A DNA stretch of 64,000 nt from Verrucomicrobiota bacterium (lineage in GTDB: Bacteria > Verrucomicrobiota > Verrucomicrobiia > Opitutales > UBA953): positions 62,001 to 126,000 of the forward strand of contig BGOK01000007.1 of the NCBI GenBank assembly GCA_003569205.1, read 5' to 3'. A program made the position numbers and the translations under genes. The notes under the pieces are model-generated. The model did no database searches, was not told where the DNA came from, and saw nothing but the letters and a program-made list of their open reading frames with translations. Positions within the stretch are counted from its first letter, which is position 1, and each line of letters opens with the position of its first letter. Below, piece by piece: positions 1 through 64,000 of the stretch.

Positions 1-690
1 GAGAACCAGAAGAAGTTCTATGACGAGATGCAGGAAACGACCCGGCAGGAAATCTTCGATATGGAAATGAGTGGGGCCAAGGACAACGCCATCCGGATGG
101 CCGCCTTCAACCAGCTCCTCCGGCTCCGCCAGATTTGCGCCGACCCGCGCATCCTCGATCCGAAGATGGACGAGGCCGATTCCGCCAAGCTCCAAGCCTT
201 CCTCGAGCTCCTCGAAGAATCCATCGATGCGAACCACCGCATGCTGGTGTTCTCGACCTTCGTCTCCGCGCTCACGATCATCCGCAAGGCACTCGAAGCC
301 CGCGGCATCCCCTATTGCTACCTCGACGGCTCGACCAACGACCGCCAAGGGGTCTGCGATACGTTCAACTCGACTCCGACGATCCCGGTCATGCTCATGT
401 CTCTCAAGGCGGGCGGCACGGGCCTCAACCTCACCGGGGCCGACACGGTCGTCCACTACGACCCTTGGTGGAACCCCGCCGCCGAGGCCCAGGCTACCGA
501 CCGGGCCCACCGTATCGGGCAGACCCGGACCGTCACCAGTATCAAGCTTATCGCCGCTGGAACGATCTAAGAGCGGGTCATGGACCTCCAAAAGTCCAAG
601 TCTGAGATGTTGCGTAAGCTCCTCAGTGAATCAGACTCCGTCTCGTCTGCCCTCAGCCTCGACGACATCAAAGCCCTCCTGACGGTCTAA
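1..690 (+). CDS. SNF2-family DEAD/DEAH-box helicase, C-terminal part, interrupted by a TAA
   Basis: The reading frame enters from the left edge of the window and shows the C-terminal helicase lobe of an SNF2/Rad54-type DNA translocase: a region ending in [14 protein letters not shown] (motif V) and [13 protein letters not shown] (motif VI), followed by the usual AGTI. At 568-570 a TAA stands where SNF2 proteins normally have Glu (GTIEERV). The same frame then continues as [14 protein letters not shown] and ends naturally in DDIKALLTV at 688-690, nine bases before tatC. The clean continuation suggests a GAA-to-TAA change or a base-call error, not a true terminus. The ATPase lobe lies outside the window. 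The family remodels DNA-protein complexes in the cytoplasm; the substrate is unknown. Confidence 0.85.
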
Positions 691-699
691 CCACTCCCC

Positions 700-1713
700 A
701 TGCTTTCCACACTCATTCGCCGCAATCGCCCCCGGAGCGAGATGTCGTTCATGGAGCATATCGACGACCTCCGCGTCTCGTTGATTCGCGTGCTGGCGGT
801 CTTTATGGTCGGCATGGTGGCGTCCCTGATTTTCTACGAGAAGATCCCCTCCTTCCTCAACCTGCCGCTCGAATGGGCCAAAAGCCCTGAAACCTCACCG
901 ATTGGCTTCCTCATCGGCAAAGCCGAACCATCGCTCGCGGCCCTCGGCGACCTCAAGGAGTTCACCTTCATGGGCGTCTGGTCGGTACTCATGTACGCAG
1001 CCTTCGCCGCCGGCATCGCCTTGGCCTCCCCCATCTTCCTTTATGAGGTGGTTCGTTTCGTTGGCCCAGCGCTGAACAACAAAGAAAAGCGCGGGCTCAT
1101 CCCATTCTGCGTTGCGGCACTTATTCTCTTCTTCTGCGGGGCCTCCCTCGCCTTCCTCTGGCTGACGCCCATGTCCGTCCAGATTTGGCACCATTTCGCC
1201 AGCGGGATGGGCATCGAGGTGACTTGGCAGGCCTCCGATTATTACTCTTTTGTGACGATGATGAGCCTGCTGACAGGCCTGACGTTCCAATTCCCGCTGG
1301 CGCTGATTATCCTGATGTGGCTCGAATTGGTCCGCCCCCGCACGTTACTCAAATCCTGGCGCGGCATGCTCTTCGGTATCCTTGTCCTGGTCGGCCTGAT
1401 CACGCCGATTGGTGACCCGCTCTCTCTCTTTGTCCTCACGGGAATCCTCTTCTGCTTCTACCTCGTGGCGGTGGGCGTGGGCGGAGCCATCGTCCGTCGC
1501 AAACGCATTGCCCGCGGCGATAAGCCGAACCCTGAGGACGACGATATCGGCGATGATGACGATGACGAACCAGATCCGGATGGCCCGAATGACTCATCTT
1601 CTAATTACGGCTCATCCGCCGGCAGAACCGTCACCTCCGAGCCCAAAGCTATCACGGCCAAGCCCAAGTCCGCCCCGCCACCCGCCGAGGGCGACCTGAG
1701 CTCGCTCGACTAA
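700..1713 (+). CDS. tatC: Sec-independent protein translocase TatC
   Basis: TatC is the multispanning membrane receptor of the twin-arginine pathway, which exports folded proteins such as the DUF1501 proteins encoded later in this window. The N-terminal cytoplasmic segment MSFMEHIDDLRVSLI matches the TatC signature, and about six hydrophobic segments follow (roughly residues 28-48, 88-112, 133-155, 180-215, 225-245 and 250-265). The last ~65 residues form an unusual, highly acidic and then Pro/Ser/Lys-rich tail (EDDDIGDDDDDEPDPD) that ordinary TatC lacks. It starts nine bases after the helicase and is followed 14 bases later by the next gene, so it sits in an operon. No tatA or tatB is visible here. 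Confidence 0.93.
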   Translation: MLSTLIRRNRPRSEMSFMEHIDDLRVSLIRVLAVFMVGMVASLIFYEKIPSFLNLPLEWAKSPETSPIGFLIGKAEPSLAALGDLKEFTFMGVWSVLMYAAFAAGIALASPIFLYEVVRFVGPALNNKEKRGLIPFCVAALILFFCGASLAFLWLTPMSVQIWHHFASGMGIEVTWQASDYYSFVTMMSLLTGLTFQFPLALIILMWLELVRPRTLLKSWRGMLFGILVLVGLITPIGDPLSLFVLTGILFCFYLVAVGVGGAIVRRKRIARGDKPNPEDDDIGDDDDDEPDPDGPNDSSSNYGSSAGRTVTSEPKAITAKPKSAPPPAEGDLSSLD

Positions 1714-1727
1714 TCTCTCCCACCTCC

Positions 1728-2843
1728 ATGCGCCTCCCAATCTCCCTACTGCTGTTGGCCGCCCTGCCCTTCGCTCACGCGGCGGACCCTGACAATACGC
1801 TGTTTGGAAAGAAAGCCGGTACGACGGAGAAAGTTATCGTTACCAAGGTGATCGAGGTCGAGAAGGCTCCGGCCGATAAGATGGCCCCCGCCACGGAGAA
1901 GCCGGCCATGGAAAAAGAAATGGAGGCCCCCAAGGAAGGTATGAAGCCTAAGATGGAAATGGCCGAAGGTGACAAGCCTGCTACCAAGCCCAAAATGGCC
2001 GACGAGGCCGAGGCCCCCAAGAAGCCCATGGCTGAAACGGAAGCCAAGAAAGGCGAGCCCGAGATGAAGAAGGACGACCCCGAAAAGCCCAGGAGGAAGA
2101 AGAACCGACCATCTCCCCGTTCCGCCCCGCCAAGACGCTGACCGCCCTCGAAAAGCGCACTTTCAAAATTGCTAACCTCAATCGGCCGCTTGCGTTCGAG
2201 ACTACCCGCGAACTGCAGCGTCTCTTCACCGTGCTGACCACGCAATATGTGACCGACGGAAAAACCTTTGCCAAGGCACCCGGCCCAGTGACGGCGGTTT
2301 CGTACACGATTTTGCAAGACCTGGGCGAACAGCGCTACGTGGCCAAGGCCTCCTGGCCAACGGTCGGCGAAGCGCTCCCCGCCAGCACCAACGCGTGGGC
2401 CATCCTAGTCCTCGACGAGGAAGTCAAGGTCGGCGCTACGGGCCGAATGACCGGCACGCACGCCGGTACCGTCGCCCTCGATTTCACCGCTAAATTCAGT
2501 CCCATCGACGGCAAGACGCTGACGATTCGCCGCGAAGCTTTCGTGGAGTGCAAGCCGATCGAGGAGTCCAATGCTAGCCTGGCAAAGTTCATCGAACTGG
2601 TCGCCCAAGGTGGCGAGTTTAGTGTGACCACGACTGAACGGGTCGGTTGCAAGACCTGCAATAGCCTTGGCTACACGCGCGAGCCCCAAAAGGGCAAGTT
2701 AGAGGATAAGCGTATCCCCTGCACAATTGCGAAGGTACCGGTAAGCTGTCGACGACGACGGAGACGAAGTTCGCCCCGTAAACTCGTTTAGGGCCAACCT
2801 GCGCTTGCGCCCCGCCGAGGGGATTGGCAAGGTGCGGTCGTGA
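1728..2843 (+). CDS. Secreted protein with charged linker and DnaJ-like CxxC zinc motif, frameshifted
   Basis: The gene starts with a clear signal peptide (MRLPISLLLLAALPFAHA) followed by ~100 residues of Lys/Glu/Met/Pro-rich repeats. Near 2085 the frame must shift, after which it reads EPTISPFRPAKTLTALEKRTF and a folded domain of ~200 residues. The C-terminus holds CKTCNSLGY and, after adding one base near 2728, CTICEGTGKL: two CxxCxxxG motifs like one zinc site of the DnaJ cysteine-rich domain. A further shift near 2776 gives VNSFRANLRLRPAEGIGKVRS ending at 2843, where the stop overlaps the next GTG start (GTGA), which favours this end over the in-frame stop at 2789-2791. Family not recognised; function unknown. 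Confidence 0.6.
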
Positions 2844-3789
2844 GTTCCCCCCTGCATCTCGGACTAGAACCGCACTTCGCGGCCCTCGAGTCTTTCCTCG
2901 CGGATCAGGAGGCTAGCTTTGAACCTGAGGTCCGGCCGATGGTGCGCGAGGTCCTCGCTCACCCTGGCAAACGCCTCCGCCCACTCCTTGCCTTCGGTTC
3001 CGGCGCCGGCATCGGGCCGTCCATCGACCTCGTTCGCGGCGCGGCGATTGTAGAATTAGTCCACTTGGCTACGCTCGTCCACGACGACGTCCTCGATGGT
3101 GCCGACACACGCCACGGCGCCGATACACCTAACCACACCCACGGCGCCCACGCGGCCGTCCTCTTCGGCGACGCCCTCTTCGCCCACGCCCTCGTGCTGG
3201 CCAGCGAACACACGTCCTCGACCCTTTGCTCCATCGTCGCCCGCGCCTCGCGTGACGTCTGCTCTGGCGAGGTCTGCCAGACGTTCTCGCGCGATAACCA
3301 AGCGCTCAGCCTCGCCGACTACCAACGCCAGATTCGCATGAAGACGGCGGTGCTTTTCGAGGCGGCCTGCCGTGTCGGCGCCTTGGTCGCGGGCTACCCC
3401 AAGTCCACATCGACGCCTGCGCCGCCTTCGGGCTCCACCTCGGCATCGCCTACCAGATGTACGATGACTTCGTCGACCTGCTGCAAGACGACGCCAAGGC
3501 GGGTAAGACGCTCGGGACCGACGCCGCCAGCGGTAAACTGACCTTGCCGATGCTACTCGAACGCGATCGCCGGAAGGTCGATATCCTCGCGGAACTCCGC
3601 CAAGGGCGGTCCGCCCGTGAAGCCATCTCCGCCGAAACCTGGCGCGAATGCTTCCGCATGCTCGACGCCGAAGTAGCTTCCGCCGAACAAGCACTGACGG
3701 CGATTGAAGGCTCGCCTTCGCCCTTCTATTTACTCCGCCTAACGGGCTTCCTCCGCCAAGCTGCCGCCAAGTTGGCACCAAGCGCGTGA
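2840..3789 (+). CDS. Polyprenyl diphosphate synthase, frameshifted
   Basis: Trans-isoprenyl diphosphate synthases condense isopentenyl diphosphate units to make the side chains of quinones or other long prenyl chains. The first Asp-rich motif is LVHDDVLDGADTRHG (residues ~75-89), the preceding GKRLRP motif is present, and the second Asp-rich motif YQMYDDFVDLLQDD lies in the second segment. The frame changes near 3395-3404: the first frame runs into low-quality sequence, whereas the other frame reads VHIDACAAFGLHLGIAYQMYDD without a break. Restored length is about 316 residues, normal for octaprenyl/heptaprenyl-type enzymes. Translation is coupled to the genes on both sides by GTGA overlaps. 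Chain length cannot be told from the sequence. Confidence 0.85.
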
Positions 3790-3890
3790 AGCTTTTCCTG
3801 ACGACCTATTCCGAGCGCCTCGCGTTGGCTCTGATCTTAAGCGTACTAGGATTAGCCACCACGCTGACGTGGTTCTGGTGGTCGCTGTGA
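3786..3890 (+). CDS. 34-residue single-span membrane peptide
   Basis: A GTG at 3786 overlaps the stop of the prenyl synthase (GTGA), the same coupling used one gene earlier. It opens a 34-codon frame beginning MKLFLTTYSERLALAL and ending in TWFWWSL. The middle is one continuous hydrophobic stretch (ALALILSVLGLATTLTWFWW) with a basic N-terminal side, as in small single-span membrane proteins. Its 3' end overlaps the convergent PEP-CTERM metalloprotease gene by 39 bases. Coupling and hydrophobicity are the only support; function unknown. Confidence 0.4.
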   Translation: MKLFLTTYSERLALALILSVLGLATTLTWFWWSL

Positions 3891-4873
3891 CCTACGCCGA
3901 CGGCTGACCGCCACGGCGGCGATTGCCAAGCACCCTAAACCTAAACCGTAAGTCGAAGGCTCCGGCACTATCTGCCACCCCAAGGCCTCGAATGCTAGGT
4001 AGTCCTCCGGCGCAAACACGAGCCGTTGCCCAAAGCCTACGGAAGGTCGCATTAGCCCAACCCCTGGCAAGAAGTGCGAAGCTTGATTACCGTTACCGTT
4101 GGTTGTGCCGGTCGACACCCCGATTTGGAGCCCACCCAGTATAAGGTATTTGTCTTCTAACCGACCGATAAATCTGGCACCCCTTGCGCAAAGCTATCGT
4201 TAGAATAACGCAACATATCCAAGGTCGTCGGATTAATCAGGCTTGAAGGAAAGATGCCGAGGTCAACGTAGTCGACCGCGCTGATGAAGCCAAGGGCATG
4301 CCCAATCTCGTGCGCCGCCACACCGACGAAATCCATCTTACCGGCCGCGATGCCATCGTTCGGGTTGAAATCGAAGGCAAACGTCGAACTGAACTGAATC
4401 GAGGCGTCCGTGGCCTGCACCTGCCCCCCGCCTAAAGCCTTCAGTTGCGCCTTGGTCACGCCGACCACGCTCGAAGTGGCCAGGAACTTGCCACCCCCGG
4501 CCGGAGCATCGGACGTATTATTGACCAGGAAGGAAATACTGGAGCCAGTGGGTAAAGCGTTCTTCACCGCCAACGTCGTCGGCGTTGACGCCAAGGCGTC
4601 ATAGTAATTACGAAACTGTGTATACTCGATGCCAATAAGCCCGGCATCCGTCTGACCAATGACGCCCGAACTGAGATTATCCATGGAGACCCCAATATTA
4701 ATGGTGACGTCAGCCGCCGAGACGCTCTCCCACAAACTGGCCGCCTGGGCGTAACCTGCGCGGACTTCCTCCGTGATGAGCCCGTTGGAGTTATCCTCGA
4801 TCAGGTTAATCCGTAACGCATGAAGCGGCAAAGACCACGTCAGACCAACTAGAAATAAGGGTTCAAATCGCAC
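3852..4873 (-). CDS. PEP-CTERM anchored zinc metalloprotease, frameshifted
   Basis: A secreted protein resembling the NF038122-type PEP-CTERM metalloproteases. A GTG at 4873 gives a compact signal peptide (VRFEPLFLVGLTWSLPLHA); a TTG at 4900 is the alternative. The zinc site HEIGHALGF (HExxHxxGF) follows FVGVAAHE. Near 4158-4166 the frame shifts by one base, linking VPDLSVG to RLEDKYLILGGLQIG. The C-terminus has the sorting tag VPEPSTYGLGLG, a hydrophobic helix and RRRR, recognised by an exosortase (EpsH/XrtA type), which is not in this window. The last residues overlap the convergent small ORF. The cell-surface role is probably proteolysis of external proteins; the substrate is unknown. Confidence 0.78.
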
Positions 4874-4962
4874 GCCACCTAAGTAGACGCCAACAAGCAA
4901 TGCTCAATGATGCGTCACATCATTGAACACCCAGAAGATACTAGGTGAAGAATCCTATTTGC

Positions 4963-5472
4963 TTACGGAACGTAACGCTTAGCCTGAAAACCGCGGGCCG
5001 TGAGGGCTGCACGGAGGGCGACGATGTCGACCTTATCACCAATCTTCACGCCAGCACGTGCATACCAACCGGAGGCCATTTCGACGGTGAAGCGAATTTT
5101 ATCCGAACTGGAGGTAGTAGTCGCAGTGTCGCCGGCCCGCATGGTTTTGACTTCCAAGATGACGCCTTCCGCGGAGACGAACGCGATATCGAGGTCGAGC
5201 GGGGTGTCCTTCATCCAAAAGCGCATCTGGGTGTCGGACTCATACATGAATGCCATCCCCTCGCCTTCTGGCAATTTGGCCGTGCCCATGAGTCCACGCG
5301 ATTTCTCGAGGTCGGTCACGGCCAAGCGCAGACGGGTGCCGACCGAGCCTTGACGCACGGGGAAGCGAACTTCCACGCTGGCTTCCTCGCTCGTAGCCGC
5401 GGCCGCCGGCGCCGGCTGGCGATCGCAGGCGGTCAAGGCGAAGACGCCGAGCAAGAGGCTGAGACGAAGCAT
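4963..5472 (-). CDS. DUF192 family lipoprotein
   Basis: The ATG at 5472 gives a lipoprotein signal (MLRLSLLLGVFALTAC) with a lipobox LTAC, so the mature protein would be lipid-anchored at Cys16. The rest is a DUF192 domain: KSRGLMGTAKLPEGEGMAF, FWMKDTPLDLDIAFV and GDKV are the conserved blocks of this small family, whose biochemical role is unknown. Longer upstream frames exist but would place the signal peptide internally. It is divergent from the methyltransferase gene with only ~60 bases between them. Confidence 0.85.
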   Translation of the reverse strand: MLRLSLLLGVFALTACDRQPAPAAAATSEEASVEVRFPVRQGSVGTRLRLAVTDLEKSRGLMGTAKLPEGEGMAFMYESDTQMRFWMKDTPLDLDIAFVSAEGVILEVKTMRAGDTATTTSSSDKIRFTVEMASGWYARAGVKIGDKVDIVALRAALTARGFQAKRYVP

Positions 5473-5532
5473 GGCGGCAGTGTTCCCGCTGTTGCGTCCA
5501 AGGCAAGTTTCGCTTGCAGTCGGGACTACGCC

Positions 5533-6246
5533 ATGGAAACCGACCGCCAAGCCCACTGGCGCCACCCTGGCACGGCCCTGCACTATGCCAGGGCCGCGGT
5601 GCAGGTCGGGCTCTGGGCCTCGGAGCGATGCTTAATCGAGGAAGCTTGGGTCAAAGACGCCCGCCTCCTCGAACTCGGCTGCGGAGCGGGACGCGTGGGA
5701 CTCGGGCTACTGCGACTGGGCTACCATGAGCTAACGGTGACCGACTTTTCCCCGACGATGGTCGACATGGCGAAGGGCGTGCTAGGCGAGGTTGAGCCTA
5801 GTTGGGCCGACCGCGTCGAGGTCGCCGACGCCTGCGCCCTCCCCTACGCAGACGAAACCTACGACGGCGTCATCTTTGCTTTCAACGGACTGATGTGCAT
5901 GCGCGGCCAAGCCGACCGCGATCGCGCGTTACCAGAAATACGCCGCGTCCTAAAACCCGGCGGTGTCTTTCTGTTCACGGCCAACGACCGCGCGGCGAGC
6001 GAACACCGCGAGCTCTGGACCAAGGAACCGACCTTGCCCGGCTGCCAACCCGGCGACCGGTGGCACGAGACGGATTCGACACCGGTCTTCATGCACAGTA
6101 GTACCGAAACGGAAACGCGGGCGGAATTGACGGCCGCCGGCTTCCGCGTCCGGAAGTGTCCGTTACGATCGGAAGTGACGGCGGAGAACGCCGCCGTGCG
6201 GGCCTTCGCCGGGGAAACGCGCTTCTACGTGGCAGAAAGGGTTTGA
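5533..6246 (+). CDS. Class I SAM-dependent methyltransferase
   Basis: A 237-residue Rossmann-fold methyltransferase of the Methyltransf_11/25 type. The SAM-binding motif I is LLELGCGAG at residues 45-53, the acidic residue after strand 2 is in VTDFSPTM, and motif III reads IRRVLKPGGVFLFTAN. Start chosen at 5533 because upstream codons in the same frame overlap the DUF192 gene on the other strand and show no domain. Substrate unknown; nothing in the neighbourhood points to it. Confidence 0.82.
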   Translation: METDRQAHWRHPGTALHYARAAVQVGLWASERCLIEEAWVKDARLLELGCGAGRVGLGLLRLGYHELTVTDFSPTMVDMAKGVLGEVEPSWADRVEVADACALPYADETYDGVIFAFNGLMCMRGQADRDRALPEIRRVLKPGGVFLFTANDRAASEHRELWTKEPTLPGCQPGDRWHETDSTPVFMHSSTETETRAELTAAGFRVRKCPLRSEVTAENAAVRAFAGETRFYVAERV

Positions 6247-6281
6247 GGGAACCACCCTAGGCAAAGCATTGTCCTGCTCCC

Positions 6282-8980
6282 ATGAGACTTTCCGCCATCA
6301 CGGCCTGGATCTGCTTCAGCCTCGCCTGCCCACTCGCGTGGTCACTCGAACTGCATGTCGCCACTAACGGTAACGACGACTGGTCGGGCAAACTGACCCA
6401 ACCGAATGCCGCCCACACCGACGGCCCATTCGCTACCCTCAACGGCGCCCGCCGCGCTATCCGTAAACTGCCTCGCCCACTCCAGGAGCCCATTCAGGTG
6501 ACGCTTGCCGCGGGTACCTACCGCCTCACCGAAGCCATCCCTTTCACGGGGGAAGATTCCGGCGAAGCGAACGCGCCCATCACCTACCAAGCCGCGACCG
6601 GGGCAGAGGTCATCCTCGACGGCGGACAGCCCCTGCCGGCCTTTACCGTGGCCGCCAATGGCCACTGGACCACGAAGGCCCCACTCTCTGACGGGCGGGC
6701 CCAACAGCTCTGGGTCGGCGGACAGCGCGCCCCACGCGCGAAGTCCTTCAACGATGGCTATCATTTCGTCCGCCAACTCGAAGATGAGACTCCCGTCGGT
6801 CCCGACCTTTTTCGCCAGAAGGTGCGCCTCGCCCCCGCGGACATGGCCCTATTCCAAAAGGCCAGTGCCGCCGAGGTCTCCGATGCAGTCATCAATTTTT
6901 ATCATAAGTGGGACAATACCCGCCGGCGCATCGAATCCGTAGACGTGAGCGAAGGCACCATCACGGTCGTCGGCGGCCCGACCAAGCCGTGGAATACGCT
7001 CGACCATAATACCGGCTTCGTCCTCGAGAACCTACCCGCATTCATGGACGCGCCGGGAGAGTGGTTCCTCGACCGCGCCGGCCAACTCACCTATCTTCCA
7101 CGGGTCGGCGAAAAGCCTGGGCAAACTATCGCCGTCATTCCGGTGACGACGAAGTTCCTAAGCTTCGTCGGCGAACCGCAACGCCCCGTGAGCCACTTAC
7201 GCTTTCAGAGCCTGAAATTCCGTCACGCCAAGGGCGTCGAGAACACCGACCTCTTCAACCCCAACCAAGCGGCGGTCTCCACCGTGGATGGAGTCGTCAC
7301 GCTCGACCACGCTCAGTCGGTGACGTTCTTTGACTGCGAGTTCGCCCATTTTGGGAGCTACGGCGTGTCGCTCCGCAAGGGCTGTAATCAGATCCGCGTC
7401 GAGCGTTGCCTCATCACCGACATGGGCGCTGGCGCCGTCCGCATCGGCAACTTAGCGGAGGCAGCGAATCCCGCCGACTTGGTTTCCCATAACACCATCC
7501 ATAACTGCATCCTCCGCGATGGTGGCCACATCTACCCTTGCGCCGTCGGCATTTGGATCGGCTTCGCCTCCGACAACGTGGTCACGCACAACGAGGTTTC
7601 CGACCTATTCTATTCCGCCATCTCCGTCGGCTGGCGCTGGGGCTACGCGGCAAGCTCCGCCAAGCGTAACCGTATCGAATACAACCACCTTCACCATCTC
7701 GGCAAAGGCGTGCTCAGTGATATGGGCGGGGTCTATACACTTGGACCTTCGGAAGGGACCTCCATCAGCCACAACCATATCCACCACGTCCGTTGCTTCA
7801 GCTACGGCGGCTGGGGCCTCTACAATGACGAAGGTAGCATTGGTATCACCCTAGAAGGCAACGTCTGCCACGACACGACCGACGGCGGCTACCACCAGCA
7901 CTATGGTAAAGACAATGTGGTCAGGAATAATATCTTCGCCTTCGCCGACCTCTATCAGTTCAAGCGCAGCCGCGCCGAAGAGCATCGCTCCTTCACGTTC
8001 GCACAGAACCTCGTGGTCTTCGAACGCGGCGACACGCTCGGCGGCGTCTGGACCGGCACGACAGCCAACTACTTGCTACAGGGCAACCTCTACTGGGACT
8101 ACTCCGGCCGTCCCGTGACATTCACCGCCAAGAAGCTGACTCTGGCGGACTGGCAAAAAACGGGGCAAGATGTCGGTTCAGTCATCGCGGACCCGCTCTT
8201 CATGGATGCCGCCAAACGCGACTTCCGCCTCCGCCCCGGTTCACCCGCCCTCGCCCTAGGCTTCAAACCCATCGACACGAGCGTCATGGGCGTGACTGGC
8301 GACGAAGCCTGGAAGACGCTCGCCCGCACGTTTAACAGACCAGCGGAAACGGCCCGCCCCGAACAACCTGCCCCGCCAGCCATAGCGTTCCGTACGAGTT
8401 TCGAGGGTGCTCTCCGTAACCCTAAGGCCCCGACGAGCTTCACCAAGGGCTCCATCAGCGGCAAGGGCGACAGCCTGTCGTTCTCGAAAGAACAGCGCAG
8501 TGATGGACTGCAGAGCCTCAAGTTTACCGATAAAGGGGGGCTTCCGCGCATTACTTCCCCATGCTCACCGTCGCGCCGAACCATGCCACCGGCGTGACGA
8601 CGTGCAGCTTCGACGTGTGGCTCGAACCGAAGGCGTACTTCGTCCACGAATGGCGCGACCAAGCTTCCCCTTATCACGCCGGGCCCACCTTCACCCTGAA
8701 GGACGGCAAACTCGTCGGACCCACGGGTCCGCTCATGGATATCCCCTCCGGCCAGTGGGTACACTATGAAGTCACGGCGACGATCGGTGCTGCTACCACG
8801 GGCACCTGGACGCTGAAAGTCACGCCCACGGGCGGCGCCACGAAGGCCTTTACCAATCTGCCCTTCCGCAGCAAAGAACTGCGGACGGTCAACTGGATTG
8901 GCTTCATCAGCAACGCCAACGAGCCATCGGCCTTTTTCCTCGATCAACTCAGCCTGACCACCACAGACCCGAACCGCTGA
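6282..8980 (+). CDS. Large secreted right-handed beta-helix protein, frameshifted in a G-run
   Basis: The product starts with a signal peptide (MRLSAITAWICFSLACPLAWS) and the ELHVATNGNDDWSG opening typical of DUF1565/parallel beta-helix proteins, followed by Asn-rich coils (HNTIHNCIL, HNEVSDLFY, YNHLHHLGKG, HNHIHHV, GNVCHDT) from roughly residue 340 to 600. Such folds bind or cleave polysaccharides. The frame ends at 8597 in nonsense, but adding one G to the six-G run at 8535-8540 joins it to ASAHYFPMLTVAPNHATG and a ~135-residue beta-sandwich-like C-terminal domain ending at 8980. Restored length is about 899 residues. Enzyme class not identified. Confidence 0.85.
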
Positions 8981-8997
8981 GGTAACTGACACCAACG

Positions 8998-9035
8998 AAA
9001 AGGCCCCGCGGAGGAGACTCCACGGGGCCTTTTTA
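8998..9035. terminator. Bidirectional intrinsic terminator
   Basis: A near-perfect inverted repeat (AAAGGCCCCGCGGAG, loop GAGA, CTCCACGGGGCCTTTTT) sits between the convergent beta-helix gene and the BI-1 gene. A T-run follows on the plus strand and a T-run (AAAA in plus) also lies on the other side, so it can stop transcription both ways. Confidence 0.85.
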
Positions 9036-9054
9036 TTGGAGCGATGCTTAGCGC

Positions 9055-9795
9055 TTAATCGCTGCGACGACCGAGGAAGAACGAGATCACGTACCAGAGG
9101 AGCGTGACAATCGACGAGAAGAGCATGAACGCGGCGATAATGTAATCACCAGTCGTGAGCTGCGTCTTAATCACCCAGGTCTGGTAAAGAATGGCCGTGG
9201 CCATGAGCAGAATCATCGCCAACGCGAACCACGTCCCGAGAACCATCGGAACGAAGAACGAAAGCAGTACCACAGCGAGGGCGACGACTGAACCGATAAC
9301 GATGATCGTACGGAGGAAGGAGAAATCCGCGCTGGTCATGAAGACCGACAAGGTGAGGCCAACGACCAGTGCACCCGTGAGGGAACAAGCTGGGACTAAA
9401 ATCTGCGCCATCTGGCCGCTAGTCGAACTGTGCACAATAGCTAAGAGCGGAACGAACATGAGGGCCTGCAGAAGGACATAGAGACCCAACCCAGAATACT
9501 GGGCGGCCACAGAAGCACGGTTCGAAGCCAAGCTTTGGGCAACCATGGTGCCACCCCAGAAGGCGGCCATCACGAGCAGCCAACTCCATGCTCCCAAAGA
9601 ACCCATCAAGGCGAAGAGGCTCTTCGCCAAAACATAGGCGATGCCGGTACCTTGGTCATAGCCCGCGAAGAAAAGTGCCAAGAGCGCTGCGAAGCCCAGT
9701 AAGGCTCCCGCAACGTGCAGGTAAGTACGGCGGTAGAAACTAACGCGCTCCTCCACGGGAGCGACATCAACGATGAACGGGTTATTTTCGTGCAT
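9055..9795 (-). CDS. Bax inhibitor-1 / YccA family membrane protein
   Basis: A 246-residue integral membrane protein with seven predicted hydrophobic segments and a short polar N-terminus (MHENNPFIVD), ending in FFLGRRSD. The pattern FYRRTYLHVAGALLG at the start and the last segments TAILYQTWVIKTQL and YIIAAFMLFSSIVTL resemble BI-1/TMBIM family members (YccA/YbhL), some of which are calcium leak channels or FtsH modulators. The Asp-rich pH sensor of BI-1 is not obvious. It faces the beta-helix gene across a shared terminator. Confidence 0.85.
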   Translation of the reverse strand: MHENNPFIVDVAPVEERVSFYRRTYLHVAGALLGFAALLALFFAGYDQGTGIAYVLAKSLFALMGSLGAWSWLLVMAAFWGGTMVAQSLASNRASVAAQYSGLGLYVLLQALMFVPLLAIVHSSTSGQMAQILVPACSLTGALVVGLTLSVFMTSADFSFLRTIIVIGSVVALAVVLLSFFVPMVLGTWFALAMILLMATAILYQTWVIKTQLTTGDYIIAAFMLFSSIVTLLWYVISFFLGRRSD

Positions 9796-9843
9796 GGGCT
9801 AAATCTTAGCCCTTTTTGCTTACAGTCAAGCCCACGCCCGAGT

Positions 9844-12414
9844 TCATCCGTTACGAATCCGGGCACGAATTACCCGAAAGCGACGCCCCAAAGCTGAAAT
9901 AGCCTGCGTTTCGGGGATGCGTTGGACGGTCCACTCGACTTCGACCGCCGCATCCCCCGAGGCGCTGATCGCCCGAGACCGAATAATAAAAGTATCCCCA
10001 CGCACGGTCAGTAAGGGCGCAAAGGCTCGGAAGAAATGTCCCGCTCGTAAGTCCGCGGGACTATCGACCAGCTCGACACCGAGGAATTGATTCACCGCCG
10101 CAGCGTTAAGCGATTTCTCCATGAGACCCGATCGTGCCCAAGCCTCAAGCGAGGGATAGGGCCAGCCATGGGTCGGCTGACTCGCCACAATCGCCTCCGC
10201 CCAGCGGCGACTGACGGCGGGTGATAGCTGCCGGATACCCTGCTGGGCCGCGACGGGCTGCAAGGCTTCGGGCGCTAAGGCCGCCAACTCCGCATCCGTG
10301 AGGTTTACCGGAACGGGCGAACCGAAGGGCGCCAAGTGCGCCCCGGAGGGTAAAGTCGCCCACCAGGCACCTGTTAACGAGCTTACCCCCCAAGGGCCGC
10401 CAGCGTCAGACGACCAAGTGGAAGCCGCGGAAGTCAGCAAGCGCTCCCACGCATCCACGTCGCGGGAGTTGACGTTAAAGGCTCCAGCCAAGGTTAAACG
10501 CGCGGCGGCCTCAGGCGAGAGCAGGTCCGCACGCTTGAGGACTTCCCGAGCGTCTAAAGCCACCAGGCGGGGATTATCCGATGCAGCGGTGGGCCGGGGC
10601 GTGGTACTCGGAGCGGCCACAAAGGCGGCCTCCAACCAAAATTTCCAGTCTCGGGCATCCTCCGGCACCAAGGCCTGCAAGCCCGCCACCGAACTGAGCG
10701 GAGATGCCGGGATGTCCCTGACTAGGATGCGGGCAAAGGCGCCAGCTTCATTCCCCACATGGGCATTAATATACTTATCCCAGAGCATCGACTCAGTTGG
10801 GGTCGTCGGCCCTTCCCGTGACTCCAAGACCGCCAAGAGCGGGTGCATCACCTCCCACTCGGCGAAGTCGGTGGGGTCGGCTAAATCCCAAGCCGCTTTC
10901 AGGAGCGGCCCGCCACGGGCCCCGGCCAACCAAGCCGCCGCCGGCCGCTCCCGCAACTTCACCCGCAGGCAAGCCCGCCGCTCCGTAATCGTGTAGCCCG
11001 CACTATCCTCGCGGGAATAATCTGCCCCCGTGGTCTCAATCAGAAAATCGGGGAAGGACACGTTCGCGATGACGACCTGCGGTGGCGATGGGTAGTCGCG
11101 AATTGCTTGGTCGATAGGTGCCAGCCCGTTGGCGGGGCGAAGCTTTAAAGTCATCGGACCACGAAAGCGCACGGCAATTTCGATTCGATCGGAAGGCGTG
11201 AAGACTTCGGGGGACGGACGTTTCCAATTCGCGGCATGCGCTGAATCGTCCAGCCGCCAGGTCGTCTTCGTCAGAATCCGCGAGAGGCCCTGCGGTTGCA
11301 GCCCCGGCTCGGGCGTGACGAAGCCATAGACCTCGCCCGGCAACAACCCGCGACGCGTCATGCCATAGGCCTGGGCATCGGCGACTTGCCCCCAGAGCCA
11401 AAGGCCCTGTTCACGGGGGCCCTGAGAAAAGATACCAAAGTCCGCCTGAATGCTGTCATCGAGATCAGCCGTGAACTGCGCCCCCGAAGTGACGTTACGC
11501 ACCTCCACCTCAGGCGCCCCCTCGATCTCAATCAGGTATAGGTTGTGATTCGTATCTGCCAGCAAAGGCGCCGCCGAAGGATTCCACCAACGACCCGACC
11601 CATGAAAACGTACCCGATGCCGACCATCCGAACGGGAGTTAAAGCAGCCCAGACTCAAACTGAAATCTGCGAGAACCGGGGCATGCGTCAGCGCGTAGGG
11701 CGGTGATGCTAGGGTCGAAGGGGCCAAGCCCTTGGCAGGATTCGCCGCAAAGGCTGCCTCGGGCACCAACAAGCGCGGTGCCAGCCCCCAGCCGACGACT
11801 CCAGCTAAGGTCGCGGGGTCTGACAGGTTACGCCGCCACCCTCCCCGCGTCGCATCCGTCAGCAAACCAAACGAACCCCAACCCGCCCCAGCGGCAGGGC
11901 TGCGACCTACGGAGGCGTAATAGAACCCCTCGTCGCCTAGGTCTAAAGCAAGCGCCGTCGCGGCGGAGGGCGGAACACCCAACGGCCCTACGGACAACGC
12001 CTGCCGCCCCAAGCGGGACTGCATCCAGGGCGAAGCCCGCAGCGTCGACGCCGCGGCCGCTTGTTCATCCCAACGTTGCGATAAATCCGCGACCGTGACG
12101 GCGACCCGCACGCCCGCTGTTTCCTCAATCAATAATTCACGCAAGCGGAAACGCTCATCCCCACGGCCGAAAGTCACGACGCCCGCCGCGTCCACATAAG
12201 TGAAGCCCACATCGCGGCCCATCGCTGACGACAGCTCACCGAGCGCCGTCTGCGCACCCACCAACGCCGCGGCGCGCAACTGCGCGCGGCGCTCCGCATG
12301 CCCAGACTCACGGCCTGAAACAATCAAGAAGGCCGCCAACGTCAGCGCGGTTAGCAACGCTGCAGCCATGGTCAATAAACTTATCAATAGGGTAAACCCA
12401 TCACGTGTTTTCAT
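9844..12414 (-). CDS. Giant prepilin-like protein, Verrucomicrobia type
   Basis: An 856-residue protein whose N-terminus MKTRDGFTLLISLLTM is a type IV prepilin-like leader: Gly-Phe cleavage site, then ~25 hydrophobic residues (LLTALTLAAFLIVSG). Residue 5 after the cleavage site is not the usual Glu. The remainder is a long mixed domain with a helical C-terminal part (ALQPVAAQQGIRQLSPAVSRRWAE, AEAIVASQPTHGWP, FLGVELVDSPADLRAG) and a final VEWTVQRIPETQ. The same C-terminal pattern recurs in the 1330-residue protein at 40639-44631, so the two are homologues. Likely a PilX/GspK-like minor pseudopilin of the Verru_Chthon cassette A kind; that family name is from memory. ATG at 12414 chosen because it starts the leader. 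Confidence 0.65.
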   Translation of the reverse strand: MKTRDGFTLLISLLTMAAALLTALTLAAFLIVSGRESGHAERRAQLRAAALVGAQTALGELSSAMGRDVGFTYVDAAGVVTFGRGDERFRLRELLIEETAGVRVAVTVADLSQRWDEQAAAASTLRASPWMQSRLGRQALSVGPLGVPPSAATALALDLGDEGFYYASVGRSPAAGAGWGSFGLLTDATRGGWRRNLSDPATLAGVVGWGLAPRLLVPEAAFAANPAKGLAPSTLASPPYALTHAPVLADFSLSLGCFNSRSDGRHRVRFHGSGRWWNPSAAPLLADTNHNLYLIEIEGAPEVEVRNVTSGAQFTADLDDSIQADFGIFSQGPREQGLWLWGQVADAQAYGMTRRGLLPGEVYGFVTPEPGLQPQGLSRILTKTTWRLDDSAHAANWKRPSPEVFTPSDRIEIAVRFRGPMTLKLRPANGLAPIDQAIRDYPSPPQVVIANVSFPDFLIETTGADYSREDSAGYTITERRACLRVKLRERPAAAWLAGARGGPLLKAAWDLADPTDFAEWEVMHPLLAVLESREGPTTPTESMLWDKYINAHVGNEAGAFARILVRDIPASPLSSVAGLQALVPEDARDWKFWLEAAFVAAPSTTPRPTAASDNPRLVALDAREVLKRADLLSPEAAARLTLAGAFNVNSRDVDAWERLLTSAASTWSSDAGGPWGVSSLTGAWWATLPSGAHLAPFGSPVPVNLTDAELAALAPEALQPVAAQQGIRQLSPAVSRRWAEAIVASQPTHGWPYPSLEAWARSGLMEKSLNAAAVNQFLGVELVDSPADLRAGHFFRAFAPLLTVRGDTFIIRSRAISASGDAAVEVEWTVQRIPETQAISALGRRFRVIRARIRNG

Positions 12415-12486
12415 AGTAGACAGAGCCCACACTCTTTCGTTTGCGGATTATTTCACAATCTAGGAGACCTCCTCTGTGCCTATCGT

Positions 12487-13242
12487 ATGAAGACCCCATC
12501 TAAGAAAAACCTGCAGACTCCCACCGTGCCGACCACGCATGTTGTACCGCGCCCTTCGCTCCGCCCGATTCCCCTGCCGCCGCCCGACGGGCGCAAAACA
12601 GTTGTGATTGTCGAAGACCAAACCGCTATCCGCGAGTTGACGACCGAGATGCTCGAGACCCGTGGCACCTACCGCATCCTCGGAACGGCGGCGGATGGTA
12701 ATCAGGGCCTAGACATGGTTCTAAAGCTGCGACCAGATATCTTGATTCTCGACGTCATGATGCCTGGGCTCAGCGGCATTGAGGTCCTCCGCCGCATCGG
12801 TCGTAATCTCCCGAAGATGCGCATCTTAGTCTTCTCCGCCAAGCAGGAGCCCCAAGTTGTGCGGGGGCTTATCCAAGAAGGCGTCCACGGGTTCGTGAAC
12901 AAAAATTCGCCGCTCTCCGACTTACGGAAGGCGCTCGATGAGATCGCCAAAGGGAATACCTGGTTTAACGACCATTTCAGCAAGACCGTGCGCGATGCCT
13001 TGGCTAAACCCAGCACCCAGGCGGACTCGATGATCGACCTCCTGACTCCCCGAGAACGCGAGATCTCCGTCCTCATCGCCCAGAGCAACAGTAGCAAAGA
13101 GGTCGCCGCCAAACTCAACATCAGCATCAAGACGTCCGAAAACCATCGGGCTAATTTAATGCGTAAACTGGGCGTCCACGACGTCGCTGGGCTCGTACGC
13201 TTCGCTATCCGGCATGGATTAGTCGACCCAGCGACGGACTAA
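12487..13242 (+). CDS. NarL/FixJ-type response regulator (first of a tandem pair)
   Basis: A 251-residue two-component regulator. After a Pro-rich N-terminal extension of ~36 residues comes a receiver domain: acidic pocket VEDQ (residues 42-45), phospho-acceptor Asp89 in ILILDVMMPG, and the Ser/Lys pair in VFSAKQ. The C-terminal LuxR-type helix-turn-helix reads LTPREREISVLIAQSNSSKEVAAKLNISIKT (split here only by my quotation) and ends with a VHDVAGLVRFAIRHGL helix. No histidine kinase lies nearby, so the input is unknown. The following gene is a close paralogue. Confidence 0.92.
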   Translation: MKTPSKKNLQTPTVPTTHVVPRPSLRPIPLPPPDGRKTVVIVEDQTAIRELTTEMLETRGTYRILGTAADGNQGLDMVLKLRPDILILDVMMPGLSGIEVLRRIGRNLPKMRILVFSAKQEPQVVRGLIQEGVHGFVNKNSPLSDLRKALDEIAKGNTWFNDHFSKTVRDALAKPSTQADSMIDLLTPREREISVLIAQSNSSKEVAAKLNISIKTSENHRANLMRKLGVHDVAGLVRFAIRHGLVDPATD

Positions 13243-13330
13243 GCGACTAGGCTGAATACCCCACAATATAGGTATTCCTCTTAGTGTGTTCTATTCATTT
13301 ATTATCGCTCTACCCAATCAAACAAACACG

Positions 13331-14017
13331 ATGCAACTCACCATGAAGCCTAGTTCGGTCAAATCCAAGACCGTCGTCATCATCGAAGACCAAACTGCCA
13401 TCCGCGAACTGGTCTCCGAAATGCTACAGGCCAAAGGGAAGTTCCGTGTGGTCGGCACGTCGGCCGACGGTTCCGCCGGGGTCGAAATGGCCCTGCGACT
13501 TAAGCCAGACATTCTGATCCTCGACATCCTCTTGCCAGACATCAGCGGCGTCGAAGTCCTCCACCGCCTCCGCAATACCATCCCCGGCTTGAGCGTTCTG
13601 GTCTTCTCCGGAAAATCTGAAAAACAATTGGCCCGCGGTCTGGTCAAGGAAGGGGTCCGGGGCTACGTCAATAAGAACTCCCCACTGTCCGAACTGCGTA
13701 AGGCCATGGATGCCATCGCCGACGGCCAAACGTGGTTCAGTGCGGAATTCAATGAGGCCGTGATGACGGCTCTCAAGAACTCGGAGTCCAGCATCGACCA
13801 GATGGCGGTGACGCTAACCAGCCGCGAACGTGAGGTCGCCGTCCTCCTCGCCAAGAGCAATTCCAGCAAGGAAGTCGCCGCCCGACTCAACATCAGCACC
13901 AAGACGGCCGAAAACCACCGCACGAATTTGATGCGTAAACTAGGCGTCCATGACGTCGCCGGAGTTATCCGCTTCGTCATCCGGCAGGGCTTGTACGACC
14001 CCAACGGCGAAGGCTGA
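13331..14017 (+). CDS. NarL/FixJ-type response regulator (second of a tandem pair)
   Basis: A 228-residue paralogue of the preceding regulator, without its Pro-rich extension. The receiver has IEDQ at residues 18-21 and phospho-acceptor Asp65 in ILILDILLPD; the output domain has LTSREREVAVLLAKSNSSKE and the recognition helix region NISTKTAENHRTNLMRKLG. Start taken at ATG 13331; ATG 13343 and GTG 13286 are alternatives. Its last 103 bases (13915-14017) are repeated, at 99 of 103 positions, at 15960-16062. No kinase is nearby. Confidence 0.92.
   Translation: MQLTMKPSSVKSKTVVIIEDQTAIRELVSEMLQAKGKFRVVGTSADGSAGVEMALRLKPDILILDILLPDISGVEVLHRLRNTIPGLSVLVFSGKSEKQLARGLVKEGVRGYVNKNSPLSELRKAMDAIADGQTWFSAEFNEAVMTALKNSESSIDQMAVTLTSREREVAVLLAKSNSSKEVAARLNISTKTAENHRTNLMRKLGVHDVAGVIRFVIRQGLYDPNGEG
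13915..14017 (+). repeat. 103-bp direct repeat, copy 1 (3' end of response regulator)
   Basis: The end of the second response-regulator gene. It matches 15960-16062 at a constant offset of 2045 bases with four substitutions and no gaps. Together the copies bracket the beta-helix gene and the broken secreted-protein gene. Confidence 0.95.
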
Positions 14018-14095
14018 GGCTTGCTAGACCTCCGGGCGCCCCTAGAAGTAGGGCATGCTCCGCTTCTTCCGCGCTAACTTCTACCAATTACCAAA

Positions 14096-15745
14096 ATGAA
14101 ATCATATCGAGCCAGTATGATTTCCCTCTTCGCAGCCGCCCTGCTTTGCGGCGGATTCACCGCCAATGCGGCGACCTATTACGTCAGCCAGTCCACCGGT
14201 GATGACAGCCTCGACGGACTCGCCGCCGCCAAGGCGGGAGCGAATGGCCCTTGGAAAACGCTCGCTAAAGCCTCCACCGAATACAAGCCCGGCGACAGCA
14301 TCCTTCTAAAAAAGGGCGACACTTGGAACGAAGAATTCACCCCGAAAGGTAGTGGCACACCCGAGAAGCCAATCCTAATCAGTTCCTATGGGCAGGGCAA
14401 TAAGCCCCTCATTGACCGCGAGGATTTCAAGCAGGACCGCACCGGCATCCGCCTCGACAACAAAAGCGGCTACAAGATCGTGGGCATCGAATTCGCCCGC
14501 TGTATGACCGGCATCTACGCCGAATACGCCAAGGGCGCTCCCACCCAGAAATACCTCTGGATTGAAGACTGCTACTTCCGTGACTCACTGCACTACGGGC
14601 GCTACGAGGACTACCCGAAGCGCAAGATCGGCCTTGGCGTCTGCCTCTTCTCGTGGGAAACCGACAAGAAAATCGTCATGCAGGACATCATGGTGAAAAA
14701 CTGTGTCTTCCGCAGACTCGCATCCGGCTTCTGGACGAACAGTCCCGACAACTTCAACAAGAACGCATCCTTCGTTTACAACTTCGCCAACCTGAATTTT
14801 GAAAACTGCCTCTTTGAAGAAGGCTACCAGTGGCAGCTCGGTATCCGTGGCGTGATCAAAGGCTCCGTAAAAAACTGTGTCACTCTCGATATTGGTCGCG
14901 GCTTCCGCTCCTTTAACGGTGTGGCCGGAGCGATGTTCTTCCGTTGCAAAGACTGGATTTTCGAGGACAGCGAGTGGGGCTTTGTGGACATCGGCCTTGG
15001 TAGCGGTGATGGCGAGGCTTTCGACTTCGAGGGTAATTGCGACAACATGATCATGCGCAATTGCAACTTCCACGATACCGACGGCCCTGGCTTCCTCCTC
15101 TGCTGCTATGCTTCGGATGGGCATCCCAACATGGGCATCGTCATGGAAAACTGCGTCATCAACGCGAAATCCAAGCGCCCCCTTCAGCCGCGCGTTCGCG
15201 CAGCTATTATCAACACCACCGACTGGACCGAGGCTACGTGGAACAAATGCCGATTTTACCTCTCCAAAGGTGAGGGCATCATGGCTGTGATGGATCGCGA
15301 AAAAGACAAGCGCTCCACTTTCAAGGACTGCTTCGTCAAAAATCTCAGCGGTGCCGGCAGTTCACCAAAACATCCCGCCAAAATGACCCAGATTGCCGCT
15401 GCTGCCGATGCGACGGGCCCTACATTCCTGCTCGATTTCGGGCGCCCCGTTTTCATCAACGAATTCAAACTCAAAGAAGATCCGGCCTCCGGCATCTCGC
15501 GCTACATCATCGAAACCTGGGATGACCAAAAGTCGCAGTGGAAGAGTTGCTTTAATGGTATGGGCATCGGCGGCGAATTCGTCTGCGCCATCGTCCCGCA
15601 AACCACATCCAAGGCGCGCCTTCGCGTCATCGCCAACAGCAAGGAAAAAGCGGTGCTCTCTGCTTTCGATGCACACAATGACCCGCCGGGCGATGCTTTG
15701 AATGTTGCAAGAGGTAGCGACACACCAAACCGCCCCGGCAAGTAA
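14096..15745 (+). CDS. Secreted right-handed beta-helix protein with discoidin-like C-terminus
   Basis: A 549-residue protein with signal peptide (MKSYRASMISLFAAALLCGGFTANA) and the opening ATYYVSQSTGDDSLDGL seen in extracellular beta-helix proteins. Repeated coils such as WIEDCYFRDS, VKNCVFRRL, FENCLFEEG, VKNCVTLD and MRNCNFHDTD run from about residue 150 to 400. A final ~100 residues (FLLDFGRPVFINEFKL, RYIIETWDD) resemble an F5/8 (discoidin) carbohydrate-binding module. It is more Lys- and Asn-rich than its neighbours. The gene and the fragment after it lie between two copies of the regulator 3' end, suggesting the block was acquired. Polysaccharide binding or cleavage is likely; substrate unknown. 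Confidence 0.85.
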   Translation: MKSYRASMISLFAAALLCGGFTANAATYYVSQSTGDDSLDGLAAAKAGANGPWKTLAKASTEYKPGDSILLKKGDTWNEEFTPKGSGTPEKPILISSYGQGNKPLIDREDFKQDRTGIRLDNKSGYKIVGIEFARCMTGIYAEYAKGAPTQKYLWIEDCYFRDSLHYGRYEDYPKRKIGLGVCLFSWETDKKIVMQDIMVKNCVFRRLASGFWTNSPDNFNKNASFVYNFANLNFENCLFEEGYQWQLGIRGVIKGSVKNCVTLDIGRGFRSFNGVAGAMFFRCKDWIFEDSEWGFVDIGLGSGDGEAFDFEGNCDNMIMRNCNFHDTDGPGFLLCCYASDGHPNMGIVMENCVINAKSKRPLQPRVRAAIINTTDWTEATWNKCRFYLSKGEGIMAVMDREKDKRSTFKDCFVKNLSGAGSSPKHPAKMTQIAAAADATGPTFLLDFGRPVFINEFKLKEDPASGISRYIIETWDDQKSQWKSCFNGMGIGGEFVCAIVPQTTSKARLRVIANSKEKAVLSAFDAHNDPPGDALNVARGSDTPNRPGK

Positions 15746-15976
15746 TAGAAACAACTCGCCGCTACGAAAAGCGCGTTCCGCTAGTTCCGCACCACCGTCC
15801 TCGCAGCACTGCTCGCCCCCGGCTTTATCGCCAAGGCTGGCGCGCAACCCGCGACACCCGCGCCCAAGCTCACCGTCACCAATCCCGCCGAGGTTCCCAC
15901 CAAGCCATCGCCCGGTGATGTTCGTTGGTTTCACCCGAGTCACGGGCGGAAAATGGCGGCCACCGCACGAACTTGA
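15746..15976 (+). pseudogene. Truncated 5' end of a secreted-protein gene
   Basis: In one frame this stretch reads KQLAATKSAFR, a TAG, then FRTTVLAALLAPGFIAKAGA and QPATPAPKLTVTNPAEVPT, a convincing signal peptide followed by the N-terminus of an exported protein. The expected start codon is replaced by TAG at 15746 and a second TAG lies at 15782 (CAG in a working gene). The homology ends abruptly at 15960, where the sequence switches to the duplicated response-regulator tail. It is therefore a dead remnant whose 3' part was lost by recombination. Family not identifiable from ~65 residues. Confidence 0.6.
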
Positions 15977-16062
15977 TGCGTAAACTAGGCATCCATGACG
16001 TCGCCGGAGTTATCCGCTTCGTCATCCGGCAGGGCTTGTACGACCCCAACGGCGAGGGCTAA
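15960..16062 (+). repeat. 103-bp direct repeat, copy 2 (orphan response-regulator tail)
   Basis: This copy keeps an open frame for the last 34 codons of the regulator (HRTNLMRKLGIHDVAGVIRF to the stop at 16060-16062). Of the four differences from copy 1, three are silent (AAT/AAC, GAA/GAG, TGA/TAA) and one is Val to Ile. The bias toward silent changes suggests it came from a working homologous gene, not from decay of a duplicate. It has no start codon of its own. Confidence 0.9.
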
Positions 16063-16105
16063 GGGCGGGCTTGCCTCGACCCGGTTGCGGGGTATGTGTT
16101 CACGC

Positions 16106-16831
16106 ATGCCCCGCTTCCTTGCTTACACCTGGTTAATGGCTTTGGCCGTATCCCTACCGGCAGCCGAAACCACCGCACCGACCACGCCCGCGCTGCGTTA
16201 TGAGTCACGCGTCCTCCGTGGCTGGTCCGTGTTCATCCGCGTCGAGTTGCTGACGGACGAGAAGCGGGCGGAAACCGAGAAGGGAATCGTGCTCATCGGC
16301 AAGCAACTGGAAGATATCGAACGTCTGGTCCCGGCCAAGGCCGTCACCCAGTTGAAGAAGGTGACGCTTTGGCTATCCCCTCCTTACCAAAAAAGCGCCG
16401 GCGCCGAATACCACCCCGGTGCAGGCTGGCTGAAACAGAACGGCCGGAACCCCGCGATGGTCAAGGGAGTCGAATTCTCGGGCGTCGCCAACCTCGACAA
16501 GGAGGTCCAACGCATGCCCTTTCTCACGCTCCATGAGCTGGCTCATGCCTACCACGACCAGGTCCTCGGCTTCAACCACCCCGGCATTAAGGCCTTCTAC
16601 GACAAAGCCGTCGCCAATAAGTCCTACGATAAGGTCAGCCGTAAGAACTGGGAGGGCAAAATGACCGAAGGGGTCCGTGCCTACGCCATGACGACCCCGA
16701 TGGAATACTTCTCCGAGACGACCGAAGCATTCTTTGGCCAGAACGATTTCTTCCCTTACAACCGCAAGGAACTCGAAGCGCACGACCCAGAAATGGTCGT
16801 GTTACTCAAGAAGATCTGGGGCGCGGAATAA
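16106..16831 (+). CDS. Secreted gluzincin-like metallopeptidase
   Basis: A 241-residue exported protein; ATG 16106 gives the signal peptide MPRFLAYTWLMALAVSLPAA. The zinc motif is HELAHAYH (His143, Glu144, His147), and a candidate third ligand is Glu204 or Glu207 in EYFSETTEAFFG, 57-60 residues on, the spacing seen in gluzincins of the anthrax lethal-factor-like (ATLF) group. Tyr201 could assist catalysis. It probably acts outside the cytoplasm on peptides or cell-wall components; substrate unknown. It lies just after the duplicated regulator tail and converges on the pseudouridine synthase gene. Confidence 0.75.
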   Translation: MPRFLAYTWLMALAVSLPAAETTAPTTPALRYESRVLRGWSVFIRVELLTDEKRAETEKGIVLIGKQLEDIERLVPAKAVTQLKKVTLWLSPPYQKSAGAEYHPGAGWLKQNGRNPAMVKGVEFSGVANLDKEVQRMPFLTLHELAHAYHDQVLGFNHPGIKAFYDKAVANKSYDKVSRKNWEGKMTEGVRAYAMTTPMEYFSETTEAFFGQNDFFPYNRKELEAHDPEMVVLLKKIWGAE

Positions 16832-16837
16832 GCTGGC

Positions 16838-17686
16838 TCAGAGCCGGATTCGCAGGCGCGGCGAAATGACCGTGCCCGGCGTGGTGGGCCTGCGCACCTT
16901 CGCAGAGGTGCCTTCACCCAGCTCGCCTAAGGCCTTCTGAAACTCTGGCGGGATCGGTGAGGTGACCTTAAAGGTCAGGGGCTTACCTTGCCACTCCAAC
17001 TCGAGCTCGGTCGAGTAGGCATGCAAGAAGAGGCGCTTAAATCCACGCGCCGTGCCAAAGGTTTTATTAAACTCGAAATCACCGTAGGTACGGTCGCCCA
17101 AGATCGGGTGTCCGTGATCGGCCGTCTGCACGCGCAGCTGATGCGTCCGACCCGTCCGTGGTTCAAGTTTGAGCAACGAAAGCGGGAGCGGATCGGCCGC
17201 GGCCTTTTCCCACTGATACAAGGTGACCGCCGGGGCGCCGCCACCCGCCGAAGTACCTGAACGCACACCGCCGCCTGGGCCTTTGGATTTCACGAGTTGA
17301 TCCTGCCAAGTCCCTCGTGGCTGCCGAAGGCCCCGACCCTTGACAATCGCGACGTATTTCTTGGCGACTTTGGATTTGGCAAATAAGTCCTTCACGGCAT
17401 CGGCCAAGCCCGCATCCAAGCTCAGCAGCAAGACGCCACTGGTCGGCGAGTCTAAGCGGTTAAGGAGATACACGCGACGGATACCACCGACGCCATCACG
17501 GATATGGAAGGCTTCTTCTTCCATCGAGTAGTTGCCCTGAATCAAGGTACTCTCGCGGTCGCCGGCTTCGCCATGGTTAGGATGTGCCAAGATGCCTTCC
17601 GGCTTCTCGACGGCCAATAAGCCCGAGGGGTGTGAGGCAATGAGCCGCACTCCACGTCCGAAAGGAATCCAGGCAAAATCGGACAT
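16838..17686 (-). CDS. RluA-family pseudouridine synthase
   Basis: Cytoplasmic RNA-modifying enzyme that isomerises uridine to pseudouridine in rRNA or tRNA. The catalytic motif is LNRLDSPTSGVLLL (Asp of RLD), followed by AKKYVAIVKG, the EPRTGRTHQLRV motif and LHAYSTEL. Length (282 residues) fits the family, and no N-terminal S4 RNA-binding domain is present. It ends six bases from the convergent metallopeptidase and begins six bases from the stop of the TonB-like gene upstream, so the two probably form an operon. The target uridine cannot be assigned. Confidence 0.9.
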   Translation of the reverse strand: MSDFAWIPFGRGVRLIASHPSGLLAVEKPEGILAHPNHGEAGDRESTLIQGNYSMEEEAFHIRDGVGGIRRVYLLNRLDSPTSGVLLLSLDAGLADAVKDLFAKSKVAKKYVAIVKGRGLRQPRGTWQDQLVKSKGPGGGVRSGTSAGGGAPAVTLYQWEKAAADPLPLSLLKLEPRTGRTHQLRVQTADHGHPILGDRTYGDFEFNKTFGTARGFKRLFLHAYSTELELEWQGKPLTFKVTSPIPPEFQKALGELGEGTSAKVRRPTTPGTVISPRLRIRL

Positions 17687-17691
17687 AGGGT

Positions 17692-18600
17692 CTAGCGGTA
17701 TTGAAAAGTAAAGGTGATGACGTCACTCTCCCCAAACAGCGCGACCATGTCGGCCCGCCAGACATCGAACGGGGCGGGCGACTGAACGGCATCCTTACAG
17801 GCCAAGGCCATCAAACGCGGGACGTCCTCATAAAGGATGGTTGCGTCGGTGACGCTCCCGTCGCGATGCAGCTTAAAGCGCACCACCACGGTGCCGCTCG
17901 ACGCCGACTCAAAGCGCATACGGTCGATGATGTCCCACCAACTGGACTGGACTGCTTCCCTCATGCGCTGGGCATAGTCGCCGTAATTACTAAACCGGGC
18001 ATCGACCCCGACCGTGCCGATTTTATTGACGCCGACGTTATTGCGCAGGAGCAGGCCAGTGGTCCCTGAGGGCACCGATGCCCGCGGACGGTCCGGATTG
18101 ACGGCGGGAGTAGGCGGGGCTTCTGAGCTCTGGCCCTTTTCACCGACTTTCGGCTTAGCACCAACCACGGCGGAAGCACTGCCCGGCGTGCCTTCGGTTT
18201 TCATGACTTCAGATACGTCAATCGAACGAGGCCTGGCTTGCGCGACTCGGACCGCATCCGATTCGCCCGCCGAACGCGGCAAGGAAGATTTGGTCGGAGT
18301 CGGCTCGGGGACAGGTTGCGCCGCCGTTTGATTGCGGGCGGCAACGAAGGGTGTCTCCTTCGGCGCGATACGGTTAGCCAAGGCATTGGTCTCGGCCAGA
18401 CGCATCGACGGCGGCAGGCGGTGCTCCGGAATGACGGCTGGCGCCACGGAAACCTCCACCAGACGAAACGGGAAGACGTGCGCCTGCAGGGTCTTCGGTA
18501 AGGTGTAGAGAAGCACTAGGTGTAGCACGATCGTCCCCACCCCAGCCCAAAGGGCGGCGCGCGTGTCGATGAGCGGGTCTTCCTGCACTGCCGTTAACAT
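17692..18600 (-). CDS. TonB-like energy-transducing protein
   Basis: A 302-residue protein with one N-terminal membrane helix (ALWAGVGTIVLHLVLLYTL), a long Pro/Ala/Ser-rich periplasmic linker, and a C-terminal ~95-residue domain beginning NYGDYAQRMREAVQSSWWDII. The block GTVVVRFKLHRDGSVTDATI is characteristic of TonB/TolA C-terminal domains, which couple inner-membrane energy to outer-membrane transporters. No exbB, exbD or TonB-dependent receptor is nearby, so it could equally be a TolA-like or orphan protein. Confidence 0.75.
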   Translation of the reverse strand: MLTAVQEDPLIDTRAALWAGVGTIVLHLVLLYTLPKTLQAHVFPFRLVEVSVAPAVIPEHRLPPSMRLAETNALANRIAPKETPFVAARNQTAAQPVPEPTPTKSSLPRSAGESDAVRVAQARPRSIDVSEVMKTEGTPGSASAVVGAKPKVGEKGQSSEAPPTPAVNPDRPRASVPSGTTGLLLRNNVGVNKIGTVGVDARFSNYGDYAQRMREAVQSSWWDIIDRMRFESASSGTVVVRFKLHRDGSVTDATILYEDVPRLMALACKDAVQSPAPFDVWRADMVALFGESDVITFTFQYR

Positions 18601-18646
18601 ACGACCCCCTGACTCAACTTCAAGGACAGGCGTGGAAAATCGGCGT

Positions 18647-19306
18647 TCAAGCCTGTAAAACTGCCCGGAGGCCCAGCGCTTCTAACCGCTCGGCGACATA
18701 TTCGACCGGGAGGCCCATGATGGTGGAGATGGGGCGCTGGTAATCGTCGATGATGATTTCGCGGCCCTCCTGGATGCCGTAAGCACCCGCCTTATCCAAG
18801 GTATTCACTAAAGACTGGTAGCGGGAGATGTCATCCTCGCTCAAGGCCTTGAAGCGCACCCAAGCGGTGATATCGGCTTCTTCCTGCAAGCCACGGTCAA
18901 GACAGACCAAACAGACGCCCGTATGCACGGTATGCTCACGACCCGAGAGGCGACGCAACATCGCCCGCGACTCCGCTAGGTCAGCAGGCTTATTCAACGC
19001 GCTGTCACCAAGGGCAACCGTGGTATCGGCGCCGAGGATGAGGGCAGACGGAAACTTCCGCGCGACGGCCATTGCCTTGAGCCGTGCATTATGGAGCACC
19101 ATGACCCGTGGGTCGGTCGATGGGTCCTCGTGTTCCGTCACGGCGGCGACTTCGACGGAATGCGGTAGGCCGACTTCGCGAAGGAGCTCCGTGCGACGAG
19201 GCGAGGCGGAAGCCAAGATGAAGCGGAGTGGTGCGGGCACGCGGAGTTCATGAAGGTGGGCACGGCCTTTGACAAGCCACGACCCAACCGTGCTTTCGTC
19301 TTTCAC
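18647..19306 (-). CDS. maf: Maf-family nucleoside triphosphate pyrophosphatase
   Basis: Maf proteins hydrolyse non-canonical or canonical nucleoside triphosphates (dTTP/UTP or m7GTP) to monophosphates in the cytoplasm. The signature LASASPRRTELL is present, as are ILGADTTVALGD (catalytic Asp), KPAD, GREHTVHTGV and GAYGIQEG. The GTG at 19306 is used; a GTG at 19240 (giving a protein that begins near PAPLRFILASASPRR) is closer to the usual Maf start. It diverges from the pectate lyase gene. Confidence 0.9.
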   Translation of the reverse strand: MKDESTVGSWLVKGRAHLHELRVPAPLRFILASASPRRTELLREVGLPHSVEVAAVTEHEDPSTDPRVMVLHNARLKAMAVARKFPSALILGADTTVALGDSALNKPADLAESRAMLRRLSGREHTVHTGVCLVCLDRGLQEEADITAWVRFKALSEDDISRYQSLVNTLDKAGAYGIQEGREIIIDDYQRPISTIMGLPVEYVAERLEALGLRAVLQA

Positions 19307-19341
19307 TCTCGGAGAAACCTCGACAGAGTCGCCCTAGACCC

Positions 19342-20376
19342 ATGCGCCCCGCCCTGCTGCTCTTTCTTGCCTGCGCCACTTGGGCGTCGGCCGCTGAAAA
19401 AAGCGCCCGCGACTTCCTCAAGAAGTCCGATGCTTGGTACGCTTCCGCCGAAGCCAAGGAGACAGCGGCCATCCTCCTTTCCCATCAGGCCGATTCGGGC
19501 GGCTGGCCCAAGAACACCGACACGGTAACCAAAGCCTACACGGGCAAGCGTGCGGACCTTCAAGCGACCTTCGACAACGGCGCGACCCTCGACGAACTAC
19601 GTTTCTTGGCCCGCGTATTCAACGCGACCAAGGCCGAGGCCTATCGCCAAGCCTTCGACCGAGGGCTCGCTCATGTACTGATTGCACAGTACCCGCATGG
19701 TGGCTGGCCCCAGTATTATCCGCTCAGTAAGCAGTACCATCGGCACGTGACCTTCAACGACAACTCGATGGTCCGCATCATGGAATTCGTCCGTGAGGTG
19801 AAACACGATGCCCGCTATACCTTCGTCGATGCCAAGCAACGCGAGGCTTGCCAAACGGCCTTCGATAAGGGCCTCGCCTGCATCTTGAAATGCCAGATCT
19901 TGGTCGACGGTAAGCCGACCGTCTGGTGCGCCCAGCATGACGCTCAAACCTTGCTACCAACACAGGCCCGCTCCTATGAGCTGCCGTCCTTTAGCGGCTC
20001 GGAGTCCGTCGGCATCGTACGCCTCCTCATGAGCCTCGACCAGCCCACCCCTGAGGTCAAAGCGTCCATCGAAGCTGCCGTGCAATGGCTCAAGCAACAC
20101 AAGGTCACCGGGCTTCGCATCGAAACGGTCGATGATTCCAAGAGCCCCAAGGGCAAGGACCGCGTAGTCGTCAAAGACCCAAAGGCCCCTGCCCTCTGGG
20201 CCCGCTTCTACGACCTCAAGACGGGGCAGCCTTACTTCTGCGACCGCGATGGCATTCCCAAGCCAGCGCTGGCCGACATCGGCCACGAGCGTCGCAATGG
20301 CTACAGTTGGTATGGTGAATACGCCCGTGATTTGCTGGAGAAGGATTACCCAAAGTGGAAGCAGGCTAACCCATGA
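19342..20376 (+). CDS. pelA: Secreted pectate lyase, PL10 family
   Basis: A 344-residue exported enzyme (signal peptide MRPALLLFLACATWASA) matching the PelA/PL10 family: GGWPKNTD, TFDNGATLDELRFLARV, YPHGGWPQYYPL, TFNDNSMVRIM and WCAQHDAQT are its conserved blocks. The Asp/Asn-rich TFDN site and the Arg in the C-terminal half are expected to bind calcium and act as the catalytic base in beta-elimination of polygalacturonate. Length is normal. The stop overlaps the next start (ATGA), so the downstream small protein is co-translated. It indicates use of plant or algal pectin. Confidence 0.92.
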   Translation: MRPALLLFLACATWASAAEKSARDFLKKSDAWYASAEAKETAAILLSHQADSGGWPKNTDTVTKAYTGKRADLQATFDNGATLDELRFLARVFNATKAEAYRQAFDRGLAHVLIAQYPHGGWPQYYPLSKQYHRHVTFNDNSMVRIMEFVREVKHDARYTFVDAKQREACQTAFDKGLACILKCQILVDGKPTVWCAQHDAQTLLPTQARSYELPSFSGSESVGIVRLLMSLDQPTPEVKASIEAAVQWLKQHKVTGLRIETVDDSKSPKGKDRVVVKDPKAPALWARFYDLKTGQPYFCDRDGIPKPALADIGHERRNGYSWYGEYARDLLEKDYPKWKQANP

Positions 20377-20819
20377 ATGAAGTAACGCGAAAACGACTCC
20401 TGAGCATTGGTGGGGTCATCCTCTTTATCGTCGTCTATGGCATCGCCCTCAAAGTCAGTGATTACGTAGGCCTTGATACAGTATCCTCTCGTCATGCCAA
20501 CCTAGCGGCTGCCCGCCTCGATGGCGTGATTGAACGCGGATGGGTACCCGAACTCCTGCCAGCAGGCAGTAACGACATCTGGGAAACGCATAACCTAGAT
20601 ACGAACACCGGAGGAGGCGGGTTCCAATTCCCCTCCAACGACCTCGAGGCCTTTAAAAACCAAGCTCGCCAGTTTGCGGGTGCCATCGTGACCGAGCTCC
20701 CCGGGAATATGGTCCGTATCGAATACAGCCGCGACCGCAGCCGTATCGAGCTCTTGCTGGCCCCCTCCCCCCAGGCGAACGCCATGACCGGGGTCTGGAG
20801 CATGAAGCCCGTCCGCTAG
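20373..20819 (+). CDS. Small membrane-anchored protein of unknown function
   Basis: A 148-residue protein with one N-terminal membrane helix (LLSIGGVILFIVVYGIALKVSDY) and a soluble extracytoplasmic part containing VPELLPAGSNDIWETHNLDTN and FAGAIVTELPGNMVRIEYSR. No family is recognised. It overlaps the pectate lyase gene by four bases, so it is made with it, but nothing else links it to pectin use. Confidence 0.75.
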   Translation: MNEVTRKRLLSIGGVILFIVVYGIALKVSDYVGLDTVSSRHANLAAARLDGVIERGWVPELLPAGSNDIWETHNLDTNTGGGGFQFPSNDLEAFKNQARQFAGAIVTELPGNMVRIEYSRDRSRIELLLAPSPQANAMTGVWSMKPVR

Positions 20820-20885
20820 GCCCGAAGGAACCTTCGGCTCGGCTTGCAGTCATCTAGGTTAATCCCCTTAGTGGGGCCTGCCCCG

Positions 20886-23800
20886 ATGTCCCCGCGCCTG
20901 TCCACCACCCTTGGCCTTGCCCTAACTGCCCTCGCGGTCAGTTCTCCGGCCCTCGGGGCGGCGGACGACGCCCTCGCCGAGAAGGCCGTCGCCTTGCTGG
21001 AAGCGCGTTGCTTCAAGTGCCATAGCCACTCCGCCGGTAAGAACAAGGGCGGCCTCGTGATGGATAGTCTCGCCGGCCTAACCACCGGGGGCGACGGCGG
21101 CGCTGCCCTGCTCCCGGGTAATCCACAGAAGAGTCTCTTCCTCCAGAACATCCTGTCGGCCGACCCAGACACGATGATGCCGCCCAAGGGCGAGCGGCTA
21201 ACCAAAGAAGAGGTCACGCTGCTGAACACTTGGGTGCAGACGGGCGCTGCCTGGCCCCAGAGCCGCACCAAGGCACCCGTCGCGGGTCGCTACCTCCCAG
21301 GCACCATCGGCGAAAAGGAAAAAGCCTGGTGGGCCTACCAACCAGTCAAACGCCCAGCTCTTCCTGCTGGCCGCGCCGCCAACCCCATCGACCGCTTCCT
21401 CGACGCTCGGCTCGCTCAGGAGGGCCTGACCGCTTCAGGCGATGCCGACCGCGCCGTCCTCATTCGTCGTGTGACCTTTGACGCCACTGGCCTGCCTCCC
21501 TCCCCGGAAGAGGTCACCGCCTTCGTCCAGGACAAGGATCCCCAGGCTTACGAAAAATTGGTCGACCGCCTCCTGGCGTCCCCAGCCTACGGCCAGCGGA
21601 TGGCCCGCGCCTGGCTCGACCTGGTCCGCTACGCCGACAGCGACGGCTTCCGCATCGACGACTTCCGACCGACCGCTTGGCGCTACCGTGACTACGTCAT
21701 CAAGGCCTATAACCAGAACAAGCCCTACGACCGCTTCATCCAGGAGCAACTCGCCGGCGACGAGCTCTTCCCCGGCGACCCCGACGCCCTCACGGCCCTC
21801 GGCTACCTCCGGCACTGGATTTACGAATACAACAACCGCGACGTCCGCGGGCAGTGGGAAAATGTCCTGAACGATGTTACGGATACGACCGGGGATGTGT
21901 TCCTCGGCGCCGGGATGCAGTGCGCCCGCTGCCACGATCATAAGTTCGACCCCATCCTGCAACGCGACTACTACGCACTCCGCAGTTTCTTCAATAACAC
22001 CGTACCCATCGAGGATCGGATTGCTTGGACGGAGCAAGCCGCCACCGCTTATACTCGTCAGCTAGCCACATGGGAACAGGCCACCGAGGCGATCCGCACC
22101 GAGATCGCCGGGTTAGAGAAAAAATACCGCGTGACCGCGACCAAGAAGGCCACCGAAATATTCCCCGATGACGTTCAGGCGATGATTCAAAAGCCAGCGG
22201 CGCAACGCACGCCCTACGAGCAACAGGTCGCATCCCTCGCCTGGCGCCAGGTCGATTATGAATACGGTCGTCTCAACCAGTTCATCAAGGGAGCGGACAG
22301 CGTCAAGCACGCCGACCTAAAGCGCCAGTTGGCCGAACACGATAAGCTCAAGCCGGCCGAGCCGCCGTTCGTGCTGTCCGTTCGCGAGACGGGTGCCCAA
22401 GGCCTTGACGCCGTCATCCCCAAGAAGAACACCGTGGTCCCGCCCGCCTTCCTCACCGTCCTCAGTGGCCAGTACCCAGCAGAGTCTGCCAAGATCACCC
22501 CCACCGCCGACGGGACCAGCACTGGCCGCCGCACGGCACTCGCCCGCTGGCTAACCGAAAAGTCGAACCCCTTCACCGCGCGTCTCGCGATGAATCGTCT
22601 CTGGCAACTTAATTTCCGACGTGGGCTCACGCCCTACGCGAGCGACTTCGGACGCTTGGGTGAACCGCCTTCGCATCCGGAGCTGCTGGATTGGCTCGCC
22701 GCCGAATTCATGGACAAGGGCTGGGATCAGAAAGCCCTGCACCGACTGATTCTCACGAGCGCGGCCTATCGTCGGTCCTCCTTCCACCCCGCCCCCCAGC
22801 CAGGCCAGCTTAAGGATCCGCAGAACGCACTGCTCTGGCGCTTCCAACCGCAGCGCCTGGAGTCAGAACAAATCCGCGATGCTATCTTCGCCGCCTGTGG
22901 CGACCTGAAGACCGACAAGCAAGGCGGGCCGAGCGTGGTCTATGGCGAGCCCACCCGTAGTATTTTTACGCGTATCATGCGTAACAACCGCGATCCCCTC
23001 GCCGACGTCTTCGATGCGCCCCAATGGTTTAATAGCACGTCCTCACGCGATGTGACCACGACGCCGATTCAATCGCTACTGCTGCTCAATAGCCCCTTCA
23101 TGCTGAAACGCGGGGAAGCCCTCGCCGACCGCCTAACCAAGGAAGCCCCAGGCGACGAGGCCGCCCAGGTCCGCCGGCTCTATCAAGTGCTCTTCGCTCG
23201 TCTGCCTTCTACCCAGGAAGCCACGCAAGCGACCAAGTTCCTCCAGGAGGTCCGGGCACAGAAACCCACCGTGGCCGTGACCGCCGCCTTGGCTAATGAT
23301 TTCCAGCCGGAGAAAGTCCCCTTCCGTGATGGTCAAGGCGCCCACCTTGAGGCGAGTCACCGCAAGCCATTCCTCGCACCGGGCGTGACCGCAGCCGACC
23401 TCGCGCGTGGTTTCACCATGGAAGCCGTCATCTTGCCACGCACCGTCAGCGAGGCGGGTTCGGTCCGCGTCATCGCCGCGCAGGTCGGTAAGGGTAAGAC
23501 CGATGGCTACTGGCAATTAGGCGTCACCGGCCTGAAGTCACGGCGCGCCCCGCAAGTGCTCGTGCTCCAAGCCTTCGGCCCTCTGCTCGACGACGCCTTC
23601 GGCGAAGCTGTCCATTTCTCCAACCTACGGATTGAGATGAATAAGCCCTATTACGTCTCCGCGGCCGTGCGCTATGCAGACAAAAAAGGGCCTGGCGAAG
23701 TCACCTTCACCCTCAAGGACCTCGCCAATGACGACGAACCACTGCTCCATGACCGCGTGACCACGAGCCTCACCGGTGTGCGGACCGCCACCCAGCCGAT

Positions 23801-24104
23801 TCAACTCGGCGGCAAGGGTGCTGATAACGAGAGTTCTTTCCACGGCGTCATCGATGAACTGCGCCTCAGTACTGGCGTATTGAACGATCAGGCCCTGCTC
23901 TACACGAACGAAGACCAGCGACCCGACACCCTCGGCTTCTGGCGCTTCGAGAATAAGAGCGGGACCCTCCGGGATTCTTCTGGCCAGGGCCGCGACCTCA
24001 CCGTCACTACCGTCGCAACACCCACCGCGAAGGGCGGCGCCACGCCACTGGCGGCGCTCTGCCACGCTCTCCTTAACTCCTCTGAATTCCTCTACGTCGA
24101 ATGA
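20886..24104 (+). CDS. PSD1/planctomycete cytochrome c protein with DUF1549, DUF1553 and LamG
   Basis: A 1072-residue exported protein: signal peptide at residues 1-25, haem-binding CFKCH at 42-46 with the PSD1 context KGGLVMDSLAGL and PPKGERLTKEE, then DUF1549 (VTFDATGLPPSPEEV, LVDRLLASPAYGQRMARAWLDL, CARCHDHKFDP, a second CxxCH), DUF1553 (RTALARWLTEKSNPFTARLAMN, LLDWLAAEF) and a LamG-type sandwich inserted before the terminal LCHALLNSSEFLYVE. It overlaps the DUF1501 gene by four bases, the usual pairing in Planctomycetes and Verrucomicrobia. Role not established; probably periplasmic or surface electron transfer tied to polymer use. ATG 20886 chosen for the signal peptide. Confidence 0.92.
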   Translation: MSPRLSTTLGLALTALAVSSPALGAADDALAEKAVALLEARCFKCHSHSAGKNKGGLVMDSLAGLTTGGDGGAALLPGNPQKSLFLQNILSADPDTMMPPKGERLTKEEVTLLNTWVQTGAAWPQSRTKAPVAGRYLPGTIGEKEKAWWAYQPVKRPALPAGRAANPIDRFLDARLAQEGLTASGDADRAVLIRRVTFDATGLPPSPEEVTAFVQDKDPQAYEKLVDRLLASPAYGQRMARAWLDLVRYADSDGFRIDDFRPTAWRYRDYVIKAYNQNKPYDRFIQEQLAGDELFPGDPDALTALGYLRHWIYEYNNRDVRGQWENVLNDVTDTTGDVFLGAGMQCARCHDHKFDPILQRDYYALRSFFNNTVPIEDRIAWTEQAATAYTRQLATWEQATEAIRTEIAGLEKKYRVTATKKATEIFPDDVQAMIQKPAAQRTPYEQQVASLAWRQVDYEYGRLNQFIKGADSVKHADLKRQLAEHDKLKPAEPPFVLSVRETGAQGLDAVIPKKNTVVPPAFLTVLSGQYPAESAKITPTADGTSTGRRTALARWLTEKSNPFTARLAMNRLWQLNFRRGLTPYASDFGRLGEPPSHPELLDWLAAEFMDKGWDQKALHRLILTSAAYRRSSFHPAPQPGQLKDPQNALLWRFQPQRLESEQIRDAIFAACGDLKTDKQGGPSVVYGEPTRSIFTRIMRNNRDPLADVFDAPQWFNSTSSRDVTTTPIQSLLLLNSPFMLKRGEALADRLTKEAPGDEAAQVRRLYQVLFARLPSTQEATQATKFLQEVRAQKPTVAVTAALANDFQPEKVPFRDGQGAHLEASHRKPFLAPGVTAADLARGFTMEAVILPRTVSEAGSVRVIAAQVGKGKTDGYWQLGVTGLKSRRAPQVLVLQAFGPLLDDAFGEAVHFSNLRIEMNKPYYVSAAVRYADKKGPGEVTFTLKDLANDDEPLLHDRVTTSLTGVRTATQPIQLGGKGADNESSFHGVIDELRLSTGVLNDQALLYTNEDQRPDTLGFWRFENKSGTLRDSSGQGRDLTVTTVATPTAKGGATPLAALCHALLNSSEFLYVE

Positions 24105-25531
24105 ACGACCCACGCTGCCATCGGATTGAATCGAGTACGTCTCGACGTGACTTCCTTTTTAGTGCCGGTCTCGGACTCGGTGCCATGGCCTTCAGCGACC
24201 TGCTGGCCAAGGAGATTGTCGTGCCCGCCGCAGGAACGCCCCTGCAACCCGGGGTCGGTCAGATCAAACCCCGCGCCAAGAGCGTCATCTTCCTCTTCAT
24301 GGAAGGCGGTCCTTCCCAGATGGACCTCTACGACCCGAAGCCGCTGCTCAATAAGCTCTCGGGGCAGCGCCTGCCAGAAAGCTTTGGTTCGGTCATCACG
24401 GCGATGGGTGAATCCAAGTCGCCACTGCTAGCCTCCAAACGCGCGTGGAAGCAGCATGGCCAATCTGCCCAGTGGTTCTCCGACTGGATTCCGCACATCG
24501 CCTCCTGCTCCGACGACCTCGCCGTTATCCGTTCGTGCAAGGCCGACGGCATCAATCACTCGGCGGGCGTCTGCCAGATGAATACTGGCTCAATCCTCGC
24601 GGGTAAGCCGTCGCTGGGCTCGTGGATTAACTACGGGATCGGCTCCGAGAACAGTAATCTACCGGCGTTCATCGTCATGCAGGACAACCAGAGCACGGTC
24701 ATCAACGGACCGCGCAACTGGGGCGCGGGGTTCATGCCCGCGGGCTACCAAGGCGTCCGCATCACGGGCGGCTCCGAGCCCATCCCGAACCTCAATACCC
24801 CGGAAGCCGTCAGCGCTGACCTACAGAAATCAAAGCTCCAGTTAATCCACAGCGTTAACAAGGACTTCGCCGCCCGCTACCCGGACCGCTCTGAACTCGG
24901 TGCCCGCCTGGCGAGCTACGAGATGGCCGCGCGCATGCAGGCCGAGGCCCCCGGCGTGGTCGACCTAACTGGCGAGACGGAAGCGACCCGCAAGCTCTAC
25001 GGCCTCGATGACAAGACGACCGAAGGTATGGGCCGACTGTGCCTGCTCTCTCGCCGTATGGTGGAACAAGGCGTGCGCTTCGTGCAAATCTACCACGGTG
25101 CCGGCTCCAAGTGGGATGCCCACGCCAAGATTGAATCCAACCACGCCGGCCTCTGCGCCTCGATGGATAAACCTGTCGCGGGCCTGCTTAAGGACCTCAA
25201 GTCACGCGGTCTGCTCGAAGACACCCTCGTCGTCTGGGGCGGTGAATTCGGCCGCACGCCGATGTCCGAGAAAGGCGATGGGCGCGACCACAACCCCACT
25301 GGCTTTACGATGTGGATGGCCGGCGGCGGCGTCAAAGGTGGCCAGACCATCGGCAGCACCGACGATCTCGGCCTGCGCGCGGTCGACACGCCCCTGCATG
25401 TACACGACCTGCATGCGACCATCCTCTGGTTGCTCGGTATCGATAATATGGGCCTCACCTACCGTTACAAAGGCCGCCCGGAACGCCCGACCCAAAACGA
25501 GGGCGAGCCGTATAAGAAGATTGTCGGGTAA
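24101..25531 (+). CDS. DUF1501 protein (sulfatase-like fold), Tat-exported
   Basis: A 476-residue partner of the upstream PSD1 protein. The N-terminus carries a twin-arginine motif (TSRRDFLFSAGLGLGAMAF), so export should use the TatC encoded at 700-1713. The conserved DUF1501 blocks are FLFMEGGPSQMDLYDPKP, GINHSAGVCQMNTGS, WGGEFGRTPMSEKGDGRDHNP and LHVHDLHATILWLLG, which outline an alkaline-phosphatase/sulfatase-like fold without the sulfatase formylglycine site. Start ATGA overlaps the preceding stop. Biochemical role unknown. Confidence 0.92.
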   Translation: MNDPRCHRIESSTSRRDFLFSAGLGLGAMAFSDLLAKEIVVPAAGTPLQPGVGQIKPRAKSVIFLFMEGGPSQMDLYDPKPLLNKLSGQRLPESFGSVITAMGESKSPLLASKRAWKQHGQSAQWFSDWIPHIASCSDDLAVIRSCKADGINHSAGVCQMNTGSILAGKPSLGSWINYGIGSENSNLPAFIVMQDNQSTVINGPRNWGAGFMPAGYQGVRITGGSEPIPNLNTPEAVSADLQKSKLQLIHSVNKDFAARYPDRSELGARLASYEMAARMQAEAPGVVDLTGETEATRKLYGLDDKTTEGMGRLCLLSRRMVEQGVRFVQIYHGAGSKWDAHAKIESNHAGLCASMDKPVAGLLKDLKSRGLLEDTLVVWGGEFGRTPMSEKGDGRDHNPTGFTMWMAGGGVKGGQTIGSTDDLGLRAVDTPLHVHDLHATILWLLGIDNMGLTYRYKGRPERPTQNEGEPYKKIVG

Positions 25532-25690
25532 GAAGAAGCGAGGGGCCGACTAGATACAGTGCAAAGGTGCAAACGTGGAAAGGTGCACAGGTGAAGACAC
25601 GAGGGTACTGGTTGGCTGGAGTATGGCTGGCTAGGGGTTGTGTGGCGGCTTCGCCGCCATCCATCTTTCGGTTCCCCATTTACCTCCCCT
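25532..25690 (+). repeat. Intergenic module A, copy 1
   Basis: Directly after the DUF1501 stop comes GAAGAAGCGAGGGG, then GTGCAAAGGTGCAAACGTGG, then TTGGCTGGAGTATGGCTGGC and a hairpin GGCGGC-TTC-GCCGCC. The same order occurs at 34160, 39391 and 48290. Confidence 0.85.
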
Positions 25691-25704
25691 AGCAGCACCT
25701 TACC

Positions 25705-25746
25705 TCGGGCAGGGACAGTGCCACGTGCTGTGCCACGATCCCGACC
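25705..25746 (+). repeat. Degenerate REP-like hairpin remnant
   Basis: AGGGACAGTGCCACGTGCTG resembles the REP hairpins at 48747 and 57830 but lacks the GTAG foot. It lies beyond the 3' end of the convergent DUF4139 gene. Confidence 0.5.
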
Positions 25747-25753
25747 CTACCCG

Positions 25754-27148
25754 TTACCAGGTATAGCGAATGGTGTAGGTGACCGTCTTCTCTTCGTCGG
25801 GCTTGAGCGGGACGCGGAATTCAAGGGTCGTGGCGTCCTTCTTCTCATGCGGCTGACTCTGGGCGGTGAGCGTCCAGTTGCCGCCACGGGTCGCATGCTC
25901 GAGCACGCGGATCTCGACGGGCTCCTTCTTGTGATTGCGTAACTTGATCTCGAAAGTCTGGGTCGCGACGCGATTGGCACCGTCTTCGGACGAGTTGGTC
26001 ATGCGACGCTCGCCGACGAGGTCGAAGCTATTACCGGTGAGCACGCGAATTACCTCGTCCTTCGGGGTGTGGTCGATCCGGTTCTCGCCCACGAACTCGA
26101 GCTGACGGTCAGCATCCTGAGAATAAAAGCGAACCTTACCCTTCGGCAGGGCGATGCCGAGTTTGTTAGCCTCAGAGTTCTTGAACTCGCGATAGACCTG
26201 CACCTTGCCGGGCGCGGAGACGCCACGACGATTATATTGCTGGGCGCCTTCAAAGACATAGACCCGCTCGGCCTTCACGCCCGTGGCGCGTACGAACTCA
26301 ACCTGCTTGATCTCTTTGTCCCGCAAGGTGGCGGGGTTGCCGAGCGTGTAGAGGTGAAATTCGTCAAACGACTTCTCAGTGACAACCTTGGCTGCGCCTC
26401 TGGCCATACCATCCGCCATCATCATAGGTACCGCTTCCGGGTATTCCGGCTGCGCGCGGTTCACATCGCCAGCCATGAGTTTGATCTTGGCTTCATTGAA
26501 GGTCATGCCGCTCTGGTTATTCATCGTGACCCAGCCAACGACGTCCACGATGTCACTCTTCTCGGTGGCAACGAGGTTGTAGCTGGCCTCCCAAGTGAAA
26601 CCACGGCTGAGATAGGCGACCTCGGCGGCAATCTTACCGGATGAGGCGGAGTTGAGTTTCCAATTCAACGTGGGCTTGAGGACGTTGTCATTACCGAGCG
26701 ACGGGAAGATTGGTTCGCCAGGGAGCGAGAACTGCAACTTGCCGTCGACCTCGATGATGGGCTCGACGAAGTTGCCGCCCGGAACAAACCCGCTACGCAC
26801 GACCTTACCCATGACGACGCGGTCGGGCTTATTGACTTCGCGGCGATTGAACTCGAGGGTCTTGCCTTCGAAGAGCGATAGCAGCATCGCCTGCGTGACG
26901 GGGTCGTTTCGGTAGGACTGCTCGAGGATCTGGAACTCGGCCTTGCCCGCGATGTCGCGCAGGATGACGGAGTCGGCTTCGACCTGCGCGGTGGCGCCGG
27001 CGAAGGAGACCTGATTGACGCCAGACTTGAGATCAATCGGCAGCGTCTCACGCACCACGGCGTAACCGCCATTGTAGATTGTGAGCGCCGGATCGGCGGC
27101 GAAGGAGACGGAAGCAGCGGCCAGCAGGAGGAGCGTGGGGAGTTTCAT
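25754..27148 (-). CDS. Exported DUF4139 domain protein
   Basis: A 464-residue protein with signal peptide MKLPTLLLLAAASVSFA. The N-terminal part (TIYNGGYAVVRETLPIDL) and the C-terminal beta-rich DUF4139 region (FTWEASYNLVATEKSDIVDVVGWVTMNNQSG, shown in part; KEPVEIRVLEHATRGGNW; LKPDEEKTVTYTIRY) match that uncharacterised family of secreted proteins. It is a single gene between two plus-strand operons. Function unknown. Confidence 0.85.
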   Translation of the reverse strand: MKLPTLLLLAAASVSFAADPALTIYNGGYAVVRETLPIDLKSGVNQVSFAGATAQVEADSVILRDIAGKAEFQILEQSYRNDPVTQAMLLSLFEGKTLEFNRREVNKPDRVVMGKVVRSGFVPGGNFVEPIIEVDGKLQFSLPGEPIFPSLGNDNVLKPTLNWKLNSASSGKIAAEVAYLSRGFTWEASYNLVATEKSDIVDVVGWVTMNNQSGMTFNEAKIKLMAGDVNRAQPEYPEAVPMMMADGMARGAAKVVTEKSFDEFHLYTLGNPATLRDKEIKQVEFVRATGVKAERVYVFEGAQQYNRRGVSAPGKVQVYREFKNSEANKLGIALPKGKVRFYSQDADRQLEFVGENRIDHTPKDEVIRVLTGNSFDLVGERRMTNSSEDGANRVATQTFEIKLRNHKKEPVEIRVLEHATRGGNWTLTAQSQPHEKKDATTLEFRVPLKPDEEKTVTYTIRYTW

Positions 27149-27268
27149 GGGGTTAGGGAAATTCTGGGTATCGGAGGGACCTTTCCGATATTAATAAGCG
27201 AAGCAGGCACAGCCATCTGTCTAGAAGGTCACCTGTCGGAAGCGGTAGGGCCGTAACTCGCCCCCTTT

Positions 27269-27316
27269 CCCCCTTGAACATTACCCCCGCTTTCGTGTCC
27301 TAAAGGTCGCCCCATG
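27269..27316 (+). promoter_or_regulatory. Leader sequence shared with the gene at 34353
   Basis: CCCCCTTGAACATT followed by CCCGCTT, CGTGTCCTAAAG and CCCATG. About 41 of 48 bases agree with 34308-34355, directly before another gene start. TTGAAC could be a -35 element, but no good -10 is evident; it may also be a protein- or RNA-binding site. Confidence 0.4.
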
Positions 27317-28357
27317 ACCACCCCCGTCACGTATCGATTCTCTTTCGGCCCCTGGAACATCAGCGAGGGCGGCGACCCGTTCGGCGGCGAGGTCCGTAAG
27401 GCCTTCCCCCACGAGGAGAAGTTCGCCCTCTACCGCCCCCTCGGCTTCGAAGGCGTGCAGTTCCACGACGACGATGTCGTCCCAGGCATGGACGGCCTTA
27501 AGCCCGACCAAATCCAGCAAAAGGCGACCGAGGTAAAGGCGATGCTCGCCAACCAAGGCCTGACCCCGGAGTTCGTCGCCCCACGTCTGTGGTTCGCCGA
27601 CCAGACGGTCGATGGTGCCTACACTTCCAATAGCGCGTCTGATCGCGCCTACGCTTGGGATCGCACCAAGAAGTGCATCGATATCGCCAACGCCGTCGGC
27701 TCCAAGGCCATCGTGCTCTGGCTCGCCCGCGAAGGCACGTACATCCGCGAAGCGAAGGATGCCAAACTCGCCTACCAGCGCTTGCTCGAAACGGTCAACG
27801 CGATGCTCGACTACGACCAGAACATCGAGATCTGGATCGAGCCGAAGCCGAATGAGCCGACCGACCAAGCCTACGTACCGACCATCGGTCATGCCCTCAC
27901 CCTCTCCTACGCCTCCAAGGACCATAAGCGCGTTAAGGGTCTCATCGAATCCGCCCACGCCATGCTCGCGGGGCTTGATGCCAGTGATGAGATGGCCTTC
28001 GCCCTCGCCCATGACAAACTCGCAAGCGTCCACCTGAACGACCAGAACGGACTGAAATACGACCAGGACAAGAACTTCGGCGGTGCCAACCTTCGCGCCG
28101 CCTTCAACCAGGTCCGCGTCCTCGAGGAATCTGGCTACGGCCGCCGCGGCGAATTCATCGGCCTAGACGTCAAGGCCATCCGCACCCAACGCGGCAGCCC
28201 GGTCACCGACCACCTCAAGAATAGCCGCGAGCTGTTCCTTGCGCTCGTGGCCAAGGTGCGCTCGGTCGATCAAAAGCTCATCCAACAGTATCGCGACGCC
28301 CGTGACTACGAAGCACTCGAGCTCTATATCCTAAAGCACCTCATGGGACTAAGCTAA
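27314..28357 (+). CDS. Xylose-isomerase-like sugar isomerase
   Basis: A 347-residue TIM-barrel protein close to class I xylose isomerase. Conserved elements include VQFHDDDVVP (catalytic His), IWIEPKPNEP (metal Glu and Lys), the IESAHAMLAGL block (metal Glu) and QNGLKYDQDKNFG (two metal Asp). In the strand before it, the usual HIDLN is replaced by SVHLND, so a metal-ligand Asp appears to be His; this rests on an alignment from memory. Substrate is probably another aldose or ketose, since a PfkB-type kinase and not a xylulokinase follows in the operon. First gene of the catabolic operon. Confidence 0.85.
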   Translation: MTTPVTYRFSFGPWNISEGGDPFGGEVRKAFPHEEKFALYRPLGFEGVQFHDDDVVPGMDGLKPDQIQQKATEVKAMLANQGLTPEFVAPRLWFADQTVDGAYTSNSASDRAYAWDRTKKCIDIANAVGSKAIVLWLAREGTYIREAKDAKLAYQRLLETVNAMLDYDQNIEIWIEPKPNEPTDQAYVPTIGHALTLSYASKDHKRVKGLIESAHAMLAGLDASDEMAFALAHDKLASVHLNDQNGLKYDQDKNFGGANLRAAFNQVRVLEESGYGRRGEFIGLDVKAIRTQRGSPVTDHLKNSRELFLALVAKVRSVDQKLIQQYRDARDYEALELYILKHLMGLS

Positions 28358-28375
28358 GTCCCTACCCAATCCCTC

Positions 28376-29202
28376 ATGAAGCAGTATCGCCTCAACCGCC
28401 TCTTCAACGCCTCGTCTAAGCGCTGCTTCGACGTCGCCGTCGACCACGGATTCTTCAACCAGCCCGGCTTCCTGCAGGGCATCGAGGACATGCGCCAAGT
28501 CGTGGCGACGCTCGTCGACGCCGGCCCTGACGCCATTCAGCTCACGGTCGGTCAGGCCCGCCACCTGCAGTCCATCCCGGGCAAGCAGAAGCCGGCCCTC
28601 GTCCTCCGCACCGACACCGCCAATGTTTACGGCAAGGAACTCCCCGACACGGCGTTTAGCTTGATGATTGAAGAGACGATGCTCCAAGCCGTTCGCCTCG
28701 ATGCCGCCTGTGTTTGCGTGAACCTTTTCCAGATTCCAGGCGCACCCGACGTCACCGCGCAGTGCATGGAGAATATTCTCAAACTGAAGCCGCAGGCTGA
28801 TTACTACGGCATGCCGATGATGGTCGAGCCGCTCGTCTTTCAGCCGAACGCGATCGCGGGCGGCTACATGGTCGATGGCGACCTCACAAAGATTCTGCAC
28901 TTGGTCCGCCAAGCGGTCGAACTCGGTGCCGACGTGATCAAAGCCGATCCGACCGACGACGTCTCGCAATACCACAAGGTCATCGAAATCGCCTCGGGTA
29001 TTCCGGTCCTGGTCCGCGGCGGTGGCCGCGTGAGCGATAAGGAAATCCTCGTCCGCACCGAAGGGCTCCTCAAACAGGGCGCCTCGGGCATCGTCTACGG
29101 CCGTAATGTCATCCAGCACCCGAACCCCGCGGCATCACGCAGGCACTCATGGCGATGGTGCACCGCAACGTGTCGGTCGACGAAGCCCTGAAGCTGATCT
29201 GA
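28376..29202 (+). CDS. Schiff-base aldolase of the FbaB/LacD/DeoC type, frameshifted near its end
   Basis: A ~275-residue class I aldolase that cleaves a phosphorylated ketose or deoxy sugar. The active-site lysine is in GADVIKADPTDD, the N-terminal FDVAVDHGFF and phosphate-binding VLVRGGGRVSD and ASGIVYGRNV are typical of the family. Near 29129-29133 one base is missing: the original frame gives ASRRHSWRWC, whereas the neighbouring frame gives GITQALMAMVHRNVSVDEAL and ends at 29202, eight bases before the next start. It follows the isomerase by 18 bases and precedes a GlcD/GlcF pair that could oxidise a lactate- or glycolate-like product. Confidence 0.85.
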
Positions 29203-29209
29203 GCAGACC

Positions 29210-30595
29210 GTGTCCGCGCTCAGCCCAGCCCAACTCGCTCGCCTCCGTGCTATCGTCGGCAGCGAGAATGTGCTGACGAGCCCAGAGGATACGATTCCCT
29301 ACGGTTTTGACGGCACGGCGGCCCTCAAGGGTCCGGCCGAAACCGTCGTGCTTCCAGGCTCCACCGAGGAAATTTCTGCGGTGGTAAAATTCGCTGGTGA
29401 ATATGGACGTGCCATCGTCACCCGCGGCTCCGGCACGGGACTCAGCGGCGGTAGCGTACCCTCCGAAGGTTGCATCATTCTCTGCTTAACGCGCCTAGAT
29501 AAAATTCTCTCGGTCGACGCCGCCAACCTCACCGTCCGCGCCCAGTGCGGCGTGATTACCGCCGCCATCGACGCCGCCGTCCTGCAGCACGGTCTCTTTT
29601 ATCCGCCCGATCCGGGCTCGATGAAAATCAGTACTATCGGCGGTAACGTGGCCGAAAACTCGGGTGGCCTGCGCGGCCTCAAATACGGCGTCACCCGCGA
29701 TTACGTGATGGGACTAGAAGTGGTGCTGCCCGACGGACGAATCGCCCAGTTCGGCAACGCCTGCGTCAAGGACGTCGCCGGTTACTCGATGAAGGACCTC
29801 TTCATCGGCTCCGAGGGTACACTCGGTATCATCACCGAGGTCCTCCTCAAGGTCCTGCCCCGCCCCGCCGCCCGCCGCACGATGCTGGCGAGTTACGATC
29901 GTATGGAAGACGCCGCCCAGACGGTGTCTGACATCATCGCGGCAAAGATCATCCCTTGTACACTAGAGTTCCTTGACCGCATGACCATCGGCTGCGTTGA
30001 AGACTATGCGAAGATTGGCCTGCCCCGCGATTGCGAGGCACTCCTGCTCATGGAAACCGACGGACACCCCGCCGCCGTCGCCGAAGAAGCCGAACAGATG
30101 CTGGCCTTAGCGCGCGCCCGGGGCGCCCGCGACGTCCGCGTGGCCCGCGATGACGCCGAGGCACTCCAACTCGCCTCCGCCCGCCGCTCCGCCTTCTCCG
30201 CCCTCGCCCGCGTTCGACCGACCACCATCCTCGAGGACGTCACCGTCCCGCGCGATAAGCTGGCTGAGATGGTCGCTTTCGTCGCCGAGGTCGCGAAGAA
30301 GCATAATCTTCTCGTCGGCACCTTCGGCCACATGGGTGACGGCAACCTGCACCCGACTTTCCTGACCGATGAGCGCGACGCGGCGGAAATGGCCCGCGTC
30401 CACGAAGCGCTCGAGGAAATCGTGACGAAGACCCTCGCGCTCGGTGGCACCATCACCGGCGAACACGGCGTTGGCCTCGCCAAGAAAGCCTGGCTGCGCC
30501 GTCAAGTCGGCGAGAACAGCCACGACCTCATGCGTGAAATCAAACGCGCCTGGGATCCGCGCAACCTGCTCAACCCTGGCAAGATCTTCGACTGA
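29210..30595 (+). CDS. glcD: FAD-linked oxidase, glycolate/D-lactate oxidase GlcD type
   Basis: A 461-residue flavoprotein of the VAO/GlcD family, which oxidises 2-hydroxyacids such as glycolate or D-lactate. The FAD-binding segment is TRGSGTGLSGGSVPSEGC and the C-terminal cap includes GHMGDGNLHPTF and GTITGEHGVGLAKKAWL, hallmarks of GlcD. The start is GTG at 29210. Three bases separate it from its Fe-S partner, with which it probably forms one membrane-associated dehydrogenase. In this operon the likely substrate is the two- or three-carbon product of the aldolase. Confidence 0.92.
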   Translation: MSALSPAQLARLRAIVGSENVLTSPEDTIPYGFDGTAALKGPAETVVLPGSTEEISAVVKFAGEYGRAIVTRGSGTGLSGGSVPSEGCIILCLTRLDKILSVDAANLTVRAQCGVITAAIDAAVLQHGLFYPPDPGSMKISTIGGNVAENSGGLRGLKYGVTRDYVMGLEVVLPDGRIAQFGNACVKDVAGYSMKDLFIGSEGTLGIITEVLLKVLPRPAARRTMLASYDRMEDAAQTVSDIIAAKIIPCTLEFLDRMTIGCVEDYAKIGLPRDCEALLLMETDGHPAAVAEEAEQMLALARARGARDVRVARDDAEALQLASARRSAFSALARVRPTTILEDVTVPRDKLAEMVAFVAEVAKKHNLLVGTFGHMGDGNLHPTFLTDERDAAEMARVHEALEEIVTKTLALGGTITGEHGVGLAKKAWLRRQVGENSHDLMREIKRAWDPRNLLNPGKIFD

Positions 30596-30598
30596 GGG

Positions 30599-31909
30599 AT
30601 GAAGCCTTCGCTCAAACTCCTCGATTACTCGATCCTGCAGCAGTGTATGCATTGTGGGATGTGCCTCCCGGCCTGCCCGACCTACGTCGCGACGAAGAAA
30701 GAACGGCATAGCCCCCGCGGCCGTATCTCGCTCATGCGGGCGGTGGCTGACGGTGAACTCAAGCTGTCACCGGCCTTCGCCGACGAGATGAGCTACTGCC
30801 TCGGTTGTCTGGCCTGTGAGACGGCCTGCCCCGCGGGCGTGGATTATTCTAACCTACTCGAGACCGCCCGCGCCGAAGTCCAGTCCGCTGGCCTGAACCA
30901 AACCTTCACTAGCCGCTTCTGGCGGACGGTCACGATGCGCGGCTTATTCATGCGGCCCCGTCTGCTCCGCTTCGCCGGTCGACTGCTCTGGCTTTATCAA
31001 CGCCTCGGCCTGCAAACCGCCTTCCGGAAAATCGGCCTGACGAAACTACTTCCACCGGACCTCCGTCGCCTCGAGCCACAGTGCCCGACCATTGCCACAA
31101 AGTTTTCGCCGCAACTGATTCGTCCGGTCGAGACGCCCGCTAAGTCGCGTCACCGCGTGGCTCTGCTTACCGGCTGCGTCCAGGACCTAGTCTTCGCTGA
31201 ACTGAACCGCGACACAGCCGATGTCCTCCTGGCCAATGGCTGCGAGGTCCACACCCCACCCGTCCAACCCTGCTGCGGCTCCCTCCACGCGCACAATGGC
31301 GAAGCCGCTGCGGCCAAGACATTGGCCAAGCGGATGATTGACCTTTTTCCGCCGGCTCAGTTCGACGGCATCATCTCAAACTCGGGCGGCTGCGGGAATC
31401 ATCTCCGCCACTATGGTGCCTTGCTTGCGGACGACCCCGTCTATGCGCCGCTGGCCAAGCTCTGGGATACCAAGCTACGGGACATCCATGAGTGGCTCCT
31501 GGAGTACGGCTGTCTCGCCCCGCGGACGGGCCTAGGCGACCTCACCGTCACTTACCACGACTCCTGCCACCTGACGCATGGCCAGAAGGTCACCAAGCAG
31601 CCGCGGGACCTCCTTAAACTCATCCCTGGCCTGAAGCTCGTCGAACTTCCCGAGGCCAACTGGTGCTGCGGGAGCGCCGGGATTTATAATATCACCCAGC
31701 CCGTGCAGTCCGAACAGCTCCTCGTCCGCAAGGTCGGGCACGTCATCGGCACCGGTGCATCCGTCCTCGCCACCGCGAACCCCGGGTGCCACCTTCAAAT
31801 CGCCCGTGGCCTCCGCCAAGCCGGCTCACCCATCACCCTCGTCCCACCCGTCACCCTCCTCGCCCGCGCCTATCGCGCCCAACAGAAGCGGAAAGAGTCG
31901 ATCACCTAA
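30599..31909 (+). CDS. glcF: Fe-S electron-transfer subunit, GlcF type
   Basis: A 436-residue partner of GlcD. Two [4Fe-4S] ferredoxin motifs occur at the N-terminus (CMHCGMCLPACP and CLGCLACETACP), and two CCG domains follow (VQPCCGSLHAHNG and NWCCGSAGIYN, each with its upstream cysteine as in LLTGCVQD and YHDSCHL). The chain passes electrons from the flavin to the quinone pool. Located immediately after glcD. Confidence 0.92.
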   Translation: MKPSLKLLDYSILQQCMHCGMCLPACPTYVATKKERHSPRGRISLMRAVADGELKLSPAFADEMSYCLGCLACETACPAGVDYSNLLETARAEVQSAGLNQTFTSRFWRTVTMRGLFMRPRLLRFAGRLLWLYQRLGLQTAFRKIGLTKLLPPDLRRLEPQCPTIATKFSPQLIRPVETPAKSRHRVALLTGCVQDLVFAELNRDTADVLLANGCEVHTPPVQPCCGSLHAHNGEAAAAKTLAKRMIDLFPPAQFDGIISNSGGCGNHLRHYGALLADDPVYAPLAKLWDTKLRDIHEWLLEYGCLAPRTGLGDLTVTYHDSCHLTHGQKVTKQPRDLLKLIPGLKLVELPEANWCCGSAGIYNITQPVQSEQLLVRKVGHVIGTGASVLATANPGCHLQIARGLRQAGSPITLVPPVTLLARAYRAQQKRKESIT

Positions 31910-31914
31910 AACCC

Positions 31915-32010
31915 CCTCCATCCTCTGTAATCTGTACTCTGAACTCTGTACTCTGTACTCTGTACTCCGTCCTCCGTACTCCGTACTCCTTCCTCTGTAA
32001 CCCTTCCCCC
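31915..32010 (+). repeat. Heptamer tandem repeat, TACTCTG type
   Basis: Between glcF and the next gene, units such as TACTCTG, TACTCCG and TAATCTG run in tandem for about 90 bases, at least nine units. The same heptamer recurs at 39657-39692 and 48716-48742. Confidence 0.9.
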
Positions 32011-32020
32011 TTCCTCCCCC

Positions 32021-33142
32021 ATGACCCCAGTCAACATCGGCATCATCGGCGGCGGCCTCATGGGTCGCGAAATGGCCAGCGCGTTCGCCCGTTGGTGCGC
32101 GCTCACCGACGTCTCGGTCCGCCCGGTCCTCACGGCCGTGGCCGACCTCAATCCCGCCACGCTCTCGTGGTTCGATTGCATCCCTTCGTGCACGCAGAAG
32201 ACCACCGACTATAAGGCGCTGCTCGCCAGCCCGGACGTCGACGTGGTCTATGTCGCCGTCCCGCACAACCTGCATGAGCAGCTTTATTGCGACGTTCTCG
32301 CCGCCGGCAAAGACCTCTTCGCCGAGAAACCCTTCGGTATCGACCTCGCCTCCGCCCGCCGCATCCATGCCGCCGCCAAGGCCAGTGGTCGCTTCGTGCG
32401 CTGTAGCTCTGAGATGCCCTTCTTCCCCGGTGCCCAACGCGCCTTCGAGCTCGCGAAGTCTGGCTCAATCGGCCGCATCCTCGAAGTCGTCTCGGGCTTC
32501 CACCACAGCAGCGACCTCGACCCGACCAAGGCCGCGAACTGGAAGCGCCTTAACTCCATGTGCGGTGAAGGCGGCGCCCTCAACGACCTCGGCATGCACG
32601 CCTGCCACATCCCTCTGCGCCTCGGCTGGAAGCCCTCCCGCGTCTTCGCCCAGCTCCAGAAGGGTTACCCCCAGCGCCCTGACGGCAAGGGCGGCGTGAC
32701 GAACTGCGATACCTGGGACAACGCCCTGCTCAATACCTGGATCAAGGCCGGTGAGCACGAAGTCCCCATGCGTCTCGAAATGAAGCGACTCATGCCCGGC
32801 GCCACCAATACCTGGTATATCGAAATCCTCGGGACAGATGGTGGCGTACGCTACAGTACCGCTGACACCAAAGCCCTCTGGCTCTTTGAGCGCGGCAAGG
32901 AACAGTTCTGGAAGCGCACCGAGCTCGGTTTTAGCACGCCCTTTAAGACCGTCACCGGCGGTATCTTCGAACCCGGCTTCGCCGACGTCATCCAGCAGAT
33001 GTGGGCTGCCTTTCTGATGGAACGGGCTGGGCTACTCAATGGCCGCTTCGGCTGTGCTACGCCCGCAGAGGCTGTGGCCACCCACGAAATCTTTGCCGCC
33101 GCCCTGCAGTCGCAGGCCCAAGGTACCGTCGTCTCTCTCTAA
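32021..33142 (+). CDS. Gfo/Idh/MocA family dehydrogenase
   Basis: A 373-residue NAD(P)-dependent oxidoreductase. The dinucleotide-binding motif is GIIGGGLMGREMA at the N-terminus, and the family motif EKPFGID (Lys acting in catalysis) follows the VDVVYVAVPHNLHEQ block. A second conserved block, GEGGALNDLGMHACHI, holds the presumed catalytic His. Substrate is likely a sugar or inositol derivative handled by the neighbouring kinase and isomerase. Separated from glcF by the heptamer repeat tract, so transcription may be re-initiated. Confidence 0.88.
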   Translation: MTPVNIGIIGGGLMGREMASAFARWCALTDVSVRPVLTAVADLNPATLSWFDCIPSCTQKTTDYKALLASPDVDVVYVAVPHNLHEQLYCDVLAAGKDLFAEKPFGIDLASARRIHAAAKASGRFVRCSSEMPFFPGAQRAFELAKSGSIGRILEVVSGFHHSSDLDPTKAANWKRLNSMCGEGGALNDLGMHACHIPLRLGWKPSRVFAQLQKGYPQRPDGKGGVTNCDTWDNALLNTWIKAGEHEVPMRLEMKRLMPGATNTWYIEILGTDGGVRYSTADTKALWLFERGKEQFWKRTELGFSTPFKTVTGGIFEPGFADVIQQMWAAFLMERAGLLNGRFGCATPAEAVATHEIFAAALQSQAQGTVVSL

Positions 33143-33147
33143 TTCTC

Positions 33148-34158
33148 ATGCCCAAAACTTCTCGCCAAGGCGTCCTCGCCGTCGGCAATTTCATCGTCGA
33201 CTACGTTAAGGTCATCGATGCCTACCCCGCCCAGGACATGCTCGCGAGCATCCTGAGCGAGTCGCGCTCCAATGGCGGCGGCCCGTACAATGTTCTTCGT
33301 GACCTTGCTGCCATGAAGGTCGAGTTCCCCCTCGCGGCGTGCGGCCTCGTTGGCAATGACCCCAACGGTCAGTGGATTAAACGCGACTGCCAGAACCACC
33401 GCATCGACGTCTCGCTCTTACACCTCAGCCAGGATTACCCGACGTCGTACACCGATGCGATGACCGTGCAGTCGACCGGACGGCGCACCTTCTTTCACTG
33501 CCGCGGTGCCAACGCCTACTTCGACGTCAAACACTGCTCGTTCAGTAAGACCAACGCCCGCATTCTGCACCTTGGGTACCTCATGTTGCTGGATCGTCTG
33601 GACAGCTTCGAGGGAGGCCAGACGGTGGCGGCGAAATTACTCTTCAATGCTCGCTCCGCCGGCCTCGAGACTTCGGTCGACATGTGCAGCGCGATGCATC
33701 CGGAGTTCCGTGAGATTGCGCTCAGCGCACTCCCGATGATCGACCACCTCACGATTAACGAAATCGAAGCCGGCCTGACCGTCGGCGAGGTCATCGACCC
33801 TAAGAATTCCGGCTGGCTACTGCGCACCGCGGAGCAGTTACTCTCCCTGGGCGTCAAGCAGACCGTCACGATTCACACCGAATACGGTGCCGTGTGTGCG
33901 ACCGCCGATGGCCTTCGCCTGAAGCAGCCCTCGCTCAAACTCCCGGTCGGTTACAGCAAGGGCGCGACGGGCGCTGGCGACGCCTTTGCCGCGGGCATGC
34001 TCTTCGGCCTGCATGAACGCTTCGAAATACAGGAACGCCTCCGCCTCGCCGTCTGCTGTGCCGCCGCTTGCCTGCAGGACCCCACTCCCTCCAAGGGACT
34101 TCGTCCCGTGAAAGACTGCCTCGCCCTCGCCGACCAATTCGGCTTCGGAGAGTTTTAA
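33148..34158 (+). CDS. PfkB-family sugar kinase
   Basis: A 336-residue kinase of the ribokinase/PfkB fold. The ATP-binding and catalytic motif GATGAGDAFAAGML (catalytic Asp) lies near residue 275, and the N-terminal sugar-binding SRSNGGGPYNVLRDLA and VGNDPNGQWI segments are typical. ATG 33148 is six bases after the dehydrogenase stop; longer starts overlap that gene. It should phosphorylate the ketose produced by the isomerase before the aldolase step. Exact sugar unknown. Confidence 0.88.
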   Translation: MPKTSRQGVLAVGNFIVDYVKVIDAYPAQDMLASILSESRSNGGGPYNVLRDLAAMKVEFPLAACGLVGNDPNGQWIKRDCQNHRIDVSLLHLSQDYPTSYTDAMTVQSTGRRTFFHCRGANAYFDVKHCSFSKTNARILHLGYLMLLDRLDSFEGGQTVAAKLLFNARSAGLETSVDMCSAMHPEFREIALSALPMIDHLTINEIEAGLTVGEVIDPKNSGWLLRTAEQLLSLGVKQTVTIHTEYGAVCATADGLRLKQPSLKLPVGYSKGATGAGDAFAAGMLFGLHERFEIQERLRLAVCCAAACLQDPTPSKGLRPVKDCLALADQFGFGEF

Positions 34159-34159
34159 G

Positions 34160-34311
34160 AGAACGGGGGGGCAAACACCGTGCCAAGGTGGAAAAGTGGA
34201 AAGGTGCACAGGTGGAGACAGGTGTAGGCAGGAGGGGACTAGTTGGCTGGAGTATGGTTGGCTAGGGGTTGTGCGGCGGCCTTCGGCCGACTGCTCATAT
34301 TCCGCTTCCCC
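34160..34311 (+). repeat. Intergenic module A, copy 2
   Basis: Starts right after the kinase stop. Bases 34196-34311 match 39433-39548 at 115 of 116 positions. It includes the hairpin CGGCC-TTC-GGCCG and runs directly into the shared leader at 34308. Confidence 0.9.
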
Positions 34312-34355
34312 CTTGAACATTTCGCCCGCTTCCGTGTCCTAAAGCCGTCCCCATG
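34308..34355 (+). promoter_or_regulatory. Leader sequence shared with the gene at 27314
   Basis: Second copy of the CCCCCTTGAACATT ... CGTGTCCTAAAG leader, again ending at the ATG. Its conservation in front of two otherwise unrelated genes suggests common control. Confidence 0.4.
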
Positions 34356-37300
34356 AGCCTACCCCGTCTCATCGCTTTGGCCAGCTGCCTCGGCACCCTT
34401 ACCGCGGCGGAAGTTCCGACGTGGGCGTTCGATGGGACAGCCCATCCAGCGCTCACCAACGTCGGCGGCGTAACGTTCGCACAACCCGGTCCCCGCCGTC
34501 CCGATTACCCGACCTTCGAACAGAAAAATGTCGCCGCTCGGTTCAACGGTAAAGGCGCCCACTTAGTTCTACCCGATGTGGGTCCAACCAGTGGTTTCGA
34601 TTTCAAGAACGGCGATGCGATCACACTCGAGGCGTGGGTGAAACTCGACGAGCTTCGCAAGGGCGCGAATGTCTACCTCATTGGCAAGGGCCGCACCAAG
34701 ACTGGATCCTCTAATCAGAACTGGGCGCTCCGCCTGCGTGAGATGTATGGCTCGGCCTGCCCCAGTTTCCTCTTTGCGACGTCCCCGACCGCCAACGACC
34801 AAGGCGACGATCGCTGGCATCGCTGGACCACCAAGAGCGGTATCGCCGACGATGGACGCTGGCACCACGTGGCGGTGAGCTATGTCTTCGGCGACCCAAC
34901 CAGTGTCCGCGGCTTCGTGGATGGACAGGAAATCCCCGGTGCGTGGGACATGGGCGGCGCCACGAAGGAAGCACCCGTCAACGATGACGACTCGGTTTGG
35001 CTAGGCTCTTCCATGGGTGGAAGCGTTAATAATAGTTTTTCGGGCTGGCTCGATGAGGTCGCCCTGCACCGCCGCGCTGTGCCTACAAAGGAACTTACGA
35101 CCCGCTTCAAAACAACCTTGCCCGCACTCGAGGTCGCCGTCGCCGCACCGCGCGACACCAGCGCCAACGCCGGCAATGACAGCGCTAACAACACCGGATT
35201 CAAGGCCACGCAGGGAGCCATCCCGACAGTCAAGGTCACCTCCTTCACCGATTGGACCAAGGTCCCAGCCGGCCAGGTACTCGTCCAACTCAGCGGCAAC
35301 TGGAAGACGGATAAGAACGTCTGGCCGACCGAAGCCTTACCGACCACCGAAAGTTACGAAGCACCTGCGTTCGGCTTCTTCCGCACACCCCACTTCTACG
35401 TGTCAACGGGCGTACGCGGCGATCGTGGAAGTCCGTATTTCTTCCGCGCCGCAGCCAAGATCCACCTACCGGCCGGCAAGCATCGGCTCCTGCTCCGTGG
35501 ACGCGGCGCCGCGGCCCTATTCATCAACGACCAGCTCGTCCTGAAGACGCCCTTCCCTCCGGGCGGCTCCGACGATAAACCGGTCAAGGTGCAGGATAAG
35601 TTCCTCGATCTCGGTCCGACGTTCCGTTTCGCACCGCCTGGCAATCGTGAGGCTTGGTGTGAATTCACGAGTACCGGTGGCGAACAGCGCATCGTCCTCG
35701 AAACGGTCGTTGGCTACGTTATCAACGCGAAGTCGCGCCGTCGGGCCGAGCTCGGCGAAACGGTCGCAGCAATTTCACTCGAGGGCACAAACACTTGGAA
35801 GCTACTTGGCCCCGCCGCCACCAACGCGGCTTACAATGACTCAGGCTGGTCTGCCTTTGCCCAACAAGAAGAGGCCCGGCTCGCCCAGTTGGATGCCCAC
35901 CATCGCGCCCAAGCCCGTACCACCGAAGCAGAATACTGGAAACAGCGTCGTACGGCCGCCCAAGCTTGGTTGGCTAAGACGGCCGAGACTCCCGTGCCTC
36001 CGCTGCCCGCCGGCTTCACCGCGGGCAACGCCATCGACGCGTTTATCGCTGAGAAGCTCGTCGCTTACCAGCAAACCGTCAAAGCTGACACTAGTGGCAT
36101 CGACTTTTACCGACAAGTTTGGCCGACCTTCGAAAGCAAATGCCTCGAGTGCCACCAAGGTGCCAAGTCGAAGGGCGGACTCCACCTCGACACGCTAGCT
36201 GGCGCGCTCAAGGGCGGTAAAAGCGACGGACCCGCCGTGACGCCGAAGGATGCAGCGAAGAGCGCCCTTTGGACGCGCGTCTGCTCGACCGACAGCGATG
36301 AGCGCATGCCACCCAAGGGCCCCGGTCTTTCCGCCAACGAAAAAACTATCCTCGAACGGTGGATTAAGGCAGGTGCCCCGTGGCCCGAGTTCCGTCCTCA
36401 GCCGACGAAGCTCGCGCCGTTATCATCCGACCTCGCCTTCCTCCGCCGCGTGACCTTCGACGTTGTCGGGGTGCCGCCTTCGGCCGCAGAGATTACAGCC
36501 TTCGAAGCAGACCGCTCATCTGACAAACGTGCCAAGGTCATCGACCGCCTCCTCGCCGACCCCCGTGCCGCCGACGCCAGCATGGGTACTTGGCAGGACG
36601 TCCTCGCCGAGAACCCAAACATCCTTAACCCGACGCTCAATAACTCGGGTCCGTTCCGTTGGTGGCTCCACGAAAGCCTGCTCGACCACAAGCCACTCGA
36701 CCTACTCGTCACTGAACTCGTGCGCCTGAAGGGCAGCGAACGCTTCGGCGGCCCTGCGGGCTTCGGCATGGCCTCGCAGAACGACGTCCCCATGGCGGCG
36801 AAAGCGACTGTGCTAACATCCGCCTTCCTTGGGGTCGACGCCAAGTGCGCGCGCTGCCACGACTCTCCCGCGACGTCGACCAAGCAGGAACAGGTCTTTG
36901 CCCTCGCAGCCTTACTCGAAACCAAAGGCGTGAAGGTCCCGGTCACCAGCAGTGTGGCCATGGACAAACTCCGCGAGGGCGGGCGCAAGCCCCTCATCGA
37001 AGTAACGCTCGCACCTGGTGCAACGGTGCAACCGCATTGGCCCTTCCCAGAGTTCGCGACGGAGAGCGTGGCCGACGAACTCGCGCTCGATCCGCATGAC
37101 CCACGCGATCGCTTGGCGACCTTGCTGACGGCGCCACAGAACGAGCGCTTCGCTCAGGTCATGGCCAACCGCCTCTGGGCTGGCCTGATGGGCCGCGGGC
37201 TCGTCGACCAAGCCGGCGATTTCGAACGCAGCCGCACGACGCACCCCGCCCTACTCCGCTGGCTCGCCCGTGAGCTGGTCCGCAGTGGCTATGACGCCGA

Positions 37301-38123
37301 CCACGTGCGCCGGCTCATCCTTAATTCCCACGCCTACCAGCGAGGCGATGAACCGACCGCGAAGTCCCAGCCCGAACTCTACGCCGCCCGCGCACCGCGC
37401 CGCCTCTCCGCCGAACAGGTGGTCGATGGTCTCTTCGCCGCCACGGGCAAACCTCTCCACACCGAGGAGGTCAGCCTCGACATCGATGGCATCCGTGAAT
37501 CGGACAACTCCATCTCACTCGGCCAACCAAACCGCGCGTGGATGCTCGCTTCGACGTCCAACGAGCGTGACCGCCCCGCGCTTGCCTTACCGCGCATCCA
37601 AGCGGTCTGCGATGTACTCGCTGCCTTCGGCTGGCGCGCGAGCCGGCCAGACCCACTCACGGATCGTGATATCGCTCCGAACTCTCTTCAACCAGCCATC
37701 CTCGCTAACGGGGTGATGGGCACTTGGCTGACGGGCCTAAGCGACGATCATGGGACGACGCAACTCTGCGTGGAGGCCAAGTCGCCCGAGGCACTGACCG
37801 TGGCGCTTTTCCTCCGCGTGCTCACGCGCCGCCCCACGGCCAAGGAACTGCAACTCTACGCCGAGCGCCTCCGCCCCGGCTTCGCTGAGCGCACGCTTGT
37901 CGCCACGCCGATGATCGTCGGCACGCCCCCACCCCGCCGGCCAGCCTATTACGTTTCTTGGTCTAACCACCTCGATAAGGAAGCGACCTTGGTCCGCCAG
38001 CAGCAGACGGATGACGCCCGCCGCGGCGACCCGGCCACGAGCCGCCTCCAGCCTGCCTGGCGCCAGCGCGCCGAAGATGCCCTCTGGGCGCTGGTCAATT
38101 CACCCGAATTCCTTTACCACTAA
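34353..38123 (+). CDS. PSD1/DUF1549/DUF1553 cytochrome protein with N-terminal LamG and PA14-like domains
   Basis: A 1256-residue exported protein (signal peptide [20 protein letters not shown]). Domain order: LamG-type sandwich at ~60-250 ([38 protein letters not shown]), a PA14-like domain at ~285-480 ([21 protein letters not shown]), a coil, then PSD1 with haem motif CLECH near residue 597 and [19 protein letters not shown]1549 ([24 protein letters not shown]) and DUF1553 ([26 protein letters not shown]), ending NSPEFLYH. In the first pair LamG is near the C-terminus; here it is at the front. Paired with the DUF1501 gene four bases downstream. Confidence 0.92.
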
Positions 38124-38127
38124 ACTT

Positions 38128-39390
38128 ATGGAACGCCGCACCTTCCTCACCGCCCTAGGCCTAGCCCCGTTCGCCGCACAGCTGCCAGGCGCCACCACCG
38201 TCCACGCCCCCAAGGGCAAGGCCGAGCATTGCATCTTCATTTGGCTCGGCGGTGGCATGGGCCAAATCGACACCTTTGACCCCAAGGCGCTCGGTGATAA
38301 CAAAGCCACCAAGAAGAAGGCCGGCTCACTCTACCCTTCAATTGAGACCTCCGTAGCAGGCGTCCGCGTCTGCGAGCACCTCCCGCGCACGGCTAAGCTC
38401 ATGGAACACGTCACCGCCGTGCGCTCGGTCCACCACAAGGTCATCGACGAACACGCTTTTGCCACGAACCTGGTCCACACGGGGCGCATGGTGAGCGGTA
38501 ACGCCATCTACCCGTCCATCGGTTCCATCGTCGCGCACCGTCGCGGGGCCGTCGACCCGAAGGTCCCGGCCTACATGCTCATCGGCTTCCCGAACATCAG
38601 CCGCGGCCCGGGCTTCCTGGGCGTCAAGGATGGCTATATTTACTTGGTCGACACGCAGACGGGTCCCGCTGGCTTTGCACGGCCCGACGGGCTCACGGGC
38701 GACCGCGAGGCCGACCGACGGGCCCTGCTCGCCGCCACAGGCGAAGCGGCAGCCGATTCCGCCTTGGCTGAATACGCCGAAGCCCAGCGCGAAGCCTTCC
38801 GCCTCGCGGGGCCATCGTTCATGAAGCACTTCGACCTCACGAAAGAACCGGTGGACCTCCGCGCGTCCTACGGCGGCGAGTTCGGCCAGCGCTGCCTCTT
38901 GGCCCGTCGGCTCGTCGAGGGCGGGGTACGCTTCATCGAAGTCTCTCACAACCTGAACTTCATCAACGGCACTGGCTGGGACGCGCACAATGACGGCATC
39001 ACCAACCAACACGTCCTGATCCGCGAGCTCGATAACGCCCTCGCCGCGCTGACGACCGACCTTAAGTCCAAGGGCCTACTCGACAAGACGCTCATCGTGG
39101 TCGCGACGGAGTTTGGCCGTCCGGCGGAATTCGACGGACGCGGCGGCCGCGGCCACCAAGGCACGGCTTTCTCAATGGTCCTCGCCGGCGGCGGCCTCAA
39201 GCACTGCGGCGCCTACGGCTTCACGGATGACCTCTCCAAGAAGGTGGTGGAGAAACCGGTCAGCGTGCCCGACTTCCATGCGACCATACTCGCAGCGATG
39301 AACGTGGACACGAAGCATGACCTCATGGACGGCGCCCGCCCGGTACCTATCACGGACGGCGGCAAGCCGATCGCGGAGTTATTCGGCTGA
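38128..39390 (+). CDS. DUF1501 protein, Tat-exported
   Basis: A 420-residue partner of the upstream cytochrome protein. The start at 38128 gives a twin-arginine leader ([21 protein letters not shown]). DUF1501 blocks are [56 protein letters not shown] and [13 protein letters not shown]. Its sequence differs clearly from the 24101-25531 homologue, so the two pairs are not a recent duplication. Function unknown. Confidence 0.92.
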
Positions 39391-39570
39391 AGAAGCGAGG
39401 GGGCCGAACAAACACAGTGCAAAGGTGCAAAAGTGGAAAGGTGCACAGGTGGAGACAGGTGTAGGCAGGAGGGGACTAGTTGGCTGGAGTATGGTTGGCT
39501 TGGGGTTGTGCGGCGGCCTTCGGCCGACTGCTCATATTCCGCTTCCCCTTTGGCTCTTATTCCGGTCCCC
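39391..39570 (+). repeat. Intergenic module A, copy 3
   Basis: Immediately follows the DUF1501 stop: GAAGAAGCGAGGGG, GTGCAAAGGTGCAAAAGTGG, then the 116-bp core nearly identical to copy 2, with hairpin CGGCC-TTC-GGCCG. Confidence 0.9.
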
Positions 39571-39656
39571 CTTTTAACTCCCTTTTAAACGTTCTGTCTC
39601 GGACAGCGGATAGGAGTTGGCGGATAGCGGTTAGCGTACCCTGCCATCTTCCCAAT

Positions 39657-39723
39657 CCGTACTCTGTACTCTGTACTCTGTAATCCGTAATCCGCTAGGA
39701 CAACACGCAGTACTGCCCCTACC
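39657..39723. repeat. Heptamer repeat tract plus one REP-like hairpin
   Basis: TACTCTG units (39657-39692) are followed by a minus-strand GTAG-headed hairpin (39696-39723, stem with GTACTGCGTG on the other strand). No coding potential seen in the rest of 39571-39759. Confidence 0.75.
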
Positions 39724-39759
39724 TTTAAATCCCGCCTTATTTCGCCCTGCGAAAAAGAG

Positions 39760-39834
39760 TGGTGCTCCCGTTGGGAGTCGAACCCAAATCGCCGGCTTCG
39801 GAGGCCAGAATTCTATCCATTGAAATACGAGAGC
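39760..39834 (-). tRNA. tRNA-Arg (anticodon CCG)
   Basis: Read on the minus strand: acceptor stem GCTCTCG pairs with CGGGAGC (one G-T pair), discriminator A and encoded CCA; T arm GGGTTCGACTCCC; anticodon stem CTGGC/GCCGG around loop CTCCGAA gives anticodon CCG, which reads CGG. Length 75 with CCA. Confidence 0.92.
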
Positions 39835-39889
39835 GTCTTGTCATTCAAACAAGCGGACTGCAAAGGAGTCAAATACTTCCCGAAAGAGG

Positions 39890-40642
39890 CTATTTGGCGG
39901 ACTTTACCGCACCGGACTTCGCTCCACCTTTGGCATCCTTTAAGGGGTCGGGCTCCGGCTCCATCCGCTCGGGCACCGCCACGATACGCGGGACCTTGCG
40001 ATCAGGGTCGGGCACGATGAACAACAGATGACGCTGGCCAGGTTCTTTCACCCAGCTCGAACGCATCAGCGGTACGCTCTCAGTCTCACCTGCCTCCGGC
40101 GCAACGTCCACGAGTACATGGTAAATATCCCCAGCCTTACCCGGTGGTAGTTGAATCGCGGTCTGGCGGGGGGTGATGACGGCTTGGGCCGTACCGAGCT
40201 TCGAAAAGATTGTGCGCCCGCTGAGGTTAAACCAAAGCACCGCGCCTTCCGGCGCCTTGGTCCGCGAGAACTCGACAGGGAGCATGCGAAACGCCAAGGG
40301 GCCCGCTTCACCCGTCGGGAGCAGCACGACGAGTGGGGCATTCATGCCGTCTGGGATATCCACGAAGGGTGCGTCGGCCGGCAAGGGTTCAGCCTTGGTT
40401 GGTTCCTTGGTGGTCGCATACACCCGCACAAGGCCCGCCGTGAGCGCTAAGCGCTTAGTCGAAATCGAGAGACGCGGTAGATCGACTTCTTTGATTTCCT
40501 TCCCTACTACGAGAAAAACGCTCGCGGGGGCATCGTCCGGGGCCTGCACGTAGAGCAGACGGAGTGACCGAGAGGCTGAACCTTCCTGGGCCGAGACGAT
40601 CGCGGCCCAGCCAGTCAGGAGGAAAAGAAAGGGGCGGATCAT
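39890..40642 (-). CDS. Exported protein of unknown function, coupled to the giant prepilin-like gene
   Basis: A 250-residue protein with a signal peptide (MIRPFLFLLTGWAAIVSAQ). The rest is mostly beta-strand in character (LRLLYVQAPDDAPASVFLVV, VPLMRSSWVKEPGQRHLLFIV) and ends in a Lys/Ala/Gly tail. It overlaps the stop of the upstream prepilin-like gene by four bases (ATGA), so the two are made together; a role in the same surface structure is an inference. No family recognised. Confidence 0.75.
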   Translation of the reverse strand: MIRPFLFLLTGWAAIVSAQEGSASRSLRLLYVQAPDDAPASVFLVVGKEIKEVDLPRLSISTKRLALTAGLVRVYATTKEPTKAEPLPADAPFVDIPDGMNAPLVVLLPTGEAGPLAFRMLPVEFSRTKAPEGAVLWFNLSGRTIFSKLGTAQAVITPRQTAIQLPPGKAGDIYHVLVDVAPEAGETESVPLMRSSWVKEPGQRHLLFIVPDPDRKVPRIVAVPERMEPEPDPLKDAKGGAKSGAVKSAK

Positions 40643-43600
40643 AGGTCTTTAGGAGCTAGCCAACGGAAAGAGACGAGGCGCACACGCCGACCGAGGATAG
40701 CGTTGACGCGACGGTTATTCGACGAGGTCGGTAAAGTGACATCGCCTAACGGGGCTTCATGCGCCGGGACGGTAGCGTCCACGTAGTCAGGGATGCGCTG
40801 GTAGACGGCTTCGCACCACACCTTAGCGGTCGAACCGTTGACGAGCTGCGAAGTGCCCATGGCACGGACGACGAAGGTTTCATCACGGACGCTGATGACC
40901 GGCGAGAGGCGATCGAGGACGTCGGCCTGACGGGGCCAGCCGGGGAAACCAAAGGTGGAGGAGCCTTCCGCGGCCTTGGGGTGAAGGTAATCACCCTTCG
41001 ACCCAGCACCAGAGCTCGTCCAGTCACCGAGCGGGAGCTGCTGATCTAACCCACCAAAATCGCCGACCTTACTCGTGATCTTGCCAAGGTTCTTCGCGTT
41101 CACCGCTGGGTTAAGGCTGCTGATATTCTCCAGTGCCTTCAGGGCGGTACCCAAAGCCCCACTCAGCGTCGGGTCCAAGGGATTACCTGGCTGCGGAGTC
41201 GCCAGCTGACGATTCACGAATTCAGAGAGCGAGAGGAACGGGCCGCGGACCTTAACCTGCTTCACAATCTCCACGGCGAGCCTCTCGAGTTGGGTATCGG
41301 TGAGCGCAGCAAAACCCAGCACGGCACCGGAAGAACCGCCGGCGGTGACGGGCCCTTCGTGGGCAATGGACATACGGGCTAAGGGGTTATTCACGGCCGT
41401 GGCAACGCTGACCGTGCTATTACCGGGCTTGATGTACGGCACGGAAGTCGAACGGAGGTTACCGAGCAAGGCACGCCAAGCGACGACCGAGGTGCTGTTC
41501 ACGTTAAACTGGCCAGGGACGCGCAAGGTCGCCGCCACGCGCTGGTAAGCGACAGGCTGCGCTGGGATACCGGAGAAACCGCTCGTGCCGGTCACCGCGA
41601 GGTCAAAGAGTGCGGCGTTCGCATTCGGCAAGAACCACGAGTTCGGTAAGGTCGTCGTGCCCGCGGCAAAAGAGGTCCAATTCTTCTTCAGGCTGGTCAT
41701 GACCTCCGTATTCCAGACGTGCTCGGCGCCCTGGGACGGACGCAGCGAGGCCCAATCCGCGGGCAAGGGAGCCAGCGACGAGAAGAACCAATCGTCGAAG
41801 AGGACGTGGTTCAGGCAGTAGCTGTCGTCGTGCTGCAGAAATGCTTGGTGAATCTCATCGCGACTGCGTAAGTTACCCGCCATATCAATCCAGCGACCGA
41901 CGGCGTCGTCCGGCGGCAAGATCGGCGAAGCGTCGGCATTACCGATGAGTCCATAATGGAACGGCGGAGCGGGGTTGGTCGCGCGGATATCGCACCCCTG
42001 TAGTCCCGGAATCGACTGCACGGGCTTCACGGGGAGTTCCGCCACGGCGGCACGCTGGAGGCCAGTCGTGGGATCGAGGCCCGTGAGGATGAAACCGCCG
42101 TAATTGCTCGTGGGATCCGACTGCGGGCCGTTGAGGTCCGCGAAGCCCGTCATCGGCAGGAAGTAGAGGTCATACGGCGCATTCGCAGGATTCATCGCGC
42201 CCGCATACTGCACGCCACTGTTCGCAGAAGAATAGAAGCCGCCGACCCCTTCCCCATACTGGCCCACCATCGACACGGTGCTGGTATCGGCGACGTTGGC
42301 TGAAGCATACGGGAAGGCCGTGAGGACTCCGGCGGACTTCAGCCCGATCTCCGTATAGGTCGTAAAGGGCGAGGCCTGCAGGAAGCCCTTCGAAACGGTC
42401 TTCACCCCGGTACGGCTATTGTATTGCGACACGCCGTCATTGGAGAGGCGCAGGCCGAAGGCGAAGGTCCCAAACGCGCGCGGGGCCGCCGCCGCATCCG
42501 CCATGGTCTGCTGGAAGGGATACGGCGCATCCAGGCCGTAGAGCTGCTGGAACTGTGCGGTGCTCGTACCGACGAAACTGAAGCGTACCGGAGAATATCT
42601 ATAATTAGCAGGGTAGAAGTCGTAGTAGATGCCATCGCGGGCGACGGTCGTGTTATCGATGTTCTTGACCAACTGATAACGGAGGGACCCGGCGCCCGAC
42701 GGCGTTCCTGGCAAGGTCATCTGCCAACCGGAGCGACCACTCGCGACATAGCCTGGGGTGAGGTTGTAAGTGCCGCCAGAGCCCAAGGGAATCGAGATTG
42801 GGTTGCCCTCATTCATCGCAAAGACGCGTGTCTGACCAGGATCTAAAGTAATTTCCGAACCACCGCCGATGCGGAGCGTCACGCCGCCAGGAAAGTAGGA
42901 GCCCACGTGCTGCGTGACGCCGAAGCCGGCGCCGTCACTGCAGTTGATGTAAATCGGCAGGGACTGCCACTTACAGTAGGCGTTAAAACTGGGGACGGTG
43001 AGACGGACGTTAAAAGGATTCCAGAGCGTGACGACAGGCTGCGCAATGAAAGCTGCACTGGAACCCGAGGCCGACGAGGCGAAGACGTACTGAATACGGG
43101 CAATGAGGGGGTGACGATGGATACGCTCGTAATAGCTATACAGGCCTCCCGCGTTGGTCACCACCTCGGGCTGCGGCGGGAGCATCGTGGTGACGCCAGC
43201 TAGTTGCGGGTCCGGGTTCGTGACGTATTTACGATAGTGCAGGCAGAAGTCGGTGAGGTAGGCCCAGCTGCGGATGGGCGGGAAGGATGACAGGGACGCG
43301 TAGCCGCCGAAGTTCGTACCGCCGTCCGACGCGACGCCCGCCCCTGTGCCCCCGAGCGAACCGTAATCGGACCACCAATACATCAGCGCGTGGCGACGAC
43401 GATTACCGATGCCGCCGGCAGGAAACTGCGCGTCAGGCAGTGGACGCTGGAACGCGAGGTCGTAATCCGGATCGCCGCCATTGCGCGGGAGCTTCGCGGG
43501 CTTGAGGCGGAAGAGCGGCATCTTGCCCTGACGGCTAGAGTCGAGGACGTTGGCCCAATCCCAAGTTTCGGTGAACAGTGAAAGGTCCTTCCGCAAGCCA

Positions 43601-44631
43601 CCGGTTGCCGTGTTCGTCAGCAGGCCTTCGCCGTAGAGACTGACATCATGGAAACCAGCCTTGGCCAGCGGGGTCGGGGTCGCGTTCTTCAGCGCGTCGG
43701 TCAGGCGCGAGGCGTCTGCGGGCGTCGGTAAGAGGGGCACCGTCGGCGTCGATAACGGCTGATTGACGGGCATCGGCACAGCATTCGCGATGAGCGCTGG
43801 ATAGCCGATGGCTTCCAGGTCCGGCGCGCCGAAGGTCTTCGCACGCTGCGCCCAATCGAGGTTGTTCGAGCCCGCGGAAGTGGTGGCGACGTTCGGGATG
43901 AGCAGACGGACTTTCTGATTCTCGCCGCCGACCCACCAACAGAAATACCCCTGCGTGCCATCCGTCGTCGAACTCGCGGGCTGGCCGTCGACGAACGAAA
44001 TCGGCGTCGCGTGAATCTGTCGGACCGCTAGCGGATCGGTCGCCGAACCGACGAGGGGAACGCTACTGGTATTCGCGACGACCGCAGGCGGAGCCGGGGG
44101 CTTGACGGCTGTGCCGTTGGGCAAGGTGAACGTGGCGTTACCATAACCCATCTGATTCGAAAGCATCCAACCAAGGAAACGCGCGGTCGGTGCCGAGGTG
44201 GTATTAAAGGCCTTCAGCTTCGAGGAGTAGTCGGGCTTTTGCGGACGGCCAGCGTAGCGGCTATTCGCACGGATGTCGTGGTCATTACCTTCCCAACTCC
44301 GCCAGACGCCCATCACGGGATACTCGAAGGGATCCGCCCCCGGCGTGGAGACCGAGGAGATAGCCGGATCATCGTAGAGGGAGGCGGAGGCGGACACGCG
44401 GGTATCCGGGCCGAGGCGTTCTTGGAGTGCGGCGCCCGCCAAGCGGACGGCCCCCATGGCATTGAGCCGAGCCACGGCTTCGGCCTGCTTGATGGAAGCC
44501 AACGAGGACTCGACCTTGAGGAAGGAGGCGAGCACGACGACCACCATCACCATCATGGTCATGATGACCATGGATAGCACGAGGGAGAACCCCTGCCGTG
44601 GGCGGGGAGACTGTAAGGGGGTAGACTTCAC
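40639..44631 (-). CDS. Giant prepilin-like protein, Verru_Chthon cassette A type
   Basis: At 1330 residues, one of the largest proteins here. The N-terminus has a prepilin-like leader (RPRQGFSLVLSMVIMTMMVMVVVVLASF): basic stretch, Gly-Phe cleavage site and a ~22-residue hydrophobic helix, again without Glu at position 5. The central ~900 residues are beta-rich and Gly/Ser/Tyr-rich. The C-terminal part (VPGQFNVNSTSVVAWRALLGN, FVNRQLATP, ISVRDETFVVRAMG) parallels the protein at 9844-12414 (NVNSRDVDAWERLLT, VRGDTFIIRSRA). Probably part of a type II secretion/type IV pilus-like cassette peculiar to Verrucomicrobia. The start is a GTG. Confidence 0.75.
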   Translation of the reverse strand: MKSTPLQSPRPRQGFSLVLSMVIMTMMVMVVVVLASFLKVESSLASIKQAEAVARLNAMGAVRLAGAALQERLGPDTRVSASASLYDDPAISSVSTPGADPFEYPVMGVWRSWEGNDHDIRANSRYAGRPQKPDYSSKLKAFNTTSAPTARFLGWMLSNQMGYGNATFTLPNGTAVKPPAPPAVVANTSSVPLVGSATDPLAVRQIHATPISFVDGQPASSTTDGTQGYFCWWVGGENQKVRLLIPNVATTSAGSNNLDWAQRAKTFGAPDLEAIGYPALIANAVPMPVNQPLSTPTVPLLPTPADASRLTDALKNATPTPLAKAGFHDVSLYGEGLLTNTATGGLRKDLSLFTETWDWANVLDSSRQGKMPLFRLKPAKLPRNGGDPDYDLAFQRPLPDAQFPAGGIGNRRRHALMYWWSDYGSLGGTGAGVASDGGTNFGGYASLSSFPPIRSWAYLTDFCLHYRKYVTNPDPQLAGVTTMLPPQPEVVTNAGGLYSYYERIHRHPLIARIQYVFASSASGSSAAFIAQPVVTLWNPFNVRLTVPSFNAYCKWQSLPIYINCSDGAGFGVTQHVGSYFPGGVTLRIGGGSEITLDPGQTRVFAMNEGNPISIPLGSGGTYNLTPGYVASGRSGWQMTLPGTPSGAGSLRYQLVKNIDNTTVARDGIYYDFYPANYRYSPVRFSFVGTSTAQFQQLYGLDAPYPFQQTMADAAAAPRAFGTFAFGLRLSNDGVSQYNSRTGVKTVSKGFLQASPFTTYTEIGLKSAGVLTAFPYASANVADTSTVSMVGQYGEGVGGFYSSANSGVQYAGAMNPANAPYDLYFLPMTGFADLNGPQSDPTSNYGGFILTGLDPTTGLQRAAVAELPVKPVQSIPGLQGCDIRATNPAPPFHYGLIGNADASPILPPDDAVGRWIDMAGNLRSRDEIHQAFLQHDDSYCLNHVLFDDWFFSSLAPLPADWASLRPSQGAEHVWNTEVMTSLKKNWTSFAAGTTTLPNSWFLPNANAALFDLAVTGTSGFSGIPAQPVAYQRVAATLRVPGQFNVNSTSVVAWRALLGNLRSTSVPYIKPGNSTVSVATAVNNPLARMSIAHEGPVTAGGSSGAVLGFAALTDTQLERLAVEIVKQVKVRGPFLSLSEFVNRQLATPQPGNPLDPTLSGALGTALKALENISSLNPAVNAKNLGKITSKVGDFGGLDQQLPLGDWTSSGAGSKGDYLHPKAAEGSSTFGFPGWPRQADVLDRLSPVISVRDETFVVRAMGTSQLVNGSTAKVWCEAVYQRIPDYVDATVPAHEAPLGDVTLPTSSNNRRVNAILGRRVRLVSFRWLAPKDL

Positions 44632-44726
44632 CGTGACGTTACAAAATTAAACAACCCCTCGGACCTTGACCAGCGAATTACCCTATTTGAGTGAGAAAGA
44701 CGCCTCCTCTCCCTCCACCCTTCCCC

Positions 44727-46003
44727 TTACTTCGCCGGTAACGTTCGGTCGGCAAAATCGAGGTAATGCTTCCAATCTTCCTCGGTGACATCGTGCTTAC
44801 CGGCACGGTTATGGTAACCGAGGTCCTGCCCGACAGCCACGCCAACGGCGGGCGGCTCGGTCACCCCCAAGCCTTGGCGTCCCAGGAGTTTGAAGACGGG
44901 TTCAGCATACAAGGCCCGAGAAACTCGCCCTTGGGGTCAGCCCAACGGTCTTCGACAGCGCTGGCGACGTAGAGTGGACGGGGAGCCGTCAGCGCGAGGA
45001 CGTAATGCTGGTCCAGCGGCATGCGATCCTCGTGCTCGGCATAGGTGACATACTTGGGCGCGAACCAATGCGGGAAGCCACGGCCTTTATAATATCCAGC
45101 GATGACGCCGACCGTCTCACCAAAGATACGCTTACCGAGCGCGGCACCACCGCAACCAGACTCATTCGAGACGACGAGCGCGAAACGGGTGTCCTGCGCA
45201 CCAGCCCAGAGGGAAGCCTTCCCGAGGCGGGAATGTCCAATCACCGCGACGCGTTTGGCATCGACGGCGGGATTACGCTCCAAGGCGTCGAGCGCGCGTG
45301 AGAGGCCCCACGCCCAAGCGCCGATACAGGCCCAATCGTTGTCAGCACGGACCGCGGCGGGATCCTTCGACGCATAGGCGGCGCGGATGCCTTCCTTCCA
45401 ACCCTCTGGATGATCCGGCTCAAAATCACCGCAGTAGACCGTGGCCAAACCGTACCCACGCGAGACCAGCAGTTCCGCCTGCCAGCGCGACGCCTGGAGA
45501 CCGCGACCTTTGGCGGTGGCGCGGTTGTTCGACGTGACGTCGGCCCACTGCTTCGACACCCACGTCGAAGGCAAGAGCACGGCGGGGTCGTTCACGGTCG
45601 TGTGGTTGCCGCCGAAATTCAGTCCGAGAAACACGGGCGATGGGCCCTTCGCACCGTTCGGCGTATAGAGCAATAAGTCAAAGACGAGGCCGTCCTTGCC
45701 GCTGGGACGTACCTTATACTGCGTGCGCGTGGCCTTGCCACCGAGGGCATTCTTATCCGACTCCACCACCTCGATGATCGGCGCATCTTTCGGCGCAGCG
45801 GCCGCCGGGGTCACCCCGTAGATGTGATCCTGGACCAGCTTCATCACCTCACCTCGGCGCGTCTCGTTCCATTCCTTCGCCGTGGTCACCTTGTGGCCAT
45901 CATTGGCGATCAGCACGTCAGGCACCGTATACGGCGGCACCTTCGCCTCATCATCGATTGCCGGAGGCATGACTGCGGCCAGGAACAGCAGGGGGAGGAG
46001 CAT
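44727..46003 (-). CDS. CE15 glucuronoyl methylesterase, frameshifted near its end
   Basis: An exported alpha/beta hydrolase that would cut the ester between lignin alcohols and 4-O-methyl-glucuronoyl groups of xylan. ATG 46003 starts the signal peptide MLLPLLFLAAVMPPA. The CE15 nucleophile motif is GHSRLGKAS (Ser), the NESGCGGAALGKR block follows, and the final catalytic His should be in FPHWFAPKYV or the C-terminal part. Near 44913-44918 one base is missing: DPKGEFLG continues as LYAEPVFKLLGRQGLGV in the next frame, ending at 44727. Restored length is ~425 residues, normal for bacterial CE15. Confidence 0.88.
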
Positions 46004-46019
46004 AGCGCGACTATGGGGG

Positions 46020-46075
46020 TGGCCAGATACAGTGCAAACGTGCAAATCGGCCTCTCATACGCCTCGCGGGCTACC
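46020..46075 (+). repeat. Intergenic module A, partial copy
   Basis: GGCCAGATACAGTGCAAACG followed by TGCAAAT and a hairpin GCGGGC-TAC-C-GCCCGC. It lies between folA and the CE15 gene. Confidence 0.7.
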
Positions 46076-46568
46076 GCCCGCGCTCCCAAACTTCGAACGT
46101 ATACTTCAAACCATCGACTTCGCCGTCCTTCGACCAGGCAAGTTTAGTGAAGTGCCGATGCCAATCCGCCGGGAAGAAGCGATCACCGGAGAAGTCGCGG
46201 TGGATACGCGTGATGAAAAGTTTGGAGCAGAGCGGCAAGCCTTCGGCGTAGATGCGCTCGCCGCCCGTGATCCAGGTCGGGCCCGTCCACGGCATGGTCT
46301 CCGCGAGAGCCACGGCTGAGGTCAGGTCGGAGACTCGTTCCGCCCCGGGGAAGGCCTTGGCTGGGTCGCGGGAAACGACCACCGTCCCCCGCCCCTCCAA
46401 GGCCTTGCCGAGCTCGGCATAGCAGGCCGGGCCCTCGATCATGACCCCGCCCTTGGTTTGGTCCAAAAACCACGCCAGGTCCTCAGGGATATGCCACGGA
46501 AGGCGCCCTTCCCGACCGATTACGCCGTTTTGGGCGACGGCGACGATGCACTGGATGGGCTTAGCCAC
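46071..46568 (-). CDS. folA: Dihydrofolate reductase
   Basis: A 165-residue DHFR, which makes tetrahydrofolate with NADPH. The motifs IVAVAQNGVIGREGRLPWHIPEDLAWF (quoted in pieces: NGVIG and LPWHIPED with the substrate-binding Asp), VVVSRD and ITGGERIYAEGLPLC (NADPH-binding GG) are all present. The start is GTG at 46568. It diverges from the chaperone gene at 46663. Confidence 0.93.
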   Translation of the reverse strand: MAKPIQCIVAVAQNGVIGREGRLPWHIPEDLAWFLDQTKGGVMIEGPACYAELGKALEGRGTVVVSRDPAKAFPGAERVSDLTSAVALAETMPWTGPTWITGGERIYAEGLPLCSKLFITRIHRDFSGDRFFPADWHRHFTKLAWSKDGEVDGLKYTFEVWERGR

Positions 46569-46662
46569 GCCGCAGGGTTAGGCGGAAATCGGGCCTGTGC
46601 AAGCGCAAGGGCGGGTGCCTCGACTGATTGACAGCGGCCAAAGGGCTTACCAAGGTGGCGGG

Positions 46663-48255
46663 ATGATTACCTGGCTCCAAAACGCCACCTCCAAGCACCA
46701 CCGTCTGATCTTCAGCTTCCTGCTCGTCGTGATTGTCGGCTCGTTCGTCTTCTACGGCTACGGCACGAGTGGCGCAACGGACACCAACACCCGGATATAC
46801 CTCGGGTACGACCTCAACAACGCCAAGCTCCAGACCCGCTACCGTGACTCCCTCGCGTTCGCGAGTTTCACCGGCCAGCGCAACGAAGGTCGTTCCCTCT
46901 TCCAGTATGTCGCCGAGCTCAGCCTTGCCGACTCCCTCCGTATCCCCAATCCTTCCGATAGCGAAGTGCGTAAGCTCGCCCTCCTCGCGACCGCGGGCGC
47001 CGACGGCAAGGAGAACCTCGATAACCTCAACAAGTTCGTCGACTACGCCACCAAGGCCCTCAACACCTCCGACGTCGAGACCCGCGCACGCTTTGAAGGC
47101 TACCTGCAGGACTCCTGGCGCGTAAACAAGTCCGTCGCCCTACTCTCTGGCCCCGGCCACGCCACCACCGCCCAAATCAAGCGCCTCATCCAGCGCGAGA
47201 AGACGCTCTGGACCGTCGACGCGGCGACCTTCTCCAACGCCAACTTCAAGACGACCGTCGCGGACGACGAAGCCAAGGCTAAGGCTGCTTTCGAAGCGAA
47301 CAAGGAAGCCTACCGCCTCCCCGCCAAGGTCGAGGTCACCGTGGTATCCTTCACCAAGACCGAGCCCGACACTTCCGCCATCACCGACGACGAGATTGTC
47401 CTCGAGGGCTACAACGTGGCCGAGAAGTTCAAGTTCGAGCCAGGCAAAATCAAGGAACAGGCGCTCGCTCGCCGTGCGGATATTGAGAAAATCATCCGGG
47501 CCGACCGCGCCCTCCGCAACCTCGCTGGCAAGATGGGCGAAGAGCTCGGCGACAAGTTCCCGACGGAAGCCCACAAGGCCGACTCCAAGGCCTTCAACGC
47601 CTGGCTCACGGCCCAAGGAGCCAAGCTCACGACCCTCGCTGCCTACGAAGTGAACAACCCTCCGACCCAAGCCAAGATCCCTGCCGAAGCCCTCCGCCTC
47701 GCCAGCGAGTTGACTGAAACAGAATGGCGCACGGATATGTTCCGCGCCGAAGACGCCGCCATCTTCGTACTCCTCAACAAGCGCATCGAATCCCGCCTCC
47801 CGGCCTTTGAAGAAGTTAAGGCCCTCGCGCTATCCAACTGGCGCAGCAACGAGCGCGGCCGCCTCCAGGCTGAAGAGCTCAGCCGCATCACTAAGCGACT
47901 CCAAGAAGATGCCGCCGCCGGCAAGGCCTTCACCGAAAGCGCCAAGGCCCTCGGCCTAACGACTTCGACGCCCGCCCCCTTCACCGTCGTGACGACGCCT
48001 GAGAACCTCTCCGGCATCAACGAAAGCACTGGCCAAGTCCTTGAAGTCGCCGGCGTCGGCAAGATCACCACGGGCATTCGCACTGGCAACGGCGACACCG
48101 TCTTCCTCCGCGCCGCCAAGGCCGAGAAGCCGAAGGACGACGCCACCGAAGTTGAAGTCAAGCAACTCGTCGCCCGCTTCACGCAGCGCAACGCCTACTT
48201 CACCGCCCAAGGCCTCGTGCAGGAATTGACGGAAGTGCCGGAAGAGAAGAAATAA
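46663..48255 (+). CDS. PpiD/SurA-like membrane-anchored periplasmic chaperone
   Basis: A 530-residue protein with one N-terminal membrane helix (HRLIFSFLLVVIVGSFVFYGYG) and a long, mostly helical periplasmic part, the layout of PpiD and other SurA_N proteins that help outer-membrane proteins fold. No parvulin-type isomerase domain is evident, although DTSAITDDEI and later segments have the Asp/Thr pattern of the linker. The ATG at 46663 is preceded by AAGGTGGCGGG, which includes a ribosome-binding-like AGGTGG, and starts at the membrane anchor. Assigned by architecture and weak similarity. Confidence 0.65.
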   Translation: MITWLQNATSKHHRLIFSFLLVVIVGSFVFYGYGTSGATDTNTRIYLGYDLNNAKLQTRYRDSLAFASFTGQRNEGRSLFQYVAELSLADSLRIPNPSDSEVRKLALLATAGADGKENLDNLNKFVDYATKALNTSDVETRARFEGYLQDSWRVNKSVALLSGPGHATTAQIKRLIQREKTLWTVDAATFSNANFKTTVADDEAKAKAAFEANKEAYRLPAKVEVTVVSFTKTEPDTSAITDDEIVLEGYNVAEKFKFEPGKIKEQALARRADIEKIIRADRALRNLAGKMGEELGDKFPTEAHKADSKAFNAWLTAQGAKLTTLAAYEVNNPPTQAKIPAEALRLASELTETEWRTDMFRAEDAAIFVLLNKRIESRLPAFEEVKALALSNWRSNERGRLQAEELSRITKRLQEDAAAGKAFTESAKALGLTTSTPAPFTVVTTPENLSGINESTGQVLEVAGVGKITTGIRTGNGDTVFLRAAKAEKPKDDATEVEVKQLVARFTQRNAYFTAQGLVQELTEVPEEKK

Positions 48256-48289
48256 GCGAAGGAAGTCGGAGACTTCCGACAAGGGGACT

Positions 48290-48450
48290 GGTACAGACTA
48301 GATGCAGTGCAAACGTGCAAAGGTGGAAATGTGCACAGGTGAAGAAGCGAGGGGACTGGTGGGCTGGAGTATGGTTGGCTAGGGGTTGTGTGGCGGCTTC
48401 GCCGCCTGCTATCTTTCCGCTTTCCCGTTTCGCTCCCTTTGCACGACTTC
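48290..48450 (+). repeat. Intergenic module A, copy 4
   Basis: Contains GTGCAAACGTGCAAAGGTGG, GAAGAAGCGAGGGG (here after, not before, the GTGCAAAG block), TTGGCTAGGGGTTGTG and hairpin GGCGGC-TTC-GCCGCC. Confidence 0.85.
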
Positions 48451-48459
48451 GCATCTCAG

Positions 48460-48773
48460 GTAGGGGCGCGACTGCGTCGCGTCCGTTCGCCTGTAGATGT
48501 CCGCAGCTCCACGCCTCTGCATGGAGGTAGGGTTGGCACTGCGTGCCAACCTAGCTGCCCCTGCATCGTCCAACCGCCAGCCGCTAACCGCCACCACCCG
48601 ATCTGGGTAGGGGCAAGGCTTCGCCTTGACCTCCTCCGCAGGAGGGCGCGGTAAACCACGCCCCTACCCAATGACGGTGGTAGCGGATAGCGTCCCCTAC
48701 CTCCTTCCCAATCCGCACTCTGTAATCTGTACTCTGTAATCCCCGAGGACAGCACGCGGTACTGTCCCTACCT
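48460..48773. repeat. REP hairpin cluster between the chaperone gene and glnS
   Basis: At least five hairpins headed by GTAGGG: plus strand at 48460-48485 (stem GCGAC/GTCGC, loop TGC), 48527-48551 (stem GGTTGGCAC/GTGCCAACC, loop TGC) and 48607-48631 (stem GGCAAGGC/GCCTTGACC); minus strand at 48641-48668 and 48747-48772. A short TACTCTG heptamer tract lies at 48716-48742. No gene is seen in 48256-48933. Confidence 0.85.
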
Positions 48774-48779
48774 CAAGGC

Positions 48780-48934
48780 ATAAGCGGCCGCAGGCCGCGG
48801 CCATTCCCCCAGCCTTGTTTAACATTTTGCACCTTTCCACCTTTGCACCTTTGCACTGCATCTAGCCCATCCCCCACCCCCCTATCCCCTATCACCCTGT
48901 TCCCTATCACCCTGTTCCCTATCACCCTGTTCCC
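48780..48934 (-). repeat. Inverted partial module A plus a 15-bp tandem repeat
   Basis: The minus strand shows GTGCAAAGGTGCAAAGGTGG and a hairpin GCGGCC-TGC-GGCCGC. It is followed by three tandem units of CTATCACCCTGTTCC (48889-48933), which reach the glnS stop codon. Confidence 0.8.
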
Positions 48935-50604
48935 TACGCCTTCGCCTTCGCCCAAGAGTCCTTGAGCGTGACGGTGCGGTTGAAGACGGGCTGGCCGGAC
49001 TGGGAATCTTTGGTGTCGGTGCAAAAGTAACCGATGCGCTCGAACTGCACGCGGGTACCGGGCGCCACCGCGAGGAGCGCAGGCTCGACCTTGCCGCGAA
49101 TAGCCTGCAGCGAAGTAGGATTCAACAGGGTGCGCCAATCGGAGCCTTCCGGAATGTGTTTCATGTCCTCCTGCGCGAAGAGGCGGTCGTAGAGGCGGAC
49201 TTCGACATCGCCGGCCTGCGCTTCGGAGACCCAGTGGATCGTGCCCTTGACCTTACGTCCGTCCGGAGAGTCGCCGCCGCGGGTGGCGGGATCATAGGTG
49301 CAACGGACTTCGACAACCTTACCAGCGGCGTCCTTGACGCAACCAGTGCAGGTGACGAAGTAGCCCCAGCGGAGACGGACTTCCTGGCCGGGGGTGAGGC
49401 GGAAATACTTCTTCTCCGGGATCTCCATGAAGTCCGCCCGCTCGATGAGCAGGGTCTTGGAGAACGGTACCTGGCGGCTGCCCGCGGCTGGGTCTTCAGG
49501 GTTGTTCTGGGCCTCGAGGAGTTCAACCTGACCTTCCGGGTAGTTCTCGATGACGAGGCGGACGGGGTCCAGCACCGCCATGAAGCGGGATGAGGTCTTG
49601 TTGAGGTCGTCGCGCACGGCGTGCTCGAGGAGCGCGACGTCCGACAGCGAGTTATGCTTGGTGATGCCGACGGTCTCGCAGAACTTACGGACGGCGGCCG
49701 GCGTGTAGCCGCGGCGACGCAGGCCCGAGATGGTCGGCATGCGGGGATCGTCCCAACCGGAAACGCGCTTCTCTTGCACGAGCTCGAGCAGGTTGCGCTT
49801 GGACATGATGGTGTAGGTCAGGTTGAGGCGGGCGAACTCGATCTGCTGCGGCTTGGCCGGGGTATCCAGTGTGCGCAGGAGCCAATCGTAGAACGGACGG
49901 TGCACCTCGAACTCAAGCGTGCAGATGGAATGGGTGATGCCTTCGTACGCGTCCTCGAGCGGGTGGGCGTAGTCGTACATCGGGTAGACGCACCACTTGT
50001 CGCCGGTGTTGTGGTGGTGGGCCTTGCGGATGCGGTAGATGACCGGGTCGCGCATGTGCATGTTCGGCGACGCCATGTCGATCTTGGCGCGCAGCACGGC
50101 CTTGCCTTCGTTGTATTCGCCGCGGGTCATGCGCTCGAACGCCGCGAGGTTGTCCTCCACCGACGCATCGCGCGTCGGGCTGGCCTTGCCGCCGTGCTTC
50201 TCGTCGCCGTGGTATTCCCGAATCTGCTCCTGCGAAAGGAAGCAGACGTACGCCTTGCCGAGCTTGATCAGTTGGATGGCGTCCGCATGCATGCGGTCGA
50301 AGTAGTTCGAAGCCTGGTAGTAGTGCTGCCCCCAGTCGAAACCGAGCCAGCGCACGTCTTCCTGGATCGAATCGACATACTCGACCTCTTCCTTGGTCGG
50401 GTTGGTGTCGTCCATACGGAGGTGGCAACTGCCCTGATACTCCAGCGCGAGGCCGAAGTTGAGGCAGATGGACTTCGCGTGGCCGACGTGCAGGTAGCCG
50501 TTCGGCTCTGGCGGGAAACGCGTGATGACCTTGACGTGCTTCCCGGCCGCAAGGTCGGTGTCGATGATTTGCTGGATGAAGTGGCGATGCGCTTCGGTAG
50601 ACAT
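48934..50604 (-). CDS. glnS: Glutaminyl-tRNA synthetase
   Basis: A 556-residue class I synthetase that charges tRNA-Gln with glutamine. The HIGH-type motif is [16 protein letters not shown] and the KMSKS-type motif [21 protein letters not shown] and the C-terminal anticodon-binding beta-barrels ([19 protein letters not shown]) match GlnRS. Start at 50604 gives the typical short leader [14 protein letters not shown]. It lies 11 bases after gltX, so both enzymes of this pathway are co-expressed, and Gln-tRNA can be made directly. Confidence 0.95.
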
Positions 50605-50615
50605 TGCAAAAGTGG

Positions 50616-51980
50616 TTAAGCGGCGTAGGTCTGGAGACGGGCGAGCGTGGTGTCGCGACCGAGGACGCGCAGGACGCCGAGGAGGTGGGCGCCACCGCCC
50701 TGCCCGGAGATCGCGAAACGCGCGGGCGCGAAGTAGTCGGTCGGCTTGCGGTTGTTGGCGGTACCGACCGCGGCAAAAGCGGCTTCGAGCGCGGGCTCGG
50801 TCCATTCGGCGGCCTCGAGCGCGGGCAAGAGCTCGCGGATGCGGGCCACCGGATCGCCGCCCTTCTTGGTCAGGTTGGCGACCGCGCCTTCGTCCTTCTT
50901 GAACTCGGCCGTGAAGAAGAAGCCCATGAACTCAGGCAAGTGCTCGAGCGAGTTCACCTTCTCCTGCACGATGCCGAGGACCTCGGCGAGACGGGCGTCG
51001 GACACCGTGGCATCGATGACCTTGGTCTCGAGCAGGATCGGACGCGCCAACGTGGCGAACTCCGCCGCAGGCAGGCCGCGCAGGGTCTGGGCGTTGACGT
51101 GCGACATCTTGCGCTCGTCGAAGCGGGCGTTGGACTGGTGTACCGCAGAGATCTCGAATTGGCGGACGATTTCGTCGATAGGGAGGACTTCCTTGCCGTC
51201 GGCGGGCGTCCAGCCGAGGAGGCAAAGGTAATTGCGCACGGCGGCCGGCAGGTAGCGACGCTGCTGGTATTCCTCGATGAGGGCGCCGCGGTCGCGCTTG
51301 GACATCTTGCCTGGGCCGTCGGTCTTGAGGATGAGCGGGATGTGGGCGTACTTCGGCGGCTCGACGCCGAAGGCCTTGAAGAGCTCGAGGTGCTTCGACG
51401 TGTTGGACAAGTGGTCCTCGCCGCGGATCACGTGGGTGATCTGCATCTCGATGTCATCGACCACGTTCACGAAGTGAAAGACCGGCTCACCGTTGGAGCG
51501 GAAGATCACGAAGTCACGGTCCTCGGCGCGCTCGACGCGGCCGCGCACCATATCATCGAGCACCATCGGAGCGGCGTCGACCTTCTCGATCTCCCTCTTC
51601 AGGTGATCATCGAAGACCGTGGAGCGGGCGCCCTCGAGGCGGAGCCACCAGGCGCCGTCCTTTTCGTAGGCGCGGCCCTTGGCGGCGAGCTCCTTCAGCT
51701 TCGTCTGATAAAGCTCGGTACGCTGCGACTGGAAGTACGAGCCAAAAGCGCCGCCGACCTCGGGACCCTCGTCCCAATCCATCCCCAGCCAGCGCATGGA
51801 GTCCATGATCACTTGCAGGAAAGCCTCGGAGTTGCGCTCCTTGTCCGTGTCCTCGATGCGCAGGATGAACTTGCCGCCCGTGTGGCGGGCATAGAGCCAG
51901 TTGAATAAGGCCGTACGGGCGCTTCCGATGTGGAAGAAACCGGTGGGACTAGGAGCGAAGCGGACGCGGACTTGGGACAT
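50616..51980 (-). CDS. gltX: Glutamyl-tRNA synthetase
   Basis: A 454-residue class I synthetase that attaches glutamate to tRNA-Glu. The HIGH motif is [13 protein letters not shown] and the KMSKS motif is [17 protein letters not shown] and [11 protein letters not shown] are also typical. ATG 51980 chosen because the protein begins [14 protein letters not shown], the standard start; the frame upstream has no homology. Length is slightly below the usual 470-490. First gene of the gltX-glnS pair. Confidence 0.95.
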
Positions 51981-52193
51981 GAAAAACGTGGTTGCCAGCG
52001 GGAAAACCCCACCGAAGCGATAAGCCAGCATTTGGACGCAGAAACCCCTCTGGGGGAAGAGGAAAGTAGCCTGACATCCACCGCTTCGAGTGCGGAATAC
52101 CGCCGGAACGCTGTAAACCCGCCATCCCAACCAATCTCCAACCTTGACGCACACCCCTCCCCGCCTTTGATACGCCCCTCAGCTGGTCAACAA

Positions 52194-52282
<89 letters not shown>

Positions 52283-52437
52283 CTGGGACCGGTTCGATAA
52301 ACTTACCTAACCAGGCAAGTCCAACGGACCCTTTTTGCTCACCGGAGGGATGAGAACCCTTGGGTTCGGTGAGCGCCTTTAGGCCGAACAGACGATGCCA
52401 AAGGCATCGGGCCGGAGGCCTGAAGCGAAGCGCAATC
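52283..52437 (+). other. 155-bp structured segment between tRNA-end repeats
   Basis: No coding sequence. It contains complementary segments: CTCACCG with CGGTGAG, GATGCC-AAA-GGCATC and GGCC-GGA-GGCC. It could be the remnant of a small element inserted at the tRNA end, a processed leader, or a set of terminators. Confidence 0.4.
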
Positions 52438-52457
52438 AATCCCTCCCTCTCCGCCAG
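52438..52457 (+). repeat. 20-bp direct repeat, second copy (att-like)
   Basis: Exact copy of the tRNA-Ser 3' end repeat at 52263-52282, with no tRNA attached. Confidence 0.9.
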
Positions 52458-52520
52458 GAAACTTAGATGCAAGGGTACTGGGTTATCGGGTTGTGGGTAT
52501 CGTGAATGGCTCTGCCTCGG

Positions 52521-52622
52521 GTAGGGTCAGCACTGCGTGCTGACCTAGTTGCCACTAAGGTAGGGGCAAGGCTATGCCCTTGCCCTCCACCCTAGGAGGG
52601 CGCGGTAAACCACACCCCTACC
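52521..52622. repeat. REP hairpin cluster upstream of the ecotin gene
   Basis: Three hairpins with GTAGGG feet: 52521-52545 (stem GGTCAGCAC/GTGCTGACC, loop TGC), 52560-52584 (stem GGCAAGG/CCTTGCC) and, on the minus strand, 52595-52622 (GGGCGCGG/CCACACCC). Confidence 0.85.
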
Positions 52623-52669
52623 ACATTTGCACCATTGCAGGGTATCAGCCAAAGGCACAGCATCGCAGG

Positions 52670-53168
52670 ATGCTTCGCCTGCTACCCCTCGGCCTCCTTG
52701 CCCTGCTGACGTTCTTTAGCTCAGCCACACTCCACGCCCGCCCGAGTGACGCGAGTTCTTGGCAGAAGGCCTACCCGGCGGCGGAGAAAGGGATGAAGCG
52801 CATCGTGATTCACCTCGACGCGCAGAAAGACGAGTTCTCCTGGAAGGTGGAATTAATCGTGGGCAAGACGTTGGAGACCGACGGGGTCAATCGCGTCGCA
52901 CTCATGGGCAAAATCGAGGAACGTCCCGTCGAAGGCTGGGGCTACACGTTCTACCCGCGCCGAGATCAAGTCCGACGGCATGATTTCAACCCGTATCGGG
53001 GTCGACCCGAACCAGCCGAAGGTGAAGCAGTTCGTCACGCTCATGCCCTACGGGCCAGTCCGCTATAACAGCCGCCTCCCCATCGTCGTCTACATCCCCG
53101 AAGGCTACGAGGTGCGCTACCGTTTCTGGAAGGCCGAAGAGACCACCCGCACCGGCGAAGAGGGATAA
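52670..53168 (+). CDS. Ecotin-family serine protease inhibitor, frameshifted
   Basis: A secreted inhibitor of trypsin-fold proteases. ATG 52670 starts the signal peptide ([23 protein letters not shown]). Ecotin blocks follow: [46 protein letters not shown], then, after a one-base shift near 52955-52961, [14 protein letters not shown] and [27 protein letters not shown] (shown in parts). Restored length is ~166 residues. The two cysteines that join the reactive loop in E. coli ecotin are both absent, and the loop around GMIST differs. It may protect against predator or host proteases. Confidence 0.88.
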
Positions 53169-53184
53169 CTAATTTTACATTACA

Positions 53185-55656
53185 ATGCGCCTCCTGCCGT
53201 CCGCCCTGCTCTGCCTAGCGTCCACCTTCGCTAACGCGATCCCGACCAACCCGGACATCGATTTCGCCGGACCGCCTCCGGGCAAGGCGGAGATTACCAA
53301 GCCCGCTGAGCATACGATCGGACTGCAGAATAGCGTCCTGTCCGCCAGTTGGTCCTTCCGCGACGGACAGCTGCGTCCAGCCTCGCTGCGCAATGGCATC
53401 ACTGGTCAAGCATTCGACCAATCCCAAGCCGAGGTCTTCCGCCTGACCACTAAGCCCACCGCCCAAGGCGACGGGAGCTTCCCAGTCGAGGTCGAGCTCA
53501 CCACGAACAAGGTCATCGTCCGCGTCGGACAAGACGGCAAGGGTTGGGCCACGCTCGGCGAATTCCCGCGCGCAGATTTCCCCGGCGAACCCAAGCTCAT
53601 CCGCGTCGGCAAGATGAACCTCAAGGCCCTCGCCAAGGACAGTGGTGGCGAAGCGGGCGACGTCGGCGAAAGCCGCGTCTTCAACCTCCAACCCGCCGGC
53701 GAGCGCGACGCCTATGCCTTCAAAGCCCCAGCCAACCGTGCTTCCGTCCAAGAATACCCATGGAAGGCCGGCACAACGCGTTTCAGCGCCAGCATCGATA
53801 AGGGCACCGACAGCGCGATGTCCTGGAGCCCAGCCATCGCGCTCATCTGGGAAGAGGGCGTAAGCTTTATCCTCGTCGGGGTCCGTGATAAGCGCGGGAC
53901 GTTCAACCTCACCACCGCCAAGGGTGAGCAGATGAAATCCCCGCAGCTCTCGCCCTTCCCTGCAGGCGACCTGGCCGCCTCAAGCTTCACCCTCACGTCC
54001 CCACCCAAGGCTACCGCGATGACGGACGGCCAAGCCATCGAAGCCGAACTGACCTCTCCGCAAGGCGTCCGCGTCCGCTGGCGCGCCGAACTCCGCAACG
54101 GCGCCCACTACCTCCGCCAAACCATTGCACTCGCCTCACCTAAGCAGGCCTTCGCGCTGCAAGGCGTCGAGTTCGCTGACCTGCGACTACCCAACCTCAC
54201 CACCATCGGGACGGCCCCCGGTTGCCCCGTGGCGGGCTCTGGCTTCTTCGCGGGCGTGGAGATGCCCGGCGCGACCAACCGGACAGGAGCCACGGGTGCA
54301 CGCATTGCCTTCGCCTGCGCGCTCGAACTCAACCCGACCCAGTCCTACACCTTCGGTTCCGTCATCGGCGTCTCCGGCGGCCAGCTCCGCCGCTCCTTCC
54401 TGCGGTACATCGAACGCGAGCGAGCCCGCCAATCGCAGCCATTCCTGCATTACAACTGCTGGTACGACCTCGGGTACAACGTCGATGAACCCAAGATGCT
54501 CGACGTCGTTCGCGCCTTCGACACCGAGCTCGTGAAGAAGCGTGGCGTGCCGGTGCGCTCCTACCTCGTCGACGACGGCTGGGATAACCCTGGTAAGGGC
54601 CTGTGGATTGAAAACACCAAGCGCTTCCCGCAAGGCTTGGCCGGCACCAAGGCCAAGATGGAGCCCTTTGGTGCGCACCTCGGTATCTGGATCTCGCCGC
54701 TCGGCGGCTATGGCGGCGACAAGGAACGCACCGCGCACGCCCAGAAGCTCGGGCTCATCCCCGAAGGCGCCAAGCTCGACCTCTCGTATCCGAAATACCG
54801 TCAGTGGTTCACCGACCGCTGCCTCGAGCTCATGCGCGAAGGCGGCGTGAACTCTTTCAAGTGGGACCGCGCCGGCGACGGCGTCAGCCCGCACTTCATG
54901 GCACTCCTCGATGTCGCTAAACGCCTGCGCGTCGAGAATCCCGAGGTCTTCATCAACGTCACCGTCGGCACGTGGCCCTCGCCATTCTGGCTCAACCACG
55001 TCGATACCACTTGGCGTATGCATAGCTCCGACGTCGGCTGGACTGGTAAGGGCGACGACCGCGAGAAGTGGCTGACCTTCCGCGATGGCTATTGCCACAA
55101 GCTCTTCGTCCAAGCCTCGCCCCTCTACCCGCTCAACTCCGCGATGCACCATGGCGTCGTCCACGGCCGTTCCTTCCAAGGCGATAAAGTCGGCAAGGCT
55201 GGCAACGACCTGAAGAACGAGGTGCGTTCGTATTTCGCCAACGGTGCCGCACTGCAGGAGCTCTACCTCACGCCCTCGATGATGACCCCAGCGGCCTGGG
55301 ACCACGTCGCCGCTTCGGCCAAGTGGGCCCATGCCCATGCGGACGTCCTGCGCGATGCGCACTGGGTCGGTGGCGACCCGCTGAAGCTCGAGCCGTACGG
55401 CTACGCCGCTTGGAACCCACAAGCCGCAACGCTCATGCTGCGCAACCCCGATGACCAGCCACGGACGATTGAATTGGACGCGGACGTCGTCTTCGAGCTA
55501 CCGAACCAGAGCCGTACAGCCACCCCGGCCTTCGACCTCCGCTCGCCCTACGCCGACCAGCGCCTGCGCACCCTACGCCTCGTGGCGGGGACCAAGGTGA
55601 CCGTCACGCTCGAGCCATTTGAAGTCTTGGTCTTCGACACCGGCGCTGGTAAGTAG
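53185..55656 (+). CDS. Secreted GH36-like glycoside hydrolase
   Basis: An 823-residue exported protein with a signal peptide (MRLLPSALLCLASTFANA). A beta-sandwich N-terminal region (~20-400) precedes a TIM barrel with SYLVDDGWDNPGKGLW, GIWISPLGGYGG and GVNSFKWDRAGDG, where the Asp after KW is the expected nucleophile of the GH36/GH27-like clan, and a C-terminal beta-domain with LRNPDDQPRTIELD. Family members are mostly alpha-galactosidases or alpha-N-acetylgalactosaminidases; the exact specificity is not assignable. Located 16 bases after the ecotin gene and 5 bases before the permease. Confidence 0.78.
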   Translation: MRLLPSALLCLASTFANAIPTNPDIDFAGPPPGKAEITKPAEHTIGLQNSVLSASWSFRDGQLRPASLRNGITGQAFDQSQAEVFRLTTKPTAQGDGSFPVEVELTTNKVIVRVGQDGKGWATLGEFPRADFPGEPKLIRVGKMNLKALAKDSGGEAGDVGESRVFNLQPAGERDAYAFKAPANRASVQEYPWKAGTTRFSASIDKGTDSAMSWSPAIALIWEEGVSFILVGVRDKRGTFNLTTAKGEQMKSPQLSPFPAGDLAASSFTLTSPPKATAMTDGQAIEAELTSPQGVRVRWRAELRNGAHYLRQTIALASPKQAFALQGVEFADLRLPNLTTIGTAPGCPVAGSGFFAGVEMPGATNRTGATGARIAFACALELNPTQSYTFGSVIGVSGGQLRRSFLRYIERERARQSQPFLHYNCWYDLGYNVDEPKMLDVVRAFDTELVKKRGVPVRSYLVDDGWDNPGKGLWIENTKRFPQGLAGTKAKMEPFGAHLGIWISPLGGYGGDKERTAHAQKLGLIPEGAKLDLSYPKYRQWFTDRCLELMREGGVNSFKWDRAGDGVSPHFMALLDVAKRLRVENPEVFINVTVGTWPSPFWLNHVDTTWRMHSSDVGWTGKGDDREKWLTFRDGYCHKLFVQASPLYPLNSAMHHGVVHGRSFQGDKVGKAGNDLKNEVRSYFANGAALQELYLTPSMMTPAAWDHVAASAKWAHAHADVLRDAHWVGGDPLKLEPYGYAAWNPQAATLMLRNPDDQPRTIELDADVVFELPNQSRTATPAFDLRSPYADQRLRTLRLVAGTKVTVTLEPFEVLVFDTGAGK

Positions 55657-55661
55657 CCCGG

Positions 55662-56429
55662 ATGCTCGACTGGCTGCACGCCAACACCCTCCTGCCCGCT
55701 AACGGGTGGATCCTGCTCCTCGCCCTCTTCGGGGCGCTGTGCATCGGGCTCTCGAAGTCTGGCCTCGCCGGCACGGCGACCTTGAACGTCGTCCTCATGG
55801 CGCAGATCTTCGGCGCCAAGCCGTCGGTCGGACTTGTCCTGCCGTTGCTGATCGTCGCGGACCTCCTCGGCTTCCTCATCAACCGCAAGGGTGGCAGTTG
55901 GCGGCAGATCGTGCCCATGATGCCGCCTGCCATCGCCGGCGTCATCGTCGGGTGGCTACTCTTAGATCGCATCGATAACTCCGTCGCGCGGGTGGTCATC
56001 GGCTGGATCATCCTCGGACTCCTCGCTTTCAACTTCGTCCTGCGCAAACGCCGGGAGCAGTTCCTGGCGCTCACGGAGCATCGCGGTTTTGCGCAAGGCA
56101 TGGGCTTCCTCGCCGGGACTGTCACGATGATCGCCAATGCCGCTGGCCCCGTCATGACCGTCTTCCTGCTCTCGCAGCGCCTCGAGAAGCGCGAGCACCT
56201 CGGCGTCTTCTGCCGATTCTTCCTTTTCATCAACCTCTTCAAGTTACCCTTCAGCAACTCCGTCGGACTCATCAGCGGCCCTTCGCTGCTGACGAACCTC
56301 GTGCTCCTGCCAGGCGTCTTCCTCGGCATCTACCTGGGCTGGCAAATCCTTAAGCGCATCCCGCAGGACGCCTTCGAGAACACCCTCGCCATACTCACCG
56401 CCTTCGCGGCGATTTGGTTAATACTCTAA
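55662..56429 (+). CDS. TauE/SafE (TSUP) family membrane permease
   Basis: A 255-residue inner-membrane protein with about eight hydrophobic segments. The paired motifs ALCIGLSKSGLAGTATL near the start and GFLAGTVTMIANAAGPVMTVFLL in the middle are the two TSUP repeats with conserved small residues, and CRFFLFINLFKLPF follows. Members move sulfite, sulfonates or other organosulfur anions; the substrate here is unknown. It follows the GH36-like gene by five bases. Confidence 0.87.
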   Translation: MLDWLHANTLLPANGWILLLALFGALCIGLSKSGLAGTATLNVVLMAQIFGAKPSVGLVLPLLIVADLLGFLINRKGGSWRQIVPMMPPAIAGVIVGWLLLDRIDNSVARVVIGWIILGLLAFNFVLRKRREQFLALTEHRGFAQGMGFLAGTVTMIANAAGPVMTVFLLSQRLEKREHLGVFCRFFLFINLFKLPFSNSVGLISGPSLLTNLVLLPGVFLGIYLGWQILKRIPQDAFENTLAILTAFAAIWLIL

Positions 56430-56431
56430 AG

Positions 56432-56724
56432 GTAGGGACAGCGTCGAGAGAGGGGATGGGGGATGGGGAGTTACAGCGGCGTTGCCCCATGAAACCAGGT
56501 AGGGCGACCACTGCCGTGGTCGCCTAGTTGCATCACTTTTAAAGACGCAGGTTAGGCGGGCGTGTAGCCTATCATTTGGTAGGGTCCACCTTAGGAGGGC
56601 GCGGCAAACCACGCCCCTACCGGATGAAGGATGTAGCGGATAGCGGATGGCGCTACCGGGAGACAAACCATCGGGCGACCCCAAGTCCGTTTGCGAACGG
56701 ACGCGACGCAGTCGCGCCCCTACC
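56432..56724. repeat. REP hairpin cluster, left arm of inverted pair around hemH
   Basis: From 56499 to 56724 the order is: GTAGGGCGACCAC hairpin (plus, 56499-56525), spacer with GGCGGGCGTGTAGCCTATCA, minus-strand hairpin (56594-56621), then a minus-strand GCGAC/GTCGC hairpin (56699-56724). The whole block reappears in reverse order and orientation at 57913-58136. Confidence 0.85.
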
Positions 56725-56743
56725 GATAACAGGCTTCGCCGTC

Positions 56744-57770
56744 TTACCGATGATCGGGCTTCCAGGTCGCGACGCGGTTGACGAGATACTTCACGTAGAT
56801 GTCCGAATCGTTAAGGCACGGGATTTGCTCAAAGTGCTCGCCGCCGGCATGGATGAAGGTTTCCTTACCTTCTTCGCGGATTTCCTCGAGGGTCTCGAGG
56901 CAGTCAGAGGTAAAGGCTGGGCACATGACCAAGAGATTCTTGGTGCCTTCTTCCGGTAAAGCCTCGAGGCGTTTGTCGGTGTAAGGCGAGACCCACTTCT
57001 CGCCCGCTAAGCGCGACTGGAAGGAGAGCTCATATTGCGATTCCTTGAGGCCCGCAGCCGCCACGAACAGACGCGTCATCTCAACGCACTGGTGGCGATA
57101 ACAGGTGGCCTGACAAGGGCTGTAATGGGAGCAGCAATCCTTCATCTTCATGCAATGGGCCTTCGAAGGGTCCCCCTTGCGTAAATGACGCTCGGGCAGG
57201 CCGTGGTAAGAGAACAACAACTTATCGAAGGGCTTGCTCAACCAAGGCTGCGCGGATTCGACCAGGGCGTCGATGTACGCCGGGTCGTTGTAGAAGGGTT
57301 GCAGGACGTGGTACTTCACGCCCGGGGCCAGGCGAGCGAGCTCTTCCTGGACTTTCACGACGACGGTCTCGTAGGAGGACATCGCGTAATGCGGGTACTG
57401 CGGCCATCACGAACAAATCGTCGATCCCCGCAGCCACGACCTGCGCGACGGCTTCCGCACAGGAAGGGGTGCCATAGCGCATGCCCATGATGACGGGCAG
57501 GCCGGTCGCCTTTTCCATTTTAGCGCGGAGCTTATCGGTCGTGACGACCAAGGGCGAACCTTCAGGGGTCCAGACGCTCGCGTAAGCGGCGGCACTCTTC
57601 TTCGGACGGGTCCGAAGGATGATGCCTTCCAAAAGGACCCAGCGTAAAGCGGCCGGATAATCGATGACGCGGTCATCGTTCAGGAATTCACGCAGGTAGT
57701 TACGCACGTCAGGCACGGAAGTGCTCTTCGGCGAACCAAGATTCAGCAGCAGGATACCTTTACGGGACAT
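56744..57770 (-). CDS. hemH: Ferrochelatase, frameshifted
   Basis: Inserts Fe2+ into protoporphyrin IX in the last step of haem synthesis. The N-terminus is [20 protein letters not shown] with the family motif [12 protein letters not shown] and, after the frame change, [14 protein letters not shown] (catalytic His in SYHGLP) and [14 protein letters not shown] (catalytic Glu) are present. At about 57400-57406 one base is missing, where FVMA should continue as [14 protein letters not shown]. Restored length is ~342. Haem would serve the PSD1 cytochromes. It lies between inverted REP arms and ~450 bases from hemE. Confidence 0.93.
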
Positions 57771-57829
57771 GGGGGAAGGAGGAAGAGAAATGCAGGGGAA
57801 GTCAAATGATAGGGGTAGAGGGGGGATGG

Positions 57830-58136
57830 GTAGGGGCAGCACCGCGTGCTGCCATAGGGTGTGTGAGGCGGTTGGCGGCGAGCGGTTTGGAAGATTCAGC
57901 AAGCGGAATATGGTAGGGGCGCGACTGCGTCGCGTCCGTTCGCGAACGGGCTTGGGGTCGCCCGATGTGGCTTATCTCCTGATAGGGCCATCGACGTTCG
58001 CGAACGCGAACGGGTAGGGGCGTGGTTTACCGCGCCCTCCTACGGAGGACCCTACCAAATGATAGGCTACACGCCCGCCCAACTAGTGTCTTCAAAAGTG
58101 ATACAACTAGGCGATCACGGCAGTGATCGCCCTACC
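57830..58136. repeat. REP hairpin cluster, right arm of inverted pair around hemH
   Basis: Hairpins at 57830-57854 (GGCAGCAC/GTGCTGCC), 57913-57938 (GCGAC/GTCGC), 58013-58040 (GGGCGTGG/CCGCGCCC) and minus strand 58110-58136 (GGCGATCAC/GTGATCGCC). The region 57913-58136 is the reverse complement of 56499-56724 with scattered changes. No gene in 57771-58222; 58160-58205 is a CCCCATC-rich low-complexity tract. Confidence 0.85.
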
Positions 58137-58222
58137 TTGTTTCATGAGTCTACGTATCTGTATCCCCCATCCCCCATCCCCAATCCCCCATCCCCTATCC
58201 CCTACCCGCCACCACCCTCTCC

Positions 58223-59249
58223 TTACTCCTTCGTCACTTCATCCACGACCGCCTGGAAGGTCTCAATCCGCGCGTCAGGGGTGATGCCGTGACCGAGGTT
58301 GAAGATGTGGCCCGGGTCGCCGGCATTATCCTGTAGGATGGCACGGACGGCCGCCGCGGCGGCGGCTGGTTCACCTGGCATGTACGTCGGGTCCAAGTTC
58401 CCCTGTAGGCAAATCGGACGGCCCGCTAGGCCACGGACCTGCGAGAGGGGCATGGTCCAGTCAACGCCAAGGCAAGGGACGCCGGTACGGGCCAAGGCCT
58501 CCGCCTGCGGGGACTTGCCCTTGGCGTAAAGGATTACGGGGGCGGCCTTCGGGAGGCGCTCCAAGACGGCGCGGATGTAGCGCAGTGAGAACTCCTCGTA
58601 ATCAGCCCCGTCCAAGGCACCGGCCCAGCTGTCAAAGATCTGGATGGCGTCGGCACCGGCGGCGAACTGCCGGGTGAGGTATTCGGCGACCGCGGTGGCC
58701 AGCGTCTCGAGGAGACGGTGCATCATGCGGGGGTTCGACTTCACCAAGGCCTTGGTCTTCGGAAAATCTTCCGAGCCGCCGCCTTCGACGAGGGTAACAC
58801 GCGAGCGTCCAAGGTGAACCAGCAAACCCTAAGAGGGCCTTGTTCATTCCCAATTCCTTGCGCAACAGGCGCAGGGCTTCGTAGACGTAATTGAGACGCT
58901 CCGCAGCGCCGTTGACGTCCAGCGTGGCGAGGTCGGCTTCCGTCGAAAGCGCACGCTCCATGGCGATGCCGCCTTCGTCGCGGAAACGGTAACCAACGCC
59001 GAGGGCTTCGGGAATGACTAGAATATCGCTGAAGAGAATCGCCGCATCAAGCTGCGCGAAACGACGGAGCGGCTGCAAGGTCACCTCGACCGCGAGGTCG
59101 GGCGTGCGTACCATGGTCAGGAAGTCGGACTTCGCCTTGAGCGCACGGTACTCGGGCAGGTAACGGCCAGCCTGACGCATGATCCAGACCGGCGGGCGGC
59201 CATGGGGCTGGCGTTGGAGGGCGGCGAGGAAGCGGTCGCGGGAGTTCAT
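58223..59249 (-). CDS. hemE: Uroporphyrinogen decarboxylase, frameshifted
   Basis: Converts uroporphyrinogen III to coproporphyrinogen III in haem synthesis. The N-terminal signature VWIMRQAGRYLPEYR, AILFSDILVIPEALG (catalytic Asp), GFAGSPWTLACY and later GHGITPDARIE are diagnostic. One extra base in the GGG run at 58791-58793 (plus strand) throws the frame out after SPWTLACY; dropping it gives LVEGGGSEDFPKTKAL. Restored length is ~342. Its ATG overlaps the hemF stop (TGATG). Confidence 0.93.
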
Positions 59250-60139
59250 CAAGACTCCTTCACCCAATCCTGTGGTTTCAGATAATGCGAGATTAGTTCT
59301 GCCTCCGGGGTGCCGGAAACGGGCTGGTGGCAGTAACGCCACTGCACGCGGGGCGGCAGGGACATCAAAATCGACTCGGTTCGGCCGCCGGACTGCAGGC
59401 CAAAGATGGTCCCACGGTCAAAGACGAGGTTGAATTCGACATAGCGGCCACGGCGGATCTCCTGCCACTCGGTTTCCCGGGCCCCATAGGGGGTCTGGGC
59501 GCGGCGGCGGAGGATTTCGGCGTAGGCCGGGCCATAGGCATCGCCGACCTTCTGCATGAGCGCAAAGGCCTGTTCGAAGCCACCCTCGGTGAAGTCGTCG
59601 TAGAAGATACCGCCGATGCCGCGCGACTCGCCGCGGTGCTTCAGCAAGAAGTACTCGTCGCACCAGGCCTTGAACTTGTCGTAGTTCGCGCCCGTGGCCG
59701 TCTTCGCGGCTTGGTGCCAGGAACGGGCGTCTTCTTCGAAACCGTAATAAGGCGTCAGGTCGAAGCCACCGCCCATCCACCAAATCGGGTCAGGTCCATC
59801 GGTGCAGAAGAAGCGTACGTTCATGTGCGACGTCGGCGCGTAAGGATTCAGCGGGTGGTGCACGACCGAGACGCCCATGGCGCGGAAGCCACGGCCCGCG
59901 AGTTCGGGGCGGCTATGCGTGGCGGACGGCGGGAGCTTGCTGCCACGGACATCCGAAAAGGCCACCCCACCCTTTTCCATAACCGTGCCGCCGGAGATCA
60001 CGCGCGTGCGCCCGCCACCGCCTTCGGCCCGGGTCCATTCATCGGTGAGGTACTTGGCCTTGCCGTCGACTTCCTCGATGAGGCCGCAGATACGATCCTG
60101 CAGGCCAACCAGGTAGCTCCTGACGAGTTCGGGATTCAT
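59249..60139 (-). CDS. hemF: Oxygen-dependent coproporphyrinogen III oxidase
   Basis: Oxidises coproporphyrinogen III to protoporphyrinogen IX with O2. HemF signatures are [32 protein letters not shown] (shown in part), [14 protein letters not shown] and [21 protein letters not shown] (in part). Length is 296, normal. The start is the ATG at 60139 ([12 protein letters not shown]). The use of HemF implies an aerobic life style. First gene of hemF-hemE. Confidence 0.94.
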
Positions 60140-60286
60140 GAGGAGGTCATTAGACGACACCCCTACCACGGGTCAACGCCCCTCGGTCACCCGACCCGAT
60201 TCACCACGGCTCCTAATCGGCCTTATGCAAAAAGGGGCAAGGTCCGTCCTTGAAGGAACCTCCGTAAAAGCACAGCGTTTGGGCCG

Positions 60287-60958
60287 ATGGCCCCCGAAAC
60301 CAAAATCCTGCTGCTCGTCTGCTTCTTCGGGGCGCTGGCCTTGGCCGCACCGTGGATTGCTTGGAAGCGGCTCAAGGCGCTCGAAGCTAAGTTCGGCCGC
60401 GTCCTGCTCGTCCGAGGCATCAACGGCGAGCAAGCCGCCAAGATCATCCTCCTCCGTGGCGAAATCCCGCAGGTTGACGTCGATGAGTCGCACATCCTCT
60501 TTGCGGACAACTATTCGCCGGGCGAACCCGCCATCAAACTCTCCAGCAATATCTACCACGGCAAGCGCCTCTTCGACATCGCCCGGGCGGCACGACTCGC
60601 CGGACACGCGCTCCAGCATCGCGACCGCAAGCTCGGAAGTCTCGCTTCATGGGATGCCTTCATGGTCCTCTGGGGCAACGCCTGGCCGCTCTTGCTCGTC
60701 GCCTTACTCGTGAGCCACGGCCGTCCGCTCATCACCATGGGACTCTTCACGCTCGTCGCCGGCACCGTCACCCTCGTGCACTTCCTCAAGCACGCGCAGG
60801 TCCGCGACGCCGCCCGCCGGGCGCACCGCGCGCTCGCCGAAGCCAAGCTCCTCGACGGACACCCGGAAGAAGAGATCGAAGCCGCCTTCCTCGTCACCCG
60901 CCTCGACCACCTCGCCCTCCCCTTCACGAAAACGTGGATGGGCGTGATGTTTAGGTAG
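60287..60958 (+). CDS. YugP-like (Zn_peptidase_2) protein with degraded zinc motif
   Basis: A 223-residue membrane protein: one N-terminal helix (ILLLVCFFGALALAAPWIAW), a soluble segment, and further hydrophobic stretches around 120-165. The segment SNIYHGKRLFDIARAARLAGHALQH lines up with YugP-type peptidases, where the corresponding block normally reads ..AAHEVGHALQ. Here the first His and Glu of HExxH are replaced (ARLAGH), and the C-terminal KHAQVRDAARRAHRALAEAKLL matches the family tail. If so, it is a pseudo-protease. Family assignment from memory. Confidence 0.5.
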   Translation: MAPETKILLLVCFFGALALAAPWIAWKRLKALEAKFGRVLLVRGINGEQAAKIILLRGEIPQVDVDESHILFADNYSPGEPAIKLSSNIYHGKRLFDIARAARLAGHALQHRDRKLGSLASWDAFMVLWGNAWPLLLVALLVSHGRPLITMGLFTLVAGTVTLVHFLKHAQVRDAARRAHRALAEAKLLDGHPEEEIEAAFLVTRLDHLALPFTKTWMGVMFR

Positions 60959-61110
60959 GGGCAGTTAGCGACAGTGCAAAGGTGCAAATCGGCCGTTGGC
61001 CTGTGCAAAGGTGCAAATAATAATAGGGGACAGGTGGACTGGGAAGTTAGCAGCGGCCGAAGGCCGCAACACATCCCCTTGTCCCCGTGTCAACGTGTCC
61101 CCTTGCGCTC
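60955..61110 (+). repeat. Intergenic module A, partial copy
   Basis: GTGCAAAGGTGCAAATCGG and again GTGCAAAGGTGCAAATAAT, then a hairpin GCGGCC-GAA-GGCCGC (61058-61072). It follows the stop of the YugP-like gene. Confidence 0.75.
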
Positions 61111-61123
61111 CCTTACGACGATT

Positions 61124-62716
61124 TCACTTCACCGCATCACTCGTCCGCACTCCATTCACCAAACGGGACAGGCCCAGCGGGTTGGCGTTCTGGAGTTCGG
61201 TGGGCAAAGCGGCGTCAGGATGGTTCTGATAGCAGACGAGACGGGTGAAGCGATAGATCGCGTTCGAGCCAACCGAGGTGCTACGTCCATCCGAGAGTGA
61301 AGGATACGGGCCGCCATGCACGATGGCATGCGAGACTTCCACGCCGGTCGGGAAACCGTTAATAACCACGCGACCCGCGAGGGCTTCGAGCTGCGCGCGG
61401 AGCGCGACGTGCGCGATGACTTCCTCATCGGTGCCATGCAAGGTGGCGGTGAGGTTTCCTTCCAGGGACTCGAGGACTTTACTGAGCTGAGCGAGGTCGT
61501 CGCACCAGACGATGAGCGAGCTCGGACCGAAGAGTTCGGCCTGTAGCTTACGATCGGAGAGGAAGGTCTTTGCGCCAACGGCGAGCAGAGTCGGCAACGC
61601 ACGGCCTGGCTTACCACTGCCCTTACCATGCGAGAAGGATTGAATACCACCACGGGTCTCGCGCGCGGCGAGCACAGTAACGTACGCCTTCTGGATTGCG
61701 GGCGTGAGCATGACGCCTTCCGGGGCGTTGCGGAAATGCGCCGCGAGCTGACCGACGAAGGCTTCGGCGGCCGGAGTCTTCACCATCAGGAGTAAACCAG
61801 GCTGCGTGCAGAACTGGCCGACGCCCAAGGTGCAGGAAGCGGCCAAGCCCGTGGCGATGGTTTCGCCACGCGCCGCAAGGGCGCCTTCGAGGAGGACCAC
61901 CGGATTGAGGCTGCTCATCTCCGCGTAGACGGGGATAGGGACTTCACGCTCAGCGGCGATATCCATGAGGGCGCGACCGCCCGTGCGGGAACCGGTGAAA
62001 CCGATGGCGCGTAAGGCCGGGTGCTGGGCCAAGAGTTGACCGACGTCCTTGCCGTCACCCATGAGCATCGAGAAGGTACCTTCTGGAAGACCCGCGGCGC
62101 GCACGGCGTCGACGATGAGGCCGCCCATGATTTCGGCGGTACCCGGATGGGCGTGGTGTGCCATGACGACAACGGGATTACCCGCGGCGAGCGCGGAGGC
62201 GGTGTCGCCACCGGCAACGGAATAGGCGAAGGGGAAATTGCTGGCACAGAACACCGCGACTGGGCCAAGGGGACGGCACATCGAACGGTGGTCAGGCTTG
62301 GGTAAGGGCTTGCGGTCCGGGTTGGCGAGCTCAAGGCGCGCGTCCGTCCAATCGCCCTTTTCTAGGAGGTCGGCAAAGAGACGGAGCTGACCCATCGTGC
62401 GGCCGATTTCACCGAGGCAACGGGCTTCAGGCAACGAGGTCTCCTGCTGCGCACGCGCGGCGAGAGCCGGCGTCGCCGCTTCGATGCGGGTCGCAAGGTC
62501 GCGCAAGAACGCGGCTTTGGCTTTGCCGGACAACGCGGCAAGCACAGGCGTCGCCTGCGCGGCGAGCTTCATCGCCGTAGCGACGTCAGCCGCCGTGGCG
62601 GAATGGAAGACCTCGGGGATGTCGTTCCAGAGAGAGCTGTCGAAAGCTTTCCACGTGCGGCCGCCGACGCGACCACGGGAGAAACCTAAGTAAGAGAGAC
62701 CAGTGAAGGCGGACAT
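61124..62716 (-). CDS. Alpha-ketoglutaric semialdehyde dehydrogenase (NADP-type ALDH)
   Basis: A 530-residue aldehyde dehydrogenase of the branch that oxidises 2-oxoglutarate semialdehyde (the final step of hydroxyproline, arabinose or glucarate breakdown). The family N-terminus GLSYLGFSRGRVGG and FCASNFPFAYSVAGGDTAS are typical. Cofactor motif GFTGSRTGG, catalytic Glu in YAEMSSLNPVV and catalytic Cys in GVGQFCTQPGL are all intact. The ATG at 62716 is one base from the stop of the DapA-like gene upstream. With its two neighbours it gives a hydroxyproline degradation route. Confidence 0.9.
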   Translation of the reverse strand: MSAFTGLSYLGFSRGRVGGRTWKAFDSSLWNDIPEVFHSATAADVATAMKLAAQATPVLAALSGKAKAAFLRDLATRIEAATPALAARAQQETSLPEARCLGEIGRTMGQLRLFADLLEKGDWTDARLELANPDRKPLPKPDHRSMCRPLGPVAVFCASNFPFAYSVAGGDTASALAAGNPVVVMAHHAHPGTAEIMGGLIVDAVRAAGLPEGTFSMLMGDGKDVGQLLAQHPALRAIGFTGSRTGGRALMDIAAEREVPIPVYAEMSSLNPVVLLEGALAARGETIATGLAASCTLGVGQFCTQPGLLLMVKTPAAEAFVGQLAAHFRNAPEGVMLTPAIQKAYVTVLAARETRGGIQSFSHGKGSGKPGRALPTLLAVGAKTFLSDRKLQAELFGPSSLIVWCDDLAQLSKVLESLEGNLTATLHGTDEEVIAHVALRAQLEALAGRVVINGFPTGVEVSHAIVHGGPYPSLSDGRSTSVGSNAIYRFTRLVCYQNHPDAALPTELQNANPLGLSRLVNGVRTSDAVK

Positions 62717-62717
62717 C

Positions 62718-63647
62718 TTAGCGGATCTTTGGGCGGTTCTTGAGGGCCTTCTTCAGGGCCGAAGATGCCAAGGCTAGGTCGGCGCCAGCCAAGGCCAGAC
62801 GCGGGCCACGCACGGCAGGGTTACCACCGCGGACTTCTGCCTGGATCCACTTGATGTGCTGGACGAACTTAGGAACGGTATCAAGACGCAGCAGCGGGAG
62901 GAACCAGGCGTAGAGTTCATCGGCGCGCTCTAGGTCGCCAAACATGGCGGCTTCATAGAGCTCGACGGATTCTTCAGGGAAGGCGTTCACGAGACCAGCA
63001 ATCCAACCGCGGGCACCCGCAGCGACGCCTTCGACAATGCAGTCATCCATGCCGACGAGGATGGTGAGGCGATTGCCGAGGAGGTTCTTTAGCGCGGTGA
63101 TGCGACGGGCGTCGCCCGAGGATTCCTTGATGGCTTCGAGGTTCTTGTGCTCAGCGGCGAGCTCAGCGACCTGCTCAGGAAGGAAGTCGGTCTTATAGGC
63201 CGGCGGATTGTTGTAGAGCATGCACGGCAGGTCGGTCGCGCCGATGACCGCGGAGACGTGGGCCTTCATCTCGCGCCAATCGGTGCTGTAGACGTAGGGC
63301 GGAAGGACCATGAGGCCGCCGCAACCAAGTTGCTTAGAGGCGAGGGCGAGGGCGACGGCTTCGTCGGTCGAAAGCGAGGCGATGCCGGGGATGATGGGGA
63401 GGCCAGGGACGGCCTCGACGCAGGTCGCGATGAGGCGGACCTTCTCGTCGAAGGTCAGCGTGGCGCCTTCGCCGAGGGAACCGCAGGGCACTATGCCGAT
63501 GCTACCCGACTCCGCCATCCAGCGGCAGTGACGCGCGATCTCCTTATGGTCGAGTTCGCCGTTCTTGCGGAAAGGGGTCGTGATCGCTGGGATCACGCCT
63601 TCCCACTGGGCGCGGACTTTAAGTTTAGCAGAGGATTTCTTCTTCAT
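62718..63647 (-). CDS. DapA-family lyase, probable pyrroline-4-hydroxy-2-carboxylate deaminase
   Basis: A 309-residue member of the DHDPS/NAL aldolase-lyase family. The Schiff-base lysine is in LEAIKESSGDA, the catalytic Tyr in LYNNPPAYKT, and the GSLGEGATLTFDEK motif binds the carboxylate. Start at ATG 63647 (MKKKSSAKLKV). Between a DadA-like oxidase and an alpha-ketoglutaric semialdehyde dehydrogenase, this fold most likely deaminates delta1-pyrroline-4-hydroxy-2-carboxylate. Context-based; a dihydrodipicolinate synthase is less likely. Confidence 0.82.
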   Translation of the reverse strand: MKKKSSAKLKVRAQWEGVIPAITTPFRKNGELDHKEIARHCRWMAESGSIGIVPCGSLGEGATLTFDEKVRLIATCVEAVPGLPIIPGIASLSTDEAVALALASKQLGCGGLMVLPPYVYSTDWREMKAHVSAVIGATDLPCMLYNNPPAYKTDFLPEQVAELAAEHKNLEAIKESSGDARRITALKNLLGNRLTILVGMDDCIVEGVAAGARGWIAGLVNAFPEESVELYEAAMFGDLERADELYAWFLPLLRLDTVPKFVQHIKWIQAEVRGGNPAVRGPRLALAGADLALASSALKKALKNRPKIR

Positions 63648-63672
63648 GGTAGGGATAATAGGAGGTGAAAGT

Positions 63673-64000
63673 TTAGGCGTGGCGATCAGGGTCAACCTCA
63701 GACAGTGCGACCGAGGTAGCTTCGCCGCAGACGAGCTGGGCGACGATCTCGCCGGTGACCGGGCCGAGGCTGAGGCCCATCATGGAGTGACCCGTCGCGA
63801 CGACGAGGTTTTCCGCCGACCGGGTGCGGCCGAGGTACGGCATACCGTCCGGCGGACAGGGCCGCAGGCCCGACCAGACGGGCAATTCGGTGAAATCGGA
63901 CTCCTTGAATGCCGGGTAATATTTAACGAAGGCCTTGCGGATACCGCGCACGCGGGCCGGGTTCACGGAAAGGTCGTTGCCGGTGATCTCCATGGTGCCA
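63673..64000 (-). CDS. DadA-like FAD-dependent amino acid dehydrogenase, C-terminal part
   Basis: The frame enters from the right edge. The visible 109 residues match the C-terminus of DadA/D-hydroxyproline dehydrogenase proteins: ELPVWSGLRPCPPDGMPYLGR, NLVVATGHSMMGLSLGPVTG and EIVAQLV. Such enzymes oxidise D-amino acids (here probably cis-4-hydroxy-D-proline) to an imine that the next gene would process. The FAD-binding N-terminus is outside the window. Confidence 0.85.
   Translation of the reverse strand, partial: GTMEITGNDLSVNPARVRGIRKAFVKYYPAFKESDFTELPVWSGLRPCPPDGMPYLGRTRSAENLVVATGHSMMGLSLGPVTGEIVAQLVCGEATSVALSEVDPDRHA

What the first reader, a model, noticed from the sequence alone, without database searches (positions are those of the whole stretch)
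48460..58136. A REP-element family with GTAG feet and several co-varying stems
Four clusters (48460-48773, 52521-52622, 56432-56724, 57830-58136) and single copies at 39696 and 25705 hold hairpins that begin with GTAGGG. Loops are constant (often TGC) while stems change on both sides at once: GGTTGGCAC/GTGCCAACC, GGTCAGCAC/GTGCTGACC, GGCAGCAC/GTGCTGCC, GCGAC/GTCGC, GCGACCAC/GTGGTCGC, GGCGATCAC/GTGATCGCC, GGGCGTGG/CCGCGCCC. A conserved GTAG before a palindrome is the known mark of REP sequences handled by RAYT (TnpA_REP) transposases. The number of different stem types packed together in both orientations is unusual.
Basis: partly seen in the sequence, partly recalled or inferred. Interest (0 to 1): 0.75.

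Follow-up and report, generated by a model that had tools for sequence, protein, structure and literature searches.

The report
Layered REP islands with matched transposases
The hairpins are many related families of tiny mobile DNA palindromes (REPs), each matched in sister genomes to its own small transposase gene, and in this bacterium they pile up between genes in a strikingly one-way order.

Summary
The window carries GTAGGG-footed hairpins (12 GTAG-headed found, 0-4 per resampled copy) whose stems change on both sides at once. They are REP elements of an Opitutae-like draft genome that holds at least 168.

I examined 50 of 55 short RAYT transposase genes found in the genus; all 50 have GTAGGG hairpins within 200 bp. 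Each RAYT subfamily (17 by my labels) has its own stem and loop. All 76 RAYT pairs with protein distance under 0.35 share an identical hairpin; 0 of 35 pairs within one genome do. The changing stems are thus REP classes that follow their transposases.

This genome holds REPs of at least five classes, but no matching RAYT was found (85% complete).

Less expected: clusters mix classes in the order +++---. All + hairpins precede all - hairpins in 41 of 42 mixed clusters; same-strand neighbours differ in class in 67 of 70. The hemH-hemE gap is 433 bp here, 32-38 bp in 12 of 14 measured sisters.

REP-RAYT matching is known elsewhere; the ordered mixed islands are the variant.

The parts
39695..39723 (-). 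single REP, imperfect stem, F-like (GCAGTAC-TGC)
   Evidence: R1 match 42.7 bits; 2 mismatches from class F
48459..48487 (+). REP class J (GCGCGAC-TGC)
   Evidence: R1 37.3 bits; stem and loop as beside RAYT G010C7
48526..48554 (+). REP TTGGCAC-TGC (one pair from class A; no RAYT found with this exact stem)
   Evidence: R1 44.2 bits
48606..48668 (.). class D double-foot REPIN: GCAAGGC hairpin, middle hairpin, GCGTGG hairpin
   Evidence: R1 at 48606 + and 48641 -; same layout beside RAYT G032C127
48744..48772 (-). REP, B-like (ACAGTAC-CGC)
   Evidence: R1 42 bits; 2 mismatches from class B
52520..52548 (+). REP class A (TCAGCAC-TGC)
   Evidence: R1 47.3 bits; exact stem and loop of REPs beside RAYTs G002C37, G026C63, G016C32
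52559..52622 (.). class D double-foot REPIN
   Evidence: R1 at 52559 +; closing foot on the - strand at 52621
56498..56527 (+). REP, K-like (CGACCAC-TGCC)
   Evidence: R1 42.3 bits; 2 mismatches from class K
56578..56621 (.). truncated class D element with GTAGGG feet at both ends
56696..56724 (-). REP class J
   Evidence: R1 37.3 bits
57829..57857 (+). REP class F (GCAGCAC-CGC)
   Evidence: R1 41.1 bits
57912..57940 (+). REP class J
   Evidence: R1 37.3 bits
58013..58056 (.). truncated class D element; most of it, with 12 further bases, lies in a 50-nt gap (58019-58068) against the same spacer of sister G031
58107..58136 (-). REP CGATCAC-TGCC, partner of the one at 56498 with a one-pair stem change
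   Evidence: R1 41.6 bits; 3 mismatches from the nearest RAYT-flanking REP, so unassigned
56459..58175 (.). two REP islands as inverted relatives on either side of hemH (arms 56459-56621 and 58013-58175)

Best explanation
The hairpins are REP elements of several classes. Each class is recognised, as single-stranded DNA, by its own small HUH/tyrosine transposase (RAYT, TnpA_REP) through a shared GTAGGG foot and a class-specific stem and loop. A RAYT and its REPs change together, so stems change on both sides at once while foot and fold stay fixed. Shown here by sequence: class-by-class matching of RAYT and REP across the genus; a large difference in REP content of one gene border (hemH-hemE) between sister genomes; outward-pointing feet in mixed-class clusters. 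Inferred: that the RAYTs cut and paste the REPs (biochemistry known for relatives), and that islands grow by later insertions of other classes beside or between resident REPs in the same orientation, which yields +++---. In this genome the matching RAYTs are lost, or missing from the draft, and the REPs remain as orphans.
For: Covariation of stems. At least 168 copies in the own genome. Short RAYTs: MPDHxH motif, invariant tyrosine and NP motif in the ten aligned; NCBIfam REP_Tyr_transpos matches 10 of 10; closest solved structure by sequence profile 4er8, E. coli TnpArep, E 2.4e-15. GTAGGG hairpins within 200 bp of 50 of 50 RAYTs examined (55 found, 5 partial ones dropped; two hairpin sets entered by eye); identical REP shared by 76 of 76 RAYT pairs with distance under 0.35 and by 0 of 35 same-genome pairs; Mantel r 0.693, 0 of 5000 permutations. 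Own REPs: 81 of 190 match a RAYT-flanking REP exactly in stem and loop, 177 of 190 within 2 mismatches. Genomes with a class B RAYT hold more exact class B REPs: median 21 (n 7) against 4.5 (n 48), p 9e-5 (counts; the gene's own flanking REPs are included). hemH-hemE gap 32-38 bp in 12 of 14 measured sisters, 433 bp here. Order + before - in 41 of 42 mixed clusters, permutation mean 13.6, maximum 25.
Against: No matching RAYT found in this genome. For class A, genomes with the RAYT do not hold significantly more exact REPs (median 3.5, n 4, against 1.0, n 51; p 0.09); for class B, two genomes counted as without the RAYT still hold 29 (G007) and 25 (G062) copies. The commonest stem here, TTGGCAC (32 exact copies; 13 of 55 genomes), stands beside none of the 50 RAYTs. 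RAYT and REP could match partly because both sit on one inherited locus. No movement was observed. The order rule is weaker beside RAYT genes: 45 of 70 mixed clusters (permutation mean 25.8, maximum 39), and 7 of 10 at sister hemH loci.
Confidence: 0.88

Rival explanations
1. Host-kept hairpins: transcription terminators, mRNA stabilisers or gyrase sites, kept by selection on the fold; covariation reflects selection for pairing only, and transposases are incidental.
For: The four window clusters lie between genes, two of the four between converging genes; near-perfect stems; REPs elsewhere have such roles (introduction passages of PMC6006769 and PMC3733652).
Against: The exact stem and loop follow the RAYT subfamily and not the host: 0 of 35 same-genome RAYT pairs share a REP. 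The hemH-hemE border has an island here and only 32-38 bp in 12 of 14 measured sisters. A fixed GTAGGG foot on one side is not needed for a terminator.
Confidence: 0.07
2. Palindrome correction: template switching turns imperfect stems perfect and makes them change on both sides, without any enzyme choosing the stem.
For: One-pair steps such as TCGGCAC to TTGGCAC, and chimeric REPs at L062 4424 and 2572, suggest exchange or correction within palindromes.
Against: It does not explain identical stems and loops beside related RAYTs in different genomes (76 of 76 pairs) or classes that also differ in loop.
Confidence: 0.05
3. The +++--- order comes only from duplication or recombination of older islands (or from counting simple REPINs), not from an insertion rule.
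For: Two islands in the window are inverted relatives; 15 of the 42 mixed clusters are plain +- pairs, which is what a REPIN is; the innermost +- pair is same-class in 19 of 28 against a shuffled mean of 11.6 and maximum of 19, and 14 of the 19 are class D.
Against: 26 of 27 mixed clusters of three or more also obey; same-strand neighbours differ in class in 67 of 70, unlike tandem duplication; the class composition varies from island to island.
Confidence: 0.35

Closest known systems
REP classes and cognate RAYTs of Pseudomonas and Stenotrophomonas (Nunvar 2013, PMC3686654; abstract and section 6 read)
   Same: GT[A/G]G foot, 8-9 bp perfect stem (stenotrophomonads), REP class defined by the neighbouring RAYT gene, several classes per lineage (22 and 13), doublets (REPINs), abundance said to depend on the RAYT.
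   Different: Other phylum; the classes here share a longer foot GTAGGG with GG/CC as first pairs; this genome keeps REPs of at least five classes with no matching RAYT found.
GTAG-tagged REPs incl. Opitutus terrae (PMC3733652; passages read)
   Same: GTAG REPs are already reported as highly enriched in O. terrae (Verrucomicrobia); different families coexist there, and heterodimers are known.
   Different: [quoted passage not shown] here same-strand neighbours are 70 of 114 adjacent pairs and tail-tail 1 of 114.
E. coli TnpA_REP (PDB 4er8) and the REPtron (PMC8266576; abstract and first part of the discussion read)
   Same: HUH plus tyrosine core, similar length, GTAG foot, gene flanked by REPs; stem and loop recognition.
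   Different: Perfect 9-bp stems without bulge, as in the second kind of REP in that paper; about 60 bits of profile similarity.
TnpA_Y1 subclass 2.4 double-foot REPs (PMC6006769; passages read)
   Same: Class D here has GTAGGG at both ends of one compact unit, like the double-foot type.
   Different: Subclass membership of these RAYTs was not tested.

Membership tests
REP element (GTAG type) | GTAG foot directly 5' of a short palindrome | tested here: met
REP element (GTAG type) | high copy number, mostly between genes | tested here: met
   at least 168 copies; position between genes checked for the four window clusters only; the longest frame of the ecotin gene starts inside the REP at 52574, but its Pfam match begins at residue 65
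REP element (GTAG type) | cognate RAYT in the same genome | tested here: not met
   own genome: only a long RAYT with other palindromes; draft 85% complete. Met in sister genomes
REPIN | two REPs in inverted orientation, feet outward | tested here: met
   +- is 43 of 114 adjacent pairs, -+ 1 of 114
RAYT / TnpA_REP | HUH motif and catalytic tyrosine | tested here: met
   invariant MPDH.H and Y123 in the ten aligned (one row is a fragment); that this tyrosine is the catalytic one is inferred from the alignment to 4er8
RAYT / TnpA_REP | NCBIfam NF047646 REP_Tyr_transpos above cut-off | tested here: inconclusive
   10 of 10 match, best 2e-24; the one member whose score is shown has 74.6 bits, cut-off 80
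RAYT / TnpA_REP | gene flanked by REPs of one class | tested here: met
   50 of 50 loci examined have REPs within 200 bp; some loci end at a contig edge, so one side only could be seen, and a few also hold a neighbour REP of another class
RAYT / TnpA_REP | cleaves and joins its own single-stranded REP | not testable with these tools
   needs purified protein

The most novel reading that the evidence does not exclude
REP islands here are self-ordering: because the classes share the GTAGGG foot, a resident REP marks a strand-specific landing site for RAYTs of any other class, so newcomers of different classes insert head-to-tail in the resident's orientation and islands grow outward-pointing in layers, a readable insertion record like nested transposons.
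Probability: 0.25. Interest if true: 0.65.

Novelty: new variant of a known kind. Interest (0 to 1): 0.5.

Why it matters
One genus offers 17 RAYT subfamilies (my labels) with distinct stems and loops, several differing by single base pairs (TCAGCAC, ACAGCAC and GCAGCAC with three loops). That is a natural panel for working out how these single-strand transposases read a hairpin; for perfect-stem REPs the contacts are still a matter of speculation (PMC8266576, discussion). The one-way, mixed-class islands suggest a target rule that could be tested directly. The genome also shows large REP loads persisting where no matching transposase was found.

Tried and rejected
Simple nesting of whole REPINs inside older REPINs was my first model. 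It fits many islands (class D is the innermost +- pair in 14 of 28) but not G010 beside hemH, where two classes interleave, so I keep only the weaker claim about orientation. A RAYT 'recognition code' by mutual information between protein columns and stem or loop bases was not convincing with 16 classes: a few columns (52, 84 and 115 for the second loop base, 104 for the last stem pair, 52 and 84 marginally for two other features) exceed the mean shuffled maximum, most do not. The link of copy number to RAYT presence holds for class B, not for class A. The motif TGYHTY just upstream of the foot is in 32 of 98 outermost REPs (class D dropped) against 1.1% of random positions; a narrower form, TGCMTC, is in 11 of 113 outermost and 13 of 41 inner REPs. 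It was picked from the same data and may be a decayed older REP tail. Rfam finds only two tRNAs in 39000-58500. R1 was trained on window hairpins, so classes with other loops (C, E, H, L and so on) are under-counted in this genome. Five partial RAYT hits (G033 twice, G062 C107 twice, G069 C129) were left out of the 50. The hemH comparison used 15 sister loci; matches to more distant hemH genes, partial ones and the second G001 copy were left out.
Full report
What is in the window. The four clusters and the copy at 39696 are real GTAGGG-footed hairpins. The mechanical scan finds 12 GTAG-headed hairpins against 0 to 4 in 20 first-order resampled copies; 25705 is only a degenerate remnant. On nine aligned hairpins, 97.5% of stem cells pair and six of nine pairs have changes on both sides, while slid versions of the stem drop to 32-54% paired. 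The window lies in a draft genome of 2.23 Mb, 34 contigs, 85% complete. Relatives of its one Y1-transposase match are in Opitutae records at up to 96% identity, so the host is most likely an Opitutae bacterium (inferred).

Genome-wide. A covariance model of the nine hairpins finds 168 matches in the own genome, a lower bound because only 150 of 947 first-look candidates were scored. Among 57 genomes (own and relatives), 36 have matches at E <= 0.001: 35 of the 37 of the same genus (own included) and 1 of 20 others. On 34 own stretches (window included; 700,724 bp, 20 of them chosen because they held matches) there are 190 matches at E <= 0.01.

The transposases. The own genome has one Y1_Tnp match, flanked by a different palindrome. 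In sister genomes weak Y1_Tnp matches in frames of about 150 aa sat between these very hairpins. A profile of ten such proteins found 55 matches at E <= 2.2e-10 in 28 of 55 genus genomes and only the distant long gene in the own genome. By sequence profile the closest solved structure is E. coli TnpArep, 4er8. Matches at E <= 1e-15 occur in 40 of 177 genomes drawn from the order, 26 of 76 genera.

The match of gene and hairpin. I examined 50 of the 55 and dropped five partial hits. All 50 have GTAGGG hairpins within 200 bp; two with imperfect stems (G007C118, G036C4) were entered by eye. For comparison, 3.8% of random 840-bp windows in own stretches not chosen by hits hold one, and 13.5% in stretches chosen by hits (this background is from the own genome, not the sisters). 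RAYT pairs closer than 0.35 share an identical stem and loop in 76 of 76 cases; pairs at 0.35-0.5 in 10 of 133; at 0.5-0.6 in 2 of 523; beyond, 0 of 493. Of 35 pairs within one genome none shares. Mantel r is 0.693, and no permutation of 5000 reaches it. Hence the stem follows the gene, not the host. By my labels there are 17 classes. Examples: A TCAGCAC-TGC, B ACAGCAC-CAC, F GCAGCAC-CGC, J GCGCCAC/GCGCGAC-TGC, D GCAAGGC/GCGTGGC, E CTGACCA-CCCT, C GCGTGCG-GCC.

Back to the window. Of the 190 own REPs, 81 match a RAYT-flanking REP exactly in stem and loop, 177 within two mismatches: A 60 (mostly the one-step relative TTGGCAC), D 41, J 28, B 23, F 19, K 3, and one each of G, I and P; 13 are unassigned. 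None of their RAYTs was found here. TTGGCAC, with 32 exact copies here and present in 13 of 55 genomes, stands beside none of the 50 RAYTs. Copy number follows the gene for class B (median 21 with the RAYT, 4.5 without; p 9e-5), though two genomes counted as without hold 29 and 25; for class A there is no significant link (p 0.09).

Gain and loss at one place. I compared 15 sister loci with a full-length hemH segment at least 93% identical to the one here. hemH and hemE are 32-38 bp apart in 12 of the 14 where both could be placed, and 327-433 bp apart in this genome and in G031 and G001, the two sisters with an identical hemH segment. The G001 gap holds a run of N and what look like remains of REPs. 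Within that gap, 50 bases (window 58019-58068, most of the class D element plus 12 bases) are absent from G031, and the gap begins right after the GGTAGG foot; insertion and deletion cannot be told apart. At the other end of hemH the sisters carry different classes (N in G026; E and B in G064; J, E, B and F in G010; J and N in G015) and no REP close to the gene in G014 and G059; but the neighbouring gene tauE was found there in only one of 15 sisters (G001), so that border is not fully comparable. Gain or loss of REPs is therefore shown at the hemH-hemE border; who did it is inferred.

The order. With 300-bp linkage there are 42 mixed-strand clusters, and in 41 every + hairpin precedes every - hairpin (permutation mean 13.6, maximum 25 in 20,000); the exception looks like two complete clusters side by side. 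Adjacent pairs: ++ 23, +- 43, -- 47, -+ 1. Fifteen of the 42 are plain +- pairs; among the 27 larger ones, 26 obey. Same-strand neighbours are of different class in 67 of 70; of the 41 within 60 bp of each other, 21 are 36-40 bp apart. A scan without the model gives 33 of 34 in the same own stretches (window left out), 22 of 25 in sister loci fetched by the model, 7 of 10 at sister hemH loci, and 45 of 70 beside RAYT genes (56 loci, several fetched twice), where -+ junctions are 27 of 137. So the rule is strong in this genome and partial elsewhere.

How it most likely works. RAYTs of relatives cut and rejoin their own single-stranded REP, with the GTAG foot and the stem and loop as determinants (PMC8266576: abstract and first part of the discussion read). 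The same chemistry here would make each class a separate mobile population, and change of a RAYT and its REPs together gives stems that change on both sides. The one-way order needs an added rule. My preferred but unproven one is that newcomers insert next to resident REPs in the same orientation, since the classes share GTAGGG. Copying and recombination of older islands is the main rival.

What is known. REP classes matched to RAYTs are described in Pseudomonas and Stenotrophomonas (PMC3686654: abstract and section 6 read). [quoted passage not shown] Double-foot REPs are in PMC6006769 (passages read). My paper searches (listings seen) showed nothing on ordered mixed-class REP islands or on RAYT classes in this group, but they cover only the open-licence library and I looked at the listed papers only. 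The elements are ordinary in kind; the class richness in one genus and the ordered mixed islands are the variant.

Noticed in passing
window 56744-57790 and 58223-59342: hemH and hemE each read in two overlapping frames; the own hemH open frame is 220 aa, while most sisters with full-length matches show about 340-510 aa. Assembly indels or real frameshifts.
   Followed up: partly
L001 1320-2460 (G000:C8:89078-90218): A long RAYT-like gene in two frames (171 + 136 aa) lies between copies of another palindrome, GGGGTCAGGCCGCTCC / GGAGCGGCCTGACCCC. Related GGGGTCAGGCACCATCGCG palindromes sit inside some REP islands.
   Followed up: no
window 25548-25690, 34172-34315, 39409-39552, 48296-48438: Another dispersed repeat of about 143 nt holding GTGCAAAGGTGCAAA-like text, 85% and 97% alike in two pairs; three of the four lie within 150 bp of a REP or REP remnant.
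   Followed up: no
window 31917-32018, 39656-39708, 48705-48743: Arrays of a 7-base unit (TCTGTAC / TCTGTAA) recur, twice close to REPs.
   Followed up: no
L062 2572 and 4424: Chimeric REPs with the left arm of one class and the right arm of another, suggesting recombination at the loop.
   Followed up: no
own genome, TTGGCAC-TGC REPs: The most abundant exact stem here (32 copies), with 14-55 copies in G031, G017, G009, G020, G022 and G032, stands beside none of the 50 RAYTs examined.
   Followed up: partly
L143 1067-1761 (G053, another family of the order): A broken RAYT-like frame lies between GTAGGG hairpins ACGCCAC-TCC and ACGGCTC-TCC outside the genus.
   Followed up: no
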